From Pseudomonadota bacterium (GTDB taxonomy: Bacteria > Desulfobacterota > Desulfobulbia > Desulfobulbales > Desulfocapsaceae), in NCBI GenBank assembly GCA_018817385.1, contig JAHIUA010000023.1, positions 62,001 through 126,000 of the forward strand: 64,000 nt of DNA. Direction: 5' to 3'. The notes beneath the pieces are model-generated. The model had not been told where the DNA came from. It did no database searches and was given only the letters and a program-made list of their open reading frames with translations. This document shows positions 1 to 64,000 of this stretch, piece by piece. Position numbers and translations under genes: made by a program. Within the stretch, counting starts at the first letter, position 1. Each line of letters begins with the position of its first letter.

Positions 1-3000
1 CAATTCTCTTGTAACTGACTCAGAGATCCTTGAGATACCGAATGCTTCATAAAACGGTGCCCACTGGCTAAATGAATCCTTCTCAGGCCGCCACACAAAT
101 TCGACACTTGTTCCACTGAATATTTTTTTCAGTTCGCCGTCATCAGGTACAATCACTTCCACAGGTTCAACAAAAGATCCATTTTGAGTAAATACCAATG
201 CCTTCTCGATAAAATGACTCCACCATTCTGGTCGTTCGTCAGTTTTCTTTTTTGCTATTGGTAGAAGAACGCGATAAATAGAATCCAACAGGTCGCGTAA
301 TTTTTGAGAAGAATTTGCTGTATTCTGTTGAAGTAGCAACCACCTTTGTGCGAATGATTCCGGATCTGCTTTTTCTTTAACTCCCAAAGTGGTAACAAAA
401 AAATCTTTTAACCTTGGATAATGCTTTTCAAGGTAAACGAAATCATCACCAAGAATTTTTCCAGCATCTTCCCATATTACTTGCTCCAAAGTAAACCAAT
501 CACCTTCGCCCGTTTCCTTTAGGACAAAAATTATCTTATGTTGTTTAAACTGGCTTGCTATCTCTTCTGGATCACTAAATCGAGTTCTTCCGTCTAAGGC
601 GGAATAAATACGAGACAGCATTTCCTGATTTACATGTACTTCATTTGAATAATCTTTTAATGTCTCCACCAATTCACTGGTTGATATAACTGATTTTATT
701 CCTAATAATTCTATCGTCTGCTCTGAAATGGTTCCCTGTAAATAAGGGACAGTGTCACCAAAAATTTCTTTTATTTCCTTCCTGGGAAGAAAAACTTGTG
801 GTGGACGCATAAAGCCCTTTTGGGTTGGCAACCAGACCAGGCTCAGTAGGCATTTCTCGAATTCAGATTTTCTTTGCTCCTTAATAGAAAAATTATACCT
901 TCCATCAGGTCTTGATCTATGAATATAACCAAAGCTCGATACAGTGTTGTGCTTTGCCCAATCAAACAATGCATCTCTCTTCACAGATTCAATTTGCCCA
1001 CGAATATTTATCGTCCATTCCGGAGCCTTATAATCATCATACTCATTATAATATTCATGATTTTGGTAATGGAATGGGTCTGGAAATTTTTTTATAATGT
1101 ATTTTATTGAATAAAACTTGGCATGCGACATTAAATGATCAACAGTTACAGCTTCATAATAATTTGACAAAACAACAAAATGCTTTCTATCATCCTCTGT
1201 TACCCATATATGCTGCCACCCTGTTTGAAGATCATAATTTTCAGGAACCACTACATTCTGTCTATATAAATCAGATAAAATATATTTCTCTCCATTGTCC
1301 AGCACCACAGGAATTTTATCCCAATCCTTAAACTCTTCATCTGCATGAGCTACGAGAAAGGAGGTCGCCGATGCTATTTGTTCGGGATTCATATCTTCAT
1401 ACTTGTCCAGAAGAACATTTTGAATACCAATACAAAAATTTGTTTTTGAAAAGGGATGTACATTCAAATGCTCCATCATCCAAGCCATAACTTTGTTACT
1501 GTCTTGCATCCGGGCAATAGTTTCCAAAAAACTTCTCTCCAGGAAAGCAACAGGAATTTTTTTCTCAAGCCAGCCAGGAACATCTTTTATTACTGTTCGA
1601 GCTTCATCATCACGCTCAAAGTAAATTGGTTGGTCGTCATTGCATGACAACATGCTGGTTTGATATGCATCTGACCATATTTTCACAATTTTTTTTGAGA
1701 GGAGAGCCTGGCCTTCAATTTTATTTTTTTTAAGATATGAGTAAAGTTGTAAAAACCATTCATTTGATTTGCTACCAAGCCAATGCTCATCTTCAAGACA
1801 TTCTATAAGCTCTTCATTACTCAGTGAAGATACTCCAATAGTTCTTAATTTTTTGTCATACGGTCTAAGTTCCGGCTTCACAAGTTGTACCGTTTTCCTT
1901 AAAGCATTTGGCAAATCATCTCCGAATAAATCCCAAAAGTCTTTACGGGCAATACTGCTTGTTTTCGGTATAGCCAGGCAATCATGGTGTACGATATACA
2001 CACATGCCGTTTGTTTTAGTTTTTCAAGTATCTCCGGGATAACCGGCTCAAGGAAGGGACGATTTGTGCTTCGTGGGATTGATGCGTAGGCCTTAATCTT
2101 TTTATCATAGGGGAGAATATTTGATGACAAGCAGGAAACCAATGACTCGACATAAACATCGGCAATGCAATCACGTAGCCAACCGTTCCAAGGCTCATTC
2201 TCCTTCACTCCCTCACGAGAACTGGTCAGGAGAAAATCTGCATTAATCAAAAAAGGTAATCCTGTATTTTCCCAAACAGGCAAATAGGCAAACAGCTTGC
2301 CCTGCTGTTTATTGACTAAAGGAATTGCGATGGAAACTTCACGGGTGTTGATTTCTTCTCGTTCTTCGTGGTTAACATCTGCAGGTTTCTTATATTCTTT
2401 AGAGGTTACCCAGAAGAGATGCTCTAAAATTTCTTCATTTTTATCGTCCTTTTTCAGGTAGGTTAGTTTTACAAGAGGAAATTCTGAATCATCTTTTTCG
2501 ATGATCATCTCATACTTTTTTCCTAGATCTACAACCAGTTCAATCGTTTTTAATCTTTTTAAAAAAATAATCGTTTCAGGAGCTATATCTTTAAGGGCCA
2601 ACGAGACTTTATCATCTGGAAAATCTGATCTGTCGAGCGGCAGATAGATAGAAGTAATTTGCTTGTTTAAACCCCTAGGAATAGATTGCAACCATCTGGG
2701 AACGATGTACCCAAGTCCAGAGAATTCGTCTTTTTCAGGCAACGAAAACTGAAATCCGTTGGAAAAAATATGGGGACAACTGGTCACCCGAAAAACCGAT
2801 TTGAAACCAATTCCTTTTTCACCAATATATCCTTGTTTCTTAGTTTTTGTGGATTGACCTACATCGCATATTGCTGCAACATTTTCTTTTTGAAAACCAA
2901 CTTCATTGTTTTCAACTATCAATGCAGCCTTTCCTTGACTATATTTTATGGGATCTTTTTTTGTTAAAACAAAACGTAGCGTAGGAATTTCTTTTTCATA

Positions 3001-3168
3001 GGTGTTATCTTCGGCATTTTGGATGAGCTCAAAAATAAAATGGGTCTCTTTCGCGTAGAGATCATGAGCAAGTTTATTAATAGCCTCTGAATATCCGCGT
3101 AGAATTCGCTCGGTATTCTTTTCAGGGCTATAATCATCTCTGATTTCCCGAATAATGTTCTCTTGCAA
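1..3168 (-). CDS. Large Hsp90/sacsin-N-terminal-like histidine-kinase-fold ATPase, C-terminus truncated by window edge
   Basis: Minus-strand frame open from TTG at 3166-3168 to base 1 (1056 codons, no stop seen); GGAGGGG RBS overlaps the end of the upstream gene. Translation begins MQENIIREIRDDYSPEKNTERILRGYSEAINKLAHDLYAKETHFIFELIQNAEDN..., with ELIQNAEDN and GYIGEKGIGFKSVF ATP-lid-like motifs. Not in the ORF track, probably because it has no stop in the window. Confidence 0.85.
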   Translation of the reverse strand, partial: MQENIIREIRDDYSPEKNTERILRGYSEAINKLAHDLYAKETHFIFELIQNAEDNTYEKEIPTLRFVLTKKDPIKYSQGKAALIVENNEVGFQKENVAAICDVGQSTKTKKQGYIGEKGIGFKSVFRVTSCPHIFSNGFQFSLPEKDEFSGLGYIVPRWLQSIPRGLNKQITSIYLPLDRSDFPDDKVSLALKDIAPETIIFLKRLKTIELVVDLGKKYEMIIEKDDSEFPLVKLTYLKKDDKNEEILEHLFWVTSKEYKKPADVNHEEREEINTREVSIAIPLVNKQQGKLFAYLPVWENTGLPFLINADFLLTSSREGVKENEPWNGWLRDCIADVYVESLVSCLSSNILPYDKKIKAYASIPRSTNRPFLEPVIPEILEKLKQTACVYIVHHDCLAIPKTSSIARKDFWDLFGDDLPNALRKTVQLVKPELRPYDKKLRTIGVSSLSNEELIECLEDEHWLGSKSNEWFLQLYSYLKKNKIEGQALLSKKIVKIWSDAYQTSMLSCNDDQPIYFERDDEARTVIKDVPGWLEKKIPVAFLERSFLETIARMQDSNKVMAWMMEHLNVHPFSKTNFCIGIQNVLLDKYEDMNPEQIASATSFLVAHADEEFKDWDKIPVVLDNGEKYILSDLYRQNVVVPENYDLQTGWQHIWVTEDDRKHFVVLSNYYEAVTVDHLMSHAKFYSIKYIIKKFPDPFHYQNHEYYNEYDDYKAPEWTINIRGQIESVKRDALFDWAKHNTVSSFGYIHRSRPDGRYNFSIKEQRKSEFEKCLLSLVWLPTQKGFMRPPQVFLPRKEIKEIFGDTVPYLQGTISEQTIELLGIKSVISTSELVETLKDYSNEVHVNQEMLSRIYSALDGRTRFSDPEEIASQFKQHKIIFVLKETGEGDWFTLEQVIWEDAGKILGDDFVYLEKHYPRLKDFFVTTLGVKEKADPESFAQRWLLLQQNTANSSQKLRDLLDSIYRVLLPIAKKKTDERPEWWSHFIEKALVFTQNGSFVEPVEVIVPDDGELKKIFSGTSVEFVWRPEKDSFSQWAPFYEAFGISRISESVTREL

Positions 3169-3171
3169 AAT

Positions 3172-6100
3172 TTACCCCTCCATCCGCAAAACACCAAAAA
3201 CAACCGCTCGAGCATGTATATCAGAACCTTTTTCTGCAATGTCTAACTCAGACATCCTTCTCTCAAAGTCTGCTTGGTTGTTGTTGAGCTGGGCCTGTTT
3301 CATTCGTCTAATTTTTTCATTTGTTGCATTCGACAACTGTTCAGACACAACACTTTGTCGGCCTCGATGACTGGTTTTTAAGCTAACTCGCTTAAATGAA
3401 GAAATTTCTTGTGCTTTCCGATGATGCTCTTCTCTTTCCTTGCTCCATAATCTGTGATGTGTTCTGTCTAATTCCTCAAAAGCCTTTTCTTCATCTAGGA
3501 CCATATCGGGAAGCATTTCCGCCCCGGATTCAATATAGTCAAAAAAGTTTTCTCTTATGTTGGTATCCTCACAGACTGGAATGAGCCTGAGTTCTTGCCG
3601 CACTCCTTTGTACTCCCAAGCATAGATGGCAAACAGATAGTCACCTGGACTAACTTCCGATCCAGTAATTCGCAGGGTAGTATATACAGGTTCCGCACTT
3701 TCAAGAAAACGAGCTGCCTGGAGAACAAGTGGATGCAAAGGCATGATGAAATGAGCTTCTCTATGGTCTGCGGCACAAGATGATTCAAAGGTTATGGCAC
3801 AGTGCGGTTCAGATCCCTTAAGCCACTTATCCCATTCACGATTCATAGGCGTTCTTTGAACCACTAATTTTCTAAAATCAGCAAGTAATTGATTTCGGGA
3901 ACCCTGTGAAAGCCGCAGTGTTTTAAGTTCCTTTTCACCGAGAATATACTCACCTTTACCGATTCGTTTTTCCAAATACTCCGACACAAACCGCTGAATA
4001 GCCCCTGAAGTCAACCAGTGACTCTCAGATTCGCTGATTTCCGTGTCCACAGCGATTTTTGGCAAACGAATACCAAACAATTCTTTCTCGCTATCTTCAA
4101 GTGCCTGCTGTTCGTGAATTTTATGAATCTCGTTATCTGCCAGTTGTTCTAATTTTTCCCGACGTTCGGACTCCGACAACTCGAGATTATCTGCAATACC
4201 GCGAATTTCTCGATGAATATCACCCAGAATTTCTTCACAATCTCCAATACTTTCTTCAAAAACACCGATTCTCAGCAGGCACCTGTTGTAAATATCAGCA
4301 TCTACTGTATCAGGGGTGATCAGGTTATAAATTGCCACAGCCTCGCTCTTTTGGCCGCGACGGTCAATACGCCCTATCCTCTGTTCTATCCGCATAGGAT
4401 TCCAGGGGAGATCGTAATTGATCATCAAATCACAAAATTGATAATCAAGCCCCTCACATCCTACTTCAGAGAAAAGCATAACATCAATCGCGTCTGCAGC
4501 ATCCCGTGATCTTTCAAAACGTCGTCTTAACAATAACCGTTCTTCGTCTTTAATATCTCCATGAACTAATCCTACTCGAACACTCTGAGCCAATAATTTT
4601 TTCTCAAGATAAGAAAGAGTGTGCCTGAAACTACTAAAAACCATAACTTTGTTATTCTCTTGATCTTGCTTCTCGAGAATAATGATCAGGAATTCATCAA
4701 ATTTGGGGTCATCAGGAGGGAGGCTTGTAGCTTTATCGAAAATAGTTTGTGCAAAATCGTTCAGGGGCTGACTATTATTAACCTCTGCCAGCTCCTCATC
4801 TGTAGTTTCCTGCCACTCCAATTCCGTTAGACGCCTATTTAGGATATGGTCAATAAAGGGGGCCAAGCCAAAAATACAACTGGCAGCCTGCCTCCGAATA
4901 GTTGACATCATAAAATTCACATTTTGACTTCCATGTAAAAGAGAGAGAGCTGTTGCTTCAAACCTAAGTAACTGATCGTGCAACTCCTTTTGTTCCTCCG
5001 TAAAAGGAACCTCTATGGTATACGGTCTACGCAAACAGAAATTGCCAATATCACGCCGCCTGGTTCTGTTTATTATTCTTGAAAAGCTATGAAAATTTTC
5101 AATGTCACGTATTGCCAGGACTCTGTTTTCTCTATCCACTCCGCCTTGAGCCAGTTTCTTCTGCGTTTCTTTAAAGACTGGATTGTGGCGGAGCATAGAA
5201 TTACCCCATGGCGTACCTGCTGCAAGCTCCAAGGATTCCAGAGCCAATTGGCCCCAATCATCGCCACCAGATCTGGCGGCAGACAGAGCCTGATTGATAT
5301 AAGGATTTGGTTCTGCCATATGCTCAAACGCTTCTTCATCAATAACCAGATCCGGTCTGAGTAATCTAAGAAGTGTATAAAGATCATGACTCCCCATCTG
5401 AACAGGAGTAGCTGTCAAGAATAGAACTGCTTCTGCATTTTCACATAAAAAGCGGACTCCTTGGTGGGCAAAAGTCGTTGAGTTTCTGATATGATGCGCC
5501 TCATCAACGATTACCAAGTCAAATCTTGGTGGAGGGTCGAGTTGAAAAAGCCCCAATTGGTTTTTCCGCTTGGTACTATATCCATGCAACAAATTTTCAT
5601 CAAATAATGAAAAGGGAATAATAGTTTTCTTATGCTGATCAGGCCATTCTCCGTCAAGGTCAGTCTCTTCAATACAATGTCTGAGACCATTTCCGTCAAG
5701 CTGAGTGAAACGTTCGTCAAACCGTTTCATTTCCAGTTCCCATTTTCGTTCTGCAACCAATGGCTTTGGACAAATAATAAGAACAGATTCGATATCATTT
5801 CTGGCCTGTAGTTCCCGTAAAACCAAACCGGCCTCAATAGTTTTTCCTACGCCGACACCGTCAGCAATCAATAAACGTGGTTGGTCCGATCTGATAATTT
5901 TCAGGGCTGGTCGAAACTGGTATGGAACAAAATCAATTCTGGCAGCGTTCAGGGAATACAACGTTGACAAAGAAGGATGCCTTATCTGCAGGCAAGTGAG
6001 CAGGCTATGGAGTTCCGAAAGTGGAACGACCCGTTTTTCACCTTTGGTAACAACTACTGACAATTGTGAAAGATAGAATTGCTGTAGGTTGCCATCAATA

Positions 6101-6759
6101 AAAACCTTACAGCGGGCATCTGGCGAGTTTCCATCCAACTCTACTACAGCCCCTTGCATAGAAGGATCACTGATCAATTCGATTATACTACCGACTACAA
6201 TCCCTCCCTTATTGTCATCAGGGAACTCATCGGAGTTTTTGTCTGACTTGTCCTCCGTTCTCACTTGCCGTTTATCATCGTCTCTTCTTTTTGGCGCAGC
6301 AGTCTGAATTAGGACATCATTTTTAAGCTGTTTTATTTCAGAAATAGTTTCATCATCTGCACCAATTAGAGTAAGAAACTGCTGAAGGTTATCTATATCA
6401 CGATAGACATCATCCTTATCCAAACCGTAGGTGTCGCTATGTGCCCACCGGTTACGGATAATTTGCATCTCTTTTACATAGTGCCTGTCACGGGTCGTCA
6501 GTCTTTTCTGCTGTGAAATTTCATACCAGTTTTTATCCATTATCCTCAGTAGAGCAGCTAAATCCAGCCGCCCTAGCTGGGTAATATTGTCATGCTTAAT
6601 TCTTTGTGCCTGCTGATAAGAGAGTTTTGGAACAACCAGAGTCTGCCACCATGTTTCATGATCGACAGTATTCAAGACGTCCTTCAGCCAGAGAGTAAGC
6701 AGATTAGTGGTACAATGGAAGAACTCTGAAAATTTCCCAAAAATTTTACTTTCATTCAC
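3172..6759 (-). CDS. SNF2/HepA-like DEAD/DEAH helicase, 1195 aa
   Basis: Motifs ADGVGVGKTIEAGLVL (Walker A), DLVIVDEAHH (DEAH), FLTATPVQ, GLVHGDIKDEER, MRIEQRIGRIDRRGQ. Confidence 0.88.
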   Translation of the reverse strand: MNESKIFGKFSEFFHCTTNLLTLWLKDVLNTVDHETWWQTLVVPKLSYQQAQRIKHDNITQLGRLDLAALLRIMDKNWYEISQQKRLTTRDRHYVKEMQIIRNRWAHSDTYGLDKDDVYRDIDNLQQFLTLIGADDETISEIKQLKNDVLIQTAAPKRRDDDKRQVRTEDKSDKNSDEFPDDNKGGIVVGSIIELISDPSMQGAVVELDGNSPDARCKVFIDGNLQQFYLSQLSVVVTKGEKRVVPLSELHSLLTCLQIRHPSLSTLYSLNAARIDFVPYQFRPALKIIRSDQPRLLIADGVGVGKTIEAGLVLRELQARNDIESVLIICPKPLVAERKWELEMKRFDERFTQLDGNGLRHCIEETDLDGEWPDQHKKTIIPFSLFDENLLHGYSTKRKNQLGLFQLDPPPRFDLVIVDEAHHIRNSTTFAHQGVRFLCENAEAVLFLTATPVQMGSHDLYTLLRLLRPDLVIDEEAFEHMAEPNPYINQALSAARSGGDDWGQLALESLELAAGTPWGNSMLRHNPVFKETQKKLAQGGVDRENRVLAIRDIENFHSFSRIINRTRRRDIGNFCLRRPYTIEVPFTEEQKELHDQLLRFEATALSLLHGSQNVNFMMSTIRRQAASCIFGLAPFIDHILNRRLTELEWQETTDEELAEVNNSQPLNDFAQTIFDKATSLPPDDPKFDEFLIIILEKQDQENNKVMVFSSFRHTLSYLEKKLLAQSVRVGLVHGDIKDEERLLLRRRFERSRDAADAIDVMLFSEVGCEGLDYQFCDLMINYDLPWNPMRIEQRIGRIDRRGQKSEAVAIYNLITPDTVDADIYNRCLLRIGVFEESIGDCEEILGDIHREIRGIADNLELSESERREKLEQLADNEIHKIHEQQALEDSEKELFGIRLPKIAVDTEISESESHWLTSGAIQRFVSEYLEKRIGKGEYILGEKELKTLRLSQGSRNQLLADFRKLVVQRTPMNREWDKWLKGSEPHCAITFESSCAADHREAHFIMPLHPLVLQAARFLESAEPVYTTLRITGSEVSPGDYLFAIYAWEYKGVRQELRLIPVCEDTNIRENFFDYIESGAEMLPDMVLDEEKAFEELDRTHHRLWSKEREEHHRKAQEISSFKRVSLKTSHRGRQSVVSEQLSNATNEKIRRMKQAQLNNNQADFERRMSELDIAEKGSDIHARAVVFGVLRMEG

Positions 6760-6775
6760 AATTTATTACTCCTTA

Positions 6776-6820
6776 CACGCATCATTCGAAAGTTCAGTTC
6801 CTTGTCGAATGATGCGTGTA
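6776..6820. repeat. Perfect inverted repeat, 15-bp arms, 15-nt loop
   Basis: ACACGCATCATTCGA (6776-6790) and TCGAATGATGCGTGT (6806-6820); lies just 5' of the helicase RBS/start. Confidence 0.9.
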
Positions 6821-6931
6821 AATTCCCAATCATAGGGTTTATGTGTTTTCTTCAGCAATCAAGCCAGCTATTCTGGAGGACAGATTATGTCGAATTTGTG
6901 GTTTGTAAAAATCAAGTTATTCCTTTTATAT

Positions 6932-7660
6932 CTACACCATACTAAGTTCAAGTTTATGTTTAATTTTCTCCCAACCTGGGATGACAGAGTCGAGAAGCTT
7001 ATAAAATTCTGAGCTATGATCATGATATTTCAGGTGACACAGCTCATGCGTAACAACATATTCAATGCATTCTTTAGGCGCTCTGATCAGGTCTGTATTG
7101 AGGGTCACCGTCCCTTTACCTGAAAGGCTGCCCCACCGTTTTTGCATTCGTTTAATGGATAGTTTAGGCTTGCCAATTCCGAGACCATTGAATTTCTGCC
7201 AACAGAGGTCCAAACTCTCAACAAATTGAATCTGCGCCTTTTTCAAATACCATTGATTTAAAAGTGTCTTGGCTATGTCAGGAGTCGGCTCACTCCGGCA
7301 AGTGATATTAAAAAATCCACGAGATAATTTGACAGAGTTTTCTGATCCCTGGGTTAACTTTAAACGATATTGCCTTCCAAGATACAGGTGAGTCTCACCG
7401 TTCACGTAACATCGATCAGGCGTCTTGGGATTAAACTGCTTGAAATAATTCAGCTGTTTAAGAATCCAGCGAGCTCTTTTAATGACCTTCTTGTCTATAA
7501 TTGCAATGTCTGATTGTACGGGCGCTTTGACAATAACGGTACTGTCAGGATGCACCGCAATTTCCATGGTTTTTCTGTTGCAATAGAACAGACTGAAATT
7601 AATGGACTTTCGACCATAAACAACTGAGTGTCTTTCGTTTTTGCTTATTGCCCCCATCAA
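6932..7660 (-). CDS. YgjP-like metal-dependent peptidase/hydrolase (DUF45)
   Basis: VVTHELCHLKYHDHSSEFY (HExxH-like) plus KRMQKRWGSLSGKGTVTLN; start overlaps hsdR stop by 4 bp. Confidence 0.85.
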   Translation of the reverse strand: MMGAISKNERHSVVYGRKSINFSLFYCNRKTMEIAVHPDSTVIVKAPVQSDIAIIDKKVIKRARWILKQLNYFKQFNPKTPDRCYVNGETHLYLGRQYRLKLTQGSENSVKLSRGFFNITCRSEPTPDIAKTLLNQWYLKKAQIQFVESLDLCWQKFNGLGIGKPKLSIKRMQKRWGSLSGKGTVTLNTDLIRAPKECIEYVVTHELCHLKYHDHSSEFYKLLDSVIPGWEKIKHKLELSMV

Positions 7661-10600
7661 TTATAGCTCCTGTGCTTTGCCACCTGCAGAACCTTTTCTA
7701 TTATTTCATCCATTTGATCCAATGATAGCTCAATGCCTTTTTCTGTTTTGAGCTCGTCGTATAGATAATCGTCAATTTCATTTGCTGTTTGGTTTTGTGC
7801 ATCTTCATCATCCCAGAAATGAACTTTTTTATGCGTCTCTAGGATGCTGTGGATGGCAATAGCCGTGTCAGCTGTAATGGTTTCAAGACCAGGTCCATTC
7901 AAATCATGTTTCTCAAGGAATGGCTTTAATACACCATAGTAAGCCATGGCGTCCTCTTTGCCGGTCAGCTGTTCTGGGATATCATCATGTACTTTTCCAA
8001 CGACCTTATTCCTGATATCCACAACCTTGCTCAGGTAGTCTAAATCAGAGATCCGCTTTGCCCTGAAATCTTCGATAGCTTGTTGGATAAGTTTTGAGAA
8101 TTTTTCATAAAACGCCGGATCTTCATCCATTTTTTCTGTAATTACTCTTTTAGTGGCATGGGCAATCGTATCGGCTTTTGACCCAGTGGACTTTTTTGTT
8201 TGGTATACTCCTTGCTCTTCTTTGACCTGATTGAACATCTTGTCGTCAAAAATATTTACAGGCTCATTGAGCTGAATTACCTCATTCGCTTGTATGTGCG
8301 TATCTAAAAGCTTTTTAATTTTTGGCTCATAATCCCTGTAGTCAATTGCCTCCGCATAGCGCAGTTTCACTGCAGCCTTAAGCAACATAAATTTGCGTAA
8401 ATCAGCCTTGTATCTTGATAATGTTTTGTCATCCGTTTCAGACAAAAAACGTTCAGAAGAAAGAGCAATCGCTAGGTTCTTACCAAACTCCGAAAGACGT
8501 CCGTAGAATTCTTCCCTGATTTCATCGTCTGCCAGTAGAACCTCATATGCTTCTTCATCATAGGAGTGTTTTACTGTCTTGAAAAGATCCCAAAGATCTG
8601 AGTGTCTTCCAGGGAGTTTTTCTATTTCACTGTTTATTGAGGTGAGTGTGCCAACAAGGTCAGATTCGTCAAACCCTTCAAACGCGCTGTACATGGTCAG
8701 GGCTTTATCTAATTCTCCGAGGACACTTGCGTAATCAACAATATAGCCAAATTCCTTCCCTTCAAACAGTCTGTTTACTCGTGCAATTGCCTGAAGAAGG
8801 GTATGCTCCTTTAAAACCCGGCATAAATACATAACAGCATTTCTGGGGGCATCAAAACCGGTTAAAAGTTTAGATACTACGATCAATATTTCAGGCTCGC
8901 TACCATGTTTAAACTGGTTGATAAGCTGTTTGGTGTATTCTTCTTCGTTACCATAGCGTTTCATCATTTTTAGCCAAAATTTCAACACGTCATCTGTTGT
9001 CTCATCATCGGTCTCATCGTATCCTTCACGCATATCCGGAGGAGAAATAACAACTTCTGAAGATACTATACCGATCTCGTCGAGATAAGAGTTGTATTTG
9101 AGGGCAGAAGCCTTGTTCGGGGCAACTAGTTGAGCTTTGAATCCAGTTCCCTGCCAATTGGAGCGGTAGTGCTCGCTGATATCGAAAGCCCTCATGTAGA
9201 TGACCTGATCTGCTTTGTTGAGCATTTCCGCCCGTGCGTACTTACGTTTCAGGTCCGCTTGTTGTTTTTTGGTAAGTCCCTGCGTATGACGTTCGAACCA
9301 CAAATCAACAGCTGATTGGTTCTGGGTCATTTCCACATGACGCCCTTCATAGAGGAGAGGAACTACGGCCCCGTCTTCTACAGCCTGGGTGATTGAATAA
9401 TGCGGCTCAATCAACTCACCAAATTTAGTGAAACTATTTTTTTCCTTTTTAAGTAGAGGAGTTCCGGTGAATCCCAAATAACAGGCATTGGGGAACATTT
9501 GTCTCATGCGGGCAGAGAATGATCCAAACTGAGTCCGATGACTTTCATCCACCAAAATAAAAATATCAGTTGATTCATCTTGGTACTTTTTTACTGCATA
9601 TGCTTTGTCGAATTTATGGATCAGCGTGGTGATGATCCCGGATTGCTTCTCGGCAACCAATTCCAGTAGATTGCGTCCTGAGCTGGCACGATTGGCCTCA
9701 AGATTACAGGCGGCAAAAGTATTGCCAAGCTGCTTATCCAAATCGTCCCTGTCTGTTACCAACACTATCCTGGGATTTAATATGTCAATATCCAAAGCAA
9801 GGTTTCTTGCTAGCATAACCATTGTTAGGGACTTCCCGGAACCTTGTGTGTGCCAGATAACACCTCCCTTACGGGCCCCAGTGTTGTCAAAGTGCTTCAG
9901 ACGGTTAAGAGTTGATTTTGTCACAAAATATTGCTGATAACGAGCCACCTTTTTTATGCCGCCATCAAAAACAGTAAATTTCCATGCCAGTTCCAATAAT
10001 CTCTCTGGTCGGCATAAAGAATACAGCGATTTGTCCTGCTCTGTAACAAGGCGATCTGCGTCTAAATATGCAGTAGTGGCATTAAGAGTGGTCGCAAGTT
10101 TGGAAATAATATCAGTGGGAAGGTGTGTGTTAACTAATTCCTGAAGTTTTCCGAAAGCGCTCTCTCCCGCGTCCATTTGAGGTTCTTTCCACATACCCCA
10201 GAATTTAGCCGCAGTTCCAGTTGTTGCATACTTGGCACTGTTTTTATTTATGGCGAGAACCAATTGTGTATAAATGAACAGTTTCGGTATGTGTTCATCA
10301 TTCTGGTTCCTGATGGATTGGGAAACAGCCTGTTCCACCTCAATCTGAGGAGCTTTGCACTCAATCACGCAAAAAGGAATACCATTGACAAACAAGACTA
10401 TATCCGGGCGAACAGTCTCTGTGCTTCTTGAACGTTCAACGCTATATTCAATGGTTACATGAAAGCGATTTCGCAGTGGATTGCGCCAGTCTATATAATT
10501 TAGAGAGAAACTCTTTGAGTCCCCTTCGATGGTCTGCGCCATCGCAGTCCCCAGCGTTAACAGGTCATAAACCGCTTCATTTGTTCTCAGCAATCCATCA

Positions 10601-10857
10601 TATTTGATATTTTTTAGCTTCTGGATGGCAGACTGTATGTTTTCTTCGCTAAAAAGGTACTCATTTCCCTTGTATCTAATGCGGTTAATAACTTTGAGCT
10701 GATTCCTCAGAATGTTTTCTAAGAGTACATTCGATGTCCTGCCCAGCCTTTCATCCAATGCCTCAGCAGGCGCAATATATTCAAAGCCCAGGCCAATAAG
10801 GAGCTGTAAGGCCGGAATTTGAGAAAGATGTTTTTCGTTAATTTGAAATTTGCTCAT
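7657..10857 (-). CDS. hsdR: Type I restriction endonuclease subunit R (HsdR)
   Basis: RPDIVLFVNGIPFCVIECK nuclease motif, GGVIWHTQGSGKSLTM, DESHRTQ, GFTGTPL, QAIARVNR. Confidence 0.95.
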   Translation of the reverse strand: MSKFQINEKHLSQIPALQLLIGLGFEYIAPAEALDERLGRTSNVLLENILRNQLKVINRIRYKGNEYLFSEENIQSAIQKLKNIKYDGLLRTNEAVYDLLTLGTAMAQTIEGDSKSFSLNYIDWRNPLRNRFHVTIEYSVERSRSTETVRPDIVLFVNGIPFCVIECKAPQIEVEQAVSQSIRNQNDEHIPKLFIYTQLVLAINKNSAKYATTGTAAKFWGMWKEPQMDAGESAFGKLQELVNTHLPTDIISKLATTLNATTAYLDADRLVTEQDKSLYSLCRPERLLELAWKFTVFDGGIKKVARYQQYFVTKSTLNRLKHFDNTGARKGGVIWHTQGSGKSLTMVMLARNLALDIDILNPRIVLVTDRDDLDKQLGNTFAACNLEANRASSGRNLLELVAEKQSGIITTLIHKFDKAYAVKKYQDESTDIFILVDESHRTQFGSFSARMRQMFPNACYLGFTGTPLLKKEKNSFTKFGELIEPHYSITQAVEDGAVVPLLYEGRHVEMTQNQSAVDLWFERHTQGLTKKQQADLKRKYARAEMLNKADQVIYMRAFDISEHYRSNWQGTGFKAQLVAPNKASALKYNSYLDEIGIVSSEVVISPPDMREGYDETDDETTDDVLKFWLKMMKRYGNEEEYTKQLINQFKHGSEPEILIVVSKLLTGFDAPRNAVMYLCRVLKEHTLLQAIARVNRLFEGKEFGYIVDYASVLGELDKALTMYSAFEGFDESDLVGTLTSINSEIEKLPGRHSDLWDLFKTVKHSYDEEAYEVLLADDEIREEFYGRLSEFGKNLAIALSSERFLSETDDKTLSRYKADLRKFMLLKAAVKLRYAEAIDYRDYEPKIKKLLDTHIQANEVIQLNEPVNIFDDKMFNQVKEEQGVYQTKKSTGSKADTIAHATKRVITEKMDEDPAFYEKFSKLIQQAIEDFRAKRISDLDYLSKVVDIRNKVVGKVHDDIPEQLTGKEDAMAYYGVLKPFLEKHDLNGPGLETITADTAIAIHSILETHKKVHFWDDEDAQNQTANEIDDYLYDELKTEKGIELSLDQMDEIIEKVLQVAKHRSYN

Positions 10858-10872
10858 ATATCCTCTCTTGCC

Positions 10873-11532
10873 CTAAATTCGGTTCCAGTCATTTAAGGCA
10901 TGTGCTTTGAACCACGAGACAGGTGCCATTTTTCTGAAATCATTTAACTTATGATGAAAAGAGCAAGCCCCAAGTCTATTACCGCATTCGCAGGGACAAG
11001 GTCTTTTGTTTGCTATTCGTTTTTTGACACCCAATAACTGAATAGCCTGTGTTATTTGGGCGCGTTCCGGTAGTCCAAGTAAGTGGGAATAGTCATCCAC
11101 GATGCCTTGCTCACCATGGGCTAATTCACCAAATACAAAGTCACCACCATTTCTCAATTTGTAAGAAATAGCATAGAGATATGGTACAAGGCATTTGCTA
11201 GCAAAACCGCTCAAGTCGGGAAAACTATGGACTTTTTTCAGAAGCCTGAGTGGAGATCCAAGGCATAGTGAACCATCTGGATTAACGTGGAAATTTCCGT
11301 CCTTTGGAATTTTCCCGCCCGTTTCTTTAACCTTTGGCAGTGCCTGAGGGAATTTTTCTGGCACGATGATTTCCAGTTTGTAGCTGTCTTCAATTTCTTC
11401 ACTGCCGGAAATATCAGCTTTGAAATGGAATTTGCCACGCAGGCATACACCAGCATTAAAGCATGGTGCTGTTGACATGCTAGGGTAATCATCCAGAAAT
11501 TGGTTCAAACATTTCAATACGTTTACTCCCAT
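10873..11532 (-). CDS. Prokaryotic E2-like protein with C-terminal Cys-rich segment
   Basis: E2-like YKLEIIVPEKFPQALPKVKETGG... and FHVNPDGSLCLGSP (candidate catalytic Cys); PCPCECGNRLGAC tail; next to a CD-NTase. Confidence 0.7.
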   Translation of the reverse strand: MGVNVLKCLNQFLDDYPSMSTAPCFNAGVCLRGKFHFKADISGSEEIEDSYKLEIIVPEKFPQALPKVKETGGKIPKDGNFHVNPDGSLCLGSPLRLLKKVHSFPDLSGFASKCLVPYLYAISYKLRNGGDFVFGELAHGEQGIVDDYSHLLGLPERAQITQAIQLLGVKKRIANKRPCPCECGNRLGACSFHHKLNDFRKMAPVSWFKAHALNDWNRI

Positions 11533-11536
11533 TTAT

Positions 11537-12730
11537 CTACCATCGCCAAGGTCTGGCTGAGTCTTGTCGGTCAATGGTGTGAGTCTTAGGAGTTATGATG
11601 TTAACTGTGGCTGCACTGACACCCAGCTGTTTCTCCAGCTCTGACTGGTTTACACGCAATGAAAACTTTTCGTTCATCTGATCACAAAGAAATTCTGTAT
11701 TTGTCGTAGAAGTAAGATGCTGGAAGTCTTTTTTTGCCTGCAGAAGCCATGCATTGAAGTTTTCCTCAAGCCTTAGATGTAAACAATCACTCCTGTACCA
11801 GCGGTCTGCAAAGTCTTCGTTCGGGTCAACAGGATTGGGAACTCGTGGCTTGGCAGTATTGACGAGGCCTCCCATTTTTTCCAACACATTCCCCAAAGCA
11901 GCGACAATATCGATTTCACCGCTATAGGCTCTCGCAGCAAGTGTTGTGATAATGATAGAGATCGGTTTGGAGTCAGGATTATCCTTACACCAATTGTCTC
12001 TATGCCGTTTCATAAGTTGAATCACACGCTGCAACGGTGTCTTTTTCTTAAACAAAGGCACATCATCAACTTGAGCCTTTTCCAGAAGGATTCTGGTTTG
12101 TTGCGGATTCATCCTGTATTCAAACCATTTTGCATAGCCTTCCGGGTTGCTTATATTCCAGTTACTGCAAATATTCGTAAAGCCTTCATGACGATCATCA
12201 GTAATCGAAACCGTTGTCTGGGAAGCAGCCCCCGCAACGAAGTCATCTAATCCAGTTTTGCGCAGAGATTCCAGAATAGTCTTGCGTCCCACTTCATCTG
12301 CCGGTATGCAGGGAACAATATCCATGTGAAAACTGAGGTCATCTTGATACTCAAGACGCCAGCAGCGATGCTTAGGCTCAAGCTCTTTTTTAATGCCCCG
12401 TCCCTTCCGGTAGGCCTCAAGCTCAATCCCGATAACCTTTTTCAGGGATTCTTGTGTATGGCTGTCCTTGTCTATACCGTCTCGGAGTTTGCAAGCAAGG
12501 TCGAGGTCGTACTCCTCGCTCTCGTCAAGAGGCCGAATGGCTGTACCAAGACGGAAGGAGCCCTGCGGGAAAATATGTGGGTTGTTAGCTGATACAGCAG
12601 ACTCTTTACGGTCGAACCACTCTCCAAGATCTTCGTACCTTTTACGTGCTTTATCATAGGCTGAATCAGGGAGCTCCAGCAGTTTGATCATGTTTTCGAT
12701 AATGACTTTCTTTTGTTCGTTGGTTATCAT
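11537..12730 (-). CDS. CD-NTase (CBASS-type nucleotidyltransferase) 1
   Basis: FPQGSFRLGTAIRPLDESEEYDLDLACKL nucleotidyltransferase signature; adjacent HNH-SAVED and E2-like genes. Confidence 0.85.
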   Translation of the reverse strand: MITNEQKKVIIENMIKLLELPDSAYDKARKRYEDLGEWFDRKESAVSANNPHIFPQGSFRLGTAIRPLDESEEYDLDLACKLRDGIDKDSHTQESLKKVIGIELEAYRKGRGIKKELEPKHRCWRLEYQDDLSFHMDIVPCIPADEVGRKTILESLRKTGLDDFVAGAASQTTVSITDDRHEGFTNICSNWNISNPEGYAKWFEYRMNPQQTRILLEKAQVDDVPLFKKKTPLQRVIQLMKRHRDNWCKDNPDSKPISIIITTLAARAYSGEIDIVAALGNVLEKMGGLVNTAKPRVPNPVDPNEDFADRWYRSDCLHLRLEENFNAWLLQAKKDFQHLTSTTNTEFLCDQMNEKFSLRVNQSELEKQLGVSAATVNIITPKTHTIDRQDSARPWRW

Positions 12731-13899
12731 TGGCTGTCTCCTATGGTTATTGCTTTTATAAATTTACCTTCTTTGTAGTTTTGGTCATAAATGACCCACG
12801 GCATATCTGCTTTCGGCATTCTTACTCTACCCATTTCAATGGAACAGGAGATAGCCATAGCTGGGAAAACCGAAAGAGGTGTTGTTGAACCATGGGCCTC
12901 TTTAATCAAAACCATGATCTTACGTATAATTGTTCTCATCATCGAAAGTTGTGCCTTTGAGCGAATGGTGTCGTTACCAATGTAACGTTCGGGAGCAGTC
13001 AGTTCCCATATCGATACATTTTCGCCAATGACCGTTTTTATTCGCTCAAAGCCGATGAAGTCGCTTAGCGAAATAACAAGTGCCGGATCGCCGGATAGCT
13101 CCCTGGGTTTTTTTATGACAAACTCAAAGCCTTCTGGAAAATCTTGCCAATGCCAGCCTTTGGGCTCTCTGATGGGCTGGTAGGTATCGACGGAAATCTT
13201 ATCCGTAAAAAGAGATCCCAACTGAATCAGCAGTGGAATGGGAGCCATAGAGAACAGCGAGAAATGTTTGGTCGGATCGGTTTCAATCAAGGGCAATACT
13301 TTCTGATCAAATGCCCGATTCAAATGTGCGGATTCCGATTCCCAGAAAGCTGCACTCTTATCTTCATGGGAGCAGGTCATTGAAAGGCAAACTGAGTTTT
13401 CTGAAACAGGATATCGCTCTGGAAACATTGCTTCCATGGCATCTTCCGGCTGTAGTGGCGATCTTTGTTCTCCGATATTACTACCATAAAGGACCACATG
13501 AGATTTTCTGTTGGCTGCAATGCCAGTAACTGTAACCACACGGTGCTCATGTTCTTTTTTCCATTTTTTGAGCAATAATGCAGAGTATTTGAGACCTTCC
13601 TTATCCTGATCGATTGTTTTGTGGCAGTCATGACACATCAGCATTAAGTTTCCAACATCATTCAGGCTCTGTGGGTTTGTCTTGAACGGTCCCCAGCCGC
13701 GTGGTCCCTCTTCAGAAAAGGAATAGATGTGCGCCTTCTCTGAGATGTTGACCCGCTCTTGGGTGACCGGAGACTTGTAGAGTATGCGGTTACACCCGTT
13801 AAATTGGCACCTTCCAGCAGCCCGAGCCCACAGTTCCCTTTCCACTTCTTTTTTAATATATCTGGTGACTTCTTTTGGTTTGTTCTCAGCCATATTCAA
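12727..13899 (-). CDS. HNH endonuclease-SAVED effector (Cap5-like)
   Basis: N-terminal HNH (GRCQFNGCNRIL...AHIYSFSEEGPRG...LNDVGNLMLMCHDCHKTID); C-terminal SAVED-like region; 4-bp overlap with CD-NTase 1. Confidence 0.82.
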   Translation of the reverse strand: MNMAENKPKEVTRYIKKEVERELWARAAGRCQFNGCNRILYKSPVTQERVNISEKAHIYSFSEEGPRGWGPFKTNPQSLNDVGNLMLMCHDCHKTIDQDKEGLKYSALLLKKWKKEHEHRVVTVTGIAANRKSHVVLYGSNIGEQRSPLQPEDAMEAMFPERYPVSENSVCLSMTCSHEDKSAAFWESESAHLNRAFDQKVLPLIETDPTKHFSLFSMAPIPLLIQLGSLFTDKISVDTYQPIREPKGWHWQDFPEGFEFVIKKPRELSGDPALVISLSDFIGFERIKTVIGENVSIWELTAPERYIGNDTIRSKAQLSMMRTIIRKIMVLIKEAHGSTTPLSVFPAMAISCSIEMGRVRMPKADMPWVIYDQNYKEGKFIKAITIGDSQ

Positions 13900-15449
13900 A
13901 CGACCCTCACTATAAATTCACCGCTACGTGCTACGCACATACTGTTTTTTACAATGAAGCACTCAACCCAATGAACACCGGTGTAAGCAGTCGCTTCTTT
14001 TTGGGTTAGGCCGCCAACACCAGCTGTTGTTGATGGACGAATTTGCCCTCGTAGTTGACCCCAATTTTCAGCCTCCTCCCCAGTGTTCACCACTTGCCAG
14101 AAAACCTGAAAAGGAGACTGAACATTAGTTGTGGCAGTAAACAGAAGATCCACCTTCTTCTTTAGAGGATCACCCGATTGAAAGCTTTCCCAGCTCCTGT
14201 AATTTTTGAACTTTGCAGTTATTTTGGCAGAAAGTACCAGGCTGATAGGCCAGCAAGGTTTTTCTCTATGCGGCACATTGAAGACCAATGCCCTGATTGT
14301 TGAGGTGGTTAGTGCTCTATTCGCTTCATCGAAACCTAAAGCGTTGATATAGTGGCTTTCATTCAGGCTTTCGGCGATATTTGTAAAATCATCTTTGACC
14401 CATGTTACCCATTTAAAAAAAGCCTTTGCTCTTGCATGATTGTCTTCGTGCCACTTGTCGGCAAAATTTTCGCCATAGTTTGTCGGGTTGGGGATATTCC
14501 AGGTTCCATCAGCTCTTCGTGTAATCAAGGTATATGACGAGTTAGCAATGGCTTCATCGAAACGAAACGTCGGCTGCATCTGGTCGGCATGTCTGGAGAA
14601 GGTATCGACCAGGTTGCCCAGTGTCTCATAGATAGTTGATTCATTTCGATAGGCCTGCGTTGCTAAAACAGTGATAATCATCGAAATTGGTTTGTATTTT
14701 TCATTTTCATGATGACAGAATCGCACATCTCGATGTCTTTTAAGTAACTGAATAGCTCTCTGCAAAGATGTTTTTACGTGGATGTTTGGAATAGAGTCTC
14801 TGTCTGTAAAGAGCCCGTCTTGCCTGTAGCTTTCGAATAGAAGCTGTTTTTGATCCAGTTTGACACTGTCAAAGGTGGCTTTGTTTTTATCGTAAAACCA
14901 TTCTGCAAAATCTTTGGGATTACTGGTTGTCCAATTATACGAATTATCTTCACTGTTTTGGTTAGTTACCGCAATTGCACTGCGATGCCAATAATGGTCA
15001 CTGAAGGTATTCCATTCCTCCTGCACTGATGGCAAGATATCCATATGAAAGCCAATACCATCTTGCTCAGCATAATTCAGGGTCCAGCATCTTTTACCCT
15101 CGTCATCCAGCATCTTTGAGTACGTGCCGTGCTCTTTCAAATGATCTCCAACCTGATGCTTTACGACATCTGCGGTGGTCTTTTCCTTTTCGTGCTCGAG
15201 CCGGCAAACGATATCAATGTCATAGTCAGCGTCCTTGCTGTCTTTATATGGGCGGATTTCAGTGCCAAGTTTAAAAGAGCCCTGTAGGTAAATTTCCGGC
15301 TGGCCGGTCGCATCCTGGTATTCACCTTCCGTCAGGTAAGTCTGTATGGATTGAAAACGTTCTATTGCCTGCCTGTACTTGGATGGTGATATATCCAGTT
15401 TTGATGCTGCATTAAGCAGAGCCTCCTCACGAGAAATGATATTACTCAC
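13896..15449 (-). CDS. CD-NTase 2 with AGS-C-like C-terminal sensor domain
   Basis: YLQGSFKLGTEIRPYKDSKDADYDIDIVCRLE; C-terminal FQVFWQVVNTGEEAENWGQLRGQI...TAYTGVHWVECFIVKNSMCVARS resembles AGS-C. Confidence 0.85.
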   Translation of the reverse strand: MSNIISREEALLNAASKLDISPSKYRQAIERFQSIQTYLTEGEYQDATGQPEIYLQGSFKLGTEIRPYKDSKDADYDIDIVCRLEHEKEKTTADVVKHQVGDHLKEHGTYSKMLDDEGKRCWTLNYAEQDGIGFHMDILPSVQEEWNTFSDHYWHRSAIAVTNQNSEDNSYNWTTSNPKDFAEWFYDKNKATFDSVKLDQKQLLFESYRQDGLFTDRDSIPNIHVKTSLQRAIQLLKRHRDVRFCHHENEKYKPISMIITVLATQAYRNESTIYETLGNLVDTFSRHADQMQPTFRFDEAIANSSYTLITRRADGTWNIPNPTNYGENFADKWHEDNHARAKAFFKWVTWVKDDFTNIAESLNESHYINALGFDEANRALTTSTIRALVFNVPHREKPCWPISLVLSAKITAKFKNYRSWESFQSGDPLKKKVDLLFTATTNVQSPFQVFWQVVNTGEEAENWGQLRGQIRPSTTAGVGGLTQKEATAYTGVHWVECFIVKNSMCVARSGEFIVRVV

Positions 15450-16377
15450 CTGTAGATCTCTCCTTCACAATAAATTCCCGGATTGCTTCAGAATGGTGTG
15501 TGAAGTCATGATCCGCTTTGGTTAGTAAATCATCAATTGTTGACACATCATCCATCGGCAATGGTAAATCTGTTTCGAAATCAATCCGTTTTATCTGCTC
15601 AAGGCGAAGTTGAAGCCGCAAGTAATTCATGGCACTTTGACTCTGCAATGACAGAATGAAGTTGATAAACTCTTTTTGCTTCCAGCCGGTTGCTAATCCC
15701 CAGCTGCGCGACATATCTGTGCCGTACATTGTTTTGGAATGCCCGGTGCCGATAGTCAGTATCTGAATATCGTCTTGATTGACTCCAAGACGTTTCTGGG
15801 CATCGATCACTGCAGTCAAGGCGGGGTTGTTTGCCCAAAGCCCACCATCAGCAAGGAGATAATGGTCAAGCTTGTGTGGATCGAAATATGTTGGTGCAGA
15901 GCAGGAGGCCAATACTGCATCTTTGACCAGAACGTTATTGTCTCGAGTGAATTCTTTCGAGTAGCCTGATTTCAAAACATGAACACATCCGTTGCCGATA
16001 TCGGTCGACGGAATGAGGAGTGGTTTCTCTATTTCACCCAATCGCTTTTCTTGAAAAACACCTTCCAGCACAGTCTTCAAGCAGTGTGAGTTGTAGACAC
16101 TGCTTAGCATCGGCTGAATTTTACTAGGCACGAATTTTTTCTTTTTCTCAAAAATTCCGGCTCCGTGCTCGCTGTACATTTCGACAATATGAGCAGCGGG
16201 CACACCGGTAGCAATTCCGGCTGCGATAATAGAGCCGGTGCTTGTCCCAGCGATCATATCGAAAGATTCGTACAGATCAACTTGAAGGCGTTCTTCAATA
16301 CAGCGAAGGATATGGGCTGGATATATACCGCGAATCCCGCCACCATCAATGCTCAATATTTTGAAAGTTTTTCCCAT
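15442..16377 (-). CDS. capV: Patatin-like phospholipase (CapV-like CBASS effector)
   Basis: LSIDGGGIRGIYPAHIL, GTSTGS (GxSxG), DGGLWANNP (DGG) patatin motifs; overlaps CD-NTase 2. Confidence 0.88.
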   Translation of the reverse strand: MGKTFKILSIDGGGIRGIYPAHILRCIEERLQVDLYESFDMIAGTSTGSIIAAGIATGVPAAHIVEMYSEHGAGIFEKKKKFVPSKIQPMLSSVYNSHCLKTVLEGVFQEKRLGEIEKPLLIPSTDIGNGCVHVLKSGYSKEFTRDNNVLVKDAVLASCSAPTYFDPHKLDHYLLADGGLWANNPALTAVIDAQKRLGVNQDDIQILTIGTGHSKTMYGTDMSRSWGLATGWKQKEFINFILSLQSQSAMNYLRLQLRLEQIKRIDFETDLPLPMDDVSTIDDLLTKADHDFTHHSEAIREFIVKERSTGE

Positions 16378-16386
16378 TCATTCTCC

Positions 16387-16620
16387 TTAGTTGTTATCTT
16401 TTGGTGGACACGGATCGTTACCATAGCTGTTGCCCGCTCGTATTTTTCCGTCCTGTCCATGGATTTTGGTCTCTGACTTTTGGTTCCTAGCAATATTCTG
16501 TGCCACTTCTATGGCTTGTGCCTGCGTCTGGGTCACTTTGGTTGCCTTGCTGTTGCCAGCGCCTTTAACCGCCCAGCCTTCTGGATGTTTTACAACATGT
16601 TGATTTTTACCCTTTGCCAT
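16387..16620 (-). CDS. DUF2188-like small protein
   Basis: QHVVKHPEGWAVKGAGNSKATKVTQTQAQAIEVAQNIARNQKSETKIHGQDGKIRAGNSYGNDPCPPKDNN; resembles the ORF at 34100. Confidence 0.75.
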   Translation of the reverse strand: MAKGKNQHVVKHPEGWAVKGAGNSKATKVTQTQAQAIEVAQNIARNQKSETKIHGQDGKIRAGNSYGNDPCPPKDNN

Positions 16621-16622
16621 AA

Positions 16623-17873
16623 TTAAGCCTCCTTGTATTTATTTAGGATTTCTGGTTTTGCCCGCCACGTACCGGTGAGCATTCTTTGCATTAGGCCACG
16701 CTTCTGGGTTTTGTATTTATCCGCCAAAACTTTCATCAGATCGATTTCCTGCCGGGCGGCTGATAAGGTTTCGGCTATTTGCTGTTGATCATTTATGTTG
16801 TCAGGTATGAGGATATCCAATAATAAAAAGGCGTCTAGTTTTACAGCCATGCGCTCAATTAACGTTCCCTCTGTTTTGGTAGCATAAATCCCAATTTGCC
16901 GAGGGCAGGTTAAAAGGTGCGTTAAGAAATCAACATCAACTGCATTGCTATTAATCTTAAGAACTTCGTATATAGGTGAAATTAAGACATTATGATTAAC
17001 CTCAGAGCGTGCTATTGCTCCCCAGCGGAGATTTGCTGGGTTGAAAGCAATATCGTTCGGAAAAACAATTTTGTATTTTTTATTGTTTGTATCTTTTACT
17101 AAAGCTTGACGGTTGTATCTGTCTGTTTTTTCGGTGATTCCGTCTTCAATGGTTAACGAGTACAAGGGGCATGCTTCCGTTGGTATTGACCTTTTGTTTC
17201 TTGACGTAAGCAAGCTACCTATTTTTACTTTTTTCCAATGAGAATTTAGTGAACTTCTTGGAACAAAAAATTTTTGATAAAGCGCATTTAAATGTTTTTT
17301 CTTTGCTTGAATAATTCGGCCTGTTTTCTCGATAGCCTCATCCCAGGTGGAAAGCAAATCGGCAATGGCTTTTTGTTCCGAATAAGGTGGTAAAATAATA
17401 GGAATTTTTTCTACCACTTTTTTGTTAATTTTAACCATGGTATTGCTGGTACCTGAAGCACAGCTTTGGATGTACTTTCTTACTTGCGGACTTCTTAGGT
17501 AACTTTCCAAATACTCCCTGTACACTTGATTTTCGTCTACACGAAATCTTATTAGCAGATCTGGATATGAGCAATTTTCAATCTCATCTCGAAAAAGCAT
17601 TGTTCGTCCAACTTTATCCAATGTATTTGATCGGCTTATTAGAAAATCACCGAATTCTAAAAGAAAATCTTTAACTCTAGCATCATCTATTGGAGCAGGT
17701 TTAGCTTGAGTCGGGTCAAATCCATTTTCAGTTAAGTTCCCCAAACTTAAAATCCAATTTCCATTCGATTTTTCGGGACAATTTGGAGAGTAGCCATTCT
17801 TGAAATCTTTATTTACGAGTTTTTTGAGCATTGTTTGTTTCCAGCCGACGGGAAGTTCGTATCTTTGCTTCAT
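16623..17873 (-). CDS. hsdS: Type I R-M specificity subunit HsdS, two TRDs
   Basis: Two TRD/coiled-coil repeats: IILPPYSEQKAIADLLSTWDEAIEKT and LIPDNINDQQQIAETLSAARQEI. Confidence 0.93.
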   Translation of the reverse strand: MKQRYELPVGWKQTMLKKLVNKDFKNGYSPNCPEKSNGNWILSLGNLTENGFDPTQAKPAPIDDARVKDFLLEFGDFLISRSNTLDKVGRTMLFRDEIENCSYPDLLIRFRVDENQVYREYLESYLRSPQVRKYIQSCASGTSNTMVKINKKVVEKIPIILPPYSEQKAIADLLSTWDEAIEKTGRIIQAKKKHLNALYQKFFVPRSSLNSHWKKVKIGSLLTSRNKRSIPTEACPLYSLTIEDGITEKTDRYNRQALVKDTNNKKYKIVFPNDIAFNPANLRWGAIARSEVNHNVLISPIYEVLKINSNAVDVDFLTHLLTCPRQIGIYATKTEGTLIERMAVKLDAFLLLDILIPDNINDQQQIAETLSAARQEIDLMKVLADKYKTQKRGLMQRMLTGTWRAKPEILNKYKEA

Positions 17874-19438
17874 CGCTGAATCCCCTTGAGCTTGTCGGAC
17901 ATCCTCGCCCGCACATCAATCAGCTCTTTTTCCAATTCCTCAATTTCCAGCTGTACGGCATCTATATCGATCTCCCCTTCTTCTTCAAAGGTATCCACAT
18001 AGCGGGGTATATTGAGGTTGAAGTCGTTTTCTTTGATCTCTTCGTAGTCGGCGATATGTGCATATTTTTCCACTTCGGAACGAGTGGTGTAGGTTTTCAT
18101 TATTTTTTCCAGATGATCTTCCGAAAGGGTGTTCTGTTTTTTGTCTAATATAAATTCCCGGCTGGCTTCCACAAAAATGACATTTTTGCAAGATTCTTTC
18201 GCTCCGCCTTTTTCTCGAGCTCGGTCAAACACCAAAATGGCCACCGGGATATTAGTGGTTGGGAAGAGGTTGCCCGGAAGTCCGATCACAGCATCAAGGA
18301 GGTTTTCCTCAATCATTTTTTCGCGGATTCGCCCTTCGGCAGCTCCACGAAAAAGAACCCCGTTTGGAACAACCACTGCAACACGCCCATTTTTTTCCAG
18401 AGCAATCTCTACCATGTGACTTATAAACGCCCAGTCACCCTTGCTCTTAGGAGGGACGCCTCGCCAGAAACGGTTGTACCGATCGCTCTCAGCACTTTCC
18501 GCACCCCATTTGTCTAGAGAAAATGGAGGATTAGCCACAACGCAGTTGAATTTCATCAGGCGGTCATTTTCCACCAGAAGCGGACTGTTTAGGGTGTCGC
18601 ACCATTCCACCCGGGCACTGTCAAAACTGTGCAAGAACATATTCATGCGACAGAGGGCCCAAGTACTGCCGTTGGATTCTTGGCCGAACAGGGCAAAATT
18701 GCGGTCGCCGACCTGTTTTGCCGCCTGAATCAAAAGGCCACCAGAGCCACAAGCAGGGTCGCAGATACGGTCACCAGGTTTTGGCCCAGCAAGTTTGGCT
18801 ACCAGTTCTGTTACCTTCAGTGGGGTAAAGAACTCTCCAGCCTTTTTGCCTGAATCTGAGGCAAAACGTTCAATCAAATAGATATAGGTGCTGCCAATTA
18901 CATCTTCTGAAACGAGACTGGGTTTCATGTTGAGCTGTGGTTTGTGGAAATCCTCCAGCAGCTGCTTTAAACGACGGTTGCGATCTTTGGTTTTGCCGAG
19001 GTTGGCCTCGCTGTTGAAGTCGATATTACGGAAAACCCCTTCGAGCTTACTCTTGTTTGACTCCTCTATGTGGTCGAGGACGATATTGATCAGTTCGCCG
19101 ATGTTGGCGGTCGGACTACGTTCGTAAAGGCTGTAATAGGTTGCAGGAAACTCATCCAGAATAGTAACTTTACCTGTCTTCTCATCTTTTTCGGTTAATT
19201 TAACAACTGGGAGAACAAAACGTTCCCTTTCCAGCTTGCGTCGGATGCGGGCATCGTCATCTCCATACTGTTTTTGATATGTTTCATAATGATCCTGCCA
19301 TACATCAGAGATATATTTTAAAAACAACATCACAAGGATATAGTCTTTGTACTGTGCCGGATCAACAACTCCTCTAAAGGTGTCACACGCTGCCCATGCT
19401 GCGTTGTTGATGTCTCTTTGATCAATCTTGCTGCTCAT
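17870..19438 (-). CDS. hsdM: Type I R-M DNA methyltransferase HsdM
   Basis: SDSGKKAGEFFTPLKVTELVAKL, DPACGSGGLLIQA, CVVANPPFS (NPPF). Confidence 0.96.
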   Translation of the reverse strand: MSSKIDQRDINNAAWAACDTFRGVVDPAQYKDYILVMLFLKYISDVWQDHYETYQKQYGDDDARIRRKLERERFVLPVVKLTEKDEKTGKVTILDEFPATYYSLYERSPTANIGELINIVLDHIEESNKSKLEGVFRNIDFNSEANLGKTKDRNRRLKQLLEDFHKPQLNMKPSLVSEDVIGSTYIYLIERFASDSGKKAGEFFTPLKVTELVAKLAGPKPGDRICDPACGSGGLLIQAAKQVGDRNFALFGQESNGSTWALCRMNMFLHSFDSARVEWCDTLNSPLLVENDRLMKFNCVVANPPFSLDKWGAESAESDRYNRFWRGVPPKSKGDWAFISHMVEIALEKNGRVAVVVPNGVLFRGAAEGRIREKMIEENLLDAVIGLPGNLFPTTNIPVAILVFDRAREKGGAKESCKNVIFVEASREFILDKKQNTLSEDHLEKIMKTYTTRSEVEKYAHIADYEEIKENDFNLNIPRYVDTFEEEGEIDIDAVQLEIEELEKELIDVRARMSDKLKGIQR

Positions 19439-19441
19439 TCT

Positions 19442-20020
19442 TTACTCTCCTTTTGCAAACCGCATTAATACTGTTGAAATATATTGCTCCCGCTTTTCAG
19501 CCAGCGTGCTCAATAAGCTTTGTTCCCGAGCGGATAGTGAGGCCAGCTCGACAATATTCTTTTGTTGTTCCAGGGTGGGAAGGAAAACCTCGAGATCTTC
19601 GATGGCTTGCTTGCTGATCATCTTTTGGACCGTCCCTTTAGCTCTGCTTGTCAAAAATATCTGTGCATCCCTCTGGCTGATATACCAGTTCAGGTATTCC
19701 GGCAGAATTTTGTTTAATTTTGTAACTCTGATTCTCAGTAGAGGAGCAGTCACAACAGCTTTGCCTGGATCTTCCATAAGAATTGCTGCAGTAGTAACCT
19801 GACCTCTCGACCTGAACACTAGGTCTCCTTTTCGTGCCAAATGGCGGTCTTTGACAGCGTCCATGTCTATTTTTACGAATTCACTACAGTCGACAGTGTT
19901 GTTGTGAAGTAGGTCTTTCATTTGGATAACTGCAACCTTGCCACCTGCTGAGGCTTCAAGGCGTGACCTGAATGAGTATCCTGTTTGCACTGTTGCCAAT
20001 TTTTTTATGTTCACTTTCAT
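19442..20020 (-). CDS. HsdS-like half-subunit (single TRD)
   Basis: 192 aa, LATVQTGYSFRSR... and LEVFLPTLEQQKNIVELASLSAREQSLL; first gene of the operon. Confidence 0.8.
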   Translation of the reverse strand: MKVNIKKLATVQTGYSFRSRLEASAGGKVAVIQMKDLLHNNTVDCSEFVKIDMDAVKDRHLARKGDLVFRSRGQVTTAAILMEDPGKAVVTAPLLRIRVTKLNKILPEYLNWYISQRDAQIFLTSRAKGTVQKMISKQAIEDLEVFLPTLEQQKNIVELASLSAREQSLLSTLAEKREQYISTVLMRFAKGE

Positions 20021-20058
20021 AACCCGTCCTTCATTGTGCTATAATGTCATTTCTGTAT

Positions 20059-20087
20059 AATGTACAAACGTTCTGACGGTTCGTCAA
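20059..20087 (-). promoter_or_regulatory. Candidate sigma70-type promoter of the defence operon
   Basis: Minus strand TTGACG (20087-20082), 17-nt spacer, TACATT (20064-20059), about 40 bp upstream of the 20020 start. Confidence 0.4.
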
Positions 20088-20365
20088 GCCCAAAGTGCAA
20101 AAATAGCGTTACTGTATTGTGCCCTGACGGGAGGTGATCAGCTTCCAGAAGGTATCTTGGAGGTTTTTTAGTTTGATTTCGGTGGATTATGGGTTGTTCT
20201 GCCATTAGAAAAACTCTTCACGGGGAAGACAGAATTTGAATTATCAATTGATTGGTGTATGGTGGGGGAAGGCATTAGCCGCTCACTTGACATATTCATG
20301 GAGAGTGGTAATTCTCAGGAAGAGGCATATGTTATAGCCGCTTTACTACTATCAAGAGGGATAGC

Positions 20366-20569
20366 ATGACTATTGGAACAATCAGCATTATTATAGGGGT
20401 GGTTCTCTTGGTCCTTCTTAAATTGTTCTTTAAGGATGAGAAAAGGTCTGGTCAGAATAAAGGGCTTCATGGGGGTGACCATGATGAGTTGTTTAAGGAA
20501 GAACCAGAATTTGATCGTACTTGGTCTTTTCTTCCTGGGAACATTTTTCATCGTCCTAATGATGATTGA
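20366..20569 (+). CDS. Small single-pass membrane protein
   Basis: 67 aa, N-terminal hydrophobic segment TIGTISIIIGVVLLVLLKLFF; overlaps (ATGA) a preceding short plus-strand frame. Confidence 0.45.
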   Translation: MTIGTISIIIGVVLLVLLKLFFKDEKRSGQNKGLHGGDHDELFKEEPEFDRTWSFLPGNIFHRPNDD

Positions 20570-20578
20570 GAACGGCGT

Positions 20579-23500
20579 TTATTTCTTTTCAAACACGCTT
20601 CCCTTAAAAAAATCTTTATCATTTTGCGGTGCTGCGTAGCCAGTATCGCCACGAATCACCTGGCCGGAAGGCAGTACAATCCCACCATCTTGTTTCAGAG
20701 GCTCAACCAGATTGCTTTCATAATAAAAAGACTGGTTCCTGTAGAAATCATGAGTAGGTCTTGGGGGCGCACCTTTATTCAATCCGGCCATGTCTTTCAT
20801 GAGTTCTCCCGCGGTTGTATGAATGCCACCGTTGCCTGATTCCTCTGTGCGGTTTCTGTTGCGAATATCGTGAGCTGGATCAGTAACAGATCCTGCATTT
20901 GGGTTATCCATAGGAATGCCTGATTGTGGCCTCACGAGAGTGTCATCTTGGATACCATAGGTTTTTGATCCTGCTACACTTGCGGCCATTCCAATATTTT
21001 GCTTAAAATCTTGATTCTGGGCGTGATCTCTGGTGTTGGCAATGGTATTGGCGACGGTATCAGCAGTATTCCCCCAACCGTAGCCATTGCCACCAACAAA
21101 TCCGGTTACAATATCTTTCATATTGTTTACGCCCTGGCTTCCCTGTCGGGTCAGAAAATGGTTAAAGTCGTTTATGGTGCGCCGAACGTTTTCAGGCGAT
21201 TCGCTTCCATAGCGTTCTGTGGCGTAATTTCTGACTAAAGCTGTGGTAAGATCTGCTCCATATGATTCGGTGGAACTTCTCATATCTCTTGCATCATTTA
21301 GGTACGAATAGACTTCAGTCGCTCCTATCTGTTTTGCCAGTTTCGTCATGTAATCGAGACTTTTGGAATCCTGTAAAGTCTGTTGAAGGGATTCTGAACG
21401 AACCTGTGATGCAGTATTTTCAAAAGCTTTGGCTGTATCCTCGGATACATTGAAGTTTACTGATTCACCATTGTTGCCAACCACAGTAAGCTGACCACCA
21501 CTGCTGAATATTCCTTTGAACCCCGCTCCTACACTGCTCTGAAACTGTGTCCTAACATCTTCACTCATGGAATGAGTAAAACTGGATTTGTCGCTTATAG
21601 CTCTTCTCCAGTTTTCTCGAGTTGCATTGTCTAGCCGAGTTGTGAAAGCACTGGCTTCACTGCTGGAAAGACTTGCTCTTTTAGCTGTATCCATTGCCAG
21701 CTGCCAGTTCTGACTGCTGCCAAGGTTGTTTGAAGCCGCCACAATTTGTTGCTGTTGGGCCATGGCACCCACGGTAACAGGATTCAGACCATTGACTGCT
21801 GCGTAAGTGGTCTGGTGGTTTCCAGAGCTATCGACAGAGTAAGCGGCACGGCCCTCAGCCATGGTGTCAACAGCCACTCCGGTGTTGTCCGCGCCGGTGG
21901 TCGTGACGGTAGTGGAACCGTCAGCGTTGACTGTTTCAGATTTTGTTCTGGTACTGTGCCCATCTGGAGCAGTGGATATTTCAACCGGCCCAGACTTTGT
22001 TCCTACACTCATTCTGGAAGATGCCATCATGGTGGCCATATCTTTGTCTGATGTACTATTGCCAATCTGACCAGATTTCTGCAAAGAATCTTTGGCATTC
22101 ATGGCAGCATTGTATCCACCGACTGAGCGATGGGTGCTGAAGGCTTGTGCTGCTGCCATATTGGTAAACCTGTGTGCCGGCATTCCTGCCAGAAGTCCTG
22201 CGGCTTGAACCTGTTGATTCATGGCAGACGATGTTCCTTCTGGTGTGAGCAATCTTCCGGCCTGGGCTCCTGATGACTGCACAATCCGGCTCAAATTCCC
22301 TGCAAGCATTGCCAGAGCATGGCCACCAAAACGGATCAACATCATGGAGAAGAAACTTGCCAGCATAATTCCTGCTGACCTGATAACTCCAAACATAGCC
22401 AAGAGTTTGATGGAAATGGTGGGAAATGCTGCCATGGCATACACTCCCAGGTTTGACTGGCGCATATCCTCGAAAGCATAAGTGGCGTAATCCATTGCTG
22501 CTCCGTGGATTACAGCATCGGTAATACCCCAGGTGGTGAGAAAAACAAAAAAGCCAAACATGACAGAAACCGCCTTTCCTACAATTGGAGTGGGGAGAAA
22601 CAGAACCAAAAATGGAATAACACCGATGGCAATTGCGGTCATAATTGCTCGAATAATCGGTATCCACTCATTCATGGTAATTCCGATACCAAGTCCTGTG
22701 GAAGTGATTTTTCGGTTACTTTCCATAAGCACCGAGGTCTCGTAATCATCCTGGTAATAAAAGTTGTAGAGGATTTCTGCGATTTGCCGTTGCTGAATGA
22801 GTTTTTCAGGGGTAACAGCGGATCCGGTGGTGAAATTCAGGGTGCTGGAAAGTAATGTCTTGCAGGTATTCATCTCCACTGCATTTGTTGGATCAAAGAA
22901 TGCTTTGCTACAGACTTTTTTTAAGGCTTCATTGTAATTACCGGGGTTTGCATATATCGGAAGAAGGCTTGCCCATGCATTTGTACAGGTTACTGTAGAT
23001 CCCTCAGGATTGGTGGCATCGTAATAAACCGTATAGACAGATGGGTTTACAGCCTGGCCCAGTTCGTTCAAAAAATCGGTACTGTTGTTGCGTAGATCAT
23101 CTAAGGAGAGACTGGTGCCGGGGCGGAGTAATTCAAAGGTCACACAATCCTTCACGTAACGAATCATGCTTGTGCGCACATAATTATCTTTTGGGGATGA
23201 TCCTTTGACTGATTCCAAGGCCTTGAATCCAACTCCTCCTGCCGTTGTCTGGTACGACGTTCCAGGAGCTGCAGCAGTATCAATGATATCCACCATGCCT
23301 TTTTCAATCTTATTGAGAAAACCAGCGGTAAAAACAATGGCATCAGGAACATTACCAACGGTCTGGAATCTGTTTAAGACCGGATCATATACGGTGATAT
23401 TTCCCTTGGGCACAAACAGGGCAAGGTAAATGATGGCCCCAAGAAATACTGGGATTGCCCATGTCAAAGGCACGATCCGGGCACCGGTTGCAGCTCGTGC

Positions 23501-23719
23501 CATCCAGGCCACCACTCCTGCCAGGATCCCCAGCACCATAACAACATATAACAAGCCCTGATATTCTGAGTCGCTAAAGATTAAGGCGATCTTCTGAAAT
23601 GCCTGGACGATGGGGTTAAAACCGCCATAGGTATAATACTCCATATCCAGTGCCCAGGCAGGCATGGCTATGCACATAAACACAGAAATTGCGAAAGTTA
23701 CAAATATATATTTCTTCAT
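20579..23719 (-). CDS. traG: F-type conjugation protein TraG
   Basis: 1046 aa, N-terminal multi-TM mating-pair-stabilisation protein; position next to TraH. Confidence 0.88.
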   Translation of the reverse strand: MKKYIFVTFAISVFMCIAMPAWALDMEYYTYGGFNPIVQAFQKIALIFSDSEYQGLLYVVMVLGILAGVVAWMARAATGARIVPLTWAIPVFLGAIIYLALFVPKGNITVYDPVLNRFQTVGNVPDAIVFTAGFLNKIEKGMVDIIDTAAAPGTSYQTTAGGVGFKALESVKGSSPKDNYVRTSMIRYVKDCVTFELLRPGTSLSLDDLRNNSTDFLNELGQAVNPSVYTVYYDATNPEGSTVTCTNAWASLLPIYANPGNYNEALKKVCSKAFFDPTNAVEMNTCKTLLSSTLNFTTGSAVTPEKLIQQRQIAEILYNFYYQDDYETSVLMESNRKITSTGLGIGITMNEWIPIIRAIMTAIAIGVIPFLVLFLPTPIVGKAVSVMFGFFVFLTTWGITDAVIHGAAMDYATYAFEDMRQSNLGVYAMAAFPTISIKLLAMFGVIRSAGIMLASFFSMMLIRFGGHALAMLAGNLSRIVQSSGAQAGRLLTPEGTSSAMNQQVQAAGLLAGMPAHRFTNMAAAQAFSTHRSVGGYNAAMNAKDSLQKSGQIGNSTSDKDMATMMASSRMSVGTKSGPVEISTAPDGHSTRTKSETVNADGSTTVTTTGADNTGVAVDTMAEGRAAYSVDSSGNHQTTYAAVNGLNPVTVGAMAQQQQIVAASNNLGSSQNWQLAMDTAKRASLSSSEASAFTTRLDNATRENWRRAISDKSSFTHSMSEDVRTQFQSSVGAGFKGIFSSGGQLTVVGNNGESVNFNVSEDTAKAFENTASQVRSESLQQTLQDSKSLDYMTKLAKQIGATEVYSYLNDARDMRSSTESYGADLTTALVRNYATERYGSESPENVRRTINDFNHFLTRQGSQGVNNMKDIVTGFVGGNGYGWGNTADTVANTIANTRDHAQNQDFKQNIGMAASVAGSKTYGIQDDTLVRPQSGIPMDNPNAGSVTDPAHDIRNRNRTEESGNGGIHTTAGELMKDMAGLNKGAPPRPTHDFYRNQSFYYESNLVEPLKQDGGIVLPSGQVIRGDTGYAAPQNDKDFFKGSVFEKK

Positions 23720-23773
23720 TTACAGGTTGTTAGCTATGTATGATATCATATCAAATAATACTATATGCAATCG

Positions 23774-25213
23774 CTATATCTGCAAACGTGCAACAACATC
23801 TTTTCCATAACGACGGGTGAGTTCTGCAGTCATCTGTGCCTCAACTTTTTGCATATGTTCCAGATAATTCATAATGGTGGACATTTCATCTGCTGCTGCA
23901 ACGTAACTGGCTCGGGCAGCATCTTGTAGTTCTCTGATTCTTGTAATCATAAGGGAGATATTCAGATCCGCTTTCTGGGCAAAAACAACAGCCGCACAAC
24001 GTTCTGTGGGTTGTCCGAGAGCTGGGCCGGATTGTTTTTCAAGCATCTCCTTGGCTTTTCTGGCAACAACCTCTGCACGAACATAGAGATCTGATAGCAT
24101 TTGCAATGCATATGCTTTGGCTGTGATGTCAGCCAGGCTGCCAATAACTGCTGCCTTCATATCTGTTGTCACTGCTGTTTTTATAATTGGCAGAGCTGCC
24201 AGTGGACTGGTGGCTAGAAATGTCTGTTCGGTGGTTGTAAGCGTTCCCTTGTTCTCTATTTTATTCGCAATAGTCAGCAATGTGGTTGCTACATATTGGT
24301 TAAGGTCGCGATTGGTGTCTGTAATCTGACTACAGTTACCGCCGGAGTTTTTTGCATATACATCGCCGTTTGCAAAAGATTTAATATCGTCCGGGTTGTT
24401 TTCAGAACAGGGGGATTCGTATGTTACTTTATAGGCGTTGGTTGGACCTTCGAGTTTCACATCTCCAATCAAACCACGGATAAGATCGATATGATTAGCC
24501 GGTACTCCCATCTTGGAGCCGACATTATCAAGCAAGGATCCGGACGAGAGAAAGGTGGTGGTAATTTCAGAGTTACATCCACTCATTGCGCTGGAAATAT
24601 CTCCTGCCTGGGGAACATTATTGTTGGCTTTATCCTGTTCAGAAGCCTGATGCCACATATCTGCAATTCCCTGGCTTAACTTGTTCTCTTTTATGGCAGT
24701 GCCGAGCCGTTCCTTCATCACTTCGGTGGAGTGAAATCCATTTTCATCCATCACCATTCCAACGAGTTCTTTGGAGGCAGCACAATCATCTATCTGCATA
24801 CTGTTTAATTGATCGGATATTGCTTCGAAATTTTTGATGGTGTTTGCGCACTGTTCACATAGAGTCTTTAAAGCCATGTCAAAGGCAACGGAGGCTGCCC
24901 CGGATAAAATCCCCTGCAGCTTGTTCACCAAATATGACGAATCCATAAAGGAAAAACCGCCCATGAAGAGATCGATTCCTCCGCATCCACCTTTTACTCG
25001 GGGAGGTTCCACTGTGATCGGATACGTTGCAGTATTCGGCCACCTGGCACTGAATGATCCGGCAGAATAATAACCTCGCTGTTGTCCCTGGAGATAGTTG
25101 GGAGCCGTTGTGGTTTTCTGCTGCAACCAGTCATCCACCCAGGCAGCATTGAGCTGGAGTGGTAGCAGTAATAAAACTGTACTTGCTACAACGATCAGTC
25201 TGTTTGTACCCAT
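23774..25213 (-). CDS. traH: F-type conjugation protein TraH
   Basis: CGGIDLFMGGFSFMDSSYLVNKLQGI, TLCEQCANTIKNFEAISDQLN: TraH-like. Confidence 0.93.
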   Translation of the reverse strand: MGTNRLIVVASTVLLLLPLQLNAAWVDDWLQQKTTTAPNYLQGQQRGYYSAGSFSARWPNTATYPITVEPPRVKGGCGGIDLFMGGFSFMDSSYLVNKLQGILSGAASVAFDMALKTLCEQCANTIKNFEAISDQLNSMQIDDCAASKELVGMVMDENGFHSTEVMKERLGTAIKENKLSQGIADMWHQASEQDKANNNVPQAGDISSAMSGCNSEITTTFLSSGSLLDNVGSKMGVPANHIDLIRGLIGDVKLEGPTNAYKVTYESPCSENNPDDIKSFANGDVYAKNSGGNCSQITDTNRDLNQYVATTLLTIANKIENKGTLTTTEQTFLATSPLAALPIIKTAVTTDMKAAVIGSLADITAKAYALQMLSDLYVRAEVVARKAKEMLEKQSGPALGQPTERCAAVVFAQKADLNISLMITRIRELQDAARASYVAAADEMSTIMNYLEHMQKVEAQMTAELTRRYGKDVVARLQI

Positions 25214-26097
25214 GGCTGTCTTCCTTTTTTGAGGATGGATGTTGGATCAAGAGGAGTGTCTCTTTCAAAATCGTACATCAGAAAATGATCTCCCTGGGTG
25301 TTGCCTTGCAGGTGGCGGATGGAACGGTACAGCTTTCTTTCAAGTTCAGATAAGGTGATAACACCGGTGGATACAGTAAGCGATTTATCTTCACCTTTTT
25401 TCACCAGAAGCAATGTAGGAGTAGTGGTGATATTGAACCTGCTTGCCGCCTGTATCTGTCTGCTGATATCAACTATCTTGATTGACCACTTATATTTGTC
25501 TGTGAAATAGGCGAGGATCTGTGCCTGCTGTTCACAAAAGTCACAACCGGGACTGACGAAAAAGATCAGGGCATGGTTATTTCCTGCTGTAGCAATGGTT
25601 TGGGTTATTTCGTTTTGCTGCATACGTACCCTTGCTGTAATACCAGGTCTTGCAGATGGATAAACCTGAGCTACATTGAAAAGATCGCTGTGTTTTTGAG
25701 TGACGTACATGGCAACATTTGTATAGGCAAGGGCTTTACGTCTGGCTACATCCTGCATGCTCAGATATTCCAGAATGTTTTGTTCGTTTGGATACTGGAC
25801 GGCTTTTTTTTGCAGGTCATTGAGCAAGTTTTGAAAATCATCAGGATGCATATTCCAAATATCATCTATCGAATATGAGTTCAGTGATACTGCTTTTCTT
25901 TGGGTAATTTCTTCTTGCAACTCTTCTTCAGGAAGAGGATCTTCATACCAGAACCAGCCATGTTTTGTGTCTCCGTAAAATCTGTTACCGGTTTCTTCAG
26001 CCAACACAGTAATAACTGGTAGAAGCAGGCAAACAAGCAGGAGAAATCCGGCAAGTTTTTTCAAGTTACCAGAGTGGTACAGCTTTATGGAGAATGT
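25195..26097 (-). CDS. traF: F-type conjugation protein TraF (thioredoxin-like)
   Basis: RFYGDTKHGWFWYEDPLPEEE, FFVSPGCDFCEQQAQILAYF. Likely start M at 26097, inside the listed 26217 ORF. Confidence 0.9.
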   Translation of the reverse strand, partial: TFSIKLYHSGNLKKLAGFLLLVCLLLPVITVLAEETGNRFYGDTKHGWFWYEDPLPEEELQEEITQRKAVSLNSYSIDDIWNMHPDDFQNLLNDLQKKAVQYPNEQNILEYLSMQDVARRKALAYTNVAMYVTQKHSDLFNVAQVYPSARPGITARVRMQQNEITQTIATAGNNHALIFFVSPGCDFCEQQAQILAYFTDKYKWSIKIVDISRQIQAASRFNITTTPTLLLVKKGEDKSLTVSTGVITLSELERKLYRSIRHLQGNTQGDHFLMYDFERDTPLDPTSILKKGRQPWVQTD

Positions 26098-26605
26098 CAT
26101 CTGAATGAATAAAGCCAAAGTATTTACTGTCAAAGCTACGAGGATGAGATCCAATGAGAAAATAGCTGTCATCCGGTACCGTGCCGCTATAGTTGAATTG
26201 TGGCAACGGATTGCCATGACTGTCTGTTATCAACGATCTTCCCAGGAATTCATCATTGCAGAAGAATTGTCCCTCCACATCCCTTATTAAGGATTGGCTG
26301 GGACTGCAGCCCACTTGTTTCATCAGGTTATCGGTTTCCTTGTTTAAACCTTGTTTGATAAAGGATGTGTCATGCTGTTTGACCACCAGATAATCACCTG
26401 TTTTGATTGCTCCTGCTTTTGAGTGAACAAGAAAAAACACTCTATGATTAAGGGATGGGCTGGTGGCAACGGCAATGCGTTGCGGGAGCCATAATCCGAG
26501 TAATAGAGCTGCCAGAAATGCCAGGGCCAGGCTCTTTTCATAAGGGTCCAGACTGATATCGGATAGTCTCTTTTTGACTCTACTGAACATTGATTTCCCG
26601 TCCAT
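26066..26605 (-). CDS. S26-family signal peptidase (TraF/TrhF-like)
   Basis: RVFFLVHSKAGAIKTGDYLVVK...SHPRSFDSKYFGFIHSDDIL. Confidence 0.8.
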   Translation of the reverse strand: MDGKSMFSRVKKRLSDISLDPYEKSLALAFLAALLLGLWLPQRIAVATSPSLNHRVFFLVHSKAGAIKTGDYLVVKQHDTSFIKQGLNKETDNLMKQVGCSPSQSLIRDVEGQFFCNDEFLGRSLITDSHGNPLPQFNYSGTVPDDSYFLIGSHPRSFDSKYFGFIHSDDILHKAVPLW

Positions 26606-26906
26606 TTTTGAGAACCACCTCTTTCAGGATAACAACATGGTTTGGATTATTCTTTGCCTGGTCATTTAGCATCTCTTCAACACGATCCAGACTGTCTTTC
26701 CATTGTTGCTCACTGATTTCTTTGGCAGCAAGCAAGGCTTTCTGGGTTCTCAGATATCCAACGAGATCCACAACAACGATTTTTTGAGCAAACATTCTGT
26801 CATAGCCAAAGAATGCAAGCAGAAGCAGCAACAAAACAATGGCGATTGTTTCGATATATCCAGGACAGCTTGCTCTTTCAGGTGATTCCATTTTCTCACT
26901 ACTCAT
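26580..26906 (-). CDS. trbI: TrbI-like F-type T4SS protein
   Basis: 108 aa with N-terminal TM then KIVVVDLVGYLRTQKA...; position between trbC and S26 peptidase. Confidence 0.65.
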   Translation of the reverse strand: MSSEKMESPERASCPGYIETIAIVLLLLLLAFFGYDRMFAQKIVVVDLVGYLRTQKALLAAKEISEQQWKDSLDRVEEMLNDQAKNNPNHVVILKEVVLKNGREINVQ

Positions 26907-27613
26907 CGTCTTTCCCGAAAGATTGCAATCAGCTTTTTAAGACCTGTACTGTTAACTTCGCTGCTAACCTTTTCTAAAAGATATACAAGGCTTGCATCGC
27001 CGCGGATAACGAGCGTTTCATCCGTTGTGCTATAAACAAGTGCTGGCACCTGGTCTATTTCGAATCGTTTAAACAGCATGGGATTCATCTTGATAGGAAT
27101 CTTGAACCGTGAACAAACACCTTGTGGCTCTCTTTGGTCGTTGCAATCAAGGTCATTCTTCAAAATTCTGCTAAAATATCTTAGGTTGGCTTTTTTATCC
27201 GCCATACCCGCAACCATTCCTTTCATTACTGGAGATATCTCCGAGGACTTTATTTGTGCTATGGAATGAAGATAATTGTGAACTGTTTCATCCGGCATGG
27301 AACTGGATAAGAAAAGATATACCTTCTCGTCAGTAGCAAGGATTTTTGAAGCGTTTTGCTCCCTGGGGTCCTTCCTGACTGGATTGATAAATTCACTGAA
27401 TACTTCTTTCTCAAGGCGGCGCTTTTCACAGCTCAGTTTCTCCTGAAATGCCTGCGATTGAAAAAGTTTTGTGCTCTGCTCGGCTGCGAGTTGCCCTTCC
27501 TTTGAGTATTTGTTTCCGGGGATGCCTATGTCTGGAAAATCAGTGATATCTGCCAGGACATCACTGGAGGGCAATAGACAAAGCAATAAGAAGAATAGTG
27601 AGAAATTTTTCAT
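26903..27613 (-). CDS. trbC: F-type conjugal transfer protein TrbC
   Basis: VYLFLSSSMPDETVHNYLHSI...RFEIDQVPALVY TrbC_Ftype-like; likely start MKNFSLFF at 27613. Confidence 0.85.
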   Translation of the reverse strand: MKNFSLFFLLLCLLPSSDVLADITDFPDIGIPGNKYSKEGQLAAEQSTKLFQSQAFQEKLSCEKRRLEKEVFSEFINPVRKDPREQNASKILATDEKVYLFLSSSMPDETVHNYLHSIAQIKSSEISPVMKGMVAGMADKKANLRYFSRILKNDLDCNDQREPQGVCSRFKIPIKMNPMLFKRFEIDQVPALVYSTTDETLVIRGDASLVYLLEKVSSEVNSTGLKKLIAIFRERR

Positions 27614-28548
27614 TGGCAGCAAGTACAGCATCTCTGTTTTCTATAAACCATCCACAGGAATTCATCGTTTGAACCCTTGGCTCCGTTGTAAGGAGGATTG
27701 AGTCCGGAATCGTAAAACTTTGCAGCTTTTCCCACGGGATACGCAGGTCTTCGGTCATCTGGCCGTACCACATGCATCTTGTAATGGTGTTTGATCCAGA
27801 TAGGTGTGTAATCGCATCCGCAGAGATTATCTGCCGGATCACAGATCATCATCAGTCTACAGAGTTTGTAGATAAGCCTTGAGGCAACTGTATTGTTGGC
27901 CTGTACAATATTGTCGTTATCCACATGGCCCGTCATAGGATAAACGGATCCACTGCTGCCGATGCACCAGGGCATTAAACTGATTGGATAATTGAATGTA
28001 TTTACGGAAAGTGCGTCTGTCATACAAGCCATCTGAGCAGCCTTATTGGCGAACAGTGTCGCCTCTGGATGAATTACGGCGGAGAGTTCATCGTTCTGCC
28101 ACATGGAATCGTACTCACTCCACCACATACCTGTATCTTCATGCTCACATTCAAAGGAAAAGAGAGACATCAAATAGGCATGAGCCTGAGCAAAGGTAGA
28201 TTCGTTGGCGATATTTACGCTGTCGGAACTAGTGTTTTTGCCACCCAGTTCATCGGTCGCTGATGTACCCATTTCCTTTCCCTGAAAGGTTGAGTAATTT
28301 GCCATGGAGACAGTATCCTCCAACAGAAAAGGCTCCCAATAACTCCAGATTTCACCCTCCTCATAAAATATTGGTGGTGGCCTTGGACAGATGCAGATTC
28401 CTTCAAATTGCAGTTCGATTTCCTCCCAATGAACATCGGATCCATAGTTAAATGATTGGCCAGACTTTGCTGTGGCTGTTCCCTGGATTAATAGGAGAAA
28501 CAATCCGCTGAAAACAATAATGCTAGAGACAGCTTTATTCCGGCGCAT
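27610..28548 (-). CDS. traU: F-type conjugal transfer protein TraU
   Basis: GICICPRPPPIFYEEGEIWSYWEPFLLEDTV, MVCDP-type Cys-rich region. Confidence 0.93.
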   Translation of the reverse strand: MRRNKAVSSIIVFSGLFLLLIQGTATAKSGQSFNYGSDVHWEEIELQFEGICICPRPPPIFYEEGEIWSYWEPFLLEDTVSMANYSTFQGKEMGTSATDELGGKNTSSDSVNIANESTFAQAHAYLMSLFSFECEHEDTGMWWSEYDSMWQNDELSAVIHPEATLFANKAAQMACMTDALSVNTFNYPISLMPWCIGSSGSVYPMTGHVDNDNIVQANNTVASRLIYKLCRLMMICDPADNLCGCDYTPIWIKHHYKMHVVRPDDRRPAYPVGKAAKFYDSGLNPPYNGAKGSNDEFLWMVYRKQRCCTCCQ

Positions 28549-29182
28549 TTCTATTCTCGCTGTCTGTTTCCGTGGGCTTTACCTCAAACTCAAAAACCCT
28601 CATTTTATCTTGTTCCTGAACCACAACAGAGGGAACCGTTGCAAGTTGCAGACGGATGGCAATATCCTTAGTCAGGTAAAATACTGGCCGTTGTAGTTGT
28701 GAAATCAGATCGTAAGCGGAGCCATCAGTAATCAGCAGCATGGCCTGGTGGTTTTCGTAGTAGGGCGATTCCTCAAACCAGCGTAACTGTTCTCGGTCAT
28801 TGCCATTAAGAATCACCAAGCCACGCCGAAATGTCACATAATCCAAAGGATTGAATGTGAAACCTTTTGGGTATATTATTTTGCCGTCAGCATCGAGAAG
28901 ATCAGCAGGCAAGGTGTAGGTCATATCTACAATTTTCTGATTGTTTTTCGTTGCGTTAGGTAATTCATGCAAATCAGCTGGTTTGTAATCCCGGAGCCTG
29001 TTGCGCAGCATTGCTGAATTTACTCGTTCCTGATTTGCCATTTTTTGTTTCATTTCAAGGATGATATCAGGTTCTACGATGGGATACGTTTTTCCAACCA
29101 CACCAAGATCCTTAGTAATTGTTGCCTGGGCAGAAGACGCCACAAGACAGACAAACAGGAGTGTGCAAAGTTTACAGTTCAC
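28535..29182 (-). CDS. traW: F-type conjugal transfer protein TraW
   Basis: KDLGVVGKTYPIVEPDIILEMKQKM; signal peptide; operon position. Confidence 0.9.
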   Translation of the reverse strand: MNCKLCTLLFVCLVASSAQATITKDLGVVGKTYPIVEPDIILEMKQKMANQERVNSAMLRNRLRDYKPADLHELPNATKNNQKIVDMTYTLPADLLDADGKIIYPKGFTFNPLDYVTFRRGLVILNGNDREQLRWFEESPYYENHQAMLLITDGSAYDLISQLQRPVFYLTKDIAIRLQLATVPSVVVQEQDKMRVFEFEVKPTETDSENRNAPE

Positions 29183-31715
29183 CCTGTTCCCTCAAAATGA
29201 CCATTTCCTGTATGGCTTCATGGTAGGTTTTTCCCTGATTCACCATCCCCTCAATCCTCGCAATTTCACCGGCTTTGGAGGTGTAGATAAAATAGGCGTA
29301 GTCGTTCACAACCAATCGTGCGACACCCACTCCAAACGGTGTGTCGAAGAATATTTCTGAATATTGGGGAGGATTGGACTTAACGGATTTAAGTAGCTTC
29401 ATGGTAAAATCGTCATAATCAATCAGCCCTTTTTTGTTTGCCTGATCAAAATCTGATGATTCCAGAAGTATTTTAAATGCTGAGTTACTGTTGATGACAT
29501 TGCCAACTTCACCAAAGTTTTCCAGATCAATCAGCGATTGGGTAATCACCATAAAACTGCCGTTATACTTTCTGGCTCGACGGTAGCCTTCGTTTACAAC
29601 CGGTGCCAGCATGGCTGCTTTATCTAAGAATTGCCAGGCCTCGTCAAAGATGATTAAACGGGGACGTGAACGATCTGAAAGGTAAAGATCCTGAGTGACG
29701 GCATTGATAATCAGCAAAGTAACCACCCGATACAAATCAGGCTGAACTTTCAAATTTTCCAGCTCCAACACAACAAATTCATCATTTCGAATATCAAAGC
29801 TACTGGGGCCGACAAAGAACTTGCCGTAGAAACCATGGGATGTGAATTCACGGATATTGAATGCCAGTTTCCTGGCCGTTTCGATGAGTTTTTTGTTGTC
29901 CGCCATCTCTGTCAAATTGGCATTAGGGACATTGGGAAACTGCATGAGGAAATCATAAACAGAATCAGAATCTGCTTGTTGCCCTTTTTGCTGCCATGCC
30001 CAGCGGACTGCATTACGAACAAGGTTCATCTCTGTGTCGTCACACTTGTCATTATCAGAATTGGCGTAAGCCATCTGGGCAAATACGGCGGCCACACTTT
30101 TCAGTTCTTCTTCAGGCTCTAAGATATTTGAGAAAGGATTAAGACAGATATCAGTGCCAGGAGCGAAATCCAGGTATTTGGCACCAAGCATATTGGCTAT
30201 TTTTTTGTATGATCCACCAATATCAATAATCCGCACAATGGATTTGCAGGAATAGTAGTTAAAGGCGATGAAGTTAACCAGAAAGGATTTGCCGGAGCCT
30301 GAGGTGGCACAGCAGAATACATTTTGATTGGCAGCTCCTGAATCAAAAAAATCCAAGGAAACAAGCTGTCCTTTTCTTCCGGTGAATATCAGCTTGGGAT
30401 CAGTTCCGGATCCTGCAAAATCAGCCTGTACCGGGAGTAGTGGTGTAATTGATGGAACAGGTGCTGTGAAATCCCTTTCTAGATTTTCTATATTTTTTCC
30501 TGCTGTGTATAGGCAGAAGGGGAGGGATGACAAAAAGAGGATCTTCTGTATCATATCATCCTGCTGCATAACATAGCCCTGATTCTCCCATAATCTTCTG
30601 ACTCTTGTGCAGGAATCTTTGGCTTTTTCCAGATCCTTATTCCATACCCAGAACACAGGGATAATTTTGACGAACTTTACTCCACGCTCAAGATCATCTG
30701 TGGCCTGAAGATATTCTCCCTGTTTACGTCTGAGTAGTGGAGACAATGATCCCACTGCATGTTGATTTAAGGTCAGATTGCATTTGGAATGGATCTTCAT
30801 TTCGAGCCCTCTCTCAAAAACGATATTGAAAGTGTACAAAAAGTCCGTCTTGATCTGTTCGGCATCGGAGACTACACCCCATATACCTCCAAACAGGGAG
30901 TTAGTTTGCAGAGGGTCAATCTCACGCGGAATATTTTTGGGTGTTGTGCAGCAGAAGAAATTATCACCAATATGCATGTGATCTTTTTCTTCCTTGATGA
31001 CAGTATCGCTGTTTATGATCTGCTTGCGGATAGGAATTTCAGGGCTATAGGTATTGAAATTATGCTCAGGATATTCATCTGGATAATGATTGAACAGACG
31101 GCGAGTCCATTCCAATAAATCCTCCGGCTGTAAATGTCTTGGATAAAGCAATGCGGCCTTCAATGTTTCCGTCATTTGCCGCTTGATGTCCAGCAAAGTA
31201 GCTGTCTTTCCAGTATCTGTGAATTCTTCTACCGTTGGTAAGTCAGGGCTGCCACCTGGCATAGCTACCGCAACAAATAGTCGAAAATTACGAACGGGAA
31301 TATTGCTGCAGGATTTCAGACCATTCTTTCCCTTACTCAAGAATTCGATGACTTCATCGGTATTTGAAAGAACAATCGGATCTTTTCTGGTTCTGCTTGC
31401 GCGATACCGCTCAAGGGTCGGCTCGATATGAGAATCCGCATGGAAAATAAGCTGAACGACGCTATCTTTTGGCAAGCCTGCCCTAAATAATCCTTCCAGG
31501 GCAGTGATCGTTTTAGGGCCGGCATAAATAACAGGTACGCACTCCCACAGCATGCCTAAGCTGTCATCCTGATTTAGATAGATTTCCAGATTCGGATCAT
31601 AGGCCAGATAATTGAGAAATGAAGAGAATGAATCTCGTCTGGTCATTTTCTCAAGGTCTGAATATTTTAGATATTCTCCAGATCCAAACATGTTATGCAA
31701 ACATTGACTGAACAT
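29172..31715 (-). CDS. traC: T4SS ATPase TraC
   Basis: CCATSGSGKSFLVNFIA (Walker A), RLIIFDEAWQFL (Walker B), 847 aa. Confidence 0.95.
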   Translation of the reverse strand: MFSQCLHNMFGSGEYLKYSDLEKMTRRDSFSSFLNYLAYDPNLEIYLNQDDSLGMLWECVPVIYAGPKTITALEGLFRAGLPKDSVVQLIFHADSHIEPTLERYRASRTRKDPIVLSNTDEVIEFLSKGKNGLKSCSNIPVRNFRLFVAVAMPGGSPDLPTVEEFTDTGKTATLLDIKRQMTETLKAALLYPRHLQPEDLLEWTRRLFNHYPDEYPEHNFNTYSPEIPIRKQIINSDTVIKEEKDHMHIGDNFFCCTTPKNIPREIDPLQTNSLFGGIWGVVSDAEQIKTDFLYTFNIVFERGLEMKIHSKCNLTLNQHAVGSLSPLLRRKQGEYLQATDDLERGVKFVKIIPVFWVWNKDLEKAKDSCTRVRRLWENQGYVMQQDDMIQKILFLSSLPFCLYTAGKNIENLERDFTAPVPSITPLLPVQADFAGSGTDPKLIFTGRKGQLVSLDFFDSGAANQNVFCCATSGSGKSFLVNFIAFNYYSCKSIVRIIDIGGSYKKIANMLGAKYLDFAPGTDICLNPFSNILEPEEELKSVAAVFAQMAYANSDNDKCDDTEMNLVRNAVRWAWQQKGQQADSDSVYDFLMQFPNVPNANLTEMADNKKLIETARKLAFNIREFTSHGFYGKFFVGPSSFDIRNDEFVVLELENLKVQPDLYRVVTLLIINAVTQDLYLSDRSRPRLIIFDEAWQFLDKAAMLAPVVNEGYRRARKYNGSFMVITQSLIDLENFGEVGNVINSNSAFKILLESSDFDQANKKGLIDYDDFTMKLLKSVKSNPPQYSEIFFDTPFGVGVARLVVNDYAYFIYTSKAGEIARIEGMVNQGKTYHEAIQEMVILREQGEL

Positions 31716-31718
31716 GTG

Positions 31719-32144
31719 CTATTTCTCGTTTAAATCTGTGAGGATCCACTTCGAATCTTCTATTTTTAGATAGACATAACGGGTCATGAACAGCTCGTCG
31801 TCTTCGCCTTTATATGGAAGGAGAAGAACCCGAAGAATCTTTGGCGGTTGCAGCATGGGTTTTTCAGGTTCTTCCAAAAGATCCGTCAGTACTTTGTAGC
31901 GGTTGTCCTGGATGGCTTGTTTATTTTCATCAATTACATCCTGCTCAGTACTTGATTCTGGCTCAGGATATCTGGCTTTTTTATACGCCGTTGGAGTATC
32001 AATGCATTCGCCAGTATCATCTTTTGCTTTGCATTTGAAATTCTCTTCGTATGGATTGATTGCATCCTGCAAGGGAGCACAGGCCTGAAACAGCAGAAGA
32101 AAAACAATACAGCTATGTTGCAAGATTTTGGTATGTGTTTGCAC
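31719..32144 (-). CDS. traV: TraV-like outer-membrane lipoprotein
   Basis: Lipobox-like LLLFQACAP, NFKCKAKDDTGECIDTPTAY; directly upstream of traC. Confidence 0.8.
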   Translation of the reverse strand: MQTHTKILQHSCIVFLLLFQACAPLQDAINPYEENFKCKAKDDTGECIDTPTAYKKARYPEPESSTEQDVIDENKQAIQDNRYKVLTDLLEEPEKPMLQPPKILRVLLLPYKGEDDELFMTRYVYLKIEDSKWILTDLNEK

Positions 32145-32436
32145 TGACTATTTCCCGAAAGGTAAAAGTTCGTCTTGATGATTGTTCTACTTTCTTTTTC
32201 GGAGGGGATGACCTGAGATTATTAATGAGGGGCAGGGAGACACACATTGACCATCCATGCCCTACGTCAGAAATGGGCGGTTAATCTTGTTATTCTGAAA
32301 GGAAAAATAGAAGATCAACTAACTACAATTACAGATAGTTATGTTACATCCTACTGGATGTGATATAGGTTGTCTGGGTAGTTAGTTTACTCGCTGTGAA
32401 AGCGATTAATATGTTATTACGTATATAGTGGAAATA

Positions 32437-32745
32437 GTGCGCCACGAGGCTGCACGAAAGATGAGGGTAGGTCCCTCGAAGTCCGCTTGCAGGAGCAGGC
32501 TTCAAACCACCTTAAGCTGCTGCGGTAAAGAGCCGTGGTGGTGAGCGTTAAGGAAAAGGCCCGACAAGATTGGGTCAGGTATGGATCATGGAGACGAGTA
32601 ACAACGAACCACTGATGAGGTGTCGAAACTATAAGGTCCCCTGGATTTGGCAACATAGCAATTCACGGCAAACAGGGATGTATCAGGCCTTATCAGCAAG
32701 TGATTGGTATTGCGATGGCGGTTTTAATTAAGTAACCAAGGTACT
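32437..32745 (+). ncRNA. Probable 5' fragment of a group II intron ribozyme, no RT/IEP
   Basis: Starts GTGCGCC and carries GTGAGCGTTAAGGAAAAGGCC..., TAACAACGAACCACTGATGAGGTGTCGAAAC, which look group-II-intron-like; no RT ORF follows. Confidence 0.5.
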
Positions 32746-32800
32746 GTTCAACAAAAAGAGTTTGTAGGAATAGTCTGGAGAAATAAGAAAAGCAATTTTT

Positions 32801-33883
32801 CTATTTGTGCTCAAGCTGTAGTAAAGTAACAGTAATGCCAAATCTTGGGTCAAGCATTGACTCTTCGACCACCTTGATCCCTGCAGGAATGTCTTTAAAC
32901 CAAATGCTTCCTTCAACAACGCCGCTCCTTGATTCTTTTGACGTAGGAGGATCTACGATAAAAGAATACGCTATTGACCCCTCTGTTACATCATCAACAA
33001 GTTTGTAAGGGAAACCTTTATCATAAGTTCTGGTGAAAGCTGTTTTGTCTGATGTGATGTATACGGCTCTTGAGCCATAGTGTTCTGAATATTTATGCGC
33101 AAGGGCTGTCATAGAACATCTATATTTTTCGCGTGCAAATTTTTCAAATATTTCAATAGAAGGATCTATTTTCTTGAAATCGTTTTTTACTAGCAATCCA
33201 GGCAACATTAATTCTCCTGCGAATTGTCTAGCTTCTATCTCAAGTTTATCTTCATTATCCAGAGACCTTTTGTCCTCCGATCTATAAAAAGTATGCTTTA
33301 AATGCCAAGGTATTAGCAAATGACCTAACATGATAGCGACTGTAAATTTTTCTCTTTCTTGATGGGGATTGTTGGAATCTAATAATATAAGTGGAGTGTC
33401 AGGGTTTTTATAGAGAATGGCTTCACAGTCTTTAAGTTCCGCTCTGACAAACTTCACTCCAAAATTTTCCGCAATCTGAAAAACATCAACAGGAGTATCT
33501 TTAATATTAAGTTCTTGAATGAAAAACTGCGCATATTCAGTTGGAGATGAAAAGAAGGGGGTTTCCCTGTAATGCTTAGAGCCCGAAAGGAGAAAGATAT
33601 AATCAATAACTTTCTTTTTTTTGTCAGTGTCCAAGAAGGGAGTAATGGCGTGGAGTAATTTGTCTAATGGATCACTGCTGGTCGTGGATTCTCCGCTTAA
33701 CAAGGACTCAATTGAGGCTTGTAATTCGTGAGCGATCTTTATCATTAGGCCATATGATGGGTTTCGACTGCCACCCTCAATCTGGCTGACAAATGCTGTT
33801 GAAACCCCCACCGCACCAGCCAAAGCCGCCTGTGTTAACTTCTGGGCCTTTCTTTTTTTCGCAATCCTTTTGCCAATTGTCAT
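32801..33883 (-). CDS. XRE-family HTH protein fused to an ImmA/IrrE-like domain
   Basis: N-terminal HTH (KLTQAALAGAVGVSTAFVSQIEGGSRNPS); C-terminal REKFTVAIMLGHLLIP...EIEARQFAGELMLP aligns to the ImmA core. Confidence 0.85.
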   Translation of the reverse strand: MTIGKRIAKKRKAQKLTQAALAGAVGVSTAFVSQIEGGSRNPSYGLMIKIAHELQASIESLLSGESTTSSDPLDKLLHAITPFLDTDKKKKVIDYIFLLSGSKHYRETPFFSSPTEYAQFFIQELNIKDTPVDVFQIAENFGVKFVRAELKDCEAILYKNPDTPLILLDSNNPHQEREKFTVAIMLGHLLIPWHLKHTFYRSEDKRSLDNEDKLEIEARQFAGELMLPGLLVKNDFKKIDPSIEIFEKFAREKYRCSMTALAHKYSEHYGSRAVYITSDKTAFTRTYDKGFPYKLVDDVTEGSIAYSFIVDPPTSKESRSGVVEGSIWFKDIPAGIKVVEESMLDPRFGITVTLLQLEHK

Positions 33884-34034
33884 TATTGTCCCTCCCTCTC
33901 AATTCTAAGAGTCGATCTTTTATCATATTTTTAATGGCTTGTAGAGAATTTTTCTCGGGAACACTTTTTTTTCCTTAAATCACATCCATATTAACTGTAC
34001 GTTAATATTTTACATAGCGCAATGTTAATATGTG

Positions 34035-34063
34035 TTGACTTGCGCACGGTACTACCGTATACA
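34035..34063 (+). promoter_or_regulatory. Sigma70-type promoter with palindromic operator in spacer
   Basis: TTGACT (34035-34040), 17-nt spacer, TATACA (34058-34063); ACGGT-ACT-ACCGT (34046-34058) overlaps spacer and -10. Confidence 0.65.
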
Positions 34064-34099
34064 TACTGATAAGAGAAACGTAATAATAAGGAGACCGAT

Positions 34100-34333
34100 G
34101 TGAAAAGAAAAGAGCATCATGTGGTGCCCAATTCGAAAGGTGGGTGGGATGTGAGAAGGAACGGAGCAGAGAGAGCGTCGATCCATACTGACATAAAACA
34201 GTACGCCATCGATCGCGGGCGAGTGGTTAGCCGGAATCAGGGGACAGAGTTCATAATTCATAATCATGATGGAAGAATCTCAAATTCTGATAGTCATGGT
34301 AATGATCCTTGTCCTCCTAGAGACAAAAAATAA
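34100..34333 (+). CDS. DUF2188-like small protein (GTG start)
   Basis: AAGGAG RBS before GTG at 34100; HHVVPNSKGGWDVRRNGAERASIHTDIKQYAIDRGRVVSRNQGTEFIIHNHDGRISNSDSHGNDPCPPRDKK. Confidence 0.75.
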   Translation: MKRKEHHVVPNSKGGWDVRRNGAERASIHTDIKQYAIDRGRVVSRNQGTEFIIHNHDGRISNSDSHGNDPCPPRDKK

Positions 34334-34350
34334 AAACATGGAGAGTTAAA

Positions 34351-34521
34351 ATGTCACAAGACAACAACAATTCTGAAAATCATGCTAGCCCTGCTACACC
34401 AGCAAACCCTAATTGTCCCAGTCAGCCAGCCACCCCGGCAACTCCTGCAGGGCCTCCGCCAAACCCAGGTAATCGTCCACCAAATCCACCAAATCCCGGC
34501 GGTGGTAGGCAGGTTGGGTAA
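34351..34521 (+). CDS. 56-aa Pro/Asn-rich Gly-terminated small protein
   Basis: ATG at 34351 after GGAGAG RBS; MSQDNNNSENHASPATPANPNCPSQPATPATPAGPPPNPGNRPPNPPNPGGGRQVG; stop TAA overlaps ATG of the E2-E1 gene (TAATG). Not in ORF track. Confidence 0.72.
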   Translation: MSQDNNNSENHASPATPANPNCPSQPATPATPAGPPPNPGNRPPNPPNPGGGRQVG

Positions 34522-36305
34522 TGGTCTGGTGGAATAGATACCCAGAGGAGCTGGAACGTGAAATCCATGCACTTGAAGTTGCGGGTATGCAACCGCAAAA
34601 GAATGAGGCGAAGTTTAAAGAGGGTAAAGCGGAAATAGGCATCCGTTTGAAGGTCCTGGGTAGTGAGAGAGATGCTTCTATTGTCTACCCGGACTTATAT
34701 CCCTACTTCAGACCGACCCTTTTTGTCCCTGGTTTGGGAACAACTCTACGTCATTACAATCCACACGTTGGCGAAGTCTGTCTTTTGCAGCGAGGTACCC
34801 AATATTGGTTGCCAGAAATGACTGCAGCGGGGCATATAGGTGAAATGTTGCCACATTGGGAACAAGCTGCTGTTAGACATTATGAAGATTCTCGCCTGGC
34901 AGTAGAGGATGAGCAAGCTGAACCTGCTACATCCTATTACCCTACAGAAAAAACTCAATCCGTGATGTTGGATAGTTCATGGCGCCTGCCAAAGGCGATC
35001 AGTTCTGGCCACATCAAAATTGTTTTTCCTAAAGGACATAAGAGCATCACTCAAGGAGAGTCTTTTGCTGCCTGGGTGACTGAGATTATTGGGGATGACA
35101 AGAAAGTCATTGAAGGAGTAAGTTTTACAAAACCCATTAAGAGGTGGGTAAGGGCACAAGGATATACAGAGTGTAAGTATCCGTGGTTAAGGCTCGAAGC
35201 CCCGCCGATTTGCAGTACCTTACAGGAACTTATTGAGAAGTTGGTATCTTCAGATCCTAAGGTCAAAAGACATATTAATCATCAACGATCCTTAAGTAAA
35301 AATGGACTTTATGGGTTCTGTTTCCCAGAGGAAGCTCCTGGAGGAGGACTACGAGACGGTTGGTTGTTCCTTGCTTATCATTGTAATAAAGGAACAAAAC
35401 GGAGAGGAGGGTCACCAGTGTCAGGTTCATATTTCTGGCTTGTTGGGCCAGATTATGCTGGGGAAAAGGACCTGTTTGAGCGAGTGCCTGAGTTACACCC
35501 TCTTCGTGACAAGACTGTTGCAATTATAGGGCTTGGGTGTGTTGGTGCGCCAAGTGCGTTGGCATTTGCACGTGCAGGAATTCGAGAACTGAGGTTGCTA
35601 GATGGTGACAGTGTTACCGCTGGAACGACCTGCCGCTGGCCTCAAGGCCTAGCTTCTGCAGGCGCAGGAAAAGTCAGAGAATTGGCCAGATATATTTCTC
35701 AAAATCACCCCTTAACGAAAATTGGAACAGGCCACTATCCATACGGTAGCAAAAAAGACTGTATGGTAAGACTCGGCGATACCAGCAGTGACTACGATCA
35801 ATGGGACTGCCTTGAAAAATGGCTTGAAGATGTTGATCTCGTTTACGATGCGACAGCAGAACAAGGTATAAATCTTCTACTCAACGACATGGTAATTGCA
35901 AGAGGAATCCCATATGTAACCGTGTCTTCGCGTGCTGGGGGCTGGGGTGGAAATGTGGTGAGGGTTAGACCGAATAGTGACAAAGGATGCTATCATTGCT
36001 ACCTATATTCTCTTCAGGATGAACAAATCGCACAACCGTCATACGATCCTTGTGGTGATGGCTTGCAGCCAGTTGGGTGCGGGGATATAACTTTTAAAGC
36101 TGCTGGTTTTGATGTGGAAGAAGTTGCTTTAGCCGGTGTGAGGATGGCTGTTTCAACACTTACTGAAGGGGCTACTAGTGGTTACCCACCGATTGTACAC
36201 GACGTAGCTGTTCTCTCTTTACGAAAAGATGGAATGGCAATATTTCCCGAATGGCAAAGTTTTCATCTTTCAAAACATCCCAACTGTGGGATATGCAATC
36301 GATGA
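34521..36305 (+). CDS. E2-E1 (ThiF/UBA-type) fusion, Cap2-like
   Basis: E2-like HYNPHVGEVCLL; E1-like KTVAIIGLGCVGAPSALAFARAGIRELRLLDGD...GTTCRWPQG...VDLVYDATAEQGINLLLND; GCYHC. Confidence 0.88.
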   Translation: MVWWNRYPEELEREIHALEVAGMQPQKNEAKFKEGKAEIGIRLKVLGSERDASIVYPDLYPYFRPTLFVPGLGTTLRHYNPHVGEVCLLQRGTQYWLPEMTAAGHIGEMLPHWEQAAVRHYEDSRLAVEDEQAEPATSYYPTEKTQSVMLDSSWRLPKAISSGHIKIVFPKGHKSITQGESFAAWVTEIIGDDKKVIEGVSFTKPIKRWVRAQGYTECKYPWLRLEAPPICSTLQELIEKLVSSDPKVKRHINHQRSLSKNGLYGFCFPEEAPGGGLRDGWLFLAYHCNKGTKRRGGSPVSGSYFWLVGPDYAGEKDLFERVPELHPLRDKTVAIIGLGCVGAPSALAFARAGIRELRLLDGDSVTAGTTCRWPQGLASAGAGKVRELARYISQNHPLTKIGTGHYPYGSKKDCMVRLGDTSSDYDQWDCLEKWLEDVDLVYDATAEQGINLLLNDMVIARGIPYVTVSSRAGGWGGNVVRVRPNSDKGCYHCYLYSLQDEQIAQPSYDPCGDGLQPVGCGDITFKAAGFDVEEVALAGVRMAVSTLTEGATSGYPPIVHDVAVLSLRKDGMAIFPEWQSFHLSKHPNCGICNR

Positions 36306-36754
36306 AACAAGCTTGGATCTTAAGTGGTGTGCTTGATCAGATTCGAAATGAAGCGGAGAGTAAGACCCCTCTTGAGACTGGGGGGCTTTTGCTTGGGTAC
36401 TGGTCAGCAGACAATAACAATGTTGTAATCACCGACATGGTTGGGCCAGGCCCTTTGGCTAAACATCGAAAGTTTACATATAAGCCTGATTACAGCTTCC
36501 ATCAACAGGAGATGAAAAGAATTTTTAACGAAAATGGAGGGATGAGTACGTACTTGGGAGATTGGCATTCCCACCCTATTATGTTAGTTTTGGGAGGTAC
36601 AGATAAGGACGATTTCACCGAATGGACACCAGAGATTTGGATGATATCTCCTCAACTGAGTATTTTCCCTTGGCTTAGATGGGATTATGTTTCTCTTAAA
36701 GTAAATATGTTCGATCAATTGTGCTGTTCAAAAAAAAGTAGCCACTTTGTTTAA
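36302..36754 (+). CDS. JAB/MPN (JAMM) isopeptidase-like, Cap3-like
   Basis: PLETGGLLLGYW...YLGDWHSHPIMLVLGGTDKDDF; ATG at 36302 overlaps E2-E1 stop (ATGA), so start is later than the listed 36251. Confidence 0.82.
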   Translation: MKQAWILSGVLDQIRNEAESKTPLETGGLLLGYWSADNNNVVITDMVGPGPLAKHRKFTYKPDYSFHQQEMKRIFNENGGMSTYLGDWHSHPIMLVLGGTDKDDFTEWTPEIWMISPQLSIFPWLRWDYVSLKVNMFDQLCCSKKSSHFV

Positions 36755-37252
36755 GGGCAACATCTCTCCTCTCAACTGGAACTGTCAATCTGGCCTTCTC
36801 AAGAATCATCTCTAGAGCAATTCAAAATCAAATCAAAAGTGGTCAGAATAACCAATGACATGTTTGCAGTAAATTTCATAAATCTTGATGAAGATGGAAA
36901 AAATAAATTATGGAATTGTTTACTCTGTGAATCTGAGCTGAATCACGATAAATGATGGACAACTTTTCAAGCTATTTGATGTTTGCACAGCTTGGCATAA
37001 ACAAACTCTTCGGCTTCGCCTCAGACTCTTAGGTTTTTAAAGGCATAAGGGAACTCAATAATAGAAAAAGGAAAGGGAGTCCGAAGACTCCCCCGACGAA
37101 TAATTCTATTCCTTCGTTCCCATCTGGCTATCTCTTGGCAGGTTTCTTCTCAGCAGAGCCTGCCTCTGTTTCACCAGACCTCTTTACCTGCAATAAACAG
37201 GAATGACTTTTTTGATTTTAACGTGATTGTTTTTTCTGTGATGTGGGCTAAG

Positions 37253-37287
37253 AGTACTTTTTCGTCCAATTGAGGTTCAAAGACCAT
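37253..37287 (+). repeat. 35-bp direct repeat, left copy
   Basis: AGTACTTTTTCGTCCAATTGAGGTTCAAAGACCAT, identical to 51838-51872. Confidence 0.95.
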
Positions 37288-37362
37288 GAATGTCCGTGGT
37301 ACCCTAATGTGGAGTCCAAATCTCTCACACGACAATTTTTTTTGGGGACTTCAGACGCCACC

Positions 37363-37809
37363 TTACCTGGGTACCCCATAATTCAGACTCTGCATATAGA
37401 TAATCAGAGCTTCAAGGTCATCACCTGATAGTTCCCTGTAAGCTAGTTTCTTTTTCATAACATGCCCAGACAGCTTTCCCTGCAGCGCATCTGCCCCGGT
37501 TATCCAGTCACGTAACTCTTCCGCGTTGTGTTTTGTACCGACATCATCCAGCGGATTGCGCGGATTTCCTTTTCCAGCAATAGAATGGCATTGTGCACAT
37601 GATTGTTGTTTATATACCTGAGTTCCGGACTGGATAATTTTTGAATCAGGAAGAATGATTTCAGAACGCTCACTGACAATATCTTTTTCCCCTCCTTTCC
37701 CGGTATCCAGAAGCATGTTCGGATTCTGAAGGATGGCGAAGATCGTCGTTAATAATAGTATCAACAGTCCCGTGATAAGTACAAATCGTCTGGCCCATTG
37801 TTCACGCAT
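37363..37809 (-). CDS. Cytochrome c family protein
   Basis: CAQCH heme motif, N-terminal TM anchor, YMQSLNYG. Confidence 0.88.
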   Translation of the reverse strand: MREQWARRFVLITGLLILLLTTIFAILQNPNMLLDTGKGGEKDIVSERSEIILPDSKIIQSGTQVYKQQSCAQCHSIAGKGNPRNPLDDVGTKHNAEELRDWITGADALQGKLSGHVMKKKLAYRELSGDDLEALIIYMQSLNYGVPR

Positions 37810-37821
37810 GAGTTCTCTCTC

Positions 37822-39141
37822 TTAAACCATATTAAAGAGTTCGAAGTGAACCCGGCTTTGCGGCACCTGCATGTTCTTCAGTCCCTGTTGAGCCACATCA
37901 CACATTGGCCCCGGACCACACATGAAGTATTCGTATTTCTCCGCATCACCGGGAAGGACTTTTCGGAGCACTTTTTCGCTAATAAAACCCGTCTCACCCT
38001 CCCAGTTGTCCGGCGGCTCCACCAATATATGTAGCAAACGCAAGTTCAGATTTTCCCGCAGGTCTTCCAGTTCTTCCAGAAAGGTCACATCCTGCTGGCG
38101 ATTATTGCAACAGAAGAACCATAGCGGGCGCTCTTCGTGGCGATCTGCCAGCGTGCGTAACATACTGACAATCGGCGCAGTGCCTATGCCCCCTGCAATA
38201 AAAACAAAGCCGGGTGCTGCAGGGTACAGGTCCACAGTGAAGACACCATAGGGGCCGTCAAGGTAAGCAGTTTCACCCGCCTGAATCGTTTTGATGGTAT
38301 GGGTGAAATCTCCAAGATCTTTAATGGTGAATTCCAAGAGGTGATTGTTTAATGCGCTGGAAGAAAAGGAGAAGGGGTGTTCTCTTACATGCCAGGGCGA
38401 ATCCCGCAGTGTCAGCCAGGCAAACTGACCAGGTCTGAAACGCATTCCTTTATGGCCGTCAGGTTCAAGAGCCAGGGTCCAGCTGTTACCGTGTTCCTGC
38501 CTTACTTCAACCACCCGATAGGGGTTTTTATACATCTGCCAGGGTTTGATCATCCGCAGGTAGACGATTAACAGCAGCCAGAATAATGTGTAACTAGTCC
38601 ACAGCCAGTGCTTGGCTGGAGCATTGATATAGTAGCCAACGCCCTCGATGTGAATCAACGCCAGAACAAAGGTTGATATCGCAAGCATGATATGAAGCAT
38701 ACGCCATCCATCATAATGAATGCGCAATGTTTTTCGCCAAACTGACGTAATAATGAGCATTACAAACAGCAGCAGTGAAATACGGCCCGCAGTCATGTAA
38801 AAGGGAGCTTCTAGAGGGTTGAGTGCTCCCAGTGCCTCAGCACGGCTAATACGGATAATAAGATAGTGGAGAATAATAAAAGAGAGGGCCAGTATCGCCA
38901 GATAGCGGTGGAAGTAGTACACAATATCGATGCCAAAAGGTGCACTGGCACGCCGGAAGCGGGCAGTGAGAAGAAATTGAATCCCTACCATGCCCATACC
39001 GGAAAAGCCGATGGCCATGGAGAAATCCCACCAAAACCCTGAACCGGAAGGCATTTCTCCAACTTTTAGCACCAGCAGAGGTGTCAGCACTAATATCAGA
39101 TAAACATAGATCCAGAAAAACGATGTATGGAAGGTTCTCAT
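37822..39141 (-). CDS. Ferric-reductase/NOX-like transmembrane oxidoreductase
   Basis: N-terminal multi-TM, then FRPGQFAWLTL, REHPFSFSS, FIAGGIGTAPIVSML, YFMCGPGPMCD. Confidence 0.9.
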   Translation of the reverse strand: MRTFHTSFFWIYVYLILVLTPLLVLKVGEMPSGSGFWWDFSMAIGFSGMGMVGIQFLLTARFRRASAPFGIDIVYYFHRYLAILALSFIILHYLIIRISRAEALGALNPLEAPFYMTAGRISLLLFVMLIITSVWRKTLRIHYDGWRMLHIMLAISTFVLALIHIEGVGYYINAPAKHWLWTSYTLFWLLLIVYLRMIKPWQMYKNPYRVVEVRQEHGNSWTLALEPDGHKGMRFRPGQFAWLTLRDSPWHVREHPFSFSSSALNNHLLEFTIKDLGDFTHTIKTIQAGETAYLDGPYGVFTVDLYPAAPGFVFIAGGIGTAPIVSMLRTLADRHEERPLWFFCCNNRQQDVTFLEELEDLRENLNLRLLHILVEPPDNWEGETGFISEKVLRKVLPGDAEKYEYFMCGPGPMCDVAQQGLKNMQVPQSRVHFELFNMV

Positions 39142-39530
39142 ATTGATGATATCGTTTTGTTAATATAGCTTACAGGACGTTTAGGGGAAATAGCTTCTGA
39201 TTCCAACACCAATACATCATATTGTTGCCTCCTGTTCAAGTAAATAACTGTGCGGCAGTTTTTTTTCATTCAACATTGCTGCTGAAATATACCAATTGAC
39301 CGTTACGGACAGAAACAGTCAAAAAAACCAATGCGCGGATTCCAGTCGTCATTATAATTTTAAGTATTGCTCTTTCATGATGAGTATTTTTTTCAAACAT
39401 GTTTGTTTTTTAACTATGACTCACCCCACAATCCAGATAGCCACATATTTAGCTCAACAGAAAATCCGGTCAGAGGAGGGGAGCTTGGATTAAGGTTTAC
39501 TGTATCGCCGTTGCAATCTGAGACAGATCA

Positions 39531-40076
39531 TTATTCAGGCAATGTCGTCTCTTCAGCAAGCAGGACTGTTGCATGAATAGTTATGGCAACAACTCCTTCA
39601 ATCTCTGCAATTTTCTTTTTGAGAAACTGCACATCGCGTGGATGGAAAAAGACACCTGTCACCGAGACCGCCCCCCCGGCAACCTGAATAAAGTGCGCAC
39701 CTCCGTGCAAGCACTCACAATCCATCAAAATCATACGAATTCTTTCCTCAATGGCTGTGTCGCTAACGGGAAACAGGGCTTTGACCCCGATTTCATTTTC
39801 AACCTCGGTGACACCCGTTGTTTTCCAGGCAATCTTCTCAATATCCATTTTGTGTAAGTAAAGATGGACGGTGCCTGTGAGCAGAACAAAGCCGTCATCG
39901 ACATAAATTGTTAGCTTACTTGTGCTCAGAGCTGCATGTTCTGTCGCCTGATCCAGAATGCGCTGTCGGATGGTTTCGTTATCTGAGGCAACTGCTTGAC
40001 AGCTCCAGAGCGTAAAGAGCAGAAAGAGTATTGTGCCGGTGACACTGATTGTGGCTACTTTTCTGTACCTTTGCAT
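39531..40076 (-). CDS. BON-domain periplasmic protein
   Basis: Signal-peptide-like N-terminus; KLTIYVDDGFVLLTGTVHLYLHKMDIEKIAWKTTGVTEVENEI. Confidence 0.75.
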   Translation of the reverse strand: MQRYRKVATISVTGTILFLLFTLWSCQAVASDNETIRQRILDQATEHAALSTSKLTIYVDDGFVLLTGTVHLYLHKMDIEKIAWKTTGVTEVENEIGVKALFPVSDTAIEERIRMILMDCECLHGGAHFIQVAGGAVSVTGVFFHPRDVQFLKKKIAEIEGVVAITIHATVLLAEETTLPE

Positions 40077-40152
40077 TGTTTTTCTCCTGTGGTTAAAGAA
40101 GGCATTATACAGTGTAACTAAAGAGTTTTCCGACTTGTCGGGTTAGCCTTGT

Positions 40153-40992
40153 CTATACCCTGGTCTCTATTTTTTTAGATAGCTCTTTTTTCGATTCCCT
40201 GCTAATAACAACTCGATTTCTTCCCTGTTGTTTTGCAAGGTAGAGAGCCTTGTCAGCTTTCTCGTAAAGCATCCTCGGAATACTAGTATTATAGTCGCTA
40301 GTGCTGGCAACACCAGCTGAAATTGTAATTGCAATCTGATGTTTTTTGTCCGTTATCAGCGTTGTCCTGCTGATTGTATCACGGATACGTTCTGCAATGG
40401 CTGCAGCAGCAGTCGAAGAAGTGTTGGGCAGAAAAAAAACAAACTCTTCACCACCGATTCGAGCAACGACATCGCTCCTGCGAGCAGCATGTTGCAGGAT
40501 CTTTCCGATATGTTTGAGCAGTTCATCACCCACCGGATGTCCGTATTTGTCATTCACTTTTTTAAAAAAATCGAGATCAAACAGGATCAGTGAGCTATCA
40601 CTTTTTTCCCGTTTCCCGGTAGCCCACTGTTCATCCATACGAGTCCACAGATAGCGGGAATTAAAGAGACCGGTAAGTGGATCACGCAGAGCGAGTTTCT
40701 CCAGATGATCCTCCCGCGAACCGATCATTGCTCCAAAAAATGAAAATGCCGCCACAGTGACCAGAAAAACATAACCATACAGCATAGGGTGCCTGATGAT
40801 ATCTTCTAAGGGTAAGATCCCGGCAGCCATTTCAGCCATGATAAACAGAAGATCTATGGCCACACCAAACAGGAAAAACTGCGCAATACGTCTATTACGG
40901 TTCAAATGGTTTTCAGAGGCCGTACCATCCACTGTCGCAAAATATTTCCCCGTGACAAGTTCATTCATGAAAGCGATCATTACTGTTGCCAT
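40153..40992 (-). CDS. Membrane-anchored GGDEF diguanylate cyclase
   Basis: RDPLTGLFNSRYL, LFDLDFFKKVNDKYGHPVGDELL, RIGGEEF. Confidence 0.92.
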   Translation of the reverse strand: MATVMIAFMNELVTGKYFATVDGTASENHLNRNRRIAQFFLFGVAIDLLFIMAEMAAGILPLEDIIRHPMLYGYVFLVTVAAFSFFGAMIGSREDHLEKLALRDPLTGLFNSRYLWTRMDEQWATGKREKSDSSLILFDLDFFKKVNDKYGHPVGDELLKHIGKILQHAARRSDVVARIGGEEFVFFLPNTSSTAAAAIAERIRDTISRTTLITDKKHQIAITISAGVASTSDYNTSIPRMLYEKADKALYLAKQQGRNRVVISRESKKELSKKIETRV

Positions 40993-42088
40993 CCTTCAGG
41001 TTTATTCTGAAAATAGTCCCGCCACCATTGTTGTCCAGAATATGTAAAGACCAGCCGTGGGCGTCGATGATCTTCTTTACGATTGGCAGACCAAGGCCGG
41101 TGCCTTCCTTTTTCGTGGTAAAAAAGGGATCAAACACCTTTTGTCTTTTCGCAAGCGGTATACCACTGCCATTATCAGCCACATCGAGAACCAGGTTTCC
41201 GGGTGATGAATATGACAGTGTGATTGTAACTGTCTCCCCCTCGGGAGAGGCTTCAACAGCATTCTGTATCAGGTTGATAATCACCTGCTCAAAACGTAAG
41301 CTGTCGAATTTGATATCTGTCGGTTCAGGGTTGGGGTGGTATTCAACAGATACTCTTTTCTTTCGGGCTGCCTCTTGCACTTTAGCCTGTCCGTTCCTGA
41401 CAGTTGTATCTATATTTCCTCGCACCTTTGTTAAGGCCAGAGGTTTGGAGAAGTCAAGCATATCCCCGGTCATCCGTTCCATCTTTTCGGTTTCCTGTAT
41501 GATAAGGGCTAGTTTCAGGCGAGCCGGATCGTGATCGTCCATTTTTTTTAAAATACGCCTGGCAAAACCGCCAATAAGCATTAGTGGGGATCGCATGTCA
41601 TGGGCAGCTGCGGTAAGGGATCTGCCCATGACAGCAAGGTTGTCTGCCTGCAAGACCATTTCCCTGGCAGCTGTATCTCTGTCTTTTAAAGCACCAGTGA
41701 GTAGAGCCAGGCCGTTATAAAGACAAAGAGATAAAATACTATCTAGAGCATTCGGAGAAAGACCCTGCCAGTGCCAATAAATAAAAGGCAGGTAAAATAC
41801 TGTGATTGTGATCGAAACCAGTAGAGCTCCACGCAAGCCAAACCAAAACGCAGCCAAAACAATCGGGATACAGTACAGCTCACCGTAGAATACATGAAAA
41901 TAATAGCGGCTCTGCTCCGTATTGTAGTGCAGTAATGTGATCCCTACTGATAGAAAAGCAAGTAGTGCCCATTTCTGTACCAGTTTGATCCTTTTGTTTT
42001 CCATCAGCTTCCTCTCTTCGTTGAAAAAGGTGACCTTTGCAAAATTAATCCCTTGAGCTCCTCGATTTTTTTTGTCGAGATCTTCCAT
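40961..42088 (-). CDS. Sensor histidine kinase
   Basis: AHDMRSPLMLIGGF H-box, NLIQNAVEASPEG, DNGSGIP, KKEGTGLGLPIVKKI. Confidence 0.93.
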   Translation of the reverse strand: MEDLDKKNRGAQGINFAKVTFFNEERKLMENKRIKLVQKWALLAFLSVGITLLHYNTEQSRYYFHVFYGELYCIPIVLAAFWFGLRGALLVSITITVFYLPFIYWHWQGLSPNALDSILSLCLYNGLALLTGALKDRDTAAREMVLQADNLAVMGRSLTAAAHDMRSPLMLIGGFARRILKKMDDHDPARLKLALIIQETEKMERMTGDMLDFSKPLALTKVRGNIDTTVRNGQAKVQEAARKKRVSVEYHPNPEPTDIKFDSLRFEQVIINLIQNAVEASPEGETVTITLSYSSPGNLVLDVADNGSGIPLAKRQKVFDPFFTTKKEGTGLGLPIVKKIIDAHGWSLHILDNNGGGTIFRINLKDGNSNDRFHE

Positions 42089-42215
42089 GCTGACCTGTTG
42101 TACGTTTTGTTGTTCCTTTCTATTTGATAATAGAGAAGGCCCCCTATCGCTAGCCCCATCATTTGGGGTAAAATAGAGATATAGGGATTACAACCTCAAC
42201 CAAGGAGGCCTTCTC

Positions 42216-43259
42216 ATGATTTTCTACACGAAGCAGCACAAATTCTACTGTGGTATCGACCTGCATACCACTAAGATGTATCTCTGCATCCTGGATAAAG
42301 ACGGGGTGATCAGGTTGCACAGAAACATTAAGACCAAGCCGGATCTCTTTCTAAAGGCAATCGAGCCATTTAGGGAAGACGTGGTGGTCTGTGTCGAATG
42401 CATGTTCTCATGGTACTGGCTGGCTGATCTCTGTGCAAGGCAGAACATACCCTTTGTCCTTGGCCATGCACTCTACATGGGGGCCATTCATGGCGGCAAA
42501 AGCAAGAACGACAAAATCGATTCCAGGAAGATCGCAGGACTCCTAAGGGGAGGCATGCTCCCCATGGCATTTGTCTATCCGGAAAAGATGAGAGCTGCCA
42601 GGGATCTTTTGCGACGCCGAAACCATCTTATGCGCAAACGGGCAGAACTTCTGGCCCATATCCAAAACACTGCCAAACAGTACAACCTGCCGGACGATCT
42701 TGGCAGTATTTCCAAGGCCAGACAGAGAATAAATCTGCTGGAGCGGTTCCATGATCCGGTGGTGCGAACCTCAATCAAAGCCAATCTGGATATTATCAAT
42801 GCTCATGATTCAGTACTTGCAGAACTTGAGCGGGAAATTATCAAAAACGCCAAACATCATGACCCGACAAGCTACGCTCTGTTGCAGACAATCCCAGGTG
42901 TCGGCAAGATTATTGCCCTTGATCTGCTCTACGAAATCTGCAACATTTCACGATTTCCAACGGTCCAGAAATTTGCCTCCTATTGCCGTCTGGTTAAATG
43001 CGTCAAGGAATCCAATGGTAAAAAATACGGATCATCAGGCAAAAAAATCGGCAATGCTCATCTACGCTGGGCCTTTGGCCAAGCAGCCCAGTTATTCTAC
43101 ATGCGCAACAAAAGAGGAAAAAAGCTCATGAACAAATTGACTGCAAAATATGGCAAAGGAAAAGCCTTGTCTGTCCTGGCACATAAGCTGGGAAGAGCGG
43201 TTTATTATATCCTTACGAACCGAAAAGGATTTGATATGGATAAATTCCTGACAGCTTGA
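42216..43259 (+). mobile_element. IS110-family transposase
   Basis: DEDD N-terminal (CGIDLHTTKMYLCILD, KNDKIDSRKIA) and transposase_20-like TIPGVGKIIALDLL...FASYCRLV. Confidence 0.93.
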
Positions 43260-43613
43260 ACGGGAGGGGACGGACAGGCTCAACGCATAACTGGAGCTAA
43301 TGAAACACTTGAGTATAATGACTTACATCGCCTACTGGTGGAGAGACACCATGGCAAATAAAAAGCCGAGAAGAAAGTGATGATATGCACGAGCAAGCAA
43401 CCTGTTGTTTTGATTGGCCGTCCGTCCCGCTCCTTTTACAATATGATTTTGATGCGGTTCTGCCCCTCCCCCGAACCTGCAACTAACTACGGCATGTCAT
43501 GAACAGACATGACCACGTTGTTTTGAATAGGACGGCATGAGGGTACGATTCAGTTTCTAGGACGCAGAAAAAAACATTCTGCAGCTGGCAAACTTCCTGC
43601 TGAGGCAGAGTCC

Positions 43614-43680
43614 GCAGAAATACTATCCGGCCTCCGACGAGCGTCACTTTGGCCCATTCTCGGCCGGACAGTATTTCTGC
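43614..43680. repeat. Imperfect inverted repeat, 19-bp arms with one mismatch
   Basis: GCAGAAATACTATCCGGCC (43614-43632) and GGCCGGACAGTATTTCTGC (43662-43680), 29-nt loop. Confidence 0.85.
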
Positions 43681-43841
43681 TCATTGCCGGAATTCAGCAA
43701 CGGAGGCTTTGCCGGTTGATCCTCGGTAAGTGTTTGGTGCAGAATAGCTGACACCAGCCTTGAAACCCAAGACGGAACTGATTTTCAAAGATCACTCAGC
43801 CTTACGGCTGTAGGACGAAATATTTCGCCCCTGGATTTTTT

Positions 43842-44575
43842 TATGTGTTGACAACCGGGGGCCTTCTAAGTGTTTTATCACTTTCTTCGTTAAGAACATT
43901 TACCACCACCCCGATGACCATATTCAAAAAAGCAAAAGCAGTAAAAAAGATAAAACTGAGATAATATAGCCAGGAGAGGGGTACACTTTCATGGTTTCAT
44001 ACATGACATCGGTCCAGTCTTCAAAGGTCATGACCCGGAACAGAGTCAACAGTGAAATCGATATGTCCCCCCACAGCTCTGGATTGATACCAACGAAGAA
44101 GGTGCTTCCGATGGCAGCATAGATGTAGAAAATGCTAAACATTAAACCTACGATATAGCCAAGTTGAGGCAGAGCCACGAGCAGCGAATTCAACCGCAAT
44201 CTCATCTCGGGAATAATGGAAACCATTCGCAGGACACGAAAGATCCGGATCAGACGTCCAACAATTGCAAGCTCACTGTCCTGTATGGGAATCAGGCTGA
44301 CAGCAACAATCAGGGTATCAAAAATATTCCACCCCTGTTAAAAAAAATCTATCTTATTCTTCTCACCCAGAAAGCGAATGGTGATTTCCGTCAGAAAAAA
44401 GAAGGTAATGAACCAGTCCAACAGATGAACCACCTGGAGGAAAACGAGAGGAATATTATAGGTTTTTGCTCCAATAACAAGTGCTGAAAAAAATAATTAC
44501 CCCGATAACAAGAAATTCAAACACTTTATTACTGCGAAGTTCGTTAAATTTTTCCTGTATTTTAACCGTTTGCAT
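43842..44575 (-). pseudogene. Voltage-gated ion channel (bacterial Nav-like), disrupted
   Basis: Channel segments lie in different frames: MQTVKIQEKFNELRSNKVFEFLVIGVIIFF / GAKTYNIPLVFLQVVHLLDWFITFFFLTEITIRFLGEKNKIDFF*QGWNIFDTLIVAV...TLFRVMTFEDWTD / SFIFFTAFAFLNMVIGVVVNVLNEES. Confidence 0.75.
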
Positions 44576-44607
44576 AATTACTTACTAAGATGTTGAAATT
44601 TAAAGAG

Positions 44608-45555
44608 TTATGTGTCAAGTTGTACCGGACTGATAAATCCGTCTGGCTTCACTGCCAAAACCGAACAGTCCAGACTGTACAATATTTTTTCAGCTGTGTT
44701 GCCGATAAAAAAACCTGGAATTCCTGCACGGCATACAGTACCCATCACAACAAGATCAATCTGGTGCTGGTGCACAAGTTTAGGAATGACCTCATCGGCC
44801 GTCCCCTCAACAATATGCTCCTGATGCGGCAGGTGCTGCAAATTACTCTGGTGCAGCAGGTCTTTCAGCCAGTCGATTCTCATTTTTTTTATCTGCCCAC
44901 GAATGTCAACAGGACTTTTCAGGGTCTTAAGCTGAGCATCAGGGGACACCCATTTCCAGGCATGCACAATATGGAGTTCGCTTTTGTCCATACGGGATAG
45001 AGAACTTGCCAGTCCCATGATTTTAGTGTTCAGTGCTGTCTCTTTACTTTCCATTGGTGCCACATCCACTGCAGCCATAATCCGATGAAAGCATTGGGCC
45101 TGCCCAGGCTTTATCAACCACACCGGGCAGGGGCATTTCCGCAATAAATGCATGGCTGTTGAGCCAAACAGCATGCCGAGCTTTCCGCCCATCCCCCTGA
45201 CGGTCTTAATCACCAGATCATGTTTATTACGCAACACCTCTTTAATGATCTCAATAAATTCACGGCCAACAAGGATTTTGCACGTTACGTGGGAGGTGTC
45301 CGGAAAATGGGCCACCTCTCTTTCAAGACGCAGGGTATATTCCTTACTGGCAAGTTTCATTATTTCTTCAGAGGTAACAGATGTAATCAACATCTGATAA
45401 TCACGGGGGATCTTCCCTATTACCTGAATTACAGTCAATCTGGCCTGGTTGCATCTTGCCAGATCAATGGCCCTACTGAGGGTTGATTGGCCAGACTCGC
45501 CACTGTCATGAACCAGAAGAATATTTTTAAAACGTTTCATATCGAACTCCTCCAA
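44608..45555 (-). CDS. Universal stress protein (tandem UspA)
   Basis: NILLVHDSGESGQSTLSRAIDLA; GTVCRAGIPGFFIGNTAEKIL. Confidence 0.88.
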   Translation of the reverse strand: MEEFDMKRFKNILLVHDSGESGQSTLSRAIDLARCNQARLTVIQVIGKIPRDYQMLITSVTSEEIMKLASKEYTLRLEREVAHFPDTSHVTCKILVGREFIEIIKEVLRNKHDLVIKTVRGMGGKLGMLFGSTAMHLLRKCPCPVWLIKPGQAQCFHRIMAAVDVAPMESKETALNTKIMGLASSLSRMDKSELHIVHAWKWVSPDAQLKTLKSPVDIRGQIKKMRIDWLKDLLHQSNLQHLPHQEHIVEGTADEVIPKLVHQHQIDLVVMGTVCRAGIPGFFIGNTAEKILYSLDCSVLAVKPDGFISPVQLDT

Positions 45556-45583
45556 ATAAAGGACGCAGTCAACAACAACTCCA

Positions 45584-46585
45584 TCAGAGTGTCACCGGTG
45601 TAACAAACCCGGGAGGCTTTATTGCCAGAACAGAACAACCTATGTTATTTAAAATACTCTCAGCGGTGTTTCCCATGATTACGCCGGAAATTCCGGTGCG
45701 TGCCACTGTCCCCATGACAAGCAGAGCATTTTGTTGATCCTGTAGCAAATCCGAAATAACCTGATGCACTTGCCCCTTGACGATATGGAGCTGTGGCTTG
45801 ATGTAATCTATCGCTTGCGGGCTTACTATCTCAGTGAGTGTGTTCACAAGATCGTTCATCTTTTTCTCATCAGCAACTCTTCTGTGTTCAACCCATTCCG
45901 CAACTTTGCCACTTTCCGCAAGCCGAAATCGAGGGGTATTTAAAAAGTTTTCTCCCCAGGCTGTCCAGGCATGAACTATATGCAGTTCACAGAACTCTGA
46001 CAGAGCAAGCGAAGAAGCTATTTCCAGAATCTCTTTGTTCAGATTTTTTACTGTTTCATCGCCATTGTCACTCTCAACGTCCACTGCCGCAAATATTCGT
46101 TTATACCTTCCCTTTCCATCTGAATGTATGATCCATACAGGGCAGGGACACTTACGTAACAGGTGCATATCTGCACTGCCGAAAATTTTTTCGTGCAGAC
46201 CTCCTGTCTCTTCAGCGGCTTTCATAACCAAATCAAAGTCATTTCGTAAAACCTCACGGATAATTTCAGGAAATATACCACCTTCAATTATTTTTATCGT
46301 TATGTTGAGCCCTGGCGAAGCATTAGTAGCCTGCTCCTCAACAACCCCCTTCTGGACATCCATAGCCGCATTAATAAACCTGCGGCAATCGCTATCAGTC
46401 AGTCCGCAAAGAGCATTGGGAATATTCATGGGGCTGATAATAGTTAAATCGGCCTGATTGTGTTCTGCCAGCTCGACAGCCCTGAGCAGGGCTGAGTCCT
46501 GCCAACAGTTGCCTTCGGCCAGCAGTAATATATTTCCAAACCGTTTCATATTTCTCTCCCTATATTTCTCTGTGTTATTGAGCAC
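45584..46585 (-). CDS. Universal stress protein (tandem UspA)
   Basis: VMGTVARTGISGVIMGNTAESIL; similar architecture to the neighbouring Usp. Confidence 0.88.
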   Translation of the reverse strand: MLNNTEKYRERNMKRFGNILLLAEGNCWQDSALLRAVELAEHNQADLTIISPMNIPNALCGLTDSDCRRFINAAMDVQKGVVEEQATNASPGLNITIKIIEGGIFPEIIREVLRNDFDLVMKAAEETGGLHEKIFGSADMHLLRKCPCPVWIIHSDGKGRYKRIFAAVDVESDNGDETVKNLNKEILEIASSLALSEFCELHIVHAWTAWGENFLNTPRFRLAESGKVAEWVEHRRVADEKKMNDLVNTLTEIVSPQAIDYIKPQLHIVKGQVHQVISDLLQDQQNALLVMGTVARTGISGVIMGNTAESILNNIGCSVLAIKPPGFVTPVTL

Positions 46586-46619
46586 ATACTCTTTTCCAGA
46601 TATCCATTATATAACAATC

Positions 46620-49346
46620 TTATGCTTGTTTCTTTAAACGACTGCTGCGCAGCTTCTTTTCCACTTCCACGATTACATAGGCAGCAAGCCCGGCCAAACC
46701 AATCTGTGCCCAGGAGTATGCACCGATTGGTGCACTATGGAACAAACGGTTCATAATGGGCAAGTAGGTGTAAATGAGTTGCATGAAAAGCATAACTGCA
46801 ACGCCGCCAAAGACCCACATGTTGGAGAAAACACCCAACTGGAATATTGATTTAGTTAAAGAGCGGCAGTTAAACAGGTAAAAAAGCTCCATAATAACAA
46901 AAGTGTTTACCGCCACAGTACGCGCCTGTTCAAGGGAGGCGCCTTTTGCCAGTGCCAACTCAAAAAGACCAAAAGCGCCGATGAGCAGCAGGGTGCCCAC
47001 CAGAAAAATCCTGGTTATTAATTCCCGGGTGAGAATGGGAATCTCCGGATTACGCGGCTGCCGTTGCATAATACCCGGCTCCTTTGGTTCAAAAGCAAGC
47101 ATCAGGCCCAGAAAACCGGCTGTGGTCATATTTATCCAGAGGATCTGTACTGGTAGAATGGGCAGCGTTATGCCGAGAAAAATTGCTGTCAGGATAACCA
47201 AACCTTCTCCGAGGTTGGTGGGCAGAGTCCAGACAATAAACTTGGTCAGGTTGTCAAACACGCCGCGACCTTCCTCCACCGCTGCCTCAATAGAGCTGAA
47301 ATTATCATCGGTAAGCACCATGTCGGCTGCTTCCTTGGAGACATCTGTACCGGTGATGCCCATGGCCACACCAATATTGGCCTGTTTCAAGGCCGGGGCA
47401 TCATTTACTCCGTCACCGGTCATGGCCACCACATGACCATTGGCCTGGAGGGCACGTACCAGACGAATTTTCTGTTCTGGAGTGGCTCTTGCGAAGACGC
47501 TTGTTTCTTCAGCAGCAGTAATCAATTCATCGTCTGAGAGTTTTTCAAGCATTGCACCGGTAAGCACTGCTCCTTTTCCTTTTTTATTAATGGAGCCAGT
47601 GAAGATACCTATTTGCCCGGCAATGGATGCAGCGGTTACCGGGTGATCCCCGGTGATCATTTTTATTCTGATTCCGGCTACCTGGCAGATTTCAACCGCT
47701 GCCACAGCCTCGGCTCTTGGCGGATCGATCATGCCCTGCAGGCCAAGAAATGTAAGCCCTTTGGAAACATCTTCATGGTCTATTTTCATGGTGTGAGCCG
47801 GTAATTCTATGCAGGCAAAAGCCAACACCCGCAATCCTCTTGCCGCCATGCGGGAGACGTCCTGATGGATCGTATCGCTCTGAAATGTATTGGCATTACC
47901 GTCTTCATCCATTGCTGCCGTGCATTTGGCAAGTATCTGTTCCACAGCACCTTTAATATAGACCATGCGTGGCCTGCCGTTACCTGTATCTTGCAGGGTG
48001 GCCATATACTGGTGCTGTGATTCAAAAGGAATTGAATCAAGACGGGGATTATGTGTCTCTGTCTCCTTACCATTAAAACCGCCTTTGGCAGCTGATACAA
48101 GCAGTGCGCCTTCTGTGGGATCTCCCTGTACCTGCCAACTGTCGTTTTTTTCCAGAAGTAAACTATCGTTACACAGGATACCTGCCCGCAGACATTCACT
48201 GAGTGCAGTGCTGTGTTTTTCATCGGTCCCATCCTGTCTTACAATTTGGCCAAGTGGTGCATAACCGGTGCCACTGACTTCGTAATGAACATGTCCGGCT
48301 ATGATCGCCTGTACCGTCATCTGATTTTCAGTGAGAGTGCCTGTCTTGTCCGAACAAATAACCGTTGTACTGCCAAGAGTCTCCACAGCCGGCAATTTAC
48401 GGATGATGGCTTTGCGTTTTGCCATCCTGGAAACACCGATGGCAAGAGTAATGGTAACTGCAGCCGGCAGTCCTTCAGGTATGGCTCCCACTGCAAGAGC
48501 AACAGCTGCCATGAACATGTCAAAAAGCGCCTGTCCCCGCAATATACCCACTGCCACAGTGATTGCCGCAAGCAGGAGGATAGCGTAGAGCAGGATGTGA
48601 CTGAAATGTGTAATCTTACGGGTGAGTGGGGTTGCCAGATCCTGTGCCGAGGAAATGAGCTGAGAAATACGACCCATTTCGGTGTGGTCGCCTGTTGAGG
48701 TAACAATACCGCTGCCTTGCCCATAGGTAACCATGGAAGAGGCATAGGCCATGTTGATTCGTTCGGCAAGGACGGTGTTCTGCTCAAGCTGTTCAACTGC
48801 TTTTTCAACTGGCACTGATTCACCGGTCAATGCAGATTCATCCACCTGCAACTCACGGATTGTCAGTAGTCGGCAATCAGCAGGCACCTTGTCGCCTGCC
48901 TGAAGCAAAACTATATCACCTGGAACCAGTTCTGCAGATGGAATCCTTTTTTTCTCGCCATTACGTAGAACCGTGGCCTCGGAAACCATGGTGTCTGCCA
49001 GTGCAGTAAGGGCATTCTCCGCTTTGGACTCCTGGATATAGCCGATGATGGCATTGACCAGCACCACCCCGAAAATCACACCCGAATCAACCCACTCCTG
49101 CAGTGCCGCTGTTATAACACCTGCAGCGATCAGAATATAGATCAGGGGCTGATGGAACTGCAGCAGAAAACGCATCCAACCACTCTGCCCCTGCTTTGCG
49201 GTGAGTACATTAGCACCGAACTGACCAAGGCGCTTCCCGGCTTCTTCCTGATCCAACCCCTTTTTGTGGTCACTGGCAAGCAGGCTGGTGATTTCGTCCA
49301 TTGGTAGATGGTGCCACTCTTTATCTGATAGTGATATATTTTTCAT
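46620..49346 (-). CDS. Cation-translocating P-type ATPase
   Basis: CSDKTGTLTENQM, MITGDHPVTA, GDGVNDAPALKQANIGVAMG, 908 aa with N-terminal cation ATPase domain. Confidence 0.95.
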   Translation of the reverse strand: MKNISLSDKEWHHLPMDEITSLLASDHKKGLDQEEAGKRLGQFGANVLTAKQGQSGWMRFLLQFHQPLIYILIAAGVITAALQEWVDSGVIFGVVLVNAIIGYIQESKAENALTALADTMVSEATVLRNGEKKRIPSAELVPGDIVLLQAGDKVPADCRLLTIRELQVDESALTGESVPVEKAVEQLEQNTVLAERINMAYASSMVTYGQGSGIVTSTGDHTEMGRISQLISSAQDLATPLTRKITHFSHILLYAILLLAAITVAVGILRGQALFDMFMAAVALAVGAIPEGLPAAVTITLAIGVSRMAKRKAIIRKLPAVETLGSTTVICSDKTGTLTENQMTVQAIIAGHVHYEVSGTGYAPLGQIVRQDGTDEKHSTALSECLRAGILCNDSLLLEKNDSWQVQGDPTEGALLVSAAKGGFNGKETETHNPRLDSIPFESQHQYMATLQDTGNGRPRMVYIKGAVEQILAKCTAAMDEDGNANTFQSDTIHQDVSRMAARGLRVLAFACIELPAHTMKIDHEDVSKGLTFLGLQGMIDPPRAEAVAAVEICQVAGIRIKMITGDHPVTAASIAGQIGIFTGSINKKGKGAVLTGAMLEKLSDDELITAAEETSVFARATPEQKIRLVRALQANGHVVAMTGDGVNDAPALKQANIGVAMGITGTDVSKEAADMVLTDDNFSSIEAAVEEGRGVFDNLTKFIVWTLPTNLGEGLVILTAIFLGITLPILPVQILWINMTTAGFLGLMLAFEPKEPGIMQRQPRNPEIPILTRELITRIFLVGTLLLIGAFGLFELALAKGASLEQARTVAVNTFVIMELFYLFNCRSLTKSIFQLGVFSNMWVFGGVAVMLFMQLIYTYLPIMNRLFHSAPIGAYSWAQIGLAGLAAYVIVEVEKKLRSSRLKKQA

Positions 49347-49391
49347 GGTGTTATTGTTCCGGCCTATGCAGTATTGATTAATGCTCTGTTT

Positions 49392-49673
49392 TTACTCTAT
49401 GGTTACGCTGCTCTCCTTATGACCAGAGCCGGGGTACCACTCGAGCTCAATCTCAAATGTGCGCTTTGTGCCCTTGCGTTTTTTCTCTTCATCTTCCACC
49501 TTGATTTCTAGGGTCATGTTCTTCGGAAAGTCAAGGACTATCTTATCTTTGCCCTGCCGCAATGTCATACTACTGCCCTGTTCGATCTTGTCGGCAACAC
49601 TGCGTAGAACTGCCACGACCTCAACACTGCTCTTCTTCTCTTCACTTTTGAATAGTATTTTCTCACGTCCCAT
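49392..49673 (-). CDS. amphi-Trp-domain-like small protein
   Basis: LFKSEEKKSSVEVVAVLRSVADKIEQGSSMTLRQGKDKIVLDFPKNMTLEIKVEDEEKK...FEIELEW. Confidence 0.7.
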   Translation of the reverse strand: MGREKILFKSEEKKSSVEVVAVLRSVADKIEQGSSMTLRQGKDKIVLDFPKNMTLEIKVEDEEKKRKGTKRTFEIELEWYPGSGHKESSVTIE

Positions 49674-49685
49674 GTCATCCTCCTT

Positions 49686-50081
49686 CTATTTGATATCCAA
49701 CAATTCTCCAATGCGTCCCCCATCAAGGACAGCTTCCTGTTCCGCGCTCTGCATACTGCGCATCTTGCGAATTGGAGCCTTGCGGTTTCTGTTCATTTCA
49801 CGTTCAACTGAACGGCCAACTCGGCCTGCACAGTAATTAAGGGTTGTATTGCAATCCTTCCCGCTTCCCTGGACAATAACTTCACCTCCTTTTCGCAGTT
49901 TAACAACGATAAGGCACTCCTTATCAATGCCTCCTTTTGGTCCGTTGAGATCCGTCAATCGTACCGTGACCTCCTTGATTGACTCGCCAAATCTACCAAG
50001 AGCAAAACGAAGACGTCTTTCCATACTGGTGCTTGTATCCCGACTCAACTGCAGTTGGTGAGCTTTAATAATAATCTTCAT
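49686..50081 (-). CDS. HPF/RaiA-like ribosome-associated protein
   Basis: MKIIIKAHQLQLSRDTSTSMERRLRFALGRFGESIKEVTVRLTDLNGPKGGIDKECLIVVKL. Confidence 0.75.
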   Translation of the reverse strand: MKIIIKAHQLQLSRDTSTSMERRLRFALGRFGESIKEVTVRLTDLNGPKGGIDKECLIVVKLRKGGEVIVQGSGKDCNTTLNYCAGRVGRSVEREMNRNRKAPIRKMRSMQSAEQEAVLDGGRIGELLDIK

Positions 50082-50188
50082 ATGGTTTCTTCCTTTTACG
50101 ATGAAAAAATGAGCGCCAGCCGGGAGATAAGAGAGGAGAGGGAAAGACAGTGGCCGACGCTCAAGTTCGTTGTTATGGATATTTGCGA

Positions 50189-50419
50189 TTATTCTTTCTG
50201 CTTATCTTTACCTTCTTCCTGTTTTGTTGAGTCCTCTTCAGAATCTTTTTCTTCTGTAGTACCCAATACATCTGTGGCCTTGTCTTTTGCCATATCCACT
50301 GTCTGTTTTGCTGTTTCTGCAGCGTCATCAATCATTTTGTCCGCCTGATCACAGGCCGTCAATCCTGCAAAAGACAACATACTCAAAAGTACCAGGCTCA
50401 TATTGAAGCTTAATTTCAT
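50189..50419 (-). CDS. Small charged lipoprotein-like protein
   Basis: MKLSFNMSLVLLSMLSFAGLTACDQ lipobox, then charged low-complexity tail. Confidence 0.6.
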   Translation of the reverse strand: MKLSFNMSLVLLSMLSFAGLTACDQADKMIDDAAETAKQTVDMAKDKATDVLGTTEEKDSEEDSTKQEEGKDKQKE

Positions 50420-50540
50420 TATTCTAACTCCTTTGTTAAAATTATTATTTTCAACTCTTGCAAAAAAGAGTAATCACAAAGAATCGTTGAGACAAGTTGA
50501 TAAATCAACAGCTATCGTTCGATAAAACAAATAATAGGAT

Positions 50541-51461
50541 GTGTATATGGAATGGCTCAACTATCATCATCTTTATTATTTCTGGAACGTTGTGCGCGAG
50601 GGCGGCATCACCGCAGCCGGAAAGCGGCTTAACCTGGTGCCCTCCACCATCAGTTCCCAGCTCACCACCCTTGAAGAAACACTGGAGGTGAAGCTCTTCC
50701 ATCGTGTGGGGCGCAACATTGAACCCACTGAAATGGGTCAACTGGTGTTTCTATATGCAGATGAGATATTTTCACTAGGAAGGGAGTTGATGGATACGAT
50801 TCACGGACATCCCAAGGCCGGACGAATCCCCCTACGAGTTGGGATCGTTGATGCACTTCCCAAGATGATCGTACGTGACCTTCTTGATCCGGTATTCAAG
50901 CTGCCGGAGCCGATACGCCTGGTCTGTTGTGAGAATAAAAAGGAAACCCTACTCGCAGAGCTGGCCCTGCATGAACTTGACATCATAGTCAGCGATTCAC
51001 CCATGGGAACTAGCATGAGCATCAAAGCCTATAATCATATACTTGGGGAATGTGGAGTGACATTTTTTAGAGTAGCCGAACTAAGTAGCCCCCTTCAACT
51101 GGAATTTCCTTATTCCCTCAGTGGAGCCCCTATGCTGTTGCCATTGCAGGCAACCACCTTAAGAAACGATCTCGATATATGGCTTGAGTCTCTAAAAATC
51201 ACACCTTTAATCGTAGGTGAGTTTGATGACGCTGCTCTGCTCAAAGCATTCGGTCAGCGAGGTGATGGTATTTTTATGGCACCAACAGTAATTGAAGATG
51301 AGGTGCAGCGTCAGTATAAGGTCTCTATTGTGGGAAGAACGGAAAAGGTACAATATCGATTTTACGCAATTTCAATTGAAAAAATCTTGTCACATCCCGC
51401 TGTCCTGGCAATATCGACCGCGGCTCGCCATAGTCTTTTTGCAGAGAAAGTGGTTGGTTGA
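50541..51461 (+). CDS. NhaR-like LysR-family regulator
   Basis: WLNYHHLYYFWNVVREGGITAAGKRLNLVPSTISSQLTTLEETLEVKLFHRVGR. Confidence 0.9.
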   Translation: MYMEWLNYHHLYYFWNVVREGGITAAGKRLNLVPSTISSQLTTLEETLEVKLFHRVGRNIEPTEMGQLVFLYADEIFSLGRELMDTIHGHPKAGRIPLRVGIVDALPKMIVRDLLDPVFKLPEPIRLVCCENKKETLLAELALHELDIIVSDSPMGTSMSIKAYNHILGECGVTFFRVAELSSPLQLEFPYSLSGAPMLLPLQATTLRNDLDIWLESLKITPLIVGEFDDAALLKAFGQRGDGIFMAPTVIEDEVQRQYKVSIVGRTEKVQYRFYAISIEKILSHPAVLAISTAARHSLFAEKVVG

Positions 51462-51837
51462 TCACTATAGAAAAAAGTATGAAATCATACAACATATTGG
51501 TATATCGGTTTGTTGTCGAATTTAGGGTACCATCCAGATTCGTGCGTAAATATACGCTAAGCAAATTAAGAGTGTTCTCCGACAACATCTAATCTCATAA
51601 ATCCCTGTCCTATGTTGGAATGCTACAGGCATAGTTATGAAATCTGAACATATCAGCCATCTTAAGTCGCAGTTTTTCTCGAATGGCTATGCGCCTTCTC
51701 CCCCTAAGGGGTCCTGCCGAAGCCCCCCCCAAAAGTGCTCAGTTAGGACCAGAGGGTCTATTTGAGGTGTGGAACCGACTCCTACTATTTCCGCACGAAT
51801 GTGCACAGTACCCCCAAGTCTAAACAGACCCCTTATA

Positions 51838-51872
51838 GTACTTTTTCGTCCAATTGAGGTTCAAAGACCATC
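51838..51872 (+). repeat. 35-bp direct repeat, right copy
   Basis: AGTACTTTTTCGTCCAATTGAGGTTCAAAGACCAT, identical to 37253-37287. Confidence 0.95.
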
Positions 51873-52015
51873 TACTGTATATCGCCAGCTTGAATCACCT
51901 ATTTCAAGAGTAAAGATATCTCCCCTACATCTGGCCAAAATAAATGAAAATATATTTAACCCTGGAGGCAAGCAATCACTAGTTTGATATCTTTCATAAT
52001 ATTTCAGCGAGCTAA

Positions 52016-54220
52016 TTGACAATCATGGCACCAAACGAAAAAGTGGTACGCTGCCAAAAAGTTTATGAGGATCATTATACAAAATTATTGCAAAATGGTT
52101 ATTCTGAAACAGCGGCTGTAGAAGCCTGTGCCCACAACTATCTTGATGGAAAACCCTCTACCAAAGGACTAACTCCCCTCGACCGCTCTCTCGCATTTTG
52201 GAATTGTAATTTTTGGCAGACTATCCCCGTGAATTGTTATCATTTAAATGAAGTAGCTTTTGCACTTAGCCGTGCTATCCATTCTGGTTTACCAGAATTT
52301 ACAGCCCTTGAACGAATAATCCAACTCTCTCCAGAACTACTGAAACGTAGTATACGCTATTCACAGGTATTTCTTCGGCCTGAATCACCTCTATGGCTAG
52401 CGATTTTCGGGCTCTCCACGAACTCTTCAAAAGACTTTAATACTTTTTTAAAAGTCTGTGATCGTCTTCGCGAAATACTCAAAGCACATGATGAAACAAT
52501 TGAAAAGCTGAAAGCACAACTTGCCGAATTGACAGTTTTCGAATTCCTCTTGTATGGAAGTCTTTTTGCTTTTCAAAACCTCGTTCCTGAAAAATTCAAT
52601 GATACCGAAACAGATACGGAAAAGTTTGAAAAAATGCAGGAAAATTCTGACATATTGAATCAACTTCTTGTGTGGAAGCTTAAAACACGTCCTGAAAACG
52701 ATTTTCGATTGAATGAGCGTTTTCTTGCTAACTCTCTGAAACGTCATCTAATTCCTCTTGTTCTTCCAACAGAGAGAACGCCAGTGTTATGCACACATAA
52801 TCTTGATGTGTTCACTGCCTTGACTAAAGCGATAGCTGATCGCAATAATTATTGGAATCGAACAATCATGCAATTCTGCTTCGATGACGACTATCTTTAT
52901 AAGTTTGACGACGATCATCTCACCATCTATCCTTTTGAAATTCCTAAAGAGTCTGACTGGGATCGAAATGGCAGAAAGCTTAACATCCTCCATAAATATT
53001 GGTTAAACAGGGCTCTCATCGAATATGCCATCGCTGAGCTCGACGATACACCTTTTGGTAATCCAGAGAATGATGCTGGAAACCGTGAGGCATACATAAA
53101 AGCGACCCAAGGTCTCTTACAGCTTAATGAAATATATGGATTAGATGATAAGGTTAAGATAGCAAATGGAACACAGGTCAGCCTATTTAAAGCTCTGCAT
53201 TCGCTTGAACTTATGACTGCTTTTTTTAAAGCCTACTATATTGCTCCTTTCAAAGATTATTACCAAACTTCTGGCAACTGGCTCAGTTCTCTTGGGCAAC
53301 TTTTAATTGAAGGGATTACAGACGGCGAGAATCGTTTCCCACTGACTTGGGCAGAGCCGGCCGAAAAGGCACAACGTATCAAATCATGGACTGTTTCTGA
53401 TTTCCACCCACAGGGCGACATTAAAGCAGCGGAAGCTATTCTTTCTTTCTGGACTAACGACCTTCACACACTTGCAACCAGCTTAAAAAAACAACCGAAC
53501 ATGCCTGTACCAGAATTCCACGAACGGCCGATCTTGCAACTGGGTAGTTACGGATTCCAACTGCCATGGTTAATGGCTACACAGAATAATTCAACTGCTG
53601 CTGTAAACAATTTACGTCGGGTTGGCTGTCGCCGTGGTGATCGAAAAAATGAAACACACCGCATTGAACAGCGATTAGGGGAACTATTCGAAAGTAAAGG
53701 ATTTTCCGTGGTTAAAGGCTATCAACCGACGAAATCACTCACTGATGATCCCGGAGAGATTGATCTGGTTTGTTTTTTGGATGGGCATTTATTTATTCTT
53801 GAAATTAAATCAACGTACATCAGGAAGACTGTGCAAGACGCCTGGCTTCATTACACTACGACATTGCGCAAAGCAGCACAACAACTCAGCCGTAAGCACG
53901 AGGCAGTCTTGTCAGCATTAGAGGATGATGGAGATTTTCGAGCCAACCTGCAAATTTCTGATCAGATAAAGGACATGGTAATTCATACTTGGATTGTTGA
54001 CACATCGATTGAATATGATCAGACTATTATTGATGGATTTCTTAAGATCTCATTGGAAGGATTAACTGTGATTTTAAGGAATGAACGATACTTGTTGAGA
54101 GGGCTTTTGCACGAAAATGAGCATCTTCCCAAAGATGATTTGTTTCAGGAAGGCTTTTCAGCAAAACATTTTGCAGAAATTGTCGAGGAGGGGAAACTTT
54201 GGTCTGTTTTGGATGAATAG
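52016..54220 (+). CDS. 734-aa protein of unknown function with C-terminal PD-(D/E)XK-like nuclease motif
   Basis: RIEQRLGELFESKGFSVVKGY...DDPGEIDLVCFLDGHLFILEIKST (D...E-x-K); about 560-aa N-terminal region not recognised. Confidence 0.75.
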   Translation: MTIMAPNEKVVRCQKVYEDHYTKLLQNGYSETAAVEACAHNYLDGKPSTKGLTPLDRSLAFWNCNFWQTIPVNCYHLNEVAFALSRAIHSGLPEFTALERIIQLSPELLKRSIRYSQVFLRPESPLWLAIFGLSTNSSKDFNTFLKVCDRLREILKAHDETIEKLKAQLAELTVFEFLLYGSLFAFQNLVPEKFNDTETDTEKFEKMQENSDILNQLLVWKLKTRPENDFRLNERFLANSLKRHLIPLVLPTERTPVLCTHNLDVFTALTKAIADRNNYWNRTIMQFCFDDDYLYKFDDDHLTIYPFEIPKESDWDRNGRKLNILHKYWLNRALIEYAIAELDDTPFGNPENDAGNREAYIKATQGLLQLNEIYGLDDKVKIANGTQVSLFKALHSLELMTAFFKAYYIAPFKDYYQTSGNWLSSLGQLLIEGITDGENRFPLTWAEPAEKAQRIKSWTVSDFHPQGDIKAAEAILSFWTNDLHTLATSLKKQPNMPVPEFHERPILQLGSYGFQLPWLMATQNNSTAAVNNLRRVGCRRGDRKNETHRIEQRLGELFESKGFSVVKGYQPTKSLTDDPGEIDLVCFLDGHLFILEIKSTYIRKTVQDAWLHYTTTLRKAAQQLSRKHEAVLSALEDDGDFRANLQISDQIKDMVIHTWIVDTSIEYDQTIIDGFLKISLEGLTVILRNERYLLRGLLHENEHLPKDDLFQEGFSAKHFAEIVEEGKLWSVLDE

Positions 54221-54450
54221 ACTTAACAGTACAGAACTCTAAAGCATTGTAGTCAACATATCTTAGTAATGCCCTGGAGATGGAAGTAGAAAGATATCAG
54301 TTGATGTGTAGGAAACTGAAAATAATTATTTCGTCTGGTTGCTTTTCTCCACTATTAGCAACTTCCTAGCCATTTCAGAACACCTCTCTTGCAAATGAAG
54401 CGATTAAGCACTATAATCAAATCAAATATTGAAGTGATTAGGGGGCGTAA

Positions 54451-55569
54451 ATGACTCATTATATCTGGCAGAAAAAAAAATGGCCAAATTTCAACTGGGA
54501 CAACAATGCTATAATTGACGTGTTGAGTCAGTGCAATTTTAAGCGTGGTCAACTGATGGGCAGAGTCAATGCCCTTGGGATGGAGCATAGTCTTGAAGCT
54601 CAAGCGGAGTTGTTGGCAGCCGAAGTTTTAGAGACATCCGCCATCGAAGGGAAAAATTTGGATCCTGAGTCAGTACGTTCTTCAGTGGCCAGGCGACTTG
54701 GCTTGCCAGATGTGGGATTGTTGCCACAGGATCGCTATACTGAAGGGGTGATCGATGTTTTGCTTGATGCCACTACAAATTTTGCAAAACCTTTGACCCT
54801 TGAACGACTCCATGGCTGGCAGGCAGCTCTTTTTCCAACGGGATTCTCTGGAATGCACCGCATTCTTGTCGGAGAGTTCCGAGGCGATTCTCCAATGCAA
54901 GTAATTTCCGGGCCAATAGGTCGGGAAAAAGTTCATTACGAAGCCCCTCCGGGTGCTGATGTCCCAAAGCAGGTTGAACAATTTCTGATATGGTGGTTTG
55001 AAAGCCAGGGTACAATGGACGGGATTATCAGAGCGGCTATAGCGGGATTCTGGTTTGTCACGATTCACCCTTATGAGGATGGTAATGGTCGTCTCGCTCG
55101 GGCAATTACAGATATGGCTTTGGCGCAGGATGAAAAACTCGCAGTCAGGTATTACAGTTTTTCAGCTCAAATCATAGAAGAGCGAAAAGAATATTATGAA
55201 GTGCTCGAAAAATGCCAAAAAGGAGATCTCAACATCACTGCCTGGCTAGTCTGGTTTCTTGATTGTTTCGCACGAGCCATTACCAGGTCCGACAAACTGA
55301 TTAGCACAGTCTTACAAAAGGCGCGTTTTTGGGAGATTCACAGTCAGACAGAAATAAGCGCACGCCAACGCAAGGTTATTAACCGCTTATTAGATGCTGG
55401 GCAAGGTGGATTTGAAGGAGGGCTGACCACTCGAAAATATGCTGGCATGACCAAAATCAGTAAGGCGACAGGCTACCGGGAAATCACAGATCTGCTAAAT
55501 AAAAAAGTGCTCACTCAGAACCCTGGAAAAGGGCGGAGTGTTAGTTATGATCTAACTTGGCCAGAGTGA
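54451..55569 (+). CDS. Fic-family protein
   Basis: HPYEDGNGRLARAITD Fic motif; ETSAIEGKNLDPESVRSSVARRLG. Confidence 0.92.
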   Translation: MTHYIWQKKKWPNFNWDNNAIIDVLSQCNFKRGQLMGRVNALGMEHSLEAQAELLAAEVLETSAIEGKNLDPESVRSSVARRLGLPDVGLLPQDRYTEGVIDVLLDATTNFAKPLTLERLHGWQAALFPTGFSGMHRILVGEFRGDSPMQVISGPIGREKVHYEAPPGADVPKQVEQFLIWWFESQGTMDGIIRAAIAGFWFVTIHPYEDGNGRLARAITDMALAQDEKLAVRYYSFSAQIIEERKEYYEVLEKCQKGDLNITAWLVWFLDCFARAITRSDKLISTVLQKARFWEIHSQTEISARQRKVINRLLDAGQGGFEGGLTTRKYAGMTKISKATGYREITDLLNKKVLTQNPGKGRSVSYDLTWPE

Positions 55570-55572
55570 CTA

Positions 55573-55619
55573 ACAACAATATGTTTCACAAACATTATGT
55601 TTGTGAAACATATTGTTGT
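55573..55619. repeat. 47-bp perfect palindrome (23-bp arms, 1-nt centre) containing two 15-bp palindromes
   Basis: ACAACAATATGTTTCACAAACAT-T-ATGTTTGTGAAACATATTGTTGT; inner ATGTTT-CAC-AAACAT (55581-55595) and ATGTTT-GTG-AAACAT (55597-55611). Confidence 0.95.
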
Positions 55620-55638
55620 CGTTGCAGGAGTAGTCCTT

Positions 55639-55935
55639 TTATATGCTCATCTCCAGATATGGCCGTATAATTCTTTCGACCCTGCATACTTTTGCATATC
55701 TCAAAATTTTATCAATTTTAAATGCTTTTCTGGTTTTGTAGAGTTTGATTGCCTCAAGAACAACATCCATCCCAATTTTATTTCGGAATTTAAAGCAATC
55801 GGCCAGCGTTTTCTCAGGATTAAAAATTTTAACAGAAACATTATCAATTTGATGTATGGTAACACCGGCCTGTTGTGCCTCCTTTGAAAATCTATGTACT
55901 GAAATTGGTGGATAATCTATCCTTGGCGTATTCGA
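55639..55935 (-). pseudogene. AbiEi-like type IV antitoxin, C-terminal remnant
   Basis: Minus frame ...NTPRIDYPPISVHRFSKEAQQAGVTIHQIDNVSVKIFNPEKTLADCFKFRNKIGMDVVLEAIKLYKTRKAFKIDKILRYAKVCRVERIIRPYLEMSI*; stop upstream, no start or N-terminus. Confidence 0.75.
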
Positions 55936-56000
55936 TCCTTATCCATAATGCGTTTTGATACAAGCTTTTTTAGGACAGAAATACCACAATCAAGAAGGAA

Positions 56001-57161
56001 TCAAAGCACCTCGCCTTCAAGTTCTCTAATTTCCAGTTCTTTTCCTTCGGAAATGATAACAGTGATTTTCTTGCTGGCTCCCACTTCAATCACCGGCGTG
56101 GCTTGTTTCGCCAAGCTCAGATAGAAATCATGCAGACTTCGTGCTCCTTCAGATAGTCCGCCACCAAGTGAATATTTTGCAATTTGGCCGGAGTCCACGG
56201 AAGTAGTAGTACCGAGTGGAGATACAGACTGTGTGGTGGAGGTAGACTTTAACATATCGCCCATTCCGCCGAAGAATCCGGCCACTATTGTTCTGGCTGT
56301 TGCTGCGCCCATTCTGGAAACTACTCGTCCCGATAAGCCGACTTTGCTATCTGAATCAGTAACAAATCCCTTTATCTGAGTATCGATGATGGCCTTTCCT
56401 TCATTACTTAGGCACGATAAGGAAACCAGCCGCACATCAGCTCTTTCTTTGTCCAGCCTGCCCACAGCCTCAGCTATGACAAAACAGCCTTTCAGGTTAG
56501 CCTTGATATCATTGGGTAATACTGCCGGAGTTTGAATTCTTAGCAGGAGAGGTTCTGGATTGCTACTGCCTTTCCCGGATGTAGAAGCGTCGAAACCGGT
56601 GAGAAGCTTTGCCTCCATAAATGAAGGAGGTAAATACACTGTCCGTCCTTTTTTTTTAGGATCTCCACCTTCAATTGACAGTGCCGGATTGGATAATACG
56701 CTGATTTCGCCGATTATCTGTTTTTCTTTGGGAGGCAACGATGGAATTTGTCGGATATCTTCTATGGGTTTAGGCCATTGATTTTCTGCTGGCAGTGGAG
56801 GCGATACTGGCTTGTTTACCACTTCGTCTGCAGTTGGTATTTCTGGAAACGCTTTTTCATCTTCTGTTTGAGTCTGTAGATGGAGCGATGTTTTATTTTG
56901 TTGATCTTCCAGCTTGTTCAATTTCTCTGCCAGCTGTTCCAATTGACGTCTTTGCTCACGGAGCATCGTTTTCTGGATAAGGTCTGGTTCAAGCTGTATC
57001 TCACGGGTTTTTTTGATGGTAGAAAAGAAACTTTTAGCTCTATCAGAACGAAGATTGTGACCAGTCAGTGTAACAGCGAGAAGCGTGGCACCGACCAATG
57101 ACCAGATTACGATTTTTTTCTGCTTCGGGTCAAGGTTGTTAAATCTTTCCTTGAGACTCAT
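56001..57161 (-). CDS. traB: F-type T4SS protein TraB
   Basis: VirB10/TraB-like: VYLPPSFMEAKLLTGFDASTSGKGSSNPEPLLLRIQTPAVLPND..., N-terminal TM and coiled coil. Confidence 0.92.
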   Translation of the reverse strand: MSLKERFNNLDPKQKKIVIWSLVGATLLAVTLTGHNLRSDRAKSFFSTIKKTREIQLEPDLIQKTMLREQRRQLEQLAEKLNKLEDQQNKTSLHLQTQTEDEKAFPEIPTADEVVNKPVSPPLPAENQWPKPIEDIRQIPSLPPKEKQIIGEISVLSNPALSIEGGDPKKKGRTVYLPPSFMEAKLLTGFDASTSGKGSSNPEPLLLRIQTPAVLPNDIKANLKGCFVIAEAVGRLDKERADVRLVSLSCLSNEGKAIIDTQIKGFVTDSDSKVGLSGRVVSRMGAATARTIVAGFFGGMGDMLKSTSTTQSVSPLGTTTSVDSGQIAKYSLGGGLSEGARSLHDFYLSLAKQATPVIEVGASKKITVIISEGKELEIRELEGEVL

Positions 57162-57892
57162 CGAACCAGCTCCTTCTTCTCCACGATAAAAACGGTGCTT
57201 GTCTCACCTGGATCTAAGGTGTGATCATTTACAGCGACTGCAAGGAGGGAACCGCTTATAAGTGGAGAAACAAACAGCTTCTCATCTACGTAATTCTGTC
57301 CTGTTCCCAGGGCTGTGATAAGAAATTTTTTCAGGCGCAGCCCAACTCCATCCACATCTACAGATTGGATCAATGTCGTTTTGATACGTGGGCAAAGATC
57401 TATTGGTTCGCTGGAATCGATAACCCGATAGCTTGAAGGATAGTTATCGTTATATGCCTCTCTAATTACCTGTAGTGCCTGTTTCTCAAGGGGCATGTTT
57501 TTGTAATGGGCAATATTTTGTTTGAAAGATTTTTGCTGAGGAGATGCCAGACGAATGGTGGCTGATGGAATATCCCTGGGAGTGACGATTAAGGTATAAA
57601 CGGCTCCGTTACAGACAACAAATAGTTCGCTATCCTGGGCGGCGTAGCTATATTCGCCACCAGCATCTTCAATCTTGAATTTGATAAAGGCGTTATTGCC
57701 AGAGAAATGACCTGTCATCCCTTTTTCTTGTGAGAAAATTAGATCACTCATTGGTCCTAGGCAGACAATCCGGTTGATATCATGGTTGGATAGTTCAACA
57801 ACTGTCGGAATTTCTGCAGTTATCATATTGTCGGCTAAAACATTTGTGGCAAATAACAAAGCAGAAGCAGTGAACAACAATCTGAGTTTCAT
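57158..57892 (-). CDS. traK: F-type T4SS protein TraK
   Basis: Signal peptide, VVELSNHDINRIVCLGP...SELFVVCNGAVYTLIVTPRDIP; operon position. Confidence 0.88.
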   Translation of the reverse strand: MKLRLLFTASALLFATNVLADNMITAEIPTVVELSNHDINRIVCLGPMSDLIFSQEKGMTGHFSGNNAFIKFKIEDAGGEYSYAAQDSELFVVCNGAVYTLIVTPRDIPSATIRLASPQQKSFKQNIAHYKNMPLEKQALQVIREAYNDNYPSSYRVIDSSEPIDLCPRIKTTLIQSVDVDGVGLRLKKFLITALGTGQNYVDEKLFVSPLISGSLLAVAVNDHTLDPGETSTVFIVEKKELVR

Positions 57893-58473
57893 TCTTTCTC
57901 TTCTCCTTTGGCCTCTGATAGTTCGGCATATTTTTCTTTAAAAGATAGGGCGTAGAATCTGCCATCATCTAACCTGTATCGGATTATGTATGTCTTGCTA
58001 GTGTTATCAAGTGGTGTGTTTCCGGCAAACTGTTTCAAGTTGCCAAAAATCTCGATGAAATTATCTCCGATTTTTATTTTTTCCAGATAATAGACAGAGC
58101 TGACCTGGGATTCCTCAACCCGGCTGGCCAAAGAGTACCAAAGCTTGGACGCATCTGGGTATGATTCAGGAGCAAAGTAGGAAAGAAGTTCTTCAAACTG
58201 CGCTCTGGCCGTTGGAGGTGAATAACTGGTGGCCAATGTGGCAATCCTTCTGCTGATATCCCTCAAGTATTTATCCGTTGGTTTGCCCTGTACAAATTCC
58301 ACTGTGCCTGTCATTTTGGGTGGGATCAACACAACACGCTGGTATTTTACAGCCCGGTAAACCATGAATGAATTAAAGGAGACCGCAAGAGACAGCACCA
58401 CTATCACGAATTTGAGCAGCCTGTTTTCCACAAAGAGATTGCTGGTTTTCTGTATAAATACTTCAGTTTTCAC
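57889..58473 (-). CDS. traE: F-type T4SS protein TraE
   Basis: KFVIVVLSLAVSFNSFMVYRAVKYQRVVLIPPKMTGTVEF. Confidence 0.9.
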   Translation of the reverse strand: MKTEVFIQKTSNLFVENRLLKFVIVVLSLAVSFNSFMVYRAVKYQRVVLIPPKMTGTVEFVQGKPTDKYLRDISRRIATLATSYSPPTARAQFEELLSYFAPESYPDASKLWYSLASRVEESQVSSVYYLEKIKIGDNFIEIFGNLKQFAGNTPLDNTSKTYIIRYRLDDGRFYALSFKEKYAELSEAKGEEKE

Positions 58474-58751
58474 TCGTGGAACTCCCGTTGGAAATAATCA
58501 GGGTAATTTTTCATTTGTATAAACCCAAGCATGTAAAGACCATGTTTCAAAAAGCCACGAGGTTTTTTCCTTTTGGTTCGTGTGTAAAAATATTGGATGG
58601 CCAGGAAGGCAATCCACATAACTTTTCCGTAAATAAGGGCAAGAGTCAGAGTAAAGAGAAAAATGATTAGCTCATCCACTTCAAACCAGAGTACCTGAAA
58701 GGGTTTTGATAAGTATTGAGGGAATTGTTTTATAAAAGAATCTTCAGCCAT
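58470..58751 (-). CDS. traL: F-type T4SS protein TraL
   Basis: FPQYLSKPFQVLWFEVDELIIFLFTLTLALIYG...PRGFLKHGLYMLGFI. Confidence 0.92.
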   Translation of the reverse strand: MAEDSFIKQFPQYLSKPFQVLWFEVDELIIFLFTLTLALIYGKVMWIAFLAIQYFYTRTKRKKPRGFLKHGLYMLGFIQMKNYPDYFQREFHE

Positions 58752-58775
58752 TTGCCCTTTCCAGCAGGTAAAAAG

Positions 58776-59108
58776 TTAAATAATTGTTGCTCCAATGGTT
58801 TGAACTACAGCGTCAGCCTTTAAAAGAAATGCACCACCCAGCACTACACCGGCAGCTGGTAGAATCATCTGTCGAATAGCAAGAATGGCAGCAAAGACCA
58901 TACAGGCGACACCTGCCACAAATCCAATTGGCCCAAGTAGGATCTGATTTACACCGATATCATAAAGATCGTAGGCAAAGGATCCTGCAGCGGGGACAGT
59001 CATTGCCATTGCATTGCTTACCATTAAAAAATAGAATGCAACCAGTACTGTTATGGTTTGTAACTGTCGCGTTTTTGCCATACGATCTGTATAAAATTCA
59101 ATCTCCAT
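58776..59108 (-). CDS. traA: Pilin-like protein (TraA position)
   Basis: 110 aa, two hydrophobic segments, immediately upstream of traL. Confidence 0.7.
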   Translation of the reverse strand: MEIEFYTDRMAKTRQLQTITVLVAFYFLMVSNAMAMTVPAAGSFAYDLYDIGVNQILLGPIGFVAGVACMVFAAILAIRQMILPAAGVVLGGAFLLKADAVVQTIGATII

Positions 59109-59128
59109 AATGTTTTCTCCTGTTGTTT

Positions 59129-59656
59129 TTATTGTTGTGGAAGTTGCCTTAGCTCTATGATTTCGACTTCTACTCTTCTGTTTTTGTAGAATTCCTGTGG
59201 AGCACTGGTAATAGGATTTTGTGCCCCTTTTCCCTGGACTTTGATGGCTGAGTAGCCATGCCCTCGTAAAATTTTTGCAACTGTCTTCGCTCGTTTTTGA
59301 GACAGAGCCTGGTTGAGGTTATCCGTACCTAATTCACAGGTATGTCCGGTTATCATCAGAGGCGTATTGGGTAGAACTCCATTTTTTCTGATCTTTGCAA
59401 TGATCTCTTGTGCAGCTTCGGGTGATAAACTTGAACTTTCTTTCTGGAAATAGATCATGAGCATCTGGCAGCTCTCCGAAAGTTGTGTGATACTGGTTGA
59501 ACCTTCCGCAATAATGAAAGTCTCACTTTCCGCATTTTGTGTTATGGCCATATCAAAAGTAAAGTCCTGCTGTCTGATTTCCAATGCCATTGCTCCTGTG
59601 GTGAAGAATATACCGGTGGCAATGGCCTGAAATATGATTTGATTAATTCTGTTCAT
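59129..59656 (-). CDS. OmpA-family periplasmic protein
   Basis: IYFQKESSSLSPEAAQEIIAKIRKNG...MITGHTCELGTDNLNQALSQKRAKTVAKIL. Confidence 0.88.
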   Translation of the reverse strand: MNRINQIIFQAIATGIFFTTGAMALEIRQQDFTFDMAITQNAESETFIIAEGSTSITQLSESCQMLMIYFQKESSSLSPEAAQEIIAKIRKNGVLPNTPLMITGHTCELGTDNLNQALSQKRAKTVAKILRGHGYSAIKVQGKGAQNPITSAPQEFYKNRRVEVEIIELRQLPQQ

Positions 59657-59791
59657 CTCATCTTTCTTTTTCTCAAGCTGTGACCTTTAACCAGAATTTT
59701 CATGAGCTGTGGAAGGGGATGCTGGTCATTGTGTAAGTTCCAATAAATGATGTTTATTATTTATTTGTTTGTGCTCTGTAAGAGGGAGATT

Positions 59792-60211
59792 CTAGCCATT
59801 TGCTGGTTTGTTTTTCTTGCGGTGTCTTGCAACTTGAACCCGATTTCTGATTTTGTATAGCCGAGAAATATGTTGTTTCTTTAGAACAAAACAGAAGGTA
59901 ACTTGGATCTCTTCAACAAGTGTTTCCATGGGTAATGATTTGCCGGGTTCAAGATTTGAAAAACGACTGTAGGCGTATCGTTCCCATTTGGTGGGTATGG
60001 GTGCTGTTTTTAGAAAATTAAGTCGGGACTTCATAGAAAGACGGTTTAATTGAGCTCTTATTATTTCTCTGTTTCCCCAGATCTGTGAGAGGAATTGTAG
60101 AGCAACAATTTCGTCTGTGAGCAATGGATCTTCAATGAGATCAATTCGGTTCATATAACGAAGGATACGTTTTGGAATGGGGCTGGATTTGGCGTATTCA
60201 TCGATCTGCAT
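59792..60211 (-). CDS. Hypothetical protein
   Basis: 139-aa ORF in operon-like spacing with the sigma-like gene. Confidence 0.6.
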   Translation of the reverse strand: MQIDEYAKSSPIPKRILRYMNRIDLIEDPLLTDEIVALQFLSQIWGNREIIRAQLNRLSMKSRLNFLKTAPIPTKWERYAYSRFSNLEPGKSLPMETLVEEIQVTFCFVLKKQHISRLYKIRNRVQVARHRKKNKPANG

Positions 60212-60213
60212 GA

Positions 60214-60759
60214 TTACAATGAGGCCTCAGCTATTCTTTGCACGCTATTACTGACAAGCCTGCAGGCATGACGACGACTGACATTGAACTCTTTTGCGAT
60301 ATCTGGAGTGCTGACTGGTGTGGGTTGTTGCAACAGCCAAATGCATATTTCCTTTTGACGTTTACTCACAGCCTTCAAGGCTTGACAGATGTCTTTTTTT
60401 TTCGGTTCTCTAGTCGGGATCGTTTCTTCCGGCAGCGGAAGGAAATAATCTTCGAGACAGTGTACTGTTTGAAGGCCGGAAGCCATTTTTATGCAGTCCG
60501 TTCTGAAAATAACCCGGAAGAATTGTACAAATTTTTCCGGTGCATTTTTCTTCCTGATGATAATTTCAGTTTTGTAGGCTGCAAGTGTTGCTTCCTGATA
60601 AAGGTCTTCTTTATCACCAGCTATGTACATGTAATACGGAGATGCGATTTTCCTGATGAGGCTGTGATTTTCTGATACCCAAAGCATGATTTTATTCCAT
60701 GTGACTTCGGATGAAGAATCGTGGGTTAGAAATGCCTTTTTTCTGTCTGAATTTTGCAT
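60214..60759 (-). CDS. Sigma-70-like (ECF-type) factor
   Basis: Region 2-like LIRKIASPYYMYIAGDKEDLYQEATLAAYK; region 4-like ALKAVSKRQKEICIWLLQQPTPVSTPDIAKEFNVSRRHACRLVSNSVQRI. Confidence 0.65.
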   Translation of the reverse strand: MQNSDRKKAFLTHDSSSEVTWNKIMLWVSENHSLIRKIASPYYMYIAGDKEDLYQEATLAAYKTEIIIRKKNAPEKFVQFFRVIFRTDCIKMASGLQTVHCLEDYFLPLPEETIPTREPKKKDICQALKAVSKRQKEICIWLLQQPTPVSTPDIAKEFNVSRRHACRLVSNSVQRIAEASL

Positions 60760-60870
60760 TAGCTGATTTTTCTAAAAGATTAAATATAGATTAAAAGATG
60801 ATTAGCTGTTGTTCTCGATGTTCGCGCTCTCAATGGTAGTAGAGGGTAGGAGCGTTTTTTGGTTTCGCAA

Positions 60871-61046
60871 GTGTGCGTGCTATGCCCCTTTCGTGTGAGT
60901 GCTGTGCCCCCTTTGTTGTGACTGTTATGCCCCCAGGTGTGAGTGCAATGCCCCTTCGGTGTGACTGTTATGCCCCCCAGATGTGAGTGTGATGCCCCCG
61001 CTGTGTGACTGCTATGCCCCCCAGGTGTGAGTGTAATGCCCCCACA
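60871..61046 (+). repeat. Iteron array, 8 x 22 bp, candidate oriV
   Basis: Consensus GTGTGA(G/C)TGYNATGCCCCCNNN; eight units with exact 22-bp period, directly downstream of the trfA-like stop. Confidence 0.92.
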
Positions 61047-61055
61047 AGATGTTAA

Positions 61056-61928
61056 TTATTCAGTGATCGTTTTTGTCGTATTTTTCTGTACATGCATTTT
61101 GTCTGTGTTGTCGATTTTCCAATTTTCGAGAGATTCAACTCTGATCAGTTCATCCATGGCCATTCGTAAAATTCTTCGGAAGTCAACAAGACGTTTACAG
61201 CTGGATCCGCATAAAATCTTCAGGGTTGCTACTTTCATGGGATACGGAATTCGATGGCTGGAGTAAAATCCATGAAGCCATTTGGCCAAGTCTGATGTTA
61301 GTTGAAGGCGTTGCTGCCATTGTAGTTGCGTCCATCCTGCATCAAAAAGTTCAGCCAGTTTGGGATTTATTTTTAGGAAGTAGGTTTGTTCTTTATCGTT
61401 GTAGTAGAACTCATCGATCAAGGACCCTGCGTAGGTAAACAACTGGTTTGTGCGTCCATGTGGGAAGCAGATATTGATTTCGATAGCAGTTGCCGTTAAG
61501 CGACGAAAACAGTCTTTAAGCCACTCTTTACCTGATTTTCCAGGGTGGCGACCAATATCCCGAAGGAAAGTTTTGATTCTAAAACGTATGAAATTGTTTG
61601 GTGTTCGCTCGAGATATCTGGTTTGTAAATGGAGAGATTGAACCAGAACGTCAAAATCTCCCTGATCCAATTGCCATCCTGTATAGCGGATATCGAGTCC
61701 TTTGTTTGTGGCAATAACCTCACCTTTGAGAGCCCTGCGCTGGCCTCGTTTGATAACGCCAAAAAGTGCAGAGCGAAGGCAAATATTTGGCGCACCACGT
61801 GTTTTGTCAGGCCACTCTGGAAGGAGTGGAATTTGTTCAAGCTTACGTATCTTCTCCTGCAGTTCTGGAGATAGACGCTTTAAATAGCGTTCCTGAGCAG
61901 TATCTATGGTTTTTGATACAGGGAACAT
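61056..61928 (-). CDS. TrfA-like plasmid replication initiator
   Basis: RGAPNICLRSALFGVIKRGQRRALKGEVIAT...YTGWQLDQGDFDVLVQSLHL; adjacent iterons. Confidence 0.88.
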   Translation of the reverse strand: MFPVSKTIDTAQERYLKRLSPELQEKIRKLEQIPLLPEWPDKTRGAPNICLRSALFGVIKRGQRRALKGEVIATNKGLDIRYTGWQLDQGDFDVLVQSLHLQTRYLERTPNNFIRFRIKTFLRDIGRHPGKSGKEWLKDCFRRLTATAIEINICFPHGRTNQLFTYAGSLIDEFYYNDKEQTYFLKINPKLAELFDAGWTQLQWQQRLQLTSDLAKWLHGFYSSHRIPYPMKVATLKILCGSSCKRLVDFRRILRMAMDELIRVESLENWKIDNTDKMHVQKNTTKTITE

Positions 61929-61933
61929 TTTTT

Positions 61934-62167
61934 TTATCGTCTGTGGATTTGTAAGTTTTTTCGTGGTCGTCCGATTTTTACTGCATGTATCTGCTTGCTT
62001 TTGAACCAGTCACCTAGATCTTTTTCCATAATCAATACGGTCTTCCCTGGTTTGTAAGCTGGTAATTCGCCTTTTTTGATGGCACGATGGATGGTGTGGT
62101 AGCTGCATTTTGCAAGCTCTGCTGCCTCATTTATTGTTATGGAATTGTCACGTATCATTTTCCACAC
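61934..62167 (-). CDS. Excisionase/MerR-type HTH DNA-binding protein
   Basis: SITINEAAELAKCSYHTIHRAIKKGELPAYKPGKTVLIMEKDLGDWF. Confidence 0.85.
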   Translation of the reverse strand: MWKMIRDNSITINEAAELAKCSYHTIHRAIKKGELPAYKPGKTVLIMEKDLGDWFKSKQIHAVKIGRPRKNLQIHRR

Positions 62168-62367
62168 ACTTCTCGAATTGCTTGTCTAATTTCAGCTGTT
62201 TTTCCCCATACCAGAATCATCCTGCAGATACCGGTGACATCTTCTAATCGTTCAGCGACAGCAGGAGGACAGCGGCGCCTGCCATGAATAATATGGCTGA
62301 GAAAGTCAGGACTGATGTCAGCTTTTTCCGCGATTTCTTTTTGGGTAATTCGTTTCGTTATATGCAT
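62155..62367 (-). CDS. XRE-like HTH protein
   Basis: ITQKEIAEKADISPDFLSHIIHGRRRCPPAVAERLEDVTGI. Confidence 0.8.
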   Translation of the reverse strand: MHITKRITQKEIAEKADISPDFLSHIIHGRRRCPPAVAERLEDVTGICRMILVWGKTAEIRQAIREVCGK

Positions 62368-62479
62368 AATGCTCTACAAATTGACCAAATATGGCAATAA
62401 GTCAACAAAAAATGTTTCAAGCAGGCGGTTTATGCAGTATTTTCTTTCAATTCTTGATCATGTGCTCTATTATTGATCT

Positions 62480-63079
62480 ATGGCTCAATTAGTTTCTAAA
62501 CAATTTCATGCTGCGTTAACTCATTTTCTCTCTGAGGAAGGTCGAGGTGCACAGGCACGTCTTGCACTGGAGCAGCAAATTGATCGTGGTTATCTGAATG
62601 CAATAATTAAAGGACGCAAGGCCGGTTCTGATAAAATTCGCGAGAAAATTGCAGATCATTTTGGAGTGACTTTTGAGGATATGCTGTCTTTAGGCCGTCG
62701 TATATTAGATGGCGAAAAGGGGAGGGATGTCTGCGAAGAACTCGTGGAAGAGACGAAAGCGGTGTCAGGTGAACTCCATAAAAACCTTGTTGATTTTGAA
62801 TCTCACCGACAAGAACAGGAGATATTGGACGATTTTCCAGAGAAAATTGCTATGGCAGTAAAGATTCTTGGCTCCAATTCAGCATATGGAGATTTCTTAG
62901 TGAGCCTAAATAAGTTGCTGCAGGCATCTCAGGAAGTTGATGCGGTAAAAAGGGAAAACGATGCTGTAAAGGAAGACAACCTGAAACTAAAGAAGAAAGT
63001 AAGTGAGTTAGAAGAAAGACTTGCCAGTGTAGAGAAAATGCTGACTGGTGAAAATAAAAATGCAAGGAAGATAGTGTAA
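62480..63079 (+). CDS. HTH repressor-like protein with C-terminal coiled coil
   Basis: ARLALEQQIDRGYLNAIIKGRKAGSDKIREKIADHFGVTFEDMLSLG; coiled coil LKLKKKVSELEERLASVEKML. Confidence 0.75.
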   Translation: MAQLVSKQFHAALTHFLSEEGRGAQARLALEQQIDRGYLNAIIKGRKAGSDKIREKIADHFGVTFEDMLSLGRRILDGEKGRDVCEELVEETKAVSGELHKNLVDFESHRQEQEILDDFPEKIAMAVKILGSNSAYGDFLVSLNKLLQASQEVDAVKRENDAVKEDNLKLKKKVSELEERLASVEKMLTGENKNARKIV

Positions 63080-63223
63080 TACTACCAAAAAATCAATGGA
63101 AACGAAGCAAGGATGGAAAGGTCATTTGGCCATTCAGAAAATTTTGACTTTTGGTCAATTATTGCTAATTGCGCCCAAAATTGCGACTAAGTCGGGTAAT
63201 CATGTGGAATATAAGAACATGAA

Positions 63224-63282
63224 CTGCCTTGAGGGGGCAGTGGCCCACGGTCGTGCGAGTTCGATTCTCGCCTTCGGCACCA
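63224..63282 (+). tRNA. 3' half of tRNA-Leu(GAG), likely att site
   Basis: Anticodon stem CTGCC/GGCAG with loop TTGAGGG (anticodon GAG), long variable arm, T-arm GCGAG-TTCGATT-CTCGC, acceptor CTTCGGC-A-CCA; no matching GCCGAAG 5' half upstream. Confidence 0.8.
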
Positions 63283-63316
63283 TTTTACATTCCGTCCTTG
63301 TCCAAGGACGTACATC

Positions 63317-63350
63317 AAGCCCGCAGCCAGTAATGGTTAGCGGGTTTTTT
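63317..63350 (+). terminator. Rho-independent terminator-like hairpin
   Basis: CCCGC (63320-63324) pairs with GCGGG (63340-63344), followed by TTTTTT. Confidence 0.65.
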
Positions 63351-63730
63351 GTTTCCATCACCTTCCATTCTTTTCCTTATGCTTTTCAGGACCAAAAACG
63401 GGGGAAAACGGGTATGGAACATCAGAGATGATCACCTGTTCACCGCTCCTTGCTTTTCAAGGTGAACTCCTGAAATTCCCCCGCAAAGACCAGTTGGCGG
63501 GCACGGCTTCTTTTCTCACAGTGTCAGCTCAAACAATAAAAAAAAGAGAGTGAGGTAATACAAGTAGGGAGCGAATCGACCTCCGTCTTGGGAGAAGAGT
63601 CACTTTTGTCTTTTGCTCACGGAGTATCGAACACCGGTGATGAACGGTAAGCCGGCACTCAGTACAGTACTCCCTTGAGGGGTGAAAGTACCTTCACGAA
63701 ATTCTTTTCAAAAAATCACGAATAGAACTT

Positions 63731-64000
63731 CTAAGGTACTAATAATAAAAGATAGAGAGGTGACAAAGATGGATTCGCTGAAGATGTATTCGCAAAATTA
63801 GCAGTAACGGCTTTCGCTTGAGTCATGCTTACGGTACAGATACCTGGGCCGGAACATGCTCCTGTCCATCCTTTAAAGAGAGAATCAGGGGCAGCAGTGG
63901 CAGTCAAGGAGACGATTGTACCGGAGTCATACCGCTCGCTACAGTCGTTTGGGCAAGAAATACCAGCAGGAGCGCTTGTTATCTTTCCACTACCCTCTCC
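63731..64000 (-). CDS. C-terminus of InlB-type repeat protein, truncated by window edge
   Basis: Minus frame open from 64000 to TAG at 63731: GEGSGKITSAPAGISCPNDCSERYDSGTIVSLTATAAPDSLFKGWTGACSGPGICTVSMTQAKAVTANF... Confidence 0.8.
   Translation of the reverse strand, partial: GEGSGKITSAPAGISCPNDCSERYDSGTIVSLTATAAPDSLFKGWTGACSGPGICTVSMTQAKAVTANFANTSSANPSLSPLYLLLLVP

Follow-up and report, generated by a model that had tools for sequence, protein, structure and literature searches.

A short proline-rich peptide as the candidate modifier of a bacterial Cap2-like E2-E1 and JAB operon

The modifiers handled by E1 and E2 enzymes are thought of as beta-grasp proteins, with the cyclases of CBASS as the known exception, and the modifiers of the Bub systems are beta-grasp as well. 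Pup and UBact are small intrinsically disordered protein modifiers; they are attached by PafA, a relative of glutamine synthetase, not by E1 and E2 enzymes, and no JAB protein takes part. In the MccB-MccA system of microcin C7 there is neither an E2 nor a JAB, and the product is a free nucleotide-peptide. In type II CBASS, the conjugated protein is the CD-NTase, which is encoded just upstream of the E2-E1 and is activated at a C-terminal Gly or Ala (Jenson 2023, PMC10097602), and the substrates of Cap2, the CBASS cyclases, follow this Gly/Ala C-terminal rule (PMC10097602). Bub operons are often controlled by CapH together with CapP (PMC13373217), and the BilA modifier has beta-grasp domains (PMC11354881). 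Iyer, Burroughs and Aravind (2006) defined an operon type 6c with NGR234 as its prototype; according to the accessible part of that paper, it combines an E2 + E1 multidomain protein with a JAB protein, and a protein predicted to bind metal and an E2 in which Cys replaces His belong to the same type (PMC1779556).

The operon considered here lies in a 64,000-nucleotide stretch of DNA, called the window below. The earlier note on this DNA had read it as DUF2188, a 56-aa Pro-rich peptide, E2-E1 and JAB, in this order. All four open reading frames are present on the plus strand where they had been placed, and the two overlaps, TAATG between peptide and E2-E1 and ATGA between E2-E1 and JAB, are as described. 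The features of the locus are the following.

32801-33883, minus strand: divergent HTH-Peptidase_M78 regulator (PF01381, 2.8e-11; PF06114, 6.5e-11; PADLOC capP, 2e-35, and capH, 3.8e-6)
34100-34333, plus strand: DUF2188 protein (PDC-S16) with a GTG start (PF09954, 7.8e-19; PADLOC PDLC04941, 7.1e-34)
34351-34521, plus strand: 56-aa Pro-rich peptide MSQDNNNSENHASPATPANPNCPSQPATPATPAGPPPNPGNRPPNPPNPGGGRQVG, ending GGGRQVG, the candidate modifier (homologues in the same slot in 51 of 55 loci)
34507-34518, plus strand: C-terminal RQVG of the peptide, the predicted activated end (G56 codon 34516-34518; terminal R-P/Q-V-G conserved)
34521-36305, plus strand: fused E2-E1 of 594 aa, Cap2-like (ThiF PF00899, 6e-17; AlphaFold2 model; PDB match 7TO3)
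34779-34781, plus strand: codon of the E2 catalytic Cys87, in HYNPHVGEVCLL (invariant in 31 sequences)
36078-36080, plus strand: codon of the predicted E1 catalytic Cys520, in PVGCGDITF (invariant in 31 sequences)
36302-36754, plus strand: JAB/JAMM protein with a 28-codon in-frame deletion (Prok-JAB, 2.2e-8; gap relative to the Geotalea locus L044 and relatives)
36566-36580, plus strand: junction of the JAB deletion, HSHP fused to IMLVLG (the Geotalea counterpart reads HTHPASRSYLSWLDKRALRNIAAFPGNYMNNPIMLVLG)

The divergent regulator resembles CapH and CapP joined in one chain and is the probable controller of the operon. An orthologue with 60% identity stands at the same place in Geotalea L044; related regulators lie near L056, L061 and L066, and weakly related ones near L049, L055 and L063. 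No effector gene (phospholipase, nuclease or membrane protein) was found inside the operon, and no CD-NTase between 32.8 and 37.3 kb of the window. The earlier statement that no CD-NTase is encoded here therefore holds for the operon and fails for the window, where two CD-NTases (11537-15449) belong to a separate CBASS locus. The window as a whole is a defence island of type I R-M, CBASS and E2-E1 operon, adjoining F-type conjugation genes, and includes these further features.

3172-20020, minus strand: type I R-M genes enclosing the CBASS cluster (HsdR 7657-10857, HsdM 17870-19438)
3172-6759, minus strand: DrmD-like helicase beside the type I R-M genes
10873-16620, minus strand: CBASS cluster of DUF2188, patatin phospholipase, 517-aa CD-NTase, HNH-SAVED nuclease, 397-aa CD-NTase and a stand-alone E2

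Two cyclases and two effectors thus stand together in this CBASS cluster. By analogy, the defence island, the CapH/CapP-like regulator and the enzyme relatives that act in CBASS suggest that the operon may serve in defence. When the neighbours of related loci were clustered, no target or effector gene common to them appeared, which makes a host or phage protein the probable target.

Relatives were sought by E2-E1 homology alone in kin genomes, in plasmids and in one genome per bacterial species; the same search in viral contigs gave none. In 51 of the 55 E2-E1 loci, a Pro/Gly/His-rich peptide of 35-70 aa is encoded just upstream, mostly ending R-P/Q-V-G. The loci span Thermodesulfobacteriota, Chloroflexota, Bacteroidota, Pseudomonadota, Actinomycetota, Planctomycetota and KSB1, and at least seven bacterial phyla have the peptide/E2-E1 pair. 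The outcome that the earlier note had named as fatal to its reading, namely homologous operons without the 56-aa frame or its C-terminal Gly, did not occur; the same 51 loci keep both. The four exceptions are of different kinds: L029 has KDREVG with no stop after it; in L074 (Bradyrhizobium valentinum, 2137-4059) VG is lost and the peptide frame continues into E2-E1 as one reading frame, probably through a frameshift mutation; and L068 and L069 have no intact E2. On average, Pro makes up 36% and Gly 14% of the peptides, and aromatic residues are nearly absent. A Pfam search of the 56-aa peptide gave no match, and it is probably disordered.

The C-terminus is conserved: of 44 distinct peptides, 38 have Arg at -4 and 37 have Pro or Gln at -3. 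Typical tails are ...PPKDRPVGQQ in Hymenobacter, ...PSHRPVG in NGR234, ...PPGPRPVG in Arthrobacter, ...KPRQVG in Azospirillum and ...PNPGGGRQVG in Geotalea. Some tails extend 1-4 residues beyond the Gly (QQ, Q, R, QG, LL, LN, and RACL after YG), the last being ...RPRRYGRACL of G286, from the phylum of the window. In later E2-E1 homology searches, new Hymenobacteraceae copies ended in VG, VGLL or VGLN, while some other matches there repeat earlier species. The residues after the Gly vary freely and those before it are fixed, which is the pattern predicted by JAB trimming. The actinobacterial locus L125 reads (HPDKPD)n...HRPVA; its terminal Ala matches the Gly/Ala rule of the CBASS cyclases. Long HPE/HPD repeats (EHPEHPEHP...) occur in the peptides of L024, L065, L073, L125 and L088, and such peptides might bind metal. 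Loci L022 and L024 are located among heavy-metal resistance genes. The NGR234 plasmid has two peptide/E2-E1/JAB copies (L025, and L135 at 249500-256500), with tails HRPVG and PPKHVG. The peptide of the first is missing from the PLSDB gene list, and that of the second coincides with no listed gene as far as checked.

In 31 E2-E1 sequences, H78, P81 and C87 of the E2 half are invariant, as are the GxGxxG motif (G337, G339, G342), R372, K384, D443, C520 and T524 of the E1 half. The adenylation-site residues, the E1 Cys and the E2 Cys that characterize E1/E2-type conjugation are thus all conserved, and the protein has the Cap2-like layout of type II CBASS with a catalytic Cys in each of its two domains. 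C490/C493 and C589 are probable zinc ligands. The AlphaFold2 model (pLDDT 80.4) has Cap2 (7TO3, E=1e-20) as its best full-length PDB match, with modest TM-scores to Cap2 of 0.46-0.48, as expected of a flexible multidomain chain. ThiF, Bub E1, MoeB and MccB follow, and PaaA is also among the matches. The PADLOC CBASS models matched the E1 domain only. In a tree of the peptide-bearing E2-E1s and CBASS Cap2, branches are long and some forks weak, so that strict monophyly is not established.

We compared what fills the slot upstream of E2-E1 in other loci. No such peptide was found in 8 control E1 loci, nor a Pro-rich VG peptide in any of 18 control loci; where the controls are of type II CBASS, the CD-NTase gene stands directly before E2-E1. 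Three sister loci carry other proteins at this place: a SMODS CD-NTase in L124, with a Pro-rich tail QPPQPPPGYPSVPQQPPRSRWYG ending RSRWYG; an MBL-fold protein in L123, ending PPAAPPPGFERTPQRGPRRDRYAG (DRYAG); and an acidic protein of about 105 aa in L126, ending GHPAPVG. In two Hymenobacter loci (L031/L032), the Pro-rich VG tail is fused to a tandem DUF1508. Since these slot proteins have Pro-rich, Gly-ended tails, the peptide looks like such an activated tail made free-standing, which is the simplest reading of these sequences. Locus L027 (G082) has a SMODS CD-NTase (PF18144, 3.4e-38) and a membrane protein after the JAB (4075-4860, minus strand, and upstream); the ends of two contigs each carry part of its E2-E1 gene.

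A JAB gene is found in nearly all related loci, and the relatives' JABs keep YLGDWH[ST]HP......S..D. The JAB gene of the window is present with its overlap, as the earlier note had it, but it is not intact: HSHP runs straight into IMLVLG, and the 28 codons, 84 nt in all, missing between them read ASRSYLSWLDKRALRNIAAFPGNYMNNP in Geotalea. Because of this deletion, the Ser and Asp of the JAMM signature E...HxH...S-x-x-D are gone; the signature is intact in 56 of 64 JABs scanned, and the window copy is not among these. The window JAB is therefore probably dead if the deletion, as read from the assembly, belongs to the living genome and is not an assembly error. For the window peptide, with its terminal Gly in place, trimming is unnecessary, and conjugation could therefore continue in the absence of the JAB. 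The JAB genes of L052, L075, L125 and L121 look truncated, stopped or displaced, and the peptide is kept in these loci. With the window JAB probably dead and those of L052, L075 and L125 apparently broken, reversibility would not be universal.

We consider it likely that the operon is a minimal ubiquitin-like conjugation pathway, in which the modifier is the short disordered Pro-rich peptide and the Cap2-like E2-E1 activates it. The E1 half would adenylate the C-terminal Gly of the peptide and form a thioester on Cys520; from there the peptide would move to Cys87 in the E2 half of the chain and finally onto an amino group, probably that of a lysine, on a target encoded outside the operon. Peptides carrying residues beyond the Gly would be trimmed by the JAB, which would also remove the tag. 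At the window locus the peptide has its terminal Gly from the start and the JAB has lost its active site, so that conjugates would be formed here without being removed by this JAB. Control of the operon during stress or phage attack probably falls to the HTH-M78 protein. With somewhat less confidence, we favour the broader view that such peptides form a widespread new class of modifier, short, disordered and Pro-rich, neither beta-grasp nor Pup, which would be conjugated via a C-terminal V-G by Cap2-like E2-E1 enzymes and matured by JAB, and would probably correspond to the conjugated tail of CBASS cyclases and MBL proteins, set free as a protein of its own.

Several other explanations were weighed. 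A frame of such low complexity and small size, which most of the public records consulted leave unannotated (only one of six plasmid records in PLSDB has the peptide gene) and which is closely coupled to E2-E1, could be spurious or a mere translational-coupling leader. We scanned for [RKG]xVG within 4 residues of the stop combined with 8 or more Pro among the final 40 residues. In the window, this pattern occurs in one of 1,169 open frames of at least 30 codons, which is the 56-aa peptide. In 53 related loci, 49 frames match, and all of them occupy the position directly before E2-E1; among the remaining roughly 9,300 open frames there is no match. Since VG belonged to the search rule, the fair figures are the 51 of 55 loci and the 49 slot matches against 0 of about 9,300. 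Substitutions between homologous peptides fall mostly at the third codon position (5064/4833/15310, a ratio that protein-level alignment favours somewhat). We rejected a spurious frame on the third-position bias and this specificity. A programmed-frameshift leader was also rejected, because the spacing (usually -4 to +10 nt from the E2-E1 start) and the frame relative to E2-E1 vary between loci, which makes the peptide a separate protein. With C-terminal amino acids conserved across phyla and the tail fused to DUF1508 elsewhere, we give these explanations hardly any credence. The DUF2188 protein had been named beside the peptide as a candidate modifier, and it might be one, or the folded half of one with the peptide as detachable tail; it adjoins the peptide in three loci, and the fusion of the tail to DUF1508 in L031/L032 offers a precedent. 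However, those three are the only ones among the 55: the window, Geotalea L044 (76%) and Pimelobacter L071 (43%). It matches PF09954 with 68 bits against a curated cut-off of 22. Its C-terminus is not Gly; it also opens the CBASS cluster of the window at 16387 and occurs elsewhere in the same genome; and its model (pLDDT 74.6) has no confident PDB match. Its relatives in viral contigs are without the operon. We therefore rejected DUF2188, with the modifier role seeming quite improbable for it, and kept the peptide, whose candidacy is strongly supported by its place in the operon, its final Gly, the overhangs and its occurrence in many phyla. YegP is the DUF1508 protein of E. coli. Fifty-seven cases are reported in which YegP genes follow CapK-CapS regulators of immune operons (PMC13373217), and we take such small proteins, DUF2188 among them, as recurrent accessories of defence operons.

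The E2-E1 might instead conjugate the CD-NTases of the CBASS locus in trans, with the peptide as adaptor or regulator, given that two cyclases are encoded at 11537-15449 and the enzyme is Cap2-like. Both cyclases, however, end ...RVV and ...WRW, not Gly or Ala, the CBASS cluster has its own E2, and the Gly-ended peptide persists where no CD-NTase adjoins the operon, which makes this very improbable. MccB shows that a peptide can be the substrate of an E1-like enzyme and yet not be conjugated, which we count against our main reading. In the same way, the peptide could be what the E1 half modifies, as in the action of MccB on MccA or of PaaA in pantocin synthesis, giving a small ribosomal natural product, with E2 and JAB adapted for tailoring; the MccB and PaaA structures among the fold matches and the short, repetitive peptide are consistent with this. 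On the other hand, the E2 is fused and has an invariant His and Cys, a JAB gene accompanies nearly all loci, no transporter or immunity gene recurs among the neighbours, and in sister loci the slot is taken by complete CD-NTase or MBL proteins whose tails are equivalent. A natural product is therefore unlikely, and a conjugated peptide remains our preferred reading.

If the peptide is conjugated, a bare disordered peptide could serve as a tag, and the E1/E2/JAB machine would need only a C-terminal tail. CBASS conjugation would be linked to a stand-alone modifier, a very small and possibly useful tagging system would be at hand, and a gene that many bacteria carry mostly without annotation, with two copies on the Rhizobium NGR234 plasmid, would gain a likely function. 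A search of the accessible literature gave no description of such a Pro-rich peptide modifier, although this does not prove that none exists. The enzymes are already known as type 6c (the E2-E1 and JAB of NGR234), as far as the accessible part of that source goes, and the modifier appears to be new.

In comparison with type 6c, the two E2-E1 loci found on the NGR234 plasmid are both members of the present family, each with its peptide; in the accessible part of the 2006 paper, no Pro-rich peptide is described, and its 6c locus is not matched there to either copy. With Bub/Bil (BilABCD), the locus shares an operon of E1, E2, modifier and deconjugase, and the fold search also matched Bub E1 structures, but the Pro-rich peptide lacks the beta-grasp fold of those modifiers. 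It resembles Pup and UBact as a small, disordered modifier, and MccB-MccA as an E1-like enzyme with a short disordered peptide, MccB being among the fold matches. Type II CBASS with Cap2 and Cap3 is alike in several points: a fused E2-E1 is followed by a JAB, there is no beta-grasp protein, the regulator is CapH/CapP-like, and the protein encoded before E2-E1 has a Gly or Ala terminus (the window has RQVG, 51 of 55 loci have VG and L125 has VA). Unlike type II CBASS, the operon has neither CD-NTase nor effector, and its slot holds a stand-alone disordered Pro-rich peptide.
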